Below are positions 1-37,360 of a stretch of DNA of 37,360 bases, piece by piece. The stretch comes from Deltaproteobacteria bacterium. GTDB taxonomy: Bacteria; Desulfobacterota; Desulfobulbia; Desulfobulbales; Desulfurivibrionaceae. The notes beneath the pieces were generated by a model that was given only the letters and a program-made list of their open reading frames with translations, was not told the origin of the DNA and ran no database searches. The stretch is from assembly GCA_021847425.1 (NCBI GenBank), contig JAJZRF010000032.1, positions 1 to 37,360 of the forward strand. The letters are read 5' to 3'. Position numbers and translations under genes: made by a program. Position 1 is the first letter of the stretch, and the number at the start of each line of letters is the position of its first letter.

Positions 1-1
1 G

Positions 2-160
2 TTATGCGTGGCCATTGCCGACCGGTGTCTTCTCAAGGTTGCCAACGGGGAGGCGATCACCGCGGATTTCAACCTGCTCCCCCAGGGTCTGCCTGTGGAG
101 CAATGGCTGCAATGTGCCCGCACCCTGACCATGGACAAAATCATGCCCATTGCCGCATGA
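2..160 (+). CDS. C-terminal fragment of an unidentified protein
   Basis: An open frame enters from the left edge and ends at TGA 158-160, giving the last 52 residues of a protein whose start lies outside the window. The translation reads like real protein (VAIADRCLLKVANGEAITAD, then LPQGLPVEQWLQCARTLTMD) rather than a shadow frame. It lies 61 bases before pepA on the same strand. I do not recognise the family and assign no function. Confidence 0.5.
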   Translation, partial: LCVAIADRCLLKVANGEAITADFNLLPQGLPVEQWLQCARTLTMDKIMPIAA

Positions 161-221
161 TTGGCGAGTTTGGCGCTTTGGCTTTTTACCATTCCAGCAA
201 TAACCGTTGAGGAGCATATCC

Positions 222-1712
222 ATGTTGCAGTTAACTAAGATTGGACCAAGGGACTATCGCGGCGATCTTCTGGTGTATTTAACGCGTCAGCCAGGGAAGG
301 GCTCTCCCCGCGTTGCCAGTGGCGCTGTCGATGGAGTTGTCCGGCGGGTGCATGCGCTTGGAGATTTTTCCGGAAAAGAGGGGGAACACCTGCTCTTTTA
401 CCCGGAACAAGAAAAACCGGGAATGCCGTCGGCAAAACGGATACTGGTTGTCGGTCTGGGCAAGGACGAACCGAGCCGTGAGATGTTCCGCAAGGCGGGC
501 GGGACCATCGCCTCCCTGGCCATGAAAAGCGAGGTTCGGGAGCTGTTGCTTGTCCTGCCTGACATTGCCTGTGGGATGGCCGATATGGTCGAAGGTCTGT
601 CCGAAGGTATTGTGCTGGGCGCCTATCGGTTCAATAAATATAAAACAAAAAAAGTCCCGGATGCCGCAGGGGAGATGTTACAGCAGGTTGCCCTGTATGC
701 TGAAGAGAACAAGGGAGCTGGTCCGGCGCTCAAGCTGGCTGAACTCGTCGCCCGGTCCGCTTGCCAGGCCCGCGATATGGCCAATGAACCGGCCAATTAC
801 TGGACCCCGGTCCATTTTTCCGAATATGGCAGACAGTTGGCGGCAGCCCACGGGATGAGGTGTACGGTACTGGATCATGCCCGGCTGAAAAAGCTGGGCA
901 TGGGCGGGATTCTTGGTGTCAATCAGGGCTCGGCCCAGCCCCCGGAAATGGTCATCCTTGAGTATGCAGTAAAGCCAAACGCGCCCACCCTGCTGCTGGT
1001 CGGCAAAGGACTTACCTTTGATTCCGGCGGCATCTCGCTTAAGCCCAGCCTCGGGATGGAAGAGATGAAGTACGATATGTGCGGTGGGGCTGCGGTCCTT
1101 TGCGCCATGCAGGCGGTTGCCCAAGCGAAACTCAAAGGGCTGAACCTGGTGGCGATTGTCCCGGCCACGGAAAATCTGCCCGGCCCGGCCGCCCTCAAAC
1201 CAGGAGACGTGATTACCCAGTATGGCGGCAAAAATGTGGAGGTGGTCAATACCGACGCAGAGGGCCGCCTGATCCTGGCCGATGCTCTGGCCTACGGCAT
1301 CAAAAAATACAAGCCGGACATGGTGATTGACGTTGCCACCCTGACCGGCGCCGTCATCATCGGCCTTGGCCATCACCGCACCGGCCTGTTGTCCAATGAC
1401 GATGACTTGTGCGACCGTCTGCTTGTTGCAGGGGAGCGCAGTGGTGAACCTCTGTGGCGGCTGCCTTTGGACCCGGAGTATACCAAGCAGCTCAAATCAG
1501 AGATTGCCGATCTTAAAAACGTCGGGAAAAAGGACGGCGGCACCATTACCGCCGCCGCCTTTCTCAAGGAGTTTGTCGGGGAGATCCCGTGGGCCCATCT
1601 GGATATTGCCGGCACGGCCTGGGACTTTACCGAAAAATCCTATATCCCCAAAGGGCCTTCCGGCATAGCGGTGCGCACCCTGTTCGATTTTATCAGAAAC
1701 TGGAAAAAGTAG
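222..1712 (+). CDS. pepA: Leucyl aminopeptidase (M17 family, PepA)
   Basis: Cytosolic dinuclear-metal aminopeptidase that removes N-terminal residues from peptides. The 496-residue length is normal for bacterial PepA. The two diagnostic M17 segments are present: GKGLTFDSGGISLKP near residue 262, with metal and catalytic residues, and NTDAEGRLILADAL near residue 343, with metal-ligand Asp and Glu and the catalytic Arg. I chose ATG 222 because GAGGAG at 209-214 lies seven bases before it; an in-frame TTG at 207 would place the ribosome site inside the gene. It converges with the minus-strand regulator gene. A weak GC hairpin follows the stop at 1714-1729. Family identity is secure; physiological substrates are not deducible. 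Confidence 0.95.
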   Translation: MLQLTKIGPRDYRGDLLVYLTRQPGKGSPRVASGAVDGVVRRVHALGDFSGKEGEHLLFYPEQEKPGMPSAKRILVVGLGKDEPSREMFRKAGGTIASLAMKSEVRELLLVLPDIACGMADMVEGLSEGIVLGAYRFNKYKTKKVPDAAGEMLQQVALYAEENKGAGPALKLAELVARSACQARDMANEPANYWTPVHFSEYGRQLAAAHGMRCTVLDHARLKKLGMGGILGVNQGSAQPPEMVILEYAVKPNAPTLLLVGKGLTFDSGGISLKPSLGMEEMKYDMCGGAAVLCAMQAVAQAKLKGLNLVAIVPATENLPGPAALKPGDVITQYGGKNVEVVNTDAEGRLILADALAYGIKKYKPDMVIDVATLTGAVIIGLGHHRTGLLSNDDDLCDRLLVAGERSGEPLWRLPLDPEYTKQLKSEIADLKNVGKKDGGTITAAAFLKEFVGEIPWAHLDIAGTAWDFTEKSYIPKGPSGIAVRTLFDFIRNWKK

Positions 1713-1713
1713 G

Positions 1714-1729
1714 GGGCCAGGCGTGGCCC
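1714..1729 (+). terminator. Short GC-rich hairpin after pepA
   Basis: GGGCCA and TGGCCC form a six-pair stem with a GGCG loop immediately after the pepA stop. It is followed by TTGTAAAAG rather than a real T-run, so terminator function is only possible. Confidence 0.3.
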
Positions 1730-1825
1730 TTGTAAAAGTCCTGGCGGAAAAGCCTGCGGGAAGCGAGCGGCGCGAGGCCTCGATCCAGTAATCTTGGCAA
1801 GCAACCTGCTGAGATCGGTTCTGCG

Positions 1826-2260
1826 TCATGGTTTTTGGCAGTTGCTGGTCGTTGCCAGATCCTCGACCTGCTTCATGGCCCGGATATAGACCTCGCAGTT
1901 GTCACATTGCCCAAACTCCTTGGAGCAGGCCGTGCTGGCTCGCTGCCAGCAGGGGATGGACCTGTCGATATAGGCGGAACAACGGTCCCTTTTTTCGGCG
2001 GGGCACTTGGTTATCTCCCAGCAGGGGGTGAGTTCGAGCAGCATCTTGATGCCGGGGATGCTGATGCCTTTTTCGTGGATCAGGGTGCGCAGGCAGGTGA
2101 TCCACTCAATGTCATTGTTCGAAAAATAACGCTTGTTGCCCTGCCGGGCCGGCTTGATCAGCTTCTCTTCTTCATATATCCGCAAGGTCCGGGGGTGAAC
2201 GGAAAGAAGTTTCGCCGCAACACTGATCGGGTAAATGGGTTCGCTGTTGTCAAGTGTCAT
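1826..2260 (-). CDS. MerR-family (HspR-like) regulator with cysteine-rich C-terminus
   Basis: DNA-binding regulator of 144 residues. Residues 9 to about 75 form a MerR winged helix: ISVAAKLLSVHPRTLRIYEE, then KRYFSNNDIEWI. This resembles HspR, which represses chaperone genes, but no dnaK or clpB is adjacent. The second half is unusual. From residue 80 it holds CW..-x-C, a Cys about 8 residues on, PCW, then four more Cys, ending near CDNC, so seven in about 45 residues. This suggests a metal or Fe-S site that could make the protein a redox or metal sensor. ATG 2260 was chosen because GGAG lies six bases upstream on the minus strand; the frame runs further to 2332 without a better ribosome site. 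It lies downstream of the cytochrome gene on the same strand, with an inverted repeat between. Target genes are unknown. Confidence 0.8.
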   Translation of the reverse strand: MTLDNSEPIYPISVAAKLLSVHPRTLRIYEEEKLIKPARQGNKRYFSNNDIEWITCLRTLIHEKGISIPGIKMLLELTPCWEITKCPAEKRDRCSAYIDRSIPCWQRASTACSKEFGQCDNCEVYIRAMKQVEDLATTSNCQKP

Positions 2261-2311
2261 CTTTTGCTCCGTGATCAGTCTTGACTGATATCGTTTTCGC
2301 TTAAACAGCGG

Positions 2312-2349
2312 CTGGAGAAGGGGGCCCGGCAAACGCGGTCCTTCTCCAG
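2312..2349 (-). terminator. Long perfect inverted repeat between cytochrome and MerR genes
   Basis: CTGGAGAAGG (2312-2321) and CCTTCTCCAG (2340-2349) pair perfectly over ten bases. The repeat sits 10 bp beyond the cytochrome stop and upstream of the MerR gene. No U-run follows on the minus strand, so it may be a terminator for the cytochrome gene or an operator or RNA element of the MerR gene. Confidence 0.45.
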
Positions 2350-2359
2350 TATATCATTT

Positions 2360-3802
2360 TTACAGTCCGCGCAGTGTTTTCAAAACCTTGGGGTTCTCCT
2401 CGTCTTCGGCCAGAATGATATGACAGGTGTCACAGTCCATGGAGATGGTTTCCCCCGCCTTGGTCTTATGGTCGTCATCATGACAGCGGAAACAGCCTGA
2501 ATCATTTTTGTGGCCAAGGAAATTTCTGTAGGTATTCCACTCTATCTTCATCTCCGGGAAGACATTTTCCGTGTAGGCCGCCTGGATGCCGCTGATGGCC
2601 TTTTCCAGAAGCGGCATGTTGCTGTCCACCAGTTTTGGATAATCCCTCCGGTACCGGGCCCGAATTTCGGTGGCGATGTTGTCTTTGGCCTCTTCCTGGC
2701 TGGCATAGGTTTTCGTGATCAACTCCAGTCCGTTCTTCTTTATGTAGGGAAGGGAGACAGGAATATTTCCGTGCAACAGCTTTTGATCCAGGGCTTCATC
2801 CGGGGAGAGGTAGATGTGGGTCGGGCGATTGTGGCAGTCGATGCAGTCCATGGTCCTGACTTCACCGGCAGGTCCGGCCTTTGTTTCTGGCTCTTTTGTG
2901 AAAACCACCTGGGTGCCGTCCGGCTTGAAGAGTGTTACCTTGTTGATTTTTTCTCGTGCCCTGTCCGTATGGGTGTAGGTTATTTTATTTTCCGGGGCCA
3001 CATGCCAGTGAATGCCCTGGGCGTTGCTGCCCTGGTATCCGCCCGAACCAACCTTGAGGAGAAGCACGGTCTGGATATGGGTGTTTTTTTCATCGGGTTT
3101 GAATTTATCCCGGATATAGAGCTTGTCCCCATGAAATAATTCAGGCCGGTGACATTCCTCGCAGGTCTCCCGGGCCGGACGCAAGCCATGGACAGGGGTT
3201 TGGATGGGCCTGCTATAGGTATTGAAGGCAACGGCAAAAAGTTGTCTTACCCCTGAAATCTTCGATTTTGCAAACCACTGGGCGCCAGGGCCGATATGGC
3301 ATTCCACGCAGCGGACCCGAGAGTGGGGAGAATTTTTGTAGGCGGTGTACTCCGGCGTCATGACCGTATGGCAGAATTGCCCGCAGAATGCGACGGATTC
3401 GGTATAGTGGTAGCCCGTGTAGGAAATGAGGCCGAGGATGAAAAGATTAAGCAGGGTAAGGGTGGTTGCCAGAACAATAAGCTTCCGTATTTTGGCGAAC
3501 CGAGTCGGGGCGGTGAATTGTTCTTTCAGGTACTCATAGGTGAAGATGCCCACCGCTTCCTTGCCCTTGAAGAAAAAAAGGCCCAGGAAAACGAGGACCA
3601 GTCCCACCATGAAGAGCGGGCCAAGAACCATATAGATGACAAACCCGAAATAAGCGTTTGCCGGAATTCCCATGATATCGAGAACCGCCGAAATCAGCAG
3701 GATCGGAAAGGTAAGGGTGGTGATGACGGCGCCTACCAGGGAAACCTTGCTGCGTGCAATGCCATTGACAAACGTCTTGATAATGTCTGTGAATTTGACC
3801 AA
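2360..3802 (-). CDS. Membrane-anchored multihaem cytochrome c (NapC/NirT-like)
   Basis: Probable quinol-linked multihaem cytochrome passing electrons between the membrane quinone pool and periplasmic carriers. The 480-residue protein has hydrophobic segments near residues 20-40, 53-78 and 107-130, then a periplasmic part. Haem motifs are C140-GQF-C144-H (CxxxCH, one residue longer than usual), CVECH near 165, CEECH near 214, CIDCH near 320, CFRCH near 441 and CDTCH near 462: five canonical sites and one variant. The predicted start is TTG 3802, since GGGAGGA lies about seven bases upstream; an ATG at 3809 is in another frame. The 265-bp AT-rich gap upstream (3803-4067) probably holds its promoter. 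The family is clear from haem number and topology; its redox partner is not. Confidence 0.85.
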   Translation of the reverse strand: MVKFTDIIKTFVNGIARSKVSLVGAVITTLTFPILLISAVLDIMGIPANAYFGFVIYMVLGPLFMVGLVLVFLGLFFFKGKEAVGIFTYEYLKEQFTAPTRFAKIRKLIVLATTLTLLNLFILGLISYTGYHYTESVAFCGQFCHTVMTPEYTAYKNSPHSRVRCVECHIGPGAQWFAKSKISGVRQLFAVAFNTYSRPIQTPVHGLRPARETCEECHRPELFHGDKLYIRDKFKPDEKNTHIQTVLLLKVGSGGYQGSNAQGIHWHVAPENKITYTHTDRAREKINKVTLFKPDGTQVVFTKEPETKAGPAGEVRTMDCIDCHNRPTHIYLSPDEALDQKLLHGNIPVSLPYIKKNGLELITKTYASQEEAKDNIATEIRARYRRDYPKLVDSNMPLLEKAISGIQAAYTENVFPEMKIEWNTYRNFLGHKNDSGCFRCHDDDHKTKAGETISMDCDTCHIILAEDEENPKVLKTLRGL

Positions 3803-4067
3803 TGCTCATCCTCCCGTCTCGATTGTTTTCATGGTTTCGTATTCCGTGAAATCTCGCCTCCCTGGTAATCTATCATAAATTTTTTCAAAGAAAAAACAAA
3901 TAATTTTAATAAGTTATGTGCAAGTTAGAGGTGTAAGTATTATAGGACTAAGAAATTTGCGGAATTTGCTGAAACAAAAAAATATCAGTTTTCGGTTAAT
4001 CATAATATCGCAAAAGAACAGGGGGAAGGCGCACAATACGTTATTGGCAGTGAGGAAGGGGGCAGTA

Positions 4068-5954
4068 TCAGTTGCTTGGCGAAACCAGATGAGCGCAATG
4101 GCTCCCGGCCGGGCAGGTCATGCACTCGTGGATCTTACCCTCGCTGGATTCCGTTGTTTCATGAGCCTGTTTTTTCTGGGAGCATTCGAAGATTATTTCC
4201 ATCTCTTCCCGGTCCAGGGTCTCTGTCTGCAGGAGAATTTCCGCAAGATGTTTTAAAAAAGGCTTTTCTTGCTGCAGGATGGCGTATGCTCTCTGGTAGC
4301 AATCCTCCACCAGTTTTCGCACCTCCATGTCGATGTGCCTGGCGGTGGTTTCGCTGTAGATCAGCTGGTTTGACTGGTCTCCCAGGAAGCCTTCGTCGGA
4401 CTTGGCATAGGCCAGTGGGCCGATGATTTCATTCATCCCCCACTGGCACACCATCTTGGTGGCGATCTGGGTGGCGCGCAAGAGATCGTCTTCCGCTCCG
4501 GTGGTCTGCTGGTTGAGGCCGATTCTTTCCGCGGCTCTGCCGCCCATGAGAATGGTGATTCTGGCCTGCAGGTCTTCCTTGGTGTAGGCCTGCCGGTCGA
4601 TAAGGCTTTGCTGCTGGGTATGGCCCATGGCCCGGCCGCGGGGAATAATGGTGATTTTTCGGATGGGGTCGGTCCCGGGAAGGTAGCGGGTGACAATGGC
4701 ATGTCCGGCCTCGTGATAGGCCATGGTCCGTCGGTCATCCTTGCTGATCACAAAGCCCTTGCGCTCGATGCCGATAAGAATCCGGTCCTTTGCCTCGTTA
4801 AAATCGCTCGCTTCGATGCCTTCCTTGTTTTCCCGCGCCGCGATCAGGGCGGCCTCGTTCACGAGATTGGCCAGTTCGGCGCCGGTAAAGCCGGGGGTGC
4901 TTCTGGCAACCTCGGCCAGATCGACACTTTCCGAGATGGTCACGCGTTTGCTGTGTACCTGGATGATTTTTAACCTGCCCTTCACATCCGGGGGCAGAAT
5001 GGTTATCTGTCTGTCAAAACGTCCTGGACGCCTCAGGGCCGGATCGAGAATGTCCGGGCGGTTGGTGGCGGCCAGAACGATGATGGTATCGTCATGGCTG
5101 AAGCCGTCCATCTCGACGAGCAGAGCGTTGAGGGTTTGACCCCGTTCATCCTGCCCGCCGACCGCGCCTCCTGCGCTGCGGTGCGCGCCAACCGCATCGA
5201 TTTCGTCAATAAAGACGATGCAGGGGGCGTTTTTCTTGGCTTCCCGGAAAAGATCCCGGACCCTGGAAGCACCAACCCCCACGAACATCTCCACGAAGTC
5301 AGAGCCGCTGAAGCTGTAAAATGGAACCCCGGACTCACCGGCAATGGCTTTGGCCAAAAGAGTTTTGCCTGTGCCGGGAGGGCCTTGCAGGAGAACGCCC
5401 TTGGGCAGGCTGGCGCCGAGACGGCTGAATTTTTTTGGCTCCTTGAGGAAGTTGACAATCTCCTGAAGTTCCTCTTTTGCCTCTGGGATGCCGGCAACAT
5501 CGTCAAAGGTTACGGGTATGTTGTTTTTATCGAAATGAATCACCTTGTTTTTGGCAAATTCAGGCTCCTCTTCCCCCCCCCGCTGCTGGCTGCGCATCAT
5601 CATCAGCCAGCCGATCAGGATGACGCTGATCGGCAGCGTGACTGTAAAGAGGTTCCAGAAGGGAGAGGGGCGGTCATCTTCGGCGGTGATGGCAATCTTT
5701 TTTTGGGCAAGTTTGCCCATGAGGTCATCCACGTCTGGAGAAAATGTCGAGAATTCACGGCCATAAATATCCGTGAGCGTGATGTTGCCGCCCTTGAGGT
5801 GCACTTCTGCGATCTCGTTATTTTTCAGGTTGGTCAGGAACTCGTTGTATTTCAGGGGAGGCTTGGTGTTTTCCAGCTTCCAGAAAAGAGCGGTGGCAAG
5901 GCCGATAACCCCGAGGACAACGATGAGGAAGAGCGTGTAGATAAGTCTCGTCAT
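4068..5954 (-). CDS. ftsH: ATP-dependent zinc metalloprotease FtsH
   Basis: Membrane-bound AAA+ protease that degrades misfolded membrane proteins and some soluble regulators. From ATG 5954 the protein is 628 residues. It has an N-terminal membrane segment ([20 protein letters not shown]), a periplasmic domain, a second membrane segment ([13 protein letters not shown]), Walker A GPPGTGKT near residue 190, Walker B VFIDEID, the second region of homology, and the zinc site HEAGH near residue 413. In-frame ATGs at 6002 and 6068 would add 16 or 38 residues; a GGGAGGA near 6020 is too far from 6002 to decide, so the start is uncertain. The C-terminal tail carries an odd Cys cluster (CMTC, then a third Cys six residues on). 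No obvious terminator follows the stop. Confidence 0.95.
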
Positions 5955-6083
5955 GGCAACCTGTTCCTGCTTGTGAGGCGCTTGCGCCCCAAGGCTTGAC
6001 ATTGTCCGGCTTTCGGAATTTCCTCCCGATTTTCTTATATTGTACCGGAAGCAGTATCCTGCTGCCAATTATAAATGAGAAAA

Positions 6084-6113
6084 GCCCGGAACGTACGCAG
6101 GGTACGCCCGGGC
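6084..6113 (-). terminator. Intrinsic terminator of the small membrane-protein operon
   Basis: GCCCGG (6084-6089) pairs with CCGGGC (6108-6113), and inside it CGTAC (6092-6096) pairs with GTACG (6102-6106) around a GCAGG loop. Read on the minus strand the stem ends in CTTTTCTC, a short T-rich run. It separates the 6156-6296 gene from ftsH. Confidence 0.65.
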
Positions 6114-6155
6114 CTGTCTTTGTGCTGGTGTTTTCTTGTTCTGAAGACGTTACGG

Positions 6156-6296
6156 CTAAATGCCGTTAAAGGCGGCAAGCCATCCCTTTACGAATTCTGT
6201 GATCCCGCCACTTTTAATAAGCCCCCCGACCAGGAAAAGGAAGCCGCTTATCCCTATGATCGCTCCGACGCAGAACACAACACCCAGACTCGCCAT
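6156..6296 (-). CDS. Small single-span membrane protein (46 aa)
   Basis: I do not recognise a named family. The 46-residue protein is almost wholly hydrophobic (VVFCVGAIIGISGFLFLVGG), then a short amphipathic end with KGWLAAFNG. ATG 6296 is preceded by GAGGTTACT, an acceptable ribosome site. Its last 25 residues align without gaps to the last 25 of the product encoded just upstream (6440-6658): both have an aliphatic-V-G start, then a Gly, a Trp near the end, an Ala three residues on and a final Gly. The two are probably tandem paralogues in one transcript. A terminator follows at 6084-6113. Confidence 0.55.
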   Translation of the reverse strand: MASLGVVFCVGAIIGISGFLFLVGGLIKSGGITEFVKGWLAAFNGI

Positions 6297-6439
6297 AGTA
6301 ACCTCACGGCCAATATCGGTGTCGTGCTGGGGGCCGCCATGAAAGGCCTGCCATCTCGCTCTTTCTTTTACCTTGGCTATGGCGAACGCCTTCCGCCTGG
6401 GAGTTGTTTTCCGCACATGGGTCGGGATGTTTTTGCCTG

Positions 6440-6658
6440 TCATCCGCCGGTTACCGCAGAAATCCAAGCCCTGGCCAGAGAAATGGGGGTGCCGGTGGCG
6501 AGCAATGCCCCCACAAAACAGGCCACTGACCATAGCCCGACCATGGTTGAGATTGTGCCAAATACCGCCAGGGAGCCGGTCGAAATTCTGGTGTCTGTTA
6601 TTTCTCGTGTCACAGATCTGGTTTTGTTTCTGCTTTTTGTCAACGATGCATGTGTCAT
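6440..6658 (-). CDS. Small single-span membrane protein (72 aa)
   Basis: Unrecognised 72-residue protein with a basic, hydrophilic N-terminal third (SLTKSRNKTRSVTRE) and one membrane span (GLWSVACFVGALLATG), ending ARAWISAVTGG. By the positive-inside rule the N-terminus would be cytoplasmic. ATG 6658 is chosen because AAGGAGG stands six bases upstream; the frame could open 18 bases earlier but would lose this site. A well-formed promoter (6717-6744) and a palindrome (6692-6706) lie upstream, supporting real expression. It resembles the 46-residue product encoded 143 bp downstream. Confidence 0.6.
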   Translation of the reverse strand: MTHASLTKSRNKTRSVTREITDTRISTGSLAVFGTISTMVGLWSVACFVGALLATGTPISLARAWISAVTGG

Positions 6659-6691
6659 GATTCGCCTCCTTCCCATGGGATGAATGTTTCT

Positions 6692-6706
6692 GAGTGACGT
6701 TCACTC
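6692..6706. promoter_or_regulatory. Operator-like palindrome
   Basis: GAGTGA-CGT-TCACTC is a perfect inverted repeat with six-base arms and a three-base spacer. It lies just downstream of the predicted -10 box, about where transcription would start, and upstream of the AAGGAGG ribosome site of the 6440-6658 gene. Its position suits a repressor operator; I cannot name the regulator. Confidence 0.4.
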
Positions 6707-6716
6707 CTGTAATATG

Positions 6717-6744
6717 ATAATAAGTTGTTTTAACGGGAAGTCAA
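6717..6744 (-). promoter_or_regulatory. Sigma-70-type promoter for the small membrane-protein genes
   Basis: Read on the minus strand, TTGACT (6739-6744) and TATTAT (6717-6722) are separated by 16 bases, each matching five of six consensus bases. The predicted start near 6710 gives a leader of about 50 bases. Confidence 0.5.
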
Positions 6745-6894
6745 CCATAAAAATGCGTAATTTCAAATAGTTACATGTAAACTGCGGATGTGAGGATTGT
6801 GGGACGGAGATGGGATAGCATCAGGCGAATATATAGTTTCCGGCAATGATGACAATTGTGAATGGCAGATGCTGGTCAGGACCGGAAGGATATG

Positions 6895-6919
6895 GGCACG
6901 GGGGGTGATCCCCCGTGCC
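6895..6919 (-). terminator. GC-rich hairpin downstream of nosL
   Basis: GGCACGGGGG and CCCCCGTGCC pair over ten bases with a five-base loop, about 50 bases after the nosL stop. No clear U-run follows on either strand, so it may terminate poorly or protect the 3' end of the regB-regA-nosL mRNA. Confidence 0.5.
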
Positions 6920-6969
6920 TTGTTGTGGAGCGTCTTATTGCATGGGAGAGTGCGCTGGCTATTTATCTG

Positions 6970-7509
6970 TTAGCGCATTCTGCCCATGAGCGGCTTGATC
7001 GTGGCCATGCTGATGTTCGCATAGGTGTCGATGGTCCCGCCGTTTGCTTTCTGGAATTCTTCGGCAGAGGCGCGGGTGGCAAAGGGGATAAGCTCCTTGC
7101 CCATCGGGCCCATCTCCTTGCTGCCGATCACATAGTGAGCTGTCTTGCCGTCAAGCCACTTGCCGCTTTTGAAGTCCTTCACCCACACCGCAGCCACCTG
7201 TTCCGCCGTGCGTCCGGGCGCGAACTTCTGCATGTTGAGAAGAAAACGGAACATGCATTTGTTGCCGTCAAAGGCTGCCATTGTGCCGTCGGTGAAGATG
7301 ACCTGGGCCTGCCATTTGGGATAGCGGTGCGGATACATGCCGCAGGCCGCGCAACTCATTGTCTCGGTAATTGTCTGGGGTTCCTGGCTTGCGGGGTGCG
7401 CGGGGGTGCTCTCAGCGGCAAAGGCCAGGGGAGATAGCAGCAGCATTGCGGTCAGTCCCAGGAAAATAAGCCGGGGCAGGATACGTCTGCCAGTTGGTTT
7501 GGTGTGCAT
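6970..7509 (-). CDS. nosL: NosL-family copper-binding protein
   Basis: NosL proteins bind Cu(I) outside the cytoplasmic membrane, classically to supply nitrous oxide reductase. This 179-residue protein has a signal peptide (hydrophobic core LIFLGLTAMLLLSPLAFA, likely cut after AFA) but no lipobox Cys, unlike classical NosL lipoproteins. The metal region is CAACGMYPHRYPKW near residues 53-66, followed by FDGNKCMF and the family motif IGSKEMGPMGKELIPF. AAGGAG lies seven bases before ATG 7509. It is the last gene of a regB-regA-nosL transcript, 29 bp after regA, and no nosZ is in the window. It may therefore serve another copper enzyme or respiratory protein under redox control. Family assignment is firm; target is inferred. 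Confidence 0.88.
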   Translation of the reverse strand: MHTKPTGRRILPRLIFLGLTAMLLLSPLAFAAESTPAHPASQEPQTITETMSCAACGMYPHRYPKWQAQVIFTDGTMAAFDGNKCMFRFLLNMQKFAPGRTAEQVAAVWVKDFKSGKWLDGKTAHYVIGSKEMGPMGKELIPFATRASAEEFQKANGGTIDTYANISMATIKPLMGRMR

Positions 7510-7538
7510 GCTCGTCTCCTTGTGTGATGGTTAGGGTT

Positions 7539-8075
7539 TTATTTGTTTGGCGGGTACTTTTGCAGCTTTCGTTGCAGGGTTCTCCGGTGCAGGTCGAGTT
7601 TTTTGGCGGCCAGGGAGATATTCCCATCGCAGTCGGTGAGCACGCGATTGATGTGTTCCCACTCGGCCCGTGCCAGGGAAGGGGCCGAGAACTCATCTTG
7701 ACCCACCTCCAGCGCAAGTTCGGGGTTTCTGGCAAAGGCGCCGAGAATATCGTCCACATCCGCCGGTTTCGGCAGGTAGTAGAGTGCTCCCAGCCGAACT
7801 GCTTCCGTGGCCGTGGCGATGCTGCCGTAGCCGGTAAGTACGACCAGTTGCATGTCCGGGTTGGTGGCCCTGGCCGCGGCAATGAGTTCCAGCCCCGATC
7901 TGCCGGGCATCTTGAGGTCAATCACGCCGAGATCCGGTTTTTGTTCACCAATGACCCGCAAGGCTTCATCGAAACCACCGGCGGTGAAGACCGTGAATCC
8001 CCGCTGGCTGAAAGCCTTTGCCAGCCGTTCTCTGAACAGCTCCTCATCGTCAACGAGAAGAATCGTTTTATTCAT
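7539..8075 (-). CDS. regA: RegA/PrrA/ActR-type redox response regulator
   Basis: Response regulator of 178 residues. The receiver domain (residues 1 to about 120) has acidic pocket DDEE near residue 9, phospho-acceptor D53 in GVIDLKMPG, and switch Thr and Lys (VLTGYGS, LPKPADV). A short linker leads to a Fis-type helix-turn-helix (DCDGNISLAAKKLDLHRRTL), characteristic of the RegA/PrrA/ActR family. ATG 8075 is preceded by GGAGGT with five-base spacing; an upstream in-frame ATG at 8117 lies inside regB. Its start overlaps the regB stop by eight bases, which implies translational coupling. The pair is expected to adjust respiratory gene expression to the redox state of the quinone pool. Confidence 0.92.
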   Translation of the reverse strand: MNKTILLVDDEELFRERLAKAFSQRGFTVFTAGGFDEALRVIGEQKPDLGVIDLKMPGRSGLELIAAARATNPDMQLVVLTGYGSIATATEAVRLGALYYLPKPADVDDILGAFARNPELALEVGQDEFSAPSLARAEWEHINRVLTDCDGNISLAAKKLDLHRRTLQRKLQKYPPNK

Positions 8076-9555
8076 GAAATACCTCCGGTGTAGCGGCTTT
8101 AACCTGCTGCAGGGCAAAGAAAAGCGTTACCTTCGATCCCTTGCCCGGCTTGGAAATCAGGGTCACTCCCCCGCCAAATCTTTCGGCAGCCGACTTGGCA
8201 AGAAAGAGGCCAAGACCCAAGCCTTTGCCCGGCTCCTTGGTGGTGAAAAACGGTTCTGTTGCACGGGCAACAATGTCCGGATCCATGCCGGGGCCATTGT
8301 CCGTGACTTCAATATAAAAGTGCGTTGCGTCCTGTCGGCACTCCACCAGGACAGACGCACCGGAGTCAGCGTCCAAGGCATTTTTTATAATGCCGCGGAC
8401 AATGCGGCGCAGGGTGCGAAGCGGCATCCTGACGAAAAGCCCGCCCGTACGGTTGGTAAAGTGTACCTGATCTTTAAGGGGGCTAGGAAAGGTGTCGAGC
8501 AGATTTTCCATGAGCTCGTCAATGGAAAAATCCGTGAAGGCCTCACCCATATGCTCCCCGACATCGGCGGCCAGATGGAAGAGGATATCCTTGCACCGCT
8601 TTACCTGATCACGGATCAGGCTGACATCCGCAAGAAGTTCCGGGAAATCTGCCCCGTTATTTTTTTTCAGGGTATGAAGCATCTCTCCGGCCGCCACGGC
8701 AATGGTTGACAAGGGGGTGGCAAATTCATGGGCCGCTCCGGCGGCCAGGGTGGCCAGGGAAGCCATTTTTTCGCTTTTCGTTTTCTCTGCCTGAAGATCC
8801 GCAAGGGTTTTTTGATGCCGGGCCAGGGCCAGCTGAATCCGGCTGACAAAGAAAACAATAAAAAATGCGGTCACGGCAAAGGCGACCCACATTCCCTGAA
8901 GATGGATATTCAGGAGATCGCTCATGGTTGCCAGCATCGCTGGCGCCGGATGACAGGGGGGCGGACTTACGTTTCCCTCGGCGGGCAGAAAAAAAAGGGT
9001 GGCATAGCAGCCGGTGGTGAAAAAAGCCAGGCTCCATGACCATCTGGGCGGCATGAGAATGGCTCCCAGGGTGATATGCACCAGATAAAGAAAGGTGAAC
9101 GGGTTCATGGGGCCGCCGGAATAATAAAGAAGCAGGCTGAGCAGAGTGATGTCGAGGAACATGACCAGCGCGAAGATCCGGTCTGCCAGGGCGGTTTCTT
9201 TTCTTTTCAGAAAGCCGAACAGAAAATTGGTGAGGATCTCAAAGGTGAGAATGCCGGAAATAATTCGGTAGGGGAGAGCGATTTTAAGAAAAAACAGGGC
9301 GATCAGTACCAGGATAACTTGGGCCGCCACCGCGCCCCAGCGCAAATGCAACAGCCAGGCAAAGGCTATTTTGGCCGAGGCCGGATTTTTCCCTTCCCCG
9401 ATAAAATTGCTATGTTGGCCGGCAGTATGCACAGAAGAGCCCCTTTTCTTGCAGGAAACAGGTTGGACCGCGAACCTATACATAACATGATTCGGCAGGA
9501 AGTTGAAGTGCTTCCTGTATTCTCTCAAGCAAGGGTGTTTGACAAAAATGCCCAT
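8068..9555 (-). CDS. regB: RegB/PrrB-type redox sensor histidine kinase
   Basis: Membrane histidine kinase paired with the overlapping response regulator gene. It has about six membrane segments in the first half. The YYSGGPMNPFTF sequence near residue 146 matches the RegB quinone-sensing loop. The H-box GAAHEFATPLSTI holds phospho-acceptor His about 276, and RCKDIL holds Cys about 321, the position of the redox-active Cys in Rhodobacter RegB. The ATPase has the N box (NALDA) and G boxes (DNGPGMD, GLGLGLF). The start is uncertain: ATG 9555 has no good ribosome site, while GTG 9432 is preceded by AAGGGG at about seven bases and would still keep every membrane segment. It heads the regB-regA-nosL operon and is divergent from uvrC, so the 9556-9635 gap may contain both promoters. 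Confidence 0.9.
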   Translation of the reverse strand: MGIFVKHPCLREYRKHFNFLPNHVMYRFAVQPVSCKKRGSSVHTAGQHSNFIGEGKNPASAKIAFAWLLHLRWGAVAAQVILVLIALFFLKIALPYRIISGILTFEILTNFLFGFLKRKETALADRIFALVMFLDITLLSLLLYYSGGPMNPFTFLYLVHITLGAILMPPRWSWSLAFFTTGCYATLFFLPAEGNVSPPPCHPAPAMLATMSDLLNIHLQGMWVAFAVTAFFIVFFVSRIQLALARHQKTLADLQAEKTKSEKMASLATLAAGAAHEFATPLSTIAVAAGEMLHTLKKNNGADFPELLADVSLIRDQVKRCKDILFHLAADVGEHMGEAFTDFSIDELMENLLDTFPSPLKDQVHFTNRTGGLFVRMPLRTLRRIVRGIIKNALDADSGASVLVECRQDATHFYIEVTDNGPGMDPDIVARATEPFFTTKEPGKGLGLGLFLAKSAAERFGGGVTLISKPGKGSKVTLFFALQQVKAATPEVFHE

Positions 9556-9635
9556 GGGGGGTAGTCATATCGAAAATTCCTTGACCCGTCTGTTGTGAAG
9601 AGTTCCTTAATCTTCGATCATAGCGCCTGATTGCG

Positions 9636-11480
9636 GTGACCATGCCCCCATTTGATTTCAAAGATTTTTTGCCCGGCGTTCCCTTGAAGCCCGGCGTTTA
9701 TCTGATGAAGAGCCGGGCAGGCGAGGTTCTCTATGTGGGCAAGGCCAGGGAACTCCGCAAGCGGCTTTCTTCCTACGCGCGGGTTGAGCAGGGACAACAC
9801 GGGAAAACCGCGATGCTGCTCTCCCAGGTGCGCGGGATCGAGACCATTGTCACCAATACGGAAAAAGAGGCTCTCATTCTTGAGGCCTCGCTGATCAAGC
9901 AGCACCGGCCCAAATACAATGTCATCCTCCGCGACGACAAGAATTATCCGCTTCTCAAGGTGACGGTGCAGGAGCAATGGCCCAGGCTGGTCATGACCCG
10001 GCGCCACCAGAAGGATGGCGCCCGGTATTTCGGGCCATTTTCCTCTCCTTCGGCCATGTGGGAAACCATCCGCTATCTCAATTCGCTGTTTCCCCTGCGC
10101 CGCTGCAAGGAAAAGAGTCTGAAATCCAAGGGGCGGCCCTGCCTGAATCACCAGATGGGCCGCTGTCTCGCCCCCTGTGCGGATAAGGTTGGCCGCGAGG
10201 AGTATCAGGAACTGGTCCGCAATGTCTTGCTGGTGCTGGAGGGCAAAAACCAGCAGCTGGTCAAGGAGCTCTCCAGGAAGATGGAGCTGGCTGCGGCAGC
10301 CCTGCGTTTTGAGGAGGCGGCTCAACTGCGGGACCGGATCGCTTCCCTGAACAAGACCCTGGAAAAGCAGCAGGTGGTGGCGGCGCACGGCAGGGATCAG
10401 GATGTGCTGGGCTTTGCCCGCCAGGGGGACTCCGTGGCCGTGGCCCTGCTGTTTATCCGCAAGGGGGTGATCAGCGGCCAGCAGGCCTTCTTCCTCGCCG
10501 AGCCGGTGGGCTCTGACCCGGAGGTGCTGACCGAGGTTCTCTCCCGTTTTTATGGCGAGGAGGGACAGTATCTTCCCCAGGAGATTCTGCTGCCCTTTGC
10601 GGGAACCGATGATCCGCTGCTGGCTGAATGGCTGAGTGAATTAAAAGGCACCACCGTGACCATTGCCTGTCCGCAGCGGGGAGACAGGGTCCGGTTGCTG
10701 GAGATGGCCAGCACCAATGCCCAGCAGGTCTTGGTTGCGAGAAAAACAAGGCAGACCTCCTGGCAGTTTCTGGCCGAGGGGCTGCAAAAGGCTCTTGGCC
10801 TGGCAAGGCTTCCGGAGCGGATTGAGTGTCTGGACATCTCCAACCTCAATGGCCGGCAGGCGGTTGGTTCCCTGGTTTGTTTTGTCGGAGGAGAGACGGC
10901 CAAGGATCGCTACCGGCATTATGGAATCCATACGGTGGACGGGCCGGACGATTACGCCATGATGGCCGAGGTGTTGGCGCGACGCTTTGCCAGGGGGTTG
11001 GTGGAAAAGGATCTGCCCGATCTTCTTCTGGTTGACGGCGGTAAGGGCCAACTCGGCGTGGCCATGCAGGCTTTGGCGGAGTTGGGCGTCGTACCCGGCA
11101 CGGGCACGGTTGAGCTTGCCGGTATTGCCAAGGAGAAGGCAGGGGAGGGGGAAAAACTCTACCGGCCCGGCCGGAAAAATCCGCTGATTCTGGACAGCCA
11201 TTCCCCGGTACTCCTCTATCTCATGCGGATCAGGGACGAGGCGCATCGGTATGGCATAACCTTGCACCGGAAATTGCGGGCAAAAGAGAGCCTGACTTCT
11301 TCCCTTGAGCAGATTCCCGGGGTGGGCAAGGTCCGCCGGGAGTTGCTGCTGCGGGAGCTTGGCAGCATGCAGCGTCTTGCCCAGGCAAGCGTGGCTACGC
11401 TTTCTGCGGTGCCAGGGATAGGTCCGGCCCTGGCCGCCCTGATCTGGCAGCATCTGCATGAAGATAAGGCTGACGGCTGA
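9636..11480 (+). CDS. uvrC: Excinuclease ABC subunit C (UvrC)
   Basis: Makes the dual incisions in nucleotide excision repair with UvrAB. At 614 residues it has full family length. The N-terminal GIY-YIG nuclease is seen in KPGVYLMKS and VLYVGKARELRKRL. A UvrB-interaction motif follows near residues 210-235 (ALRFEEAAQLRDRIASL), then the RNase H-like C-terminal nuclease (ECLDISNLNG, LLVDGGKGQL). Paired helix-hairpin-helix motifs close the protein (IPGVGKVRRELL, VPGIGPALAAL). The start is either GTG 9636 or ATG 9642, and neither has a clear ribosome site. The last codons run into a heptanucleotide array that continues past the stop (11468-11495). Confidence 0.95.
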   Translation: MTMPPFDFKDFLPGVPLKPGVYLMKSRAGEVLYVGKARELRKRLSSYARVEQGQHGKTAMLLSQVRGIETIVTNTEKEALILEASLIKQHRPKYNVILRDDKNYPLLKVTVQEQWPRLVMTRRHQKDGARYFGPFSSPSAMWETIRYLNSLFPLRRCKEKSLKSKGRPCLNHQMGRCLAPCADKVGREEYQELVRNVLLVLEGKNQQLVKELSRKMELAAAALRFEEAAQLRDRIASLNKTLEKQQVVAAHGRDQDVLGFARQGDSVAVALLFIRKGVISGQQAFFLAEPVGSDPEVLTEVLSRFYGEEGQYLPQEILLPFAGTDDPLLAEWLSELKGTTVTIACPQRGDRVRLLEMASTNAQQVLVARKTRQTSWQFLAEGLQKALGLARLPERIECLDISNLNGRQAVGSLVCFVGGETAKDRYRHYGIHTVDGPDDYAMMAEVLARRFARGLVEKDLPDLLLVDGGKGQLGVAMQALAELGVVPGTGTVELAGIAKEKAGEGEKLYRPGRKNPLILDSHSPVLLYLMRIRDEAHRYGITLHRKLRAKESLTSSLEQIPGVGKVRRELLLRELGSMQRLAQASVATLSAVPGIGPALAALIWQHLHEDKADG

Positions 11481-11495
11481 AGGCCGAAGGCTGAA
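11468..11495 (+). repeat. Heptanucleotide array, four units of GGCTGAA type
   Basis: Four tandem 7-mers, GGCTGAC, GGCTGAA, GGCCGAA and GGCTGAA, span the uvrC stop codon. They share their pattern with two arrays further right (27381-27413 and 28795-28881). Nothing else is recognisable in the 11496-11682 spacer, which probably contains the nifU promoter. Confidence 0.7.
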
Positions 11496-11682
11496 TGATT
11501 ATTGTTGCTTTTTGGACCCTGAAAAACTAAATTGTTCAGTTCCGTAATGGACAGTTTGTCCGCTGTTTGCTTGGACTGCCTTGCAGGATGAATGCCGAAC
11601 TGTTTTGGATGGCGTGTGCGCGCTGGCTGTTTGTCCGGCACACGGCCTGCCTCTTTTGCTTTGATTGCCGGGAGAAGATACT

Positions 11683-12516
11683 ATGTGGGAGTATACAGAC
11701 AAGGTTCGGGATCATTTCATGAATCCCCGGAATGTAGGTGAGATCGAGAATGCGGACGGGATAGGCGAGGTCGGCTCCCTTGCCTGCGGCGATGCCTTGA
11801 AGCTCTTTTTTAAGCTGGACGACGCCGGCCGGATTGCCGATGCCAAATTCAAAACCTTTGGCTGCGCCAGCGCCATTGCCTCATCTTCCGCTCTTACCGA
11901 GATGATCAAGGGAATGCCCCTCGAAGAAGCGGAAAAGGTCACCAACGAGGATATTGCCGAGTATCTTGGCGGCCTGCCCAAGGAGAAGATGCACTGCTCG
12001 GTCATGGGCCGCGAGGCCCTGGAAGCGGCAATCGCCTACTATCGCGGCATCCCCCTGCCCATGGCGGAAGGGGAGGTGGTTTGCGAATGTTTCGGAGTGA
12101 CGGATATTGAGGTGAGGCGGGCCATTGCCGAGAGCAATCTGCGTTCGGTCGAGGAGATTACCAATTTCACCAAGGCCGGCGGCGGTTGCGGCAAGTGCCA
12201 TGAGCGGCTTGAGGAACTTCTGCGCGAGGCCCGGCATGAGGTGCAGCAGATCATCCCGGACAAACGGCCCACCCGGTTGACCAATATCCAGAAGATCAAG
12301 CTCATCGAGGAGGTTCTTGGTCGGGAGGTGAGGCCAACCCTGCGCAAGGATGGCGGCGATATCGAGCTGGTGGATGTGGACGGCGATTTTGTCATTGTTT
12401 CCCTGCGCGGCGCCTGCGGCTCCTGCAAGAAATCGCAGACCACCCTGAAGGAATACGTGGAAAAGAAGCTGCGCGAACAGGTGCTGGATACCCTGATCGT
12501 CGAGGAGGGGAAATAA
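11683..12516 (+). CDS. nifU: NifU Fe-S cluster scaffold protein, three-domain form
   Basis: Scaffold for Fe-S cluster assembly, charged with sulfur by the adjacent NifS. The 277-residue protein has all three NifU domains. An IscU-like domain (residues 1 to about 125) has Cys in LACGD (C35), FGCAS and MHCSV. A central BFD-like [2Fe-2S] domain has CECFGVTD and GGGCGKCH. A C-terminal Nfu domain has GACGSCKKS. ATG 11683 is preceded by GGGAGAAG; an in-frame TTG at 11665 is less likely. The stop overlaps the nifS start (TAATG), so the two are translationally coupled. No nitrogenase gene is nearby, so the pair probably serves general anaerobic Fe-S assembly, including the cluster-rich enzymes encoded downstream. 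Confidence 0.95.
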   Translation: MWEYTDKVRDHFMNPRNVGEIENADGIGEVGSLACGDALKLFFKLDDAGRIADAKFKTFGCASAIASSSALTEMIKGMPLEEAEKVTNEDIAEYLGGLPKEKMHCSVMGREALEAAIAYYRGIPLPMAEGEVVCECFGVTDIEVRRAIAESNLRSVEEITNFTKAGGGCGKCHERLEELLREARHEVQQIIPDKRPTRLTNIQKIKLIEEVLGREVRPTLRKDGGDIELVDVDGDFVIVSLRGACGSCKKSQTTLKEYVEKKLREQVLDTLIVEEGK

Positions 12517-13730
12517 TGAATACGGTGTATATGGACAATAACGCCACCACCCGGGTTGCCCCGGAGGTGGTTGAGGTTATGCTCCCCTATTTTTCCGACC
12601 TGTACGGAAATCCTTCCAGCATGCACACCTTTGGCGGCCAGGTGGGCCACGCGGTGGATGAAGCCCGGGGGAAAATCGCCTCGCTCTTAGGCGCCGGGCC
12701 TGACGAGCTGATCTTTACCAGTTGCGGCACGGAGTCCGACTCCACCGCCATTCTTTCGGCCCTGCAGTCATCGCCTGGGAAGCGGCACATCGTCACCACC
12801 AGGGTGGAGCATCCGGCGGTGAAAAACCTCTGCGAGAACCTGGACAAGCTCACCGGCCACAAGCATAAGGTCACCCAGCTGCCGGTGAACAGCGACGGCA
12901 CCCTGGATCTCAACCTTTACGAAGAGAGCCTCAGCGACGAAACCGCCATTGTCAGCGCCATGTGGGCAAACAACGAGACCGGGGTCATCTTTCCCATCAA
13001 GGAAATGGCGGAGATCGCCAAGAGCCGGGGCATCTTGTTTCATACCGATGCGGTGCAGGCGGTGGGGAAAATTCCCATAAACCTGTCACAAGTACCGATT
13101 GATTTCCTCTCGCTTTCCGGGCATAAATTACATGCTCCCAAAGGGATCGGCGTTCTCTATGTTCGCAAGGGTACGCCCTTTGTCCCCTTTATTATCGGCG
13201 GGCATCAGGAGCACGGCCGCCGGGGCGGCACGGAAAACGTGGCCTCCATCGTCGGCCTGGGCAAGGCCTGTGAGATGGCGGCCAAGCAGATGCAGGATGA
13301 AAATACCCGGGTGAAGGGTCTGCGGGACAAGCTTGAGGATGGGTTGCTGGCCAGTATCCCCAGCTCCCTGCTCAATGGGCACAAGACCCTGCGTCTGCCC
13401 AATACGACCAATATCAGTTTTGAGTTTGTGGAGGGCGAGGCGATTCTCCTGCATCTTGACCGTTTCGGGATCTGCGCTTCCTCAGGGTCCGCCTGTACCT
13501 CCGGTTCGCTTGAGCCTTCGCATGTCATGCGGGCCATGGGCGTGCCCTTTACCGCAGCGCATGGTTCGATCCGCTTGAGTCTCAGCGTTTACAACACCGA
13601 GGCCGAGGTTGATTTCGTTTTGGAAAAATTGCCCCCGGTCATCGCCCAGCTCCGCGCAATGTCGCCATTCTGGCAGGGCGAACACAAAGGCAAGACCGGC
13701 TCCAGCCAGTGCAAATGCAGCTGTTCCTGA
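12516..13730 (+). CDS. nifS: Cysteine desulfurase NifS
   Basis: Pyridoxal-phosphate enzyme that takes sulfur from cysteine as a protein persulfide and passes it to NifU. The 404-residue protein begins with the class V aminotransferase signature YMDNNATTRVAPEV. The PLP-binding Lys is K204 in SLSGHKLHAPKG, and the persulfide Cys about 327 lies in ASSGSACTSG. The tail ends QCKCSCS, with extra Cys not needed for catalysis. The start overlaps the nifU stop. In a genome using selenoproteins such an enzyme may also mobilise selenium, but that is only inference. Confidence 0.95.
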   Translation: MNTVYMDNNATTRVAPEVVEVMLPYFSDLYGNPSSMHTFGGQVGHAVDEARGKIASLLGAGPDELIFTSCGTESDSTAILSALQSSPGKRHIVTTRVEHPAVKNLCENLDKLTGHKHKVTQLPVNSDGTLDLNLYEESLSDETAIVSAMWANNETGVIFPIKEMAEIAKSRGILFHTDAVQAVGKIPINLSQVPIDFLSLSGHKLHAPKGIGVLYVRKGTPFVPFIIGGHQEHGRRGGTENVASIVGLGKACEMAAKQMQDENTRVKGLRDKLEDGLLASIPSSLLNGHKTLRLPNTTNISFEFVEGEAILLHLDRFGICASSGSACTSGSLEPSHVMRAMGVPFTAAHGSIRLSLSVYNTEAEVDFVLEKLPPVIAQLRAMSPFWQGEHKGKTGSSQCKCSCS

Positions 13731-13764
13731 CAGGATGTTACAAGAAGCTCGATAAGGATATTTC

Positions 13765-14721
13765 ATGAAAATCATACCGGCTTCGTTTCAGATACTTGAG
13801 GAACTGGACCACCAGTCCCTGGCCGTGCGCATCGAGGCGTGCGGGCGGTTGTGCTACAAATCCGAGGACAAGATCAGCGAGGATTCGGCCGTCCCTTTTG
13901 TGAGGGGGATTGTCAAGCACGGCCACAATTCGGTCCTGGAGATGGCGGCCCTGACCCTGCGGGTTGAAATTGACAGCGAATCGCTTGCCAGCCAGTTTTT
14001 GAGCGTTATCCCCAAATTCATCCAGTTTGACCGGCTTGAGAAAAAGATCTTGCTCATTACCGGAACGATCCGGGCCTTCCGGGAACTGGCCCGGGATTAC
14101 GGCAAGGTCAAGGTGATCAAGGGGATAGCCGGGCATCTTGCCGGATTGTATCCGCTTTTCTTTTCTGACCTGGCCCCGAAACGCGGCTGGCTCCCCCAGG
14201 ACGGGGTGCACGTTGTCCGGCTGCCGCTTGCCGAGGTCGATGGCCTTTCCGCGGATTTGCTGGCCAAACACCGCTATGTGGCGGTGCGCTTTATAACCAA
14301 CCGGGCCGTGACCCATGAGCTGGTCCGGCACCGGCCCTGTTCTTTCTTGCAGGAAAGCCAGCGCTACTGCCGGTATGCCGATGACAAGTTCGGCAACGAG
14401 ATCACCTTTATCAAGCCCATGTTTTTTGCCGAGGGGAGCAGCGAATATAAGCTCTGGGAAAAGGGTATGCTGGAGACGGAGAAGATCTATCTGAAGCTTC
14501 TTGCCACCTCGTCGCCGCAGGCTGCCAGAACCGTATTGCCCAACTCCTGCAAGACCGAAATCATTGTTTTTGCCAATCTCCTGGAGTGGCTGCATATTTT
14601 CAGGCTGCGCACCCCCAAGAATGCCGAGCCTTCCATGCGTGAGGTAATGATCCCCCTTGCCAAGACTTTTCAGGAGAGATTCCCGTCTGTTTTTGCGGAC
14701 GCCTCCTTTGCAACGGAATAG
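13765..14721 (+). CDS. thyX: Flavin-dependent thymidylate synthase ThyX (long form)
   Basis: Makes dTMP from dUMP using methylene-THF and reduced flavin. The ThyX signature is RHRPCSFLQESQRY from residue 188, with the substrate-binding Arg and Ser. At 318 residues it is longer than the usual 210-250; about 100 residues precede the typical core around HGHNSVLEM. AAGGA lies six bases before ATG 13765. It starts 34 bp after nifS and may be co-transcribed with nifUS. It uses methylene-THF, an intermediate of the carbon pathway encoded next door. Confidence 0.92.
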   Translation: MKIIPASFQILEELDHQSLAVRIEACGRLCYKSEDKISEDSAVPFVRGIVKHGHNSVLEMAALTLRVEIDSESLASQFLSVIPKFIQFDRLEKKILLITGTIRAFRELARDYGKVKVIKGIAGHLAGLYPLFFSDLAPKRGWLPQDGVHVVRLPLAEVDGLSADLLAKHRYVAVRFITNRAVTHELVRHRPCSFLQESQRYCRYADDKFGNEITFIKPMFFAEGSSEYKLWEKGMLETEKIYLKLLATSSPQAARTVLPNSCKTEIIVFANLLEWLHIFRLRTPKNAEPSMREVMIPLAKTFQERFPSVFADASFATE

Positions 14722-14818
14722 GGAACGATAGAAAAATTCGGGGTGCGAGGCGTAAGCCAGCGCCCATGGTTTTGTTTGTTACAGGAAATCGAGAACAACT
14801 TATTCAAGGAGAAAAGAG

Positions 14819-16582
14819 ATGGCTTTTGATGCGGTGAATATGGCGGATTGGCAGATATCCGAGGCTGCCGAAAAGAACATGCCCACCCCCGAGGAGTGGC
14901 GAGACAGATTAGGACTCGAGAAAGACGAAATTCTCCCCATGGGCAGGCTGGCCAAGCTCGATTTTCTTAAAATCATCAATCGCCTCAAGGCCAAGCCGGA
15001 TGGCAAATATATCGAGGTAACGGCGATTACCCCGACACCTCTTGGTGAAGGGAAGTCCACCACTTCCTGCGGCCTGATGGAAGGGCTGGGCAAGCGCGGC
15101 AAGAATGTCGGCGGTGCCCTGCGTCAACCTTCCGGCGGCCCGACCATGAACGTCAAGGGGACTGCGGCAGGTGGCGGCAATTCCCTGCTCATCCCGATGA
15201 CCGAGTTCTCCCTGGGCCTCACCGGTGACATCAACGACATCATGAACGCCCACAACCTGGGCATGGTGGCCATGACTGCCCGCATGCAGCATGAGCGGAA
15301 CTACAACGATGAGCAGCTGGCCAGGTTGACCGGCATGAGGCGGCTTGACATTGACCCCACCCGGGTGGAATTCGGCTGGATCATCGACTTCTGCGCCCAG
15401 GCTCTGCGCAATATCGTCATCGGCCTCGGCGGCCGGACGGACGGGTACACCATGCAGTCCAAATTCGGCATCGCTGTCGGTTCGGAACTCATGGCCATCC
15501 TCGCTATTGCCACCGACCTTGCCGACCTGAAGGAGCGGATCAACAACATCACCGTGGCCTTTGACAAGAGCGGCAAACCGGTAACCTGCCGCGACCTGGA
15601 AGTCGGCAACGCCATGGCCGCGTTCATGCGCAACACCATCAACCCAACCCTGATGTGCACCGCCGAGTACAACCCCTGCCTGGTCCACGCCGGACCGTTT
15701 GCCAACATCGCTGTCGGCCAGTCCTCCATCATCGCCGACCGGGTTGCCCTGAAACTCTTTGATTACAACATCACCGAGTCCGGCTTTGCCGCCGATATCG
15801 GCTTTGAGAAATTCTGGAACGTGAAATGCCGCTACTCCGGTCTCAAGCCGCACGTCTCCGTTCTCACCGCAACGATTCGTGCCCTGAAGATGCATGGCGG
15901 CGGACCGAAGGTTGTTCCTGGTAAGCCTCTTGATGATGCCTATACCAAAGAGAACATCGGGCTGGTCGAGAAGGGCTGCGAGAACATGGTCCATCTGATC
16001 AACGTCATCCGCAAAGCCGGCATCAACCCGGTGGTCTGCATCAACCGCTTCTATTCAGACACCGACGCGGAGTGCAAGGTTGTGCGCCGGATCGCCGAGG
16101 CTGCCGGGGCCCGTTGCGCCGAATCCAAGCATTGGGAACTGGGCGGCGACGGGGCGCTCGAATTCGCCGATGCCGTAATCGACGCCTGCAACGAAGAGAA
16201 CGACTTCAAGTTCCTCTACCCGCTGGAGATGAAACTGCGCGACCGGGTTGAGATGATCACCAAGGAAGTATACGGCGGTGACGGGGTTGATTGGTCTGCT
16301 GAGGCTTTGGCCAAGGTCAAGATGCTGGAGAATGATCCCCAGTATGCCGACTATGCCACCATGATGGTCAAGAGCCACCTGAGCCTGAGCCACGATCCGA
16401 CCCTCAAGGGCGTGCCCAAGGGATGGCGGCTGCCTGTTCGGGACATATTGATTTATTCCGGCGCCAAGTTCCTCTGTCCATGTGCGGGAACGATCAGCCT
16501 GATGCCCGGCACCAGCTCGAATCCGGCCTTCCGCCGTATTGATGTCGACCCGGAATCAGGCAAGGTTTCAGGGCTGTTCTAA
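14819..16582 (+). CDS. fhs: Formate-tetrahydrofolate ligase (Fhs)
   Basis: ATP-dependent first folate step of the Wood-Ljungdahl methyl branch: formate plus THF gives 10-formyl-THF. The 587-residue protein is full length. The nucleotide-binding loop [12 protein letters not shown] lies near residue 72. Further family segments are [23 protein letters not shown] and the C-terminal [17 protein letters not shown] lies about eight bases before ATG 14819. A strong terminator at 16611-16652 makes it a separate transcription unit from the folD-mvhD set. Confidence 0.97.
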
Positions 16583-16610
16583 ATAACCGTTTACCCATCT
16601 TCTCATCCAA

Positions 16611-16652
16611 CACTGGTCAAAGGACGCACGTCTTTTGACCAGTGTTTTTTTT
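16611..16652 (+). terminator. Strong intrinsic terminator after fhs
   Basis: CACTGGTCAAA (16611-16621) pairs perfectly with TTTGACCAGTG (16634-16644), with further weak pairing inside the loop, followed by eight T residues. It should end fhs transcription before the pilus-type ATPase gene. Confidence 0.9.
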
Positions 16653-16839
16653 GCAGTGCAGGCAGAAAAACTGTAACCGTTTAGAGGTGGCCCTCAACTG
16701 CCATGGCACCGTCCCGATCCCGGTACCCTTTTTTGTTTGTTCGGGATAGATATGCTTGTCAGCACCAGTCCTGATATAGTATTGAATAAAAGGTGGCTTT
16801 TTCCAGCGCATAACAATATCCCAGGGTAACCTCGTATCC

Positions 16840-19053
16840 ATGGCCGAAGACAATAAATCAAATTTACGTTCCACGGTAAAGGATCAATCCGGGGCCGGAA
16901 AGATCAAGATAGGCGAACTGCTGCGCAAGGCCGGGCAGATCAGCAGCTACCAGCTCGATGAAGCCCTGGCCGCCCAGAAAAAATCCGGTGGCCGTCTGAG
17001 CAGCATCCTTTTGCGGCTTGGGCATATCGAAGAATCAACCATTCTCAACTTTTTAAGCCGGCTGCACAACTATCAACCCATTGTCATCAGCAGGGAACCG
17101 CCCAAACCCGAGGCTCTGAAGCTTCTGCCCTACGAGATTGCCAAGAAATACCTGGCCTTCCCCTTGCGGCAGATCGGCAAATCCCTCCAGGTTGCCATGG
17201 CCGAGCCCACGGATACCGGGGCGGTGGAAAGCTTGCAGGCCGCAATCAATATGCCCCTGGCCGTCTGTGTCGCCACGGAAAAGGACATCGTTGACGCCTA
17301 CAAGACCTATTACAAGATCAGCGAAGAGGAATATCAATCTTTTTTCACCTCGGTCGGCGCCGGGGAAAAAGACGAGGAGCCTGTTACCCAGATCGACGAT
17401 TTCGGCACCCTGGCCTCCGAGGCGGCCGAAGGCATGGAGATTGCGTCGATTGAAGATGAGGCGGGCGGGGATCAATATTCCGCCTCGGATGCCCCCATCA
17501 TCAAGCTGGTAAATGGTATCCTGGTCAAGGCGGTCAACGATGGGGTGAGTGACATCCATATCGAGCCTTACGAAAAAACGCTCCAGGTGCGCTACCGCAT
17601 GGATGGCTCCCTGTACAAGTCCATGAATCTGCCCCTTTCCATTAAAAACGCCCTGAACTCCCGGATAAAAATCATGTCCCAGCTCGACATCACCGAGCGG
17701 AGGGTGCCCCAGGACGGCCGAATCCGGATCAAGATGGGGCGGACCCGGGCCGTTGACTTCCGGGTTTCCACCCTGCCGACCCTGTTCGGGGAAAGCATTG
17801 TTCTGCGTATCCTCGACAAGGGCAGCCTGAACGTCGATCTCACCAAGCTCGGTTTTGAGAAGGAAACCTTTACCACCCTCCAGCGCTGTATCGAACGGCC
17901 CCAGGGGCTGCTCTTGGTTACCGGCCCCACGGGCAGCGGCAAGACGGTAACCCTCTATTCGGTGCTGAATTCGCTCAACAGCGAAGACACCAAGATCCTC
18001 ACCGCCGAAGATCCGGTGGAGTTCAACTTCAAGGGCATCAACCAGGTCAATGTCAAAAAAGAAGTGGGGATGACCTTTCCCGCGGCGCTCAAGGCCTTTC
18101 TCCGGCAGGACCCCGACATCATCATGGTTGGCGAGATCCGGGACATGGAAACCGCGGAGATTGCCATCAAGGCGGCCATGACCGGCCATCTTGTTTTCTC
18201 CACCCTCCACACCAATGACTGTCCGGCGACCATCGGCCGTCTGGTTGATATCGGCATTCCGCCCTTCATGCTCGCCTCGGCCGTCACCATGGTCCTGTCC
18301 CAGCGGCTGGCCAGGAAGCTCTGCGTCCATTGCAAGGAAGAGGTTTCCCGGCCGCCCAAGGAAGAGCTTATTGCCCTGGGTTTTAAAGAGAAGGATTTTG
18401 AGAAGGATTTTGTTATCTATGGCCCCAAGGGGTGCCAGAAATGCAACGGCGGCGGCTATAAGGGGAGGGTCGGCCTTTTTGAGCTGATGGAGATCACCGA
18501 TGAGGTTGCCAAGGCGATCAGCGCGGAAGTGCCGGAGGATCAGCTTCGCAAGATAGCGGTACAGGAAGGGATGACCCCCCTGCGGCGGGCCGGGGTCAAA
18601 AAGGTTATCGAAGGCGCCACCAGCATTGAAGAGATACTGAAGCGAACCGTTATCACCGAGGAGAGTCTGCCCGCCTACCTGGTCCATCCGGATATTGAGG
18701 AGTATGATGACGGGGATTTCATCATCCGGCAGAACAACAACGACATCGATTTTTTTAAACTGGTCACCGGCGCCGTCTCCGTGGTGAAGGATGGCAAGAA
18801 GATCGCCGAGATCACCGAGCCGGGCGAGTATTTCGGTGAGATGAGCGCCATTTCCGGCGAGCCCCGTTCCGCCTCCATCACCTCTAAGGGGAGGTCCAAG
18901 ATTAAGCGGTTCCCCGGCGATAAGCTTCATGAGGTTATCCAAAAATACCCAGACGTTGCCAACCATCTTTTTAAAACCGTTGTCAACCGGTTGAGCCAGG
19001 CGAACAATATCATTGTCAAGCTGGCAAACGAGCGGGCAAAAAGACCGGACTGA
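16840..19053 (+). CDS. PilB/GspE-type ATPase with MshEN-like and cyclic-nucleotide-binding-like domains
   Basis: Hexameric ATPase of the type that drives type IV pilus or type II secretion assembly. In its 737 residues, an MshEN-like region (KIGELLRKAGQISSYQLDEA, from about 22) comes first; in MshE this binds c-di-GMP. Then come an N2-type domain, Walker A GPTGSGKT near 362, an Asp box and Walker B region (QDPDIIMVGEIRD), a His box (HLVFSTLHTND), and a zinc site with CVHC and CQKC. Unusually, residues about 615-720 resemble a cyclic-nucleotide-binding domain, with phosphate-cassette-like GEYFGEMSAISGEPRSASI. The ribosome site is weak. No pilin or pilC gene is nearby. It lies between fhs and folD, a curious place for a motility or secretion gene. 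The ATPase identity is firm; the ligands and process are inferred. Confidence 0.9.
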   Translation: MAEDNKSNLRSTVKDQSGAGKIKIGELLRKAGQISSYQLDEALAAQKKSGGRLSSILLRLGHIEESTILNFLSRLHNYQPIVISREPPKPEALKLLPYEIAKKYLAFPLRQIGKSLQVAMAEPTDTGAVESLQAAINMPLAVCVATEKDIVDAYKTYYKISEEEYQSFFTSVGAGEKDEEPVTQIDDFGTLASEAAEGMEIASIEDEAGGDQYSASDAPIIKLVNGILVKAVNDGVSDIHIEPYEKTLQVRYRMDGSLYKSMNLPLSIKNALNSRIKIMSQLDITERRVPQDGRIRIKMGRTRAVDFRVSTLPTLFGESIVLRILDKGSLNVDLTKLGFEKETFTTLQRCIERPQGLLLVTGPTGSGKTVTLYSVLNSLNSEDTKILTAEDPVEFNFKGINQVNVKKEVGMTFPAALKAFLRQDPDIIMVGEIRDMETAEIAIKAAMTGHLVFSTLHTNDCPATIGRLVDIGIPPFMLASAVTMVLSQRLARKLCVHCKEEVSRPPKEELIALGFKEKDFEKDFVIYGPKGCQKCNGGGYKGRVGLFELMEITDEVAKAISAEVPEDQLRKIAVQEGMTPLRRAGVKKVIEGATSIEEILKRTVITEESLPAYLVHPDIEEYDDGDFIIRQNNNDIDFFKLVTGAVSVVKDGKKIAEITEPGEYFGEMSAISGEPRSASITSKGRSKIKRFPGDKLHEVIQKYPDVANHLFKTVVNRLSQANNIIVKLANERAKRPD

Positions 19054-19343
19054 TAGGACGATAGCTTCACTCTCTTCATCTCGATTACAATTATTCATTC
19101 CCCCCTTGTTTTTTTCTTCTATTTTCCTTCGAAAAATGTATAGTACAGGGCTTTTTGCAAGTATATCTACCTATTGAAATATCGTGTTTAATTGGGTAGT
19201 TTTGTGAGCTCTGATACCATTTTTGCCTTGCCGGGGCCAGCATCCGGGACGATGTCTGCCCGGGAGATGAGGCGGCAGGTCTTTTCTAGCGATACACGCA
19301 TTGAAAGAGATAGCTATAACTTTTTGATATAAGGAGAAAATGA
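19054..19343 (+). promoter_or_regulatory. Non-coding region with probable promoter of the folD-mvhD gene set
   Basis: This 290-bp AT-richer stretch precedes the long plus-strand Wood-Ljungdahl set. TTGAAA (19174-19179) and TAGTTT (19197-19202) at 17-base spacing form a modest sigma-70-like candidate. TATAGT near 19138 is another possible -10 box with no clear -35. I see no RNA gene and no named operator. Confidence 0.3.
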
Positions 19344-20231
19344 ATGAGCGCCAAGATTATCAGCGGGACGGAAGTTGCTAAAGCCATTCGTGAGGAGTTG
19401 AAGGTCGAGGTTACGGAACTTAAGGAAAAGCATGACATTGTTCCCGGTCTGGTGACGATTCTGGTGGGAGAAGATCCGGCCTCCCAATCGTATGTAAGCG
19501 CCAAGAACAAAACCGCCCATGCGCTTGGCATTCATTCCGAGCAGGTAACCCTTGCCGCCGACACCAGCGAGCAGGATCTGCTGAACACTGTCGAGAAATA
19601 TAACAAGGACAAGAAAATCCACGGCATTCTCGTGCAGTTGCCCCTGCCCAAGCATATCAACGAAACCAATGTGCTGTATGCCATTGATCCGGCCAAGGAC
19701 GTGGATGGATTCCATCCGGTGAACGTGGGCAAGATGGTGCTGGGCGAGGAGTGTTACCTGCCCTGTACGCCCCACGGCATCCTTGAGCTTTTGACCCGCA
19801 GCGGTGTTGAGACCAGCGGCGCCGAGGTGGTGGTCATCGGCCGCAGCAACATTGTCGGCAAGCCCATCGCCAATCTGATGCTTCAGAAACGCAAAGGCGG
19901 CAACGCCACGGTTACCCTGTGCCACACCCGCACCAAGGACATGGCCGCCCATTGCAAAAGGGCCGACATCATCATCGCCGCGGTCGGCGTGCCCAAGATG
20001 GTGACCGCCGACATGGTGAAGGACGGGGTGGTGGTAATCGATGTCGGCGTCAACCGCATCGGCAAGACCGCGGATGGCAAGGCCATTCTCGCGGGCGACG
20101 TGGATTTTGATGCGGTAAAGGAAAAAGCTTCGTATATTACCCCTGTTCCGGGCGGAGTCGGGCCCATGACCATCACCATGCTCATGAAAAATACCGTTCA
20201 GGCAGCCAGGCAAATAGCAGGCGTGAAATAA
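19344..20231 (+). CDS. folD: Bifunctional methylene-THF dehydrogenase / methenyl-THF cyclohydrolase (FolD)
   Basis: Converts 10-formyl-THF through methenyl-THF to methylene-THF with NAD(P)H, the second and third folate steps of the methyl branch. The 295-residue protein has the catalytic Lys region YVSAKNKTAHALGI, the signatures PLPKHI and DVDGFHPVN, and the dinucleotide-binding GRSNIVGKP. AAGGAG lies seven bases before ATG 19344. It is the first gene of the tandem set leading to mvhD and is separated from cooS by 82 bp. Confidence 0.97.
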   Translation: MSAKIISGTEVAKAIREELKVEVTELKEKHDIVPGLVTILVGEDPASQSYVSAKNKTAHALGIHSEQVTLAADTSEQDLLNTVEKYNKDKKIHGILVQLPLPKHINETNVLYAIDPAKDVDGFHPVNVGKMVLGEECYLPCTPHGILELLTRSGVETSGAEVVVIGRSNIVGKPIANLMLQKRKGGNATVTLCHTRTKDMAAHCKRADIIIAAVGVPKMVTADMVKDGVVVIDVGVNRIGKTADGKAILAGDVDFDAVKEKASYITPVPGGVGPMTITMLMKNTVQAARQIAGVK

Positions 20232-20313
20232 GCGGCTGCGCAGGCATAAAAAAGTAATCAGAAGGCATCTGCTTTTCTGTTACATAGCGAACCCAAGATG
20301 CTGAGGACACAAG

Positions 20314-22308
20314 ATGGCGATCAAACGAAATGGATGTGAGGGATGCGCGGATATTACCTGCGTTTCCACGCAACAGATTCTCTCCCAGGATGTGGCCAAG
20401 AACGTCAAGACCGGCTATGACCGCGTCAAAGCGCGGGGCATGTCGGCCTGCCTTTTCGGCTCCGGCGGAACCTGTTGCCGCAACTGCAATATGGGCCCCT
20501 GCCAGATCATCGACGGCGTGGACGACATGCTCGGCATCTGCGGCGCCACCGCCGACACCGTGGCGGCCAGGAATTTCGCCCGGGTTGTCGCCGGTGGTTC
20601 CGCCGCGCATACCGATCATGCCCGGGAGATGGTCAAAGGCTTCATCGAGGCAGCCAAAGGGGAAGGCCCGCACCAGATTCAGGATGTGGCCAAGCTGAAA
20701 AATCTGGCCGAGGTATTCGGCATCGTCACCGAAGACCGTGAGGTAAAGGATATCGCCCTGGAGCTCGGCGAAAAGGCCCTGGCCGAATTCGGCAAGCAGG
20801 ACGATGCGCCGCTTTCCATGCTGAAACGGGCCACGCCGAAACGGCAGGCTCTCTGGAAAAAGCTCGGCATCGCGCCCCGCGGCATCGACCGCGAGGTGGT
20901 GGAGATGATGCACCGCACCCACATGGGCGTTGATCAGGAATACCACAACATCATGCTCCAGGCCTCCCGCACCGCCTTGTCCGACGGCTGGGGCGCCTCG
21001 ATGCTTTCCACCGAGCTGACCGACATCATGTTCGGCACCCCGGTGCCCCGGCGCGCCATCGTTGATTTGGGCGTGTTGAAGGCCGATCAGGTCAATGTCA
21101 CCGTGCACGGGCATGAGCCTTTGCTGGCCGAGGCGTTGTGCATCGCGGCCCAGGATCCGGAAATGTTGGAACTGGCCAAGAAGCAGGGCGCCAAGGGGAT
21201 CAACCTGGCAGGCGTCTGCTGCACCGGCAACGAGATCCTCATGCGCCGCGGGATTCCGGTGGCCGGAGGTTTTGTTCAGCAGGAGATGGTCATCGCCACC
21301 GGCGCCGTGGAGGCGATGGTGGTTGATGTCCAGTGTGTCATGCAGTCCGTGGCCGAGGTGGCCAAGAGTTTTCACACCGACATCATCACTACCAACTACC
21401 GGGCCAAGATGCCCGGCGGGATTCATATCCAGTTCGAGGAGCACGAGGCCCTCGATTCCGCCAAGAAGATCCTGACCCACGCCATCAAGAATTTCAAGAA
21501 GCGCGGCAAGTGCTTCATCCCCCAGGAAACCAAGATGGACGTGGTGGTGGGTTTCAGCCATGAAACCATCAATACCATGCTGGGCGGCCGTTTCCGCGCC
21601 AGCTACCGGCCATTGAACGACAACATCATCAATGGCCGGATTCGCGGGGTGGGTGCCATCGTCGGCTGCGACAACTTCAAGCTGGCGGACGACACCCATG
21701 AGACCATCGTCAGGGAATTGCTGAAAAACAATATCCTGGTTCTGGCCACGGGCTGTGCCGCCACCTCTCTCGGCAAGGCCGGGTTGCTCAATCCCGAGGC
21801 GGCCCGTTTCTGCGGCGAGAGCCTGCGGGAAGTCTGCGAAACCGTGGGTATGCCGCCGGTTTTGCATATGGGTTCCTGTGTCGACAACTCCCGGATTCTC
21901 ATCGCCGCCACCGAAATGGTGCGGCAAGGCGGCTTGGGCGACGACATCTCCGACCTGCCCGCCATCGGCACCGCCCCCCTGTGGATGAGTGAAAAGGCCG
22001 TGGCCATCGGCCAGTACTTCGTGGCCAGCGGTGCCCAGGTTGTCTTCCAGAATCTGCCCGTGACCGGGTCCAAGAATTTCCACAAGTATCTCACCGAAGG
22101 GCTGATGGGGCAGGTGGGCGCTCACTGGAATATCGCCTCGGAGCCCTTGGAGATCGCCAGGATCATGATCGAGAAGATCGAGGAAAAGCGTGACGTCCTT
22201 GGCATCAACAAGAAGAAAGAGCGCGTCCTCTTCGACATGGATATGCGTCGTGACCTTGGCGGCGGCCCCCTGAAGGACGTTGGCTGCCATGGCCCGAGCG
22301 CTTCTTGA
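20314..22308 (+). CDS. cooS: Ni-dependent carbon monoxide dehydrogenase catalytic subunit (CooS/AcsA)
   Basis: Reduces CO2 to CO at a Ni-Fe-S C-cluster and passes CO to acetyl-CoA synthase; the reverse reaction oxidises CO. The 664-residue protein is full length. N-terminal Cys fit the known clusters: C46 and C54 for the D-cluster, and C55, C58, C63 and C76 for the B-cluster, spaced almost as in Moorella AcsA. Later Cys motifs such as GVCCTGNE, VGCDNF, ATGCAATSLGK and MGSCVDNSR match C-cluster and channel regions. GAGGA lies before ATG 20314. The neighbouring acs genes point to the acetyl-CoA pathway rather than a stand-alone CO oxidation system. The nickel-insertion gene cooC is not in the window. 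Confidence 0.96.
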   Translation: MAIKRNGCEGCADITCVSTQQILSQDVAKNVKTGYDRVKARGMSACLFGSGGTCCRNCNMGPCQIIDGVDDMLGICGATADTVAARNFARVVAGGSAAHTDHAREMVKGFIEAAKGEGPHQIQDVAKLKNLAEVFGIVTEDREVKDIALELGEKALAEFGKQDDAPLSMLKRATPKRQALWKKLGIAPRGIDREVVEMMHRTHMGVDQEYHNIMLQASRTALSDGWGASMLSTELTDIMFGTPVPRRAIVDLGVLKADQVNVTVHGHEPLLAEALCIAAQDPEMLELAKKQGAKGINLAGVCCTGNEILMRRGIPVAGGFVQQEMVIATGAVEAMVVDVQCVMQSVAEVAKSFHTDIITTNYRAKMPGGIHIQFEEHEALDSAKKILTHAIKNFKKRGKCFIPQETKMDVVVGFSHETINTMLGGRFRASYRPLNDNIINGRIRGVGAIVGCDNFKLADDTHETIVRELLKNNILVLATGCAATSLGKAGLLNPEAARFCGESLREVCETVGMPPVLHMGSCVDNSRILIAATEMVRQGGLGDDISDLPAIGTAPLWMSEKAVAIGQYFVASGAQVVFQNLPVTGSKNFHKYLTEGLMGQVGAHWNIASEPLEIARIMIEKIEEKRDVLGINKKKERVLFDMDMRRDLGGGPLKDVGCHGPSAS

Positions 22309-22369
22309 TCGTTATTTTGAGAGAACGTGCTTTTTTAGAAGTAAGAATCAAGGATAAGGATCATAACCG

Positions 22370-25015
22370 ATGAAATCGGGAAGCCGTTTAGAACGGATTT
22401 TAACATCAGGAGAGTTCGCAGTCACCGGCGAGCTGGGGCCACCAAAGAACGGCAATGCCGACCAGGTGCGGGAAAAGGCGCGCCTGCTCAAAGGGCATGT
22501 TGACGCGGTCAATATCACCGACTGCCAGACCGCCATTGTCCGCATGTCCAGCATCAGCGCCGGGCTCTTGACCCTTTCCGAGGGCGTGGAGCCGGTCATT
22601 CAGATGACCTGCCGCGACCGGAACCGGATCGGAATGCAGAGCGATATCCTGGGCGCTGCCGCCCTGGGCCTCAAGAACCTGCTCTGCCTCACCGGTGACC
22701 ATCAGAAGTTCGGCAACCATCCCGGCTCCAAGGGGGTCTTTGACATGGACTCCATCCAGCTGCTCGGCATGGTCAAGACCATGCGGGATGAGAAGAAATT
22801 CCAGTGCGGCGAGGTGATCAAGTCCCATGAGCCCAGACTTTTTCTCGGCGCGGCGGCAAACCCGTTTGCCGGTCCGTCCGAGCAGTTCCGGGCCGCCCGG
22901 CTGGCGAAAAAGGTTGCCAACGGCGCTGATTTCATCCAAACCCAGATCATCTACAATGTTGAGCGTTTTGCCAAATTCATGGAGGCGGTCCGGGATCTCG
23001 GCTTGCATGAAAAGGTCCACATCCTGGCCGGGGTTACCCCGCCGAAATCCGTGGGCATGGCCCGGTACATGAAGAGCTCCGTGCCCGGCATGGATGTCAC
23101 CGATGAGGTGATCAAGCGGATGCAGGGGGCCAAGGACAAGGAAGACGAGGGGATCAACATCTGCGTTGATATCATCCGGCAGGTCCGGGAGATTGAAGGG
23201 GTGGCCGGGGTGCATATCATGGCCATTGAATGGGAGAGCGCCGTGCCGGAGATCGTCAGCCGGGCAGGGCTCGCCACCCGTCCGGTCTTTGTTGATGAGC
23301 CTTTTGCCTTGGCGGCGGCAGCGCCAGAGGCACCAATCGAGGTTCGGTCCACGGTGGCCGAGGACAAGGAAAGTGATGCTGTCCTGGCGGCAGCCAAGGC
23401 GGAGGCGGAACAGATTATCGCCGCAGCCAGGGCGGAAGCCGCTCAGTTCCGTGCTTCTGCCGCCGGTGGTGGCAGCGGTGCCGGGGCGGTTGATCAGGCA
23501 AGGATTGAAATAGAAGAAGCAGGAGAGGATGCGATGAACGAGAAAGAACGTCAAATGGCGCTTGAGTCGGTACGCCTTGGTCTTGATGCGCTCAAAAAGG
23601 CCTATGGCTTGTCGGACGATCAATTTGATGCGCTGGCGAAATTTGCCGGGGCAGAGGCGATTCTCAAGCGCGAGCCGGTGCTCGCTGCTCCTGCTTCCGC
23701 GGGGAGCCCTGCGGCAAGGCCCGCGGCTCCTGTGATAAGCCCGGATGTCGAGGCTGCCAAAAAGGCGGCAGAGGCCAAGGCTGTCGAAGAAGCAAGGCAG
23801 GCCGAGGCTGCCAAGAAAGCAACGGAGGCCAAGGCTGCGGAAGAGGCCAAGAAGGCCGAGGCCGCTAAAAAAGCGGTGGAAGCCAAGGCTGTGGCAGAAG
23901 CAAAGCAGGCCGAGGCGGCCAAGAAAGCAACGGAGGCCAAGGCTGCGGCAGAGGCCAAGAAGCCCGCGGTCCCGGAAGAAAAGAAAGCCCCGGCAGTTTC
24001 CGCCCCGGCAGCCGGTGCGGTTGGGGCGACTGATCTCGCCCTTGAGAAAACCCCCTTGGCCGAGCGTGCTGCCAAGGTTCCTGCGGCTTCCTACAAACAG
24101 GCATACACCGGGGCCATCCGCCAGACAGTTCTGGGCACCGAGCCCAGCACCATCAAGGTGGGCGGGGAAAGCACCCTGCCGTTCCATCTGTTTGAGGGCG
24201 GTATGCCCAACAAGCCCATGGTTGCCTTTGACGTGCTTGATGTCAAGCCCGATGAATGGCCCGATTCCCTGGCCCGTCATTATCAGGACGTTATGGACAA
24301 TCCCGTGGCCTGGGCTCAGAAATGCGTCAAGGAATACGGCGCCGACGCCATCTGTCTCTCCATGGTCAGCACCGACCCCAACGGCCTGAACCGGCCTGCG
24401 GGCGAGGCGGCAAAGGCTGCGGCCGAGGTGGTGAAAAACATCGAGGTGCCGGTTATTGTCTGGGGCTGCGGCAACGGCGAAAAGGATACGGAAACCCTGC
24501 GGGAGATCACCTCGCTCATCGGCGACAAGAAGGTATGTCTGGCCCCGCTTTCCGACAGCAACTACCGGGCCGTCGGCGCCACGGCCATGGCCTTCCAGTA
24601 CCCCATGGTCGCTGCCTCGCCCATCGACGTGAATCTGGCCAAGCAGCTCAACATTCTTCTTGAGAATCTCGGGGTCTCCCTGGACTCGGTGTTGATCGAC
24701 CCTTCCATCGGCGCGCTGGGTTACGGGATCGAATATTCCTACTCCGTCATGGAGCGGATCCGTTTGGCCGCCCTGACCCAGAAGGACGAGAAGCTCCAGG
24801 TGCCCTTTATCTGCAACCTGGGCCGCGAGGTCTGGAAGGCCAAGGAATGCCGGTTGCCCACCGACGGGATGATCGGCGATCAGGAAACCCGGGGCATTCT
24901 CATGGAGGCCATTACGGCTTCCTGTATGCTGATGGCGGGCGGTGAGCTGATGATCATGCGGCATCCGAAAGCGGTTTCTCTGACCAAGTCGCTGATTGCA
25001 GGGCTTATGGGTTAA
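22370..25015 (+). CDS. Fusion: methylene-THF reductase (MetF) - helical linker - corrinoid Fe-S protein small subunit (AcsD/CdhD)
   Basis: One 881-residue ORF covers two pathway steps. Residues 1 to about 300 are a MetF-type TIM barrel (FAVTGELGPPKNGNADQVRE, NITDCQTA, LLCLTGDHQKFG, GVTPPKS), which reduces methylene-THF to methyl-THF. Residues about 305-385 are Ala-rich. Residues 389-432 look like a small helical segment beginning MNEKERQMALES. Residues 462-533 are four 18-residue K/A/E repeats. Residues about 560-881 match AcsD (STLPFHLFEGGMPNKP, DAICLSMVSTDPNG, LIDPSIGALGYGIEYSYS), the partner of AcsC in carrying the methyl group on cobalamin. The frame is open throughout, with no sign of a sequencing slip. 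A ribosome-site-like AGGAG before the internal ATG 23534 suggests either an old gene boundary or internal initiation. MetV and AcsE are not encoded nearby. Confidence 0.9.
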   Translation: MKSGSRLERILTSGEFAVTGELGPPKNGNADQVREKARLLKGHVDAVNITDCQTAIVRMSSISAGLLTLSEGVEPVIQMTCRDRNRIGMQSDILGAAALGLKNLLCLTGDHQKFGNHPGSKGVFDMDSIQLLGMVKTMRDEKKFQCGEVIKSHEPRLFLGAAANPFAGPSEQFRAARLAKKVANGADFIQTQIIYNVERFAKFMEAVRDLGLHEKVHILAGVTPPKSVGMARYMKSSVPGMDVTDEVIKRMQGAKDKEDEGINICVDIIRQVREIEGVAGVHIMAIEWESAVPEIVSRAGLATRPVFVDEPFALAAAAPEAPIEVRSTVAEDKESDAVLAAAKAEAEQIIAAARAEAAQFRASAAGGGSGAGAVDQARIEIEEAGEDAMNEKERQMALESVRLGLDALKKAYGLSDDQFDALAKFAGAEAILKREPVLAAPASAGSPAARPAAPVISPDVEAAKKAAEAKAVEEARQAEAAKKATEAKAAEEAKKAEAAKKAVEAKAVAEAKQAEAAKKATEAKAAAEAKKPAVPEEKKAPAVSAPAAGAVGATDLALEKTPLAERAAKVPAASYKQAYTGAIRQTVLGTEPSTIKVGGESTLPFHLFEGGMPNKPMVAFDVLDVKPDEWPDSLARHYQDVMDNPVAWAQKCVKEYGADAICLSMVSTDPNGLNRPAGEAAKAAAEVVKNIEVPVIVWGCGNGEKDTETLREITSLIGDKKVCLAPLSDSNYRAVGATAMAFQYPMVAASPIDVNLAKQLNILLENLGVSLDSVLIDPSIGALGYGIEYSYSVMERIRLAALTQKDEKLQVPFICNLGREVWKAKECRLPTDGMIGDQETRGILMEAITASCMLMAGGELMIMRHPKAVSLTKSLIAGLMG
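23519..23536 (+). promoter_or_regulatory. Possible internal ribosome site and start within metF-acsD
   Basis: AGGAG around 23521-23525 is followed about eight bases later by in-frame ATG 23534 (residue 389). Initiation here would give a 493-residue linker-AcsD protein without MetF. It could be the fossil start of a formerly separate acsD. The purine-rich Glu/Gly codons make a chance match quite possible. Confidence 0.3.
23753..23968 (+). repeat. Four 54-bp tandem repeats encoding an 18-residue K/A/E helix repeat
   Basis: Units start at 23753, 23807, 23861 and 23915. Each encodes AAKKA-x-EAKA-x-x-EA-x-x followed by AE or, in the last, PA. Units 1 and 3 resemble each other (VEEARQ, VAEAKQ), as do 2 and 4 (TEAKAA), implying duplication of a 108-bp pair. 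Eighteen residues equal five turns of alpha-helix, so the repeats should form one long charged helix joining MetF to AcsD. Confidence 0.9.
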
Positions 25016-25060
25016 TTTTCTGTATTTATCGATCGTAATGCTGAAAAGCCTCACAGAGTT

Positions 25061-25106
25061 AAAGCTGAGTTGAGCAGCCTGGCTGCTCAAACGAAACTTA
25101 TGCCCT
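25061..25106 (+). repeat. 46-bp duplicated hairpin element, copy A (acsB leader)
   Basis: This sequence recurs at 33177-33222 within the hdrA 5' end with 44 of 46 bases identical. TTGAGCAGC (25070-25078) and GCTGCTCAA (25082-25090) form a nine-pair stem with a CTG loop. It lies between acsD and the acsB ribosome site. In the phase matching hdrA it reads KAELSSLAAQTKLMP, nearly the hdrA peptide, although no usual start codon opens this frame after the acsD stop. It is either an RNA control element or a stray piece of hdrA. Confidence 0.85.
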
Positions 25107-25130
25107 TTGGGTTAAAGAGGAGAGTGCAAA

Positions 25131-27335
25131 ATGTCTAAGATCATCTGTTCAGCCGCCATTCGTGGGGCTCACAAGATAGTTGATATGGCGGAGGCGAAGT
25201 TCGAGGAGGCCCTCAAGAAATTCGGCCCTGAGCAGGAGGTGCATTTTCCGAACACCGCCTACTTCTTGCCGATTATTTACAGTATGCTGGGCGCCAAGGT
25301 GAAGAACCTGGGCGACATGAAGGATATCTTCAAGGAATGCCGCACCCTTCTCCCGGAACAGGTGAGCGCCAATATCTGGCTGCCGTACCTCGCCCCGGCC
25401 CTTGATGCGGGCATGGCCACCTTTTTTGCCGAGGAGATGTTCGAGGCCATCCGGTATCTGGAGACCCCTGATTTTTATACGAAGACCGAGGATCCGCTGG
25501 AGAAGAATATCTGGCTGGGCGCAGCCGATGACGTTATCTTCCGTAAGCGCGGCGTTGAGTTCGTTGACGGCACCGCCCCCGGTTTTGCCGCCATCATGGG
25601 CACCCCGGACGACAATGAGGTTGCCTCAAGGATCGCCCTGGAGCTTCAGGAAAAAAATCTCTACATCTTCATGCACGACCAGACCAACGGCAAGAACATG
25701 GCCGAGCGTCTGGTGGAAAACAAGGTGCAGGTCGGATGGAACACCCGGTTGGTGCCCTTTGGCAAGAGCTATACCTCCGCGGTCTTCGCCATCGGCTTTG
25801 CCTGCCGGGTGGCCATGGCCTTCGGCGGCATCAAGCCCGGCGACTACAAGGGCAATCTGATCTACAATAAAGACCGGACCTTTGCCTTTGTCATGGCCTT
25901 TGGTCCGGTTTCCGACGAGTGGTACGCCAACGCGGCCGGCGCCATCAACTGGGGTTTCCCCACCATTTCCGACTACGATATCCCCGAGATATTGCCCACC
26001 GGGATCTGCACCTACGAACACGTGGTCAGCCGCGTGCCCCACAACGAGATCGTCCAGAAGGCCATCGAGGTGCGCGGCCTTAAGGTCAACGTTACCAAGA
26101 TCGACATCCCCATGTCCTTTGGCCCGGCCTTTGAAGGCGAGCGCATCCGCAAGGACGATCTCTTCATGGAATGCGGCGGCGGCCGGACCTCCGCAGTGGA
26201 GGTTCTGGTTTCCAAGGATATGTCCGAGGTGGAGGACGGCAAGGTCACCATCCAAGGCCCGGACATCAAGGACATCGAACAGGGCAAAAACCTGCCCATT
26301 GCTATCCTGGTCGAGGTTGCCGGCCGGGGGATGCAGTCGGACTTCGAGCCCATCCTCGAGCGCCAGTTCCATCACCTGATCAACTACATCCAGGGCATCA
26401 TGCACATGGGCCAGCGGAACATCATGTGGGTCCGTATCGGCAAGGCGGCCGTGGAAAAGGGCTTTTCCCTCACCCATATCGGCAAGGTGCTGCACGGCAA
26501 ACTGCATCAGGAGTTCGGCGCCATTGTCGACAAGATCCAGGTCAAGATCTACACCGAGCTGAACAAGGTGGAAGAGGTGCAGGAGCTTGCCCGCAAGGTG
26601 TACGCGGAGCGCGATGAGCGTCTGGGCTCCATGACCGACGAGACCGAGGAGATTTTTTACTCCTGCACCCTGTGCCAGTCCTTTGCCCCGAGCCATGTCT
26701 GCGTCATCACCCCGGAGCGGATCGGCATGTGCGGCGCCTATAACTGGCTGGACGGCAAGGCCTCCTACCAGATCAACCCCACCGGCCCCAACCAGCCCAT
26801 CCAGAAGGGCGAGTGCGTGGATGAAAAACTCGGGATCTTCAAGGGGATCAACGATTTTGTCGAACAGACTTCACGCGGGGCCGTGCCCGAGCTTGCCTTG
26901 TATTCCTTGATGAACAGCCCGATGACCGCCTGCGGCTGTTTCGAGGCCATTGCCGCCATGTTGCCCCAGTGCAACGGAATCATGGTGGTCAACCGCGATT
27001 TCAGCGGCATGACCCCTTCCGGGATGAAGTTTACTACCCTGGCCGGCATGGCTGGTGGTGGCGCGCAGACCCCAGGTTTCATGGGCGTTTCCAAGCACTT
27101 CATGACCAGCCCCAAGCTGTTTGTCGCCGAGGGCGGTCTCAAGCGGATGGTCTGGCTGCCCAAGATGATGAAGGAAGAGATCAAGGACAAGCTCATGCAG
27201 CGCTGCAAGGAAATCGGCATGCCCGAGTTCTACGATATGATCGCCACCGAGGAGAACGGCACCACGGAAGAGGAAATCCTCGCCTTCATGAAAAAGGTCG
27301 GTCATCCGGCCCTTGAGATGGAATCCGTTGTTTAA
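25131..27335 (+). CDS. acsB: Acetyl-CoA synthase catalytic subunit (AcsB, bacterial full-length form)
   Basis: Joins CO, a methyl group from the corrinoid protein and CoA into acetyl-CoA at the Ni-Ni-[4Fe-4S] A-cluster. The 734-residue protein includes the N-terminal CODH-binding domain absent from archaeal CdhC. A-cluster ligands are C512, C515, C524 and C534 (SCTLCQSFAPSHVC, then IGMCGAYNW). The distal-nickel motif C601-G-C603 is in TACGCFEAI. Spacing matches Moorella AcsB with a shift of six. AGAGGAG lies about ten bases before ATG 25131. The leader contains the 46-bp repeat. A 13-codon ORF starting in that repeat at 25100 overlaps the acsB start in another frame. Confidence 0.97.
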   Translation: MSKIICSAAIRGAHKIVDMAEAKFEEALKKFGPEQEVHFPNTAYFLPIIYSMLGAKVKNLGDMKDIFKECRTLLPEQVSANIWLPYLAPALDAGMATFFAEEMFEAIRYLETPDFYTKTEDPLEKNIWLGAADDVIFRKRGVEFVDGTAPGFAAIMGTPDDNEVASRIALELQEKNLYIFMHDQTNGKNMAERLVENKVQVGWNTRLVPFGKSYTSAVFAIGFACRVAMAFGGIKPGDYKGNLIYNKDRTFAFVMAFGPVSDEWYANAAGAINWGFPTISDYDIPEILPTGICTYEHVVSRVPHNEIVQKAIEVRGLKVNVTKIDIPMSFGPAFEGERIRKDDLFMECGGGRTSAVEVLVSKDMSEVEDGKVTIQGPDIKDIEQGKNLPIAILVEVAGRGMQSDFEPILERQFHHLINYIQGIMHMGQRNIMWVRIGKAAVEKGFSLTHIGKVLHGKLHQEFGAIVDKIQVKIYTELNKVEEVQELARKVYAERDERLGSMTDETEEIFYSCTLCQSFAPSHVCVITPERIGMCGAYNWLDGKASYQINPTGPNQPIQKGECVDEKLGIFKGINDFVEQTSRGAVPELALYSLMNSPMTACGCFEAIAAMLPQCNGIMVVNRDFSGMTPSGMKFTTLAGMAGGGAQTPGFMGVSKHFMTSPKLFVAEGGLKRMVWLPKMMKEEIKDKLMQRCKEIGMPEFYDMIATEENGTTEEEILAFMKKVGHPALEMESVV

Positions 27336-27380
27336 GAAAAGATAGGAGCAAGGCGCAAGGAAAAAGGCCACAGGAAACAG

Positions 27381-27413
27381 CCTTTAGCCTTTAACCTTGA
27401 ACCTTTAACCTTG
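27381..27413 (+). repeat. Heptanucleotide array, CCTTTAA type, between acsB and acsC
   Basis: Units CCTTTAG, CCTTTAA, CCTTGAA, CCTTTAA and a partial CCTTG run in exact 7-base register. The array is the complementary-strand version of the GGCTAAA/GGCTGAA units seen at 28795 and 11468. It lies in the 100-bp spacer just before the acsC ribosome site GGGAGG. Confidence 0.8.
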
Positions 27414-27435
27414 TTTATACGGGAGGAACAGACAG

Positions 27436-28791
27436 ATGGCTTTAACAGGTATTCAAATCCTCAAAATGCTTCCCAAGAAGAACTGCGGGGAGTGCGGCAT
27501 TCCGACCTGTCTTGCCTTTGCCATGAAGGTGGCTGCCGGGCAGACGGAAATCGGCGAATGCCCGTATGTGAGCAATGAGGTCAAGGAGCAGATCGGCGAA
27601 GCATCCGCCCCTCCGATCCGGACTATTAAGATCGGCTCCGGGGACAGCAGTTATACCACCGGCGGCGAGACCTGTCTGTTCCGCCATGAAAAACGTTTTG
27701 AGAACCCCACCGGCATCGCGGTGCTGGTCACCACCGATATGAACGAGGCCGACGTCGATGGCCGGATCAGCCGGTTCAAGAACCTCCGCTACGAGCGGGT
27801 CGGCGTGCTGCTCAAGGCCGACCTCATTGCCATCAAGGACACCTTGGGCGATGGTGCTGCCTTTACCGCCCTGACCAAGAAGGTGCTGGATGGCGCAGCC
27901 GATGCCAGCATCATCCTGATGAGCGACAAACCCGACAATCTCAAGGCAGCCGCGGCCGCCTGCGGGGAGCGCAAGCCCCTGCTGTATGCCGCCACCGCCG
28001 GCAATGCCGAGGCCATGGCCGCAGTGGCCAAGGAGACTCAGTGTTCTCTGGTTGCCAAAGGCACAAACCTCGACGACACCGTGGCTGTTTCCGAAAAACT
28101 TCTTGCCGCCGGGCTCAAGGATCTCATGCTCGACACCGGAGCCCGCACGGTCCGCGCCGCTCTGGAGGACAGCGTGGTGGGCCGGCGTTCCGCCATCCGC
28201 GCCAAATTCAAGCCCCTGGGTTTTCCCACCATCACCTTCCCCTGCGAGATCGCCGCTGATCCGCTGATGGAGGCCATGGTCGCCTCGGTGCTCATCGCCA
28301 AATACGCAGGCGTTGTCGTGCTTTCCGACCTGCAGGGCGATATCCTTTTTCCGCTGCTTCTGGAACGGCTGAACATCTTCACCGATCCGCAGCGGCCCAT
28401 GGTGGTGCAGGAAGATGTGTACAACATCAACGGCCCAACCGAGGATTCCCCGGTTCTCATCACCTGCAACTTCTCCCTCACCTACTTCATTGTTTCCGGC
28501 GAGATCGAGGGGAGCAAGGTGCCTTCTTGGCTGCTGATCAAGGACACGGAAGGGCTTTCGGTCCTCACCGCCTGGGCGGCCGGCAAGTTCGGCGCGGACA
28601 TGATCGCGGCGTTCATGAAAAAATCCGGGATCGAGTCCAAGGTCAAGCATCGGGAGCTTATTATCCCCGGCTATCTTGCCTCCATGAAGGGCGAGCTTGA
28701 AGAGGAACTGGCCGGCTGGACCATTACCATCGGCCCCCGTGAAGCCGGGCATCTGCCCGCCTTCCTCAAGGAATGGAAACCCGCGGCGTAA
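27436..28791 (+). CDS. acsC: Corrinoid iron-sulfur protein large subunit (AcsC/CdhE)
   Basis: Binds cobalamin and a low-potential [4Fe-4S] cluster and, with AcsD, ferries the methyl group from methyl-THF to acetyl-CoA synthase. The 451-residue protein starts with the cluster domain: C17, C20, C25 and C42 (KKNCGECGIPTC, GECPY). A TIM barrel follows, then a C-terminal cobalamin-binding domain (PVLITCNFSLTYFIVSGEIE, WLLIKDTEGLSVLTAWAAGK). GGGAGGA stands just before ATG 27436. It is flanked on both sides by heptanucleotide arrays. The methyltransferase AcsE that loads it is not in the window. Confidence 0.96.
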   Translation: MALTGIQILKMLPKKNCGECGIPTCLAFAMKVAAGQTEIGECPYVSNEVKEQIGEASAPPIRTIKIGSGDSSYTTGGETCLFRHEKRFENPTGIAVLVTTDMNEADVDGRISRFKNLRYERVGVLLKADLIAIKDTLGDGAAFTALTKKVLDGAADASIILMSDKPDNLKAAAAACGERKPLLYAATAGNAEAMAAVAKETQCSLVAKGTNLDDTVAVSEKLLAAGLKDLMLDTGARTVRAALEDSVVGRRSAIRAKFKPLGFPTITFPCEIAADPLMEAMVASVLIAKYAGVVVLSDLQGDILFPLLLERLNIFTDPQRPMVVQEDVYNINGPTEDSPVLITCNFSLTYFIVSGEIEGSKVPSWLLIKDTEGLSVLTAWAAGKFGADMIAAFMKKSGIESKVKHRELIIPGYLASMKGELEEELAGWTITIGPREAGHLPAFLKEWKPAA

Positions 28792-28794
28792 AAA

Positions 28795-28881
28795 AAGGTT
28801 AAAGGTGAAAGGCTAAAGGCTAAAGGTTTCCGCCTTGCACCTTTGACCTTGTACCTTTAACCTTTAACCTTTTACCTTTTT
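28795..28881. repeat. Inverted heptanucleotide array between acsC and fdhA
   Basis: The left arm (28795-28829) has five 7-mers of AAGGTTA/AAGGCTA type. The right arm (28833-28881) has about six of CCTTGCA/CCTTTAA type. The arms are near reverse complements and can form a long imperfect hairpin around TTTCCG. The spacer is almost entirely repeat. It may terminate or attenuate transcription or stabilise mRNA between acsC and fdhA. Confidence 0.85.
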
Positions 28882-28889
28882 AACCGGCT

Positions 28890-31800
28890 ATGAATATCAC
28901 AATCAACGGTTATGAAATTGTTGCCGAACAAGGGATCACCATCCTGGAGGCGGCAAAACGGGCGGATATTCATATCCCAACCCTGTGCTACGTGAACAAG
29001 GGGACCTCGGACATCCCCTGCGAGATCTGCGTGGTCAGCGTGGAAGGGGTGGAGGCGCCGGTGCGGTCCTGTGTAACCCAGGTGTGCGAAGGGATGCGGA
29101 TCATCACCGAGTCCAAGGAGCTGCAGGCCAAACGGGCGGAGCGCATGACTCTCCTGATGGAAACCCATTTCGGCGACTGCAAGGCTCCCTGCAATCTTAC
29201 CTGTCCCGGGCAGATCAATGTACAGGGCTACATCGCCCATGTGGCCAAGGGCCAGTACGAAGAGGCTCTGCGTCTGGTCATGGAGCGCAACCCCTTTCCC
29301 TTTTCCGTGGGCAGGGTGTGCCCCCGGTTCTGCGAGACCCGTTGCCGCCGGATTCTCGTGGATGAGCCGGTGTCCATCAACCATCTGAAGCGCTTTGTCG
29401 CCGACTGGTGCATGGCCCACAAGATCGACCTGCGTATTCCCCGCGATCCCTCCACCGGCAAAAAGATCGCGGTTATCGGCGGCGGTCCCTCCGGCCTGAG
29501 CGGCGCCTACTATCTGGCGCGCAAAGGCCACGATGTCACGGTCTTTGAGTCCGCCGCCAAACTTGGCGGCATGCTGCGTTACGGCATCCCCGACTACAAG
29601 ATCCCCCAGGATGTGCTTGACTACGAGATCAGCACCATCCTGCGCATGGGGATCAATGTCCGCCTGAACCAGAAATGGGGCGAGGATTTCACCCTGCAAT
29701 CCCTTAAGGATCAGGGCTACGAGGCTATTCTCATCGCCACCGGCACCCCGGTGGATGAGAGCCTGGATATCCCGGGCTGTGCTCTGCCCAAGGTGATCCC
29801 GGCCACGAAATTTCTGCGGGACATGTCCGAGGGCAAGGGTGGCAACTACGGCAGTTCCGCCGTGGTCTTCGGCGGCAACAATGTGGCCATGGAGGTTGCC
29901 CGTTCCCTGTTGCGCAAGGAAGTCGGCCAGGTCACCATTATTTATTCCCGGGCTCAGACCGAGATGTCGGCCAATCAGCGCAATATCCGGGTGGCCGAGA
30001 AAGAGGGCGTTCAGTTTCTGCTCATGGCCGCGCCGGTGAATTTCAGCGATACCAACAACGGCATCAGCGTGCAGTTGATCCGGACCAAGCTCGGAGAGCC
30101 GGACGAGAAAGGAATCCGCTACCCCGAGGCGATCCCCGGTTCCACGGTGAACATCAAGGCCGACACCGTCATTGTTGCCCAGGGATTGAGCGCCTGCCGC
30201 GAGAAATTCGACGGCGGCGAGCTGGAGGCGACCCTGGAGCTGACTCCGAAATGCAACATCAAGGCCAATCCCAGAACCTCGCTGACCAATCATCCGGGCA
30301 TCTATGCGGCCGGTGATGTGACCAGCGGTCCCCGCTCGGTGATCCAGGCCGTGGTCGCGGCCCGGCGCGCGGCGGAAAATATCCATGCCCAGGTCATGGG
30401 CATCACCAAGACCGTGGCCGAGAGCCGGTTCAACTTTACCCGGGGCAAGGGGTTCGATGATGTGGATCTCCGCAACTTCGAGGGGATCAACATCAAGCTG
30501 CGCGAGAAGATGCCCACCCGGCCGCCCCAGATCGCGACCCAGGACTTCAGCGAGATCAAGCTCGGCTTTTCCGAGCAGATGGCCATCACCGAGGCAAAGC
30601 GCTGCCTTTCCTGCGGCTGCCGGGCCTATGACCGTTGCGACCTGAAGAAGCTGGCCACGGATTTCGGCCTCGATCCGACCCGGACCGGGATGGCGGCAAA
30701 GCCGGTCTACACGGAAAAGATCGCCCATCCCATGATTCAGGTGGACCTGAACAAGTGCATCTACTGCAAGCGCTGCCAGAACAGCTGCGAATACGATGCC
30801 CTGGAAATCAGCGCCGAGGATGTCGATGACAAGGGACGTCCTGTCGGCTTGCGTTTCAGGTTCAAGGAGAACTGCGTCAACTGCGGCAGCTGCGTGGACA
30901 ACTGCTCCACCGGCGCCCTGAACAAGAAAGACGTATTGGTGCCGGTGGTGAACGAACCCATCCGCGAGGTGCGCTCCACCTGCCCATACTGCGGGGCCGG
31001 TTGCCAGATCATCCTCAAGGTGAAGGGCAATACCCTGATGGAGGTCACCGCGGATCCCGACCTGGCGCCCAATTACGGGGCGCTCTGCGTCAAGGGGCGG
31101 TTCGGGCATAATTTTGTCCAGCACAAGGACCGTCTGACCAAACCTCTGGTGCGCCGCGGCTCACAGCTGGTGGAGACAAGCTGGGAAGATGCCCTGAATA
31201 TGGTGGCCAAGCGTTTCTTCGACATCAAGGCCATGTACGGCCCGGATTCCATCTCCGGTTTCAGCTGTGCCCGGGCCAGCAACGAAGAAAATTATCTGAT
31301 GCAAAAATTCATGCGGACAGCGATCGGAACGAATAATATCGATCACTGCGCCCGACTCTGACACGCTCCCACGGTGGCCAGTTTGGCCCTCACCTTCGGC
31401 AGCGGCGCAATGACCAACTCCATTGCGGATACATTGAAAACCGATCTCTTCTTCATGGTCGGCAGCAACCCGGACACCAGCCATCCCACCATCGGGTTGC
31501 GCATTCACCAGGCCGTGACCCGGGGAGCAAAACTGGTGGTGGTGGACCCTCGCCGGACCAAGCTGGCCGAGCGGGCCGATCTCTGGCTGCGCATCGTGCC
31601 CGGCACCGATGTCGCTTTTTTAAACGGCATGATGCAGGTCATTATCGAGGAGGAGCTCTGGGATAAGAAGTTTGTCGAGGAGCGGACCGAGGATTTTGAC
31701 GAACTTGCCCGGCTGGTCAAGAAATACACCCCGGAGATGGTGGAAAAGATCACCGGCATCAAGGAGGATCAGTTGCGCCAGGCCGCCCGGATGTATGCGG

Positions 31801-33005
31801 CGGAAGGGCGGCACGCCACCTTCTGGGGCATGGGCATCACCCACTATGTCACCGGCACGGACCGGGTCAAGTCCATCGCCAACCTGACCATGCTCTGCGG
31901 CAAGATCGGGAAGGAAGGCACCGGCTGCAATCCCCTCCGGGGCCAGAACAATGTGCAGGGCGCCTGCGACGTGGGGGCGCTTTTCAATACCCTGCCGGGG
32001 TATGGCGGCCTGGAAAACGACAATCTCTTTGATAAGTATGAAAAGCTCTGGGGCATCAAGCTGCCCAGGCGGCCGGGCAAACCCGCCACCGAGGTTTGGG
32101 AAAATGTTTTCAAGGGCAATATTCGCAGCCTCTATATCTTCGGCGAGGATCCGGCCGTGGCCGACGCCAATATCGCCCATGTTCAGGCGGCCCTGGAAAA
32201 GGTCGATTTTCTGGTGGTTCAGGACATCTTCCTGACCGATACCGCGAAGATGGCGGATGTGGTTCTGCCTGCTGCCTGTTTTGCGGAAAAAGACGGCACT
32301 TTTACCTGCACGGAACGAAGGGTACAGAGGATTCGCAAGGCGGTTGAGCCGCCGGGCGAGGCCAAGCCGGACTGGCAGATCATCTCCCTGCTTTCCCAGC
32401 GGATGGGCTATCCCATGCATTATAATTCCGCTTCGGAGATCTTTGACGAGATCTGCCAGCTCTTGCCGCAGTACAAGGGGCTGTCCTACGAACGGCTGGA
32501 AAAGGTCGGCTTGCAGTGGCCGGTGCCGGACCCGCACCATCCCGGCACCCCGGTGCTCCATACGGAGAAGTTCACCCGCGGCAAGGGGCTGTTCATTGCC
32601 GAGGATTACATCCCCCCGGTTGAATTGCCCGATGAGGAATATCCGCTGCTGTTCACCACCGGCCGCGATATTGCCCGGTATAACTTCAGCAGCATGACCG
32701 GCAAAACCACGCAGATCGATGAGATCAGCCCGGAGTGTTTTGCCGAGGTGCACCCTGGGGATGCGGAGCGGTTAGGGCTCAAGGAAAAAAACTGGGTGCG
32801 GCTCACCTCGCGGCGCGGTTCGGTGGAAATGCGGGCAACCATCACCGACCGGACCCAGGAGGGCACCATCTTCAGCACGTATAACCATTTGCAGGCGCTG
32901 GTGAACCTGCTGACTCTGGATGCCCTGGATCGTCTTTCCAGAACTCCGGAGTACAAGCTGTGTGCCATCAAGGTTGAAGTATTGGGCGATGAGTTGCCGG
33001 ATTGA
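28890..33005 (+). CDS. fdhA: Selenocysteine formate dehydrogenase catalytic subunit fused to a GltD-like flavoprotein domain
   Basis: Reversible CO2/formate enzyme providing formate to Fhs. Read through one in-frame TGA (31359-31361) as selenocysteine, it has 1371 residues with Sec at 824 in DHCARL-U-HAPTVASLA, the canonical FdhA site. Domain order: [2Fe-2S] ferredoxin-like residues 1-95 (C33, C44, C47, C61); a GltD-like FAD/NAD(P) module about 95-500 (KIAVIGGGPSGLSGAYYLAR near 191, AAGDVTSGP near 472); two [4Fe-4S] ferredoxin motifs (CIYCKRCQNSC near 622, CVNCGSCVDNC near 661); then the molybdopterin domain from CPYCGAGC near 697. The flavin module suggests NAD(P)H exchange within one polypeptide. 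ATG 28890 has no clear ribosome site and follows the repeat array by eight bases. hdrA and mvhD follow, implying one complex. Confidence 0.93.
31362..31394 (+). promoter_or_regulatory. Predicted bacterial SECIS element of fdhA
   Basis: Directly after the TGA at 31359, GGCC (31376-31379) pairs with GGCC (31385-31388) around AGTTT. Outer GGT (31373-31375) pairs with ACC (31392-31394) across a three-base bulge. The loop starts 18 bases after TGA, a distance suited to SelB-dependent recoding. The first bases after TGA, CACG, are the same as in E. coli fdhF. Confidence 0.7.
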
Positions 33006-33089
33006 TTTTTTTGGAGTGCGGTTTTGGCTCCTGAGCTGTCAGTTAAAAATAATTGTACTAATTGGAAATGCCATAACCGGCATAAGTAT

Positions 33090-33129
33090 CCGTAACGAAA
33101 TGCTCTAGGAGCTAGACATTTCGAAACGG
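33090..33129 (+). promoter_or_regulatory. Extended hairpin in the fdhA-hdrA spacer
   Basis: CCGT (33090-33093) pairs with ACGG (33126-33129), CGAAATG (33096-33102) with CATTTCG (33117-33123), and TCTAG (33104-33108) with CTAGA (33112-33116). This makes 16 pairs with an AA/AA internal loop, one bulged C and a GAG loop. It excludes formation of the terminator-like hairpin at 33106-33143. A smaller hairpin, ATGCC/GGCAT, lies at 33068-33083. The arrangement resembles an attenuator or riboswitch expression platform; no ligand is evident. Confidence 0.55.
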
Positions 33130-33143
33130 CTCCTAAATTTTTT
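33106..33143 (+). terminator. Terminator-like hairpin before hdrA, competing with the upstream hairpin
   Basis: TAGGAGC (33106-33112) pairs perfectly with GCTCCTA (33129-33135), followed by AA and six T (33138-33143), 15 bases before the hdrA ATG. Its left arm is used by the stem at 33090-33129, so the two cannot form together. GCTCCT also occurs at 33027-33032, offering a third partner for AGGAGC. Confidence 0.5.
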
Positions 33144-33158
33144 AAGTGGAGTTACACG

Positions 33159-36100
33159 ATGGGACAAGCAAAAGATAAAGCTGAGTTGAGCAGCTTGTCT
33201 GCTCAAACGAAACTTATGCCCTCCGGGGCTAAAAAATCAGGGACGGTAATGGTCGTCGGCGGCGGTATCGCCGGGGTCCAGGCGGCCCTTGATTTGACCG
33301 AGCTCGGCTACTATGTCTATCTGGTGGAAAAATCCGCAGCCATTGGCGGCGCCATGGCGCAGCTGGATAAAACCTTTCCGACCAACGACTGCTCGCTTTG
33401 AATACTCGCGCCTAAGCTGGTAGAGGCCGGTCGGTCTCCCAATATTGAAATCTTAAGCAACGCCGATTTTCTTTCCCTGGACGGAAAGCCGGGCAGTTTT
33501 ACCGCCAAGCTGCGGATGCGGCCGCGCTATATCGACGCGGACAAATGCACGGCCTGCGGCCTGTGCACCAAGTACTGCCCCAAACATCTGGTGGACCCGT
33601 ACAATGAGGGCTTGGCGGTTACGAGGCCGATCCACATCGACTATGCCCAGGCAGTGCCAGCCACCTATTATATTGATCCGGAGGCGTGCCTGTACCTGAA
33701 GCACGGCACCTGCCAGATCTGCGTCTGCACCTGCCAGAGCAAGGCCATTGATTTCAGCCAGAAACCGGAAGAAAAGGAGATCCAGATCGGGGCGGTGATC
33801 ATGGCCCCGGGCTTTGGCCGCATCCCCGAGGCAACCCTGGCCAAGTACAGCTATGGTTTGCACCCGGACGTCATGACCAGCCTGGAGTTCGAGCGTCTGC
33901 TCTGCGCCTCCGGCCCCTTTCAGGGCGAGGTCAAGTGCCTCTCCGACCACCGGCATCCCAAACGGATCGCCTTTATTCAGTGCGTGGGCTCCCGGGATCT
34001 CGGCTGCAACAACGGCTACTGCTCCTCGGTCTGCTGCATGTATGCCATCAAGGAGGCCATGGTTGCCAAGGAGCATGACCCCGAGGTGGAGATTGCCATC
34101 TACTACATGGACATGCGGACCCAAGGCAAGGGCTTCGATGCCGCCCAGAAGAAGGCCGAGTCCATGGGGATCAGGTTTGTCCGCGCCCGGGTGGCCGATG
34201 TCATGCCGTGGGAAAAGAATCTCAAGCTCACCTACTCCACCCTGGACGGGACGCACAGCTTCGAGCCCTTTGATATCGTGGTGCTCTCCGTGGGCCTCGA
34301 TGCTCCGGCCGACGCCAAGAACCTCGGCGAGGTCGCCGGTTTTGCCCTGAATAATTACGATTTCTGCAAGACCGAGACCTTTGCCCCCTTGCTCACCACC
34401 AGGCCGGGGGTCATGGTGGCCGGCGCCTTCCAGGGTCCCAAGGATATCCCGGAAAGCGTCACCCAGTCCAGCGCGGCCGCAGGCTTGGCAGCCGGGCTTA
34501 TTGCCAAGGATCGCGGCAAGGCCCTGGTGCACAAGACCTATCCCAAGGAACAGAAAACCGGCAAGGACGAAGAGGTCCGCATCGGCGTCTTTGTCTGCCA
34601 TTGCGGGATCAACATCGGCAGCGTCGTCGACGTGCCTGCGGTTGAGCAGTACACCGAAGGGATGGAAGGCGTGGTCTACCATGCCCAGAGCATGTACAGC
34701 TGCTCCCAGGACGCCCAGGAGGTGATCAAGGCCAAGATCAAGGAGCATAACCTGAACCGGGTGGTCATCGCCGCCTGTTCCCCGAGAACCCACGAGCCGC
34801 TCTTCCAGGAAACCCTGAAGGATGCGGGGTTGAACCGCTGTCTCTTCGAGATGGTCAATATCCGTGACCACTGTTCCTGGGTTCATGCCAACGAACCCGC
34901 GGCCGCAACGCAAAAATCCAAGGACCTGGTGCGGATGGGTGTTGCCAAGGCCCGCCACATCCAGCCTCTGCCCGAGCAGACCGTGCCGGTTACTGCCAAG
35001 GCCCTGGTTCTGGGCGGCGGGGTGGCAGGGTTGACCGCGGCCCTCACCCTTGCCGAGCAGGGCTTCCATACCACGGTGGTGGAAAAGGAGGCGACCCTGG
35101 GCGGCCATCTTCAGCATCTCTCCTACACCCTGCAGGGCGACACGGTGTCCACGGTTTTGGGCGAGATCACCGACAAGGTGAAGAAGAACAAAAAGATCGA
35201 GGTGCTGACCAATACCGAACTGACCCAGGTCAACGGCTTTGTCGGCAACTTCAGCTCGGTGCTCACCACCACCAAGGGGAAGAAAGCCACGGAAACCACC
35301 CTTGACCATGGGGTGATCATCATCGCCACCGGCGGCCGCGAGCATCGGCCCGAAGTGGTGCTGGGCAATCCGGTGAAATACTCCGACACCATCGTTACCC
35401 AGCGCGAGCTGGAGCAGCGCTTGTCCGGCAAGGGCAAGAACCTGGCGCCCAAGTCGGTGGTCATGGTGCAGTGCGCCGGTTCCCGGGGGGATGATCTCAA
35501 CTACTGCAGCAAGGTGTGCTGCAACCATGCGGTGAAAAACGCCCTCAAGATCAAGGCGCTTGACCCGGCCTCCCAGGTGGTGGTGCTTTACCGCGACATG
35601 CGCACCTACGGCTTTGCCGAGGACGCTTACCGCGAGGCCAGGGAAAAAGGGGTGGTCTTCATCCCCTACACCATGGACAACAAGCCGAAATTCAAGAGCA
35701 GCGGCAAGAAGACCAGCGTTACTTTCTACGATCCGATCCTCCGCGACGAGGTCACCATGGCCCCGGAGATGCTGGCTCTCAGTGTCGGCATCGTGGCCGA
35801 CGGGACCGAAGACTTGAGCAAGCTCTTGAAGATTCCGGTCAACGAAGACAAGTTCTTCCTCGAGGCCCATGTCAAGCTGCGACCGGTGGAATTGCCGGTG
35901 AGCGGGGTCTATGTCTGCGGCCTGGCTCATTCGCCCAAACCGGTGGAGGAGATCATCGTCCAGGCGCAGGCAGCGGCGGCCAAGGCATCCATCCCGCTCT
36001 GCAAGGGCTTTGTTTCGGTGGAGCCCACCATTTCCTGCGTGGACAAGGAAGCGTGCATCGGCTGCGGCCTGTGCGAATCGCTCTGCCCGTACCAGTCCAT

Positions 36101-36266
36101 CCGGATCATCAAGGACGAAAACGGCAAGCGCAAGGCCGAGACCATCACCGCCTCCTGCAAGGGCTGCGGCATCTGCGCCTCGCATTGCCCGGTATTCGCC
36201 ATCTCCATGGGCGGCTTCACCGACGAACAGATCAACGCGCAAATCACCGCCTTTGGTGCACAATAG
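33159..36266 (+). CDS. hdrA: Selenocysteine-containing HdrA-like electron-bifurcating flavoprotein, double-module form
   Basis: HdrA-type FAD/Fe-S protein that can split or merge electron pairs between ferredoxin and other carriers. Read through TGA 33399-33401 it has 1035 residues with Sec at 81 in TNDCSL-U-ILAPKL, where HdrA normally has a cluster-binding Cys. Module one: FAD motif [13 protein letters not shown] near 34, ferredoxin motif [13 protein letters not shown] near 130, CQICVCTC near 185, then [11 protein letters not shown]. Module two repeats the fold with [18 protein letters not shown] near 616 and ends in ferredoxin motifs [12 protein letters not shown] near 967 and [12 protein letters not shown] near 1000. 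GGAG lies seven bases before ATG 33159; a start at ATG 33216 would remove the repeated peptide. HdrB and HdrC are absent, so with FdhA and MvhD it may form a formate-linked bifurcating complex. Confidence 0.92.
33177..33222 (+). repeat. 46-bp duplicated hairpin element, copy B (hdrA 5' end)
   Basis: It matches 25061-25106 at 44 of 46 bases; both differences fall in or beside the hairpin loop. TTGAGCAG (33186-33193) and CTGCTCAA (33199-33206) keep an eight-pair stem. Here it encodes residues 7-21 of Hdr[16 protein letters not shown], a segment ahead of the FAD domain. Confidence 0.85.
33402..33427 (+). promoter_or_regulatory. Predicted SECIS element of hdrA
   Basis: After TGA 33399, GCC-TA (33410-33414) can pair with TA...GGC (33421-33427) around an AGCTGG loop with a two-base bulge. 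The loop begins about 13 bases after TGA. This is the weakest of the three SECIS candidates; the Sec call rests mainly on protein conservation. Confidence 0.45.
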
Positions 36267-36276
36267 AGGAGCAGTT

Positions 36277-36909
36277 ATGAGTCAGAACGATTTCAACCCG
36301 AAGATCCTGGGTTTTCTCTGCAACTGGTGCTGCTATGCCGCAGCGGACAGTGCCGGGGTTTCCCGTTACCAGTATCCGCCGAATCTGCGGACCATCCGGG
36401 TGATGTGCACCGGACGTCTCGATCCGGCCTTTGTCCTGCGCGGGTTTGCCGAAGGCGCCGACGCCATCTTCTCCGGTGGCTGACAACTCGGTGAATGCCA
36501 TTACCAGGTTGGTAATTACGACGCGATGGGTGTGAGTGCATTGGTGAAGAAGGTTCTGGCCGAGGTCGGGATCAATCCGGATAGGTTTGGTCTGCAGTGG
36601 GCCTCGGCGGCGGAGGCGCCGCGCTTTGTCAAACTGATCACCGATTTTACCATGAAGACCAAGGAGCTCGGCCCCATAGGCCAGGCCGAAGGCTTGAGCC
36701 CCGAGGAGTTGAAGGTCCGGATCGGCAAGGCCCTTGCCCTGGTGAGCGACCGCAAGCTGCGGATCGCCCTGGGCAACGCCACCAAGACTATTCGGAAAGA
36801 GGCGATCTTTACCCAGGACTCCATAACCGCCGTGATCGAGGAGAAGCTGGGCAAGACCATCACCGCCGGGCTGGAAGGCGGCGGGGCGGAGGTTGCTGCC
36901 AAGAAGTAA
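36277..36909 (+). CDS. mvhD: Selenocysteine-containing MvhD/FlpD-type electron-transfer subunit
   Basis: Small [2Fe-2S] protein that links a hydrogenase or formate dehydrogenase to HdrA. Read through TGA 36481-36483 it has 210 residues with Sec at 69. The N-terminal half carries FLCNWCCYAAADSAGVSRYQ (C15, C18, C19), VMCTGRLDP, and GG-U-QLGECHY, where homologues have Cys (or Sec in methanococcal VhuD) in C-x-x-G-x-C-H. About 80 residues beyond the usual end (after TKELGP) form an extra helical C-terminus not typical of 140-residue MvhD. GAGGAG lies five bases before ATG 36277, which is ten bases after the hdrA stop. A terminator follows at 36943-36983. Confidence 0.93.
36484..36516 (+). promoter_or_regulatory. 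Predicted SECIS element of mvhD
   Basis: ATTACC (36500-36505) pairs perfectly with GGTAAT (36511-36516) around AGGTT. The loop begins 22 bases after the TGA and contains the GGU-type sequence common in bacterial SECIS loops. It is the clearest of the three candidates. Confidence 0.75.
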
Positions 36910-36942
36910 ACGGTGTAAGCAGTATAGAAGAAGATGATCCAC

Positions 36943-36983
36943 CGGGAGGTGCGGACAGTTGTTCGCCCCTCCCGTTTTTTTTT
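36943..36983 (+). terminator. Intrinsic terminator ending the Wood-Ljungdahl gene set
   Basis: CGGGAGG (36943-36949) pairs with CCTCCCG (36968-36974), followed by nine T (36975-36983) and then nine G. It lies 33 bp after the mvhD stop. The adjoining T9-G9 tract is a likely slippage hotspot or assembly error site. Confidence 0.85.
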
Positions 36984-37041
36984 GGGGGGGGGTCGAGAAG
37001 GAAAGAGAAAGGTGGAAGGGAAGGGTGCCTGCCCCGGCTGG

Positions 37042-37191
37042 GTGAATATCAGAAACTCTAACGAGATTACGTTGGAAGATATCGGTCAGGACCTGTTCTC
37101 TCAGGTAGCCAACGAGTATGTCGTTCAACTAAACCGGGAGATTCAGGAGGTGCGCGGCGAAATGAAAGACTACGGCTTGGCGGAGGATTAA
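37042..37191 (+). CDS. Possible small protein of unknown function (49 aa)
   Basis: A short frame from GTG 37042 to TAA reads as an acidic helical peptide (NEITLEDIGQDLFSQVANEY, ending MKDYGLAED). Composition looks protein-like, but no ribosome site is clear and no family is recognised. The frame is open back to ATG 36934, though that part reads low-complexity sequence across the terminator. It could be a pseudogene fragment. Confidence 0.3.
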   Translation: MNIRNSNEITLEDIGQDLFSQVANEYVVQLNREIQEVRGEMKDYGLAED

Positions 37192-37360
37192 TGCCGCTCT
37201 CGATAACAAATTCTAACAAATTCCGGGGACATGATAGAATGGCACTAGTTTAAGCATTTGCAGCCTGGTATTTGCTCCGGTGCGGAATCACAGTTATTTC
37301 ATGCCTCGGCGAGGACATCAGCTGGTAATTTTTCTTCCGTCGTTTAAGGCATCGTGGTTC
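37192..37360. other. Right-end non-coding stretch
   Basis: ATTCCGGGGACA at 37220-37231 recalls sequence often seen near REP-associated (Y1) transposase genes, from memory only. A frame opens at ATG 37301 and runs off the edge (MPRRGHQLVIFLPSF) but has no ribosome site and no recognised match. Nothing else is supported here. Confidence 0.25.

Follow-up and report, generated by a model that had tools for sequence, protein, structure and literature searches.

A bacterium of the family Desulfurivibrionaceae carries a set of electron-transfer genes in duplicate, once with selenocysteine and once with cysteine, and we put the probability at about two in three that the cysteine set, the twin of the selenocysteine (Sec) set, is controlled by a selenocysteine leader-peptide switch, as read from sequence. 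The Sec genes lie in the window, that is, the whole 37,360-nucleotide stretch of contig JAJZRF010000032.1 analysed here, and the Cys operon lies on another contig (C98) of the same genome, preceded by a short open reading frame with an in-frame UGA and a SECIS-like hairpin. The Sec trio itself is of an already known kind; what stands out is the Cys twin and the UGA leader in front of it. To our knowledge, little is understood of how bacteria gauge selenium and choose between the Sec and Cys forms of an enzyme.

The Sec trio in the Wood-Ljungdahl cluster

Three consecutive genes, an fdhA fusion gene, hdrA, and mvhD, close the Wood-Ljungdahl cluster of the window (Table 1), in agreement with the first-pass annotation, which had placed them in such an operon. 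The upstream gene that we take, from context, to be acsB-like also precedes the trio in relatives. Each of the three genes contains exactly one in-frame TGA, read directly, and the frames are otherwise open. The TGAs occupy the positions where Sec or Cys had been expected; the Cys paralogues of the same genome have their Cys codon in precisely these alignment columns, and Pfam domains lie across or flank each TGA. The first gene had been called FdhA; its formate dehydrogenase part stands, but a plain FdhA is ruled out by the 2Fe-2S, Fer4_20, FAD/NAD(P) pyridine-nucleotide, 4Fe-4S, and molybdopterin formate dehydrogenase domains (Pfam) joined in one gene, which is 46% identical to its Cys paralogue on C98.

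Table 1. Features of the window that belong to the Wood-Ljungdahl cluster and the Sec trio
Feature	Position	Strand	Basis or remark
Formate-tetrahydrofolate ligase (Wood-Ljungdahl cluster)	14819..16582	+	
CO dehydrogenase catalytic subunit	20314..22308	+	
Fusion of a methylenetetrahydrofolate-reductase-like half and acetyl-CoA decarbonylase/synthase delta subunit	22370..25015	+	
acsB-like gene	25131..27335	+	Presumed, from context
Acetyl-CoA decarbonylase/synthase gamma subunit (acsC)	27436..28791	+	Immediately precedes the trio
fdhA fusion, Sec form, 1371 aa	28890..33005	+	Sequence reading, Pfam domains, Cys paralogue on contig C98
In-frame TGA of fdhA, CARL-U-HAP	31359..31361	+	TGA in 20/21 readable named loci; TGT in C98 twin
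SECIS-like hairpin apex of fdhA, GGCC-AGUUU-GGCC	31376..31388	+	Apex kept in relatives; z -0.38 over the 60 nt that start at the TGA
hdrA, Sec form, 1035 aa, two FAD/NAD(P)-binding parts and Fe-S domains	33159..36266	+	
In-frame TGA of hdrA, DCSL-U-IL	33399..33401	+	TGA in 29/29 readable named loci; TGC in C98 twin
SECIS-like hairpin of hdrA, GAGGCC-GGUC-GGUCUC	33423..33438	+	Apex kept in relatives; z -0.39
mvhD (FlpD/FrhD family), Sec form, 210 aa	36277..36909	+	Sequence reading, Pfam domains
In-frame TGA of mvhD, GG-U-QLGEC	36481..36483	+	TGA in 28/28 readable named loci; TGC in C98 twin
SECIS-like hairpin of mvhD, AUUACCA-GGU-UGGUAAU	36500..36516	+	Consensus folding; z -0.29 for the window stretch

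TGA conservation was counted in 30 named same-clade loci out of 80 fetched, with the readable subset taken gene by gene; all three TGAs are present together in 19 of 20 readable loci, and the conservation across these relatives exceeds chance. The selenium machinery that the first-pass annotation had proposed to look for was recovered, with selB on C49 (363 bits against a cut-off of 242, the only selB in the window genome to pass it), selA on C60 (611 bits), and selD on C81, which has an in-frame UGA of its own. The conserved TGAs, the match of the Cys columns, and the three sel genes support the selenoprotein reading, and we assign the trio on these grounds as Sec-containing FdhA, HdrA, and MvhD.

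Bacterial SECIS elements are hairpins with a G/U-containing apex ~16-37 nt downstream of the UGA. The hairpins first noted after the trio TGAs are present, with apexes of this type at this distance that are conserved in relatives, but the folding energies of the window stretches are nothing special compared with shuffles (Table 1), and the mvhD stretch folded alone adopts as its lowest-energy fold a hairpin different from the conserved one; the presence of the hairpins is therefore weak evidence by itself.

An HdrA with FAD and Fe-S domains encoded beside MvhD and formate dehydrogenase is the gene arrangement of HdrA-type bifurcating complexes, and passages of PMC2702500 describe hdr-mvhD-fdh loci in Desulfobacterium autotrophicum. 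From these domains and loci, it is plausible that the trio forms an HdrA-based flavin bifurcating complex, in which the three proteins would be joined.

The Cys twin operon and its leader

Contig C98 carries a full Cys twin set in the order hdrA-mvhD-fdhA. In an HdrA tree of 52 sampled rows built by a quick method, the Sec group and the Cys group separate and each needs one change, with support of 100; Sec and Cys hdrA are therefore old paralogues, and a recent mutation is ruled out as the source of the Cys/Sec difference. The C98 set is a selenium-free version of all three subunits, probably used when Sec is scarce.

In front of the C98 hdrA, a short ORF consists of a start, 8 codons, a UGA followed by a SECIS-like hairpin, 31 further codons, and a stop, and 3' of this stop lies a predicted helix that pairs the hdrA ribosome site. 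The advantage of the UGA-hairpin stretch over shuffles in folding is moderate (z -2.13, with 4/200 shuffles folding as well), and a consensus scan of this leader revealed no sigma-70 promoter and no intrinsic terminator. Under a strict definition, the start had to lie exactly 8 or 9 codons ahead of the UGA, the apex motif had to be present, and the frame had to stay open for at least 20 codons thereafter. Of 50 Cys-hdrA leaders, 39 qualified, whereas among dinucleotide shuffles 11 of 2000 did so and among random windows 40 of 3929; no such ORF was found at 56 Sec-hdrA orthologues or at more distant hdrA genes (0/24 Cys, 0/22 Sec). The 11 remaining leaders comprise four without such an ORF and seven that by appearance are variants or contig-end cuts. 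The frame after the UGA is open for 22 codons in 44/46 leaders, which says little because the other two frames are also open in 29/46 and 28/46. The arrangement, a short ORF with a fixed start that holds the putatively sensed codon before the operon it may regulate, is that of a leader-peptide attenuator. We found no UGA leader of this kind in the literature compared, which for selC*-type tRNAs consisted of review passages.

The four Cys-hdrA leaders without UGA and hairpin all come from one genus (g41; genomes G116-G119). In a test of selA presence that covered 11 genomes only, selA was found in none of these four, in all six leader-bearing genomes tested alongside, and in the window genome. 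Each of the four has one match at 1e-280, which is the Cys form, and no Sec HdrA was found in them. The sole member of the genus placed in the HdrA tree (L218) nests within the leader-bearing clade; the genus keeps the Cys hdrA of the operon and has lost the leader, so that leader and selA are absent together.

The proposed switch and its alternatives

In the mechanism that we favor, the window trio would be a selenium-dependent FdhA-fusion/HdrA/MvhD electron-transfer set serving the Wood-Ljungdahl pathway, for which the C98 Cys set would substitute when Sec is scarce. A ribosome starting on the leader ORF would meet the UGA and the SECIS-like hairpin after 8-9 codons, and the UGA would either be read as Sec, with translation continuing for 15-37 codons to the second stop, or cause termination. 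The outcome at the UGA would set the release of the hdrA ribosome-binding site from the downstream helix, and we think that the Cys operon is on when the UGA is undecoded, at low selenium.

The consensus folds of two leader groups (16 and 10 sequences) contain an anti-SD:SD helix, in which 6/50 and 4/28 predicted pairs, respectively, are changed on both sides in some sequence; a conserved helix hiding the downstream ribosome site, as in an attenuator, is thus predicted in both. The consensus fold of group D (8 sequences) shows no such helix. In a static-ribosome computation, the hdrA SD was predicted to be unpaired with a mean probability of 0.17 for the whole leader, 0.16 with the ribosome at the UGA, and 0.25 with the ribosome at the second stop, a result that gives no support to the polarity proposed above. 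Between the two ribosome positions, accessibility rises by more than 0.1 in 19 of 46 leaders, falls in 6, and is unchanged in 21. These values, together with the closeness of the second stop to the anti-SD strand in the aligned leader groups, are in line with the opposite polarity, in which decoding of the UGA would turn the Cys operon on as the ribosome at the second stop covers the strand that pairs the hdrA site, and the operon would handle selenium and be expressed in its presence. The Cys cluster of several genomes also contains selD, yedF, HesB-like, and double-cubane genes, and a second selB, and is therefore possibly a selenium-handling operon rather than a backup. We nevertheless consider this polarity unlikely, since it would have the cell make Cys forms of FdhA, HdrA, and MvhD under conditions that allow the Sec forms, and since the genus without selA keeps the hdrA of the operon while dropping the leader, as would suit a set required when selenium is absent.

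In E. coli, the selAB transcript reportedly has in its 5' leader a SECIS-like element bound by SelB (with Sec-tRNA), and the apex GGU[U/C] of the leader hairpins described here resembles the one that follows the UGA in hdrA of the window (CCGGUCGG). The leader hairpin might likewise only bind SelB with Sec-tRNA, the UGA staying undecoded and the short ORF being incidental; we hold this to be rather improbable, because most leaders place the start at a constant distance of 8 or 9 codons ahead of the UGA and this spacing is rare in shuffles. It is very improbable that the ORF is the gene of a tiny selenoprotein with a function of its own and no regulator: the encoded peptides, of 24-47 residues with one U each, would suit such a product, but they vary from clade to clade outside a PVR- or PGxG-like stretch dictated by the hairpin, and the group-A leader model run across 58 genomes matched only 10 Cys-hdrA leaders and two relics of that operon. 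Mere coincidence of a leader UGA and hairpin with known selenoproteins and unrelated Cys paralogues is the least credible reading and is strongly disfavored by the shuffle, random-window, and Sec-orthologue controls and the selA test, although Sec and Cys forms exist for each of the gene families and D. autotrophicum has both Sec and non-Sec paralogues, the latter suggested as replacements under selenium limitation in passages of PMC1794560 and PMC2702500.

Relation to known systems

In Treponema primitia, a Sec/Cys pair of formate dehydrogenases is known, and the Vhu/Vhc enzymes of Methanococcus voltae are a Sec/Cys isozyme pair according to a passage of PMC2702500. The present genome resembles both in holding parallel Sec and Cys versions, but here the duplication extends to all three genes of the set, and the sensor that we propose is a UGA/SECIS-like leader acting in cis. 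Sec HdrA, FrhD, and FdhA have been published in Deltaproteobacteria since 2006 (PMC1794560, in part), and the passages of PMC1794560 and PMC2702500 report Sec FdhA, HdrA, and FrhD/MvhD in Syntrophobacter fumaroxidans and D. autotrophicum. The same Sec families occur there, with hdrA adjoining mvhD and with formate dehydrogenase genes close by in loci V and VI of D. autotrophicum; in the window, by contrast, a fused fdhA precedes hdrA, and the three genes form the end of a CODH/acetyl-CoA synthase cluster. Neither a complete Cys twin operon nor a UGA leader is described in those passages.

In the trp, his, and ermC leader-peptide attenuators, translation of a short leader ORF determines whether the RNA folds so as to mask a downstream site or to leave it accessible. 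The proposed switch would share this principle, and with the E. coli selAB leader it would share the action of selenium machinery on a 5' leader; it would differ from all of them in that the outcome would hinge on a Sec UGA, accompanied within the leader ORF by a SECIS-like hairpin of its own. If the proposal is right, the sensor would be built from the very reaction that it measures, could be recognized in sequence data and transferred to a laboratory reporter, and would account for the coexistence of complete Sec and Cys three-gene sets in these anaerobes.

UCA tRNAs of the Cys operons

The search for a tRNA-Sec, also proposed at first pass, had a divided outcome. A UCA tRNA on C98 exceeds the Rfam tRNA-Sec threshold (60.7 against 47 bits; cloverleaf z -4.42), but its discriminator is U73, of the Cys type, and a canonical tRNA-Sec (at least 68 bits, G73) was not found in the 81%-complete assembly of the window genome. 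Canonical tRNA-Sec (at least 68 bits) is present in 51 of 58 genomes searched. The C98 tRNA sits inside the Cys operon, between hdrA and mvhD. All 14 distinct tRNAs from Cys clusters have U73, against G73 in all 17 others caught by the same pattern; of the 14, 13 lie on Cys-hdrA stretches and one next to HesB-like and selD genes.

Two types were distinguished. Type A, that of the window genome, has a 7/5 fold with G1:C72 and no bulge, and starts within ~200 nt after hdrA in 11 of 49 Cys-hdrA loci. Type B, which by eye has A1:U72 and a bulged T stem, lies 1.2-7.4 kb after hdrA in three of the 49, with a second selB downstream in all three; four type-B copies (L086, L089, L204, and L251) read by eye as 8/4 with a bulge. 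Some relatives keep the leader with a degenerate tRNA (L233 and L239) or without any, so the tRNA is not required for the leader.

The tRNA-Cys species named selC* are reportedly the subject of work by Mukai (2017) and Vargas-Rodriguez (2018). As outlined in parts of two reviews (PMC7609411, PMC11415595), they combine a tRNA-Sec-like body with U73 and a UCA anticodon, and those of Desulfobacterales and Syntrophobacterales have A1:U72, a bulged T stem, and a second selB downstream. The tRNAs found here share the body, U73, and UCA, and the type-B copies also share A1:U72, the bulged T stem, and the second selB. Type A in the window genome differs from that outline in its 7/5 fold, G1:C72, lack of a bulge, location between Cys hdrA and mvhD, and a single selB over the cut-off; the C98 tRNA thus falls outside the 8/4 branch with bulged A51a and is named selC*-like only. 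No cysS* was seen among the scanned neighbors of the Cys clusters.

In some genomes, including that of the window, the Cys operon would also yield this Cys-like UCA tRNA, which, presumably charged with cysteine, could insert it through SelB at the UGA codons of Sec genes. For the order as a whole (records titled Desulfobulbaceae, Desulfocapsa, and similar), we give even odds that selenium is sensed via translation of a dedicated Sec leader ORF, with the outcome at one UGA setting the expression of a selenium-free backup operon. This operon would stand in for the three-subunit selenoenzyme and, in some species, would also supply a Cys tRNA that reads UGA, and the Sec genes would then be read with Cys rather than stopped. 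Such a role would provide a physiological setting for selC*-type tRNAs. The C98 case also carries a warning for annotation, as an Rfam tRNA-Sec match above threshold can be a Cys-type tRNA.

Sec Trio and Its Conservation

The first-pass annotation proposed three adjacent selenoproteins, and direct reading of the sequence places fdhA, hdrA, and mvhD, each with its in-frame TGA, exactly where that annotation had put them. Their Wood–Ljungdahl setting is equally borne out, with formate-THF ligase, CODH, an MTHFR-like/AcsD fusion, an AcsB-like protein (which we take to be such from its context), and AcsC lying upstream. The fusion is a single ORF (22370-25012) with a long Ala/Lys-rich repetitive linker between the MTHFR-like half and the AcsD delta subunit. 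A pilB gene (16840-19050), with a C-terminal part that matches CRP-type cyclic-nucleotide-binding proteins, stands among the Wood–Ljungdahl genes, and the gap between acsC and fdhA (28792-28889) is occupied by inverted repeats, AAGGTTAAAGG and CCTTTAACCTT, recognized by eye.

Locations of the Sec trio, the leader and tRNA of the Cys twin, and genes within Cys clusters (L numbers denote fetched stretches; L026 is the stretch of contig C98)
Feature	Location	Description
fdhA fusion	window 28890-33005	1371 residues; 2Fe-2S, Fer4_20, pyridine-nucleotide/FAD, 4Fe-4S, and molybdopterin domains
hdrA	window 33159-36266	after fdhA
mvhD	window 36277-36909	after hdrA
UCA tRNA	C98 3723-3822	between hdrA and mvhD; long variable arm; 12-base-pair branch folded 7/5; discriminator U73
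C98 leader, start	L026 430	TTG, with SD AAGGAG; seven further codons
C98 leader, TGA	L026 454-456	followed by hairpin, apex CCCGGUUCGGG
C98 leader, second stop	L026 550-552	TAG, after 31 more codons
C98 Cys hdrA, start	L026 648	
HesB-like gene	L026 8700-9047	inside Cys cluster
MIP channel gene	L026 9132-9956	aquaporin family
selD	L089 13659-14702	inside Cys cluster; no UGA/stop
selD	L084 15241-16281	inside Cys cluster
selD	L191 13588-14628	inside Cys cluster
selD	L251 8182-9222	inside Cys cluster

Sequencing errors or pseudogenes are ruled out as the source of the TGAs because other members of the clade carry these TGAs too. Among the HdrA rows with at least 68% identity that span nearly the whole protein in 58 genomes, the window genome included, all 49 carry the in-frame TGA, and a few bear an additional TGA or TAA. 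A codon census of the trio used 30 of 80 named loci, with titles such as Desulfobulbaceae, Desulfocapsa, and Deltaproteobacteria; TGA occupies the key position in 29/29 readable hdrA, 28/28 mvhD, and 20/21 fdhA genes, and all three TGAs occur together in 19 of the 20 readable loci, the exception (L049) having a Cys codon in fdhA. The acsB/acsC genes precede the trio in 21 of the 30 loci, and in the remaining nine the contig ends inside fdhA or hdrA or immediately ahead of one of them. The SECIS hairpins suggested after the TGAs stand as far as their apexes are concerned, which are conserved (GGCC-AGUUU-GGCC in fdhA, GAGGCC-GGUC-GGUCUC in hdrA, and AUUACCA-GGU-UGGUAAU in mvhD), but the folding energies of the window hairpins are not above those of shuffles, and folding energy was therefore rejected as proof of SECIS.

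The Sec trio belongs to an already known kind of selenoproteins. Sec HdrA, FrhD, and FdhA were reported in Deltaproteobacteria in 2006 (PMC1794560), and selenoprotein operons have been reviewed (PMC13188914). D. autotrophicum possesses Sec HdrA, MvhD, and FdhA together with clustered hdr-mvhD-fdh loci, and its non-Sec paralogues have been suggested to stand in for the Sec forms when selenium is limiting (PMC2702500). The search for selA, selB, selD, and tRNA-Sec in the window genome (2.70 Mb in 121 contigs, 81% complete, the window being the entire contig C30) found selA, selB, and a UGA-containing selD (on contig C81); the only tRNA above the Rfam tRNA-Sec threshold is a U73 copy on contig C98. 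Additional candidate selenoproteins with one TGA each are a second FdhA on contig C71 and a second MvhD on contig C119.

Cys Twin Operon

Contig C98 of the same genome carries a twin set with Cys at all three sites, identical to the Sec trio at 57% in hdrA, 55% in mvhD, and 46% in the fdhA fusion. In a quick HdrA tree of 52 rows, sampled out of larger sets, the Sec orthologues and the leader-bearing Cys forms make two groups with a support of 100. None of the four Wood–Ljungdahl genes queried was found on any of the 46 Cys stretches checked, which represent 43 distinct leaders. The neighbours of the Cys cluster, in one or several genomes, include a HesB-like gene, selD, yedF, a double-cubane protein with its activase, an MIP channel, and a second selB. 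Because HesB-like proteins are a known selenoprotein family (PMC1794560), the backup provided by the Cys cluster may extend to selenoproteins beyond the trio.

The HesB-like gene likewise lies inside the cluster in L086, L089, L191, and L251. The MIP channel gene recurs in the Cys clusters of several genomes, a putative role in selenite uptake being one possibility.

UGA Leader of Cys hdrA

A short ORF containing a UGA, followed by a SECIS-like hairpin, precedes the Cys hdrA of C98, and other Cys hdrA leaders, though differing in sequence, share this layout. The start codon lies 8 or 9 codons before the UGA (10, 7, or 6 in a few leaders), the centre of the hairpin apex 25-32 nt after it in the leaders matched by the first pattern, and the second stop 48-114 nt after it. 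Upstream regions were dropped when the match was below 68% identity or started after query residue 60; the 79 upstream rows reduce to 51 distinct ones, of which L180, with no upstream DNA, falls outside the 50 scanned. A strict scan, demanding a start at 8 or 9 codons, the apex motif, and at least 20 codons after the UGA, was positive in 39 of these 50 leaders versus 11 of 2000 dinucleotide shuffles, and in 40 of 3929 windows taken at random from the fetched loci. It gave 0/56 in Sec orthologues, 0/24 in more distant Cys hdrA, to which the leader thus does not extend, and 0/22 in more distant Sec hdrA; this comparison took only rows with more than 300 upstream bases, which left 49 near Cys rows. 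The 11 failures comprise variants (L256, L240, L262, L083, L248, and L191), one leader cut by a contig end (L190), and four loci with no UGA/hairpin leader of this type (L218, L220, L250, and L252). Openness of the frame after the UGA was judged weak as coding evidence.

A wider regulon was rejected with a leader model, which was derived from one group and would miss divergent leaders: its 12 matches in 11 of 58 genomes are 10 sites 5' of Cys hdrA and two relics. Both relics reflect loss of Cys hdrA, which is gone at L276 ~1298-1600 (genome G021) and cut after ~130 residues at L275 ~1395-2030 (genome G014).

The four leaderless loci represent four genomes of one genus (G116-G119). A selA search found none in these four, two of which are 92% and 95% complete, and selA was present in 6/6 leader-bearing genomes tested alongside as well as in the window genome. 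Sec HdrA was not found in G116-G119 either, the one match in each at 1e-280 being the Cys form. Since L218, the sole one of the four in the tree, is nested within the leader-bearing clade, the leader was lost in that genus together with selenocysteine synthesis. This joint loss, a single evolutionary event, argues most strongly for decoding of the leader UGA as selenocysteine, a reading that we hold as uncertain.

Leader Folding and Proposed Control

Consensus folding covered the leader alignment groups A, C, D, and E. In group A (16 leaders; alignment A3 holds 16 of the 17), CUCC..GCUGACGUU pairs with AACGUACAGC..GGAG, the latter being the hdrA ribosome site, and in group C (10 leaders) a pyrimidine stretch pairs with this site; the consensus fold of group D (8 leaders) has no ribosome-site helix. 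The leader's own SD in group A can pair with the strand just 3' of the hairpin, and that strand, by eye, could pair alternatively inside the sequestering helix. Such alternative pairings resemble an attenuator. Control by leader-peptide attenuation has precedents, as does SECIS-mediated regulation within a 5' leader. Transcription attenuation via an intrinsic terminator was rejected, there being none in the C98 leader.

Early termination at the leader UGA would leave the middle strand free, which would open the helix over the hdrA ribosome site, so that the Cys operon would be on at low selenium. We prefer this polarity, with some uncertainty, because there would be little reason to make Cys forms when Sec is available and because the leaderless genus retains Cys hdrA without Sec synthesis. 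A static-ribosome calculation was unsupportive of it, giving a mean SD accessibility of 0.16 with the ribosome at the UGA versus 0.25 at the second stop. Among the literature matches listed, the titles and opening abstract lines contained no report of a Cys operon under the control of a selenocysteine leader peptide, the original selC* papers being beyond reach.

UCA tRNAs of the Cys Clusters

The C98 tRNA was rejected as an ordinary tRNA-Sec on account of U73, versus G73 in canonical tRNAs. All 14 distinct UCA tRNAs of Cys clusters (13 on Cys-hdrA stretches and one in L204) have U73, and all 17 other tRNAs caught by the same pattern among the fetched loci have G73. Canonical tRNA-Sec (at least 68 bits) is present in 51 of 58 genomes, and a search of the 58 found the divergent copy directly after Cys hdrA at eight places in six genomes, including that of the window. 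Across 49 distinct Cys hdrA loci, the tRNA occupies this position in 11 (type A) and lies farther on in three (type B), the latter showing U73 and, by eye, A1:U72 and a bulged T stem, with a second selB downstream in 3/3 loci. Two reviews (PMC7609411, PMC11415595) describe, for Deltaproteobacteria, selC* tRNA-Cys with U73 and either UCA or GCA as anticodon, accompanied by a second selB. Type B agrees with this description, whereas type A has U73 and UCA without the 8/4 branch.

The tRNA appears degenerate in L233 and L239. On a small contig of genome G029 (L204, 745-870), a type-B tRNA is flanked by a HesB-like gene and selD. A probable broken duplicate of canonical tRNA-Sec lies in genome G055 (L205, ~7746-7840), ~8 kb away from the intact copy and differing from it in the 5' acceptor strand.
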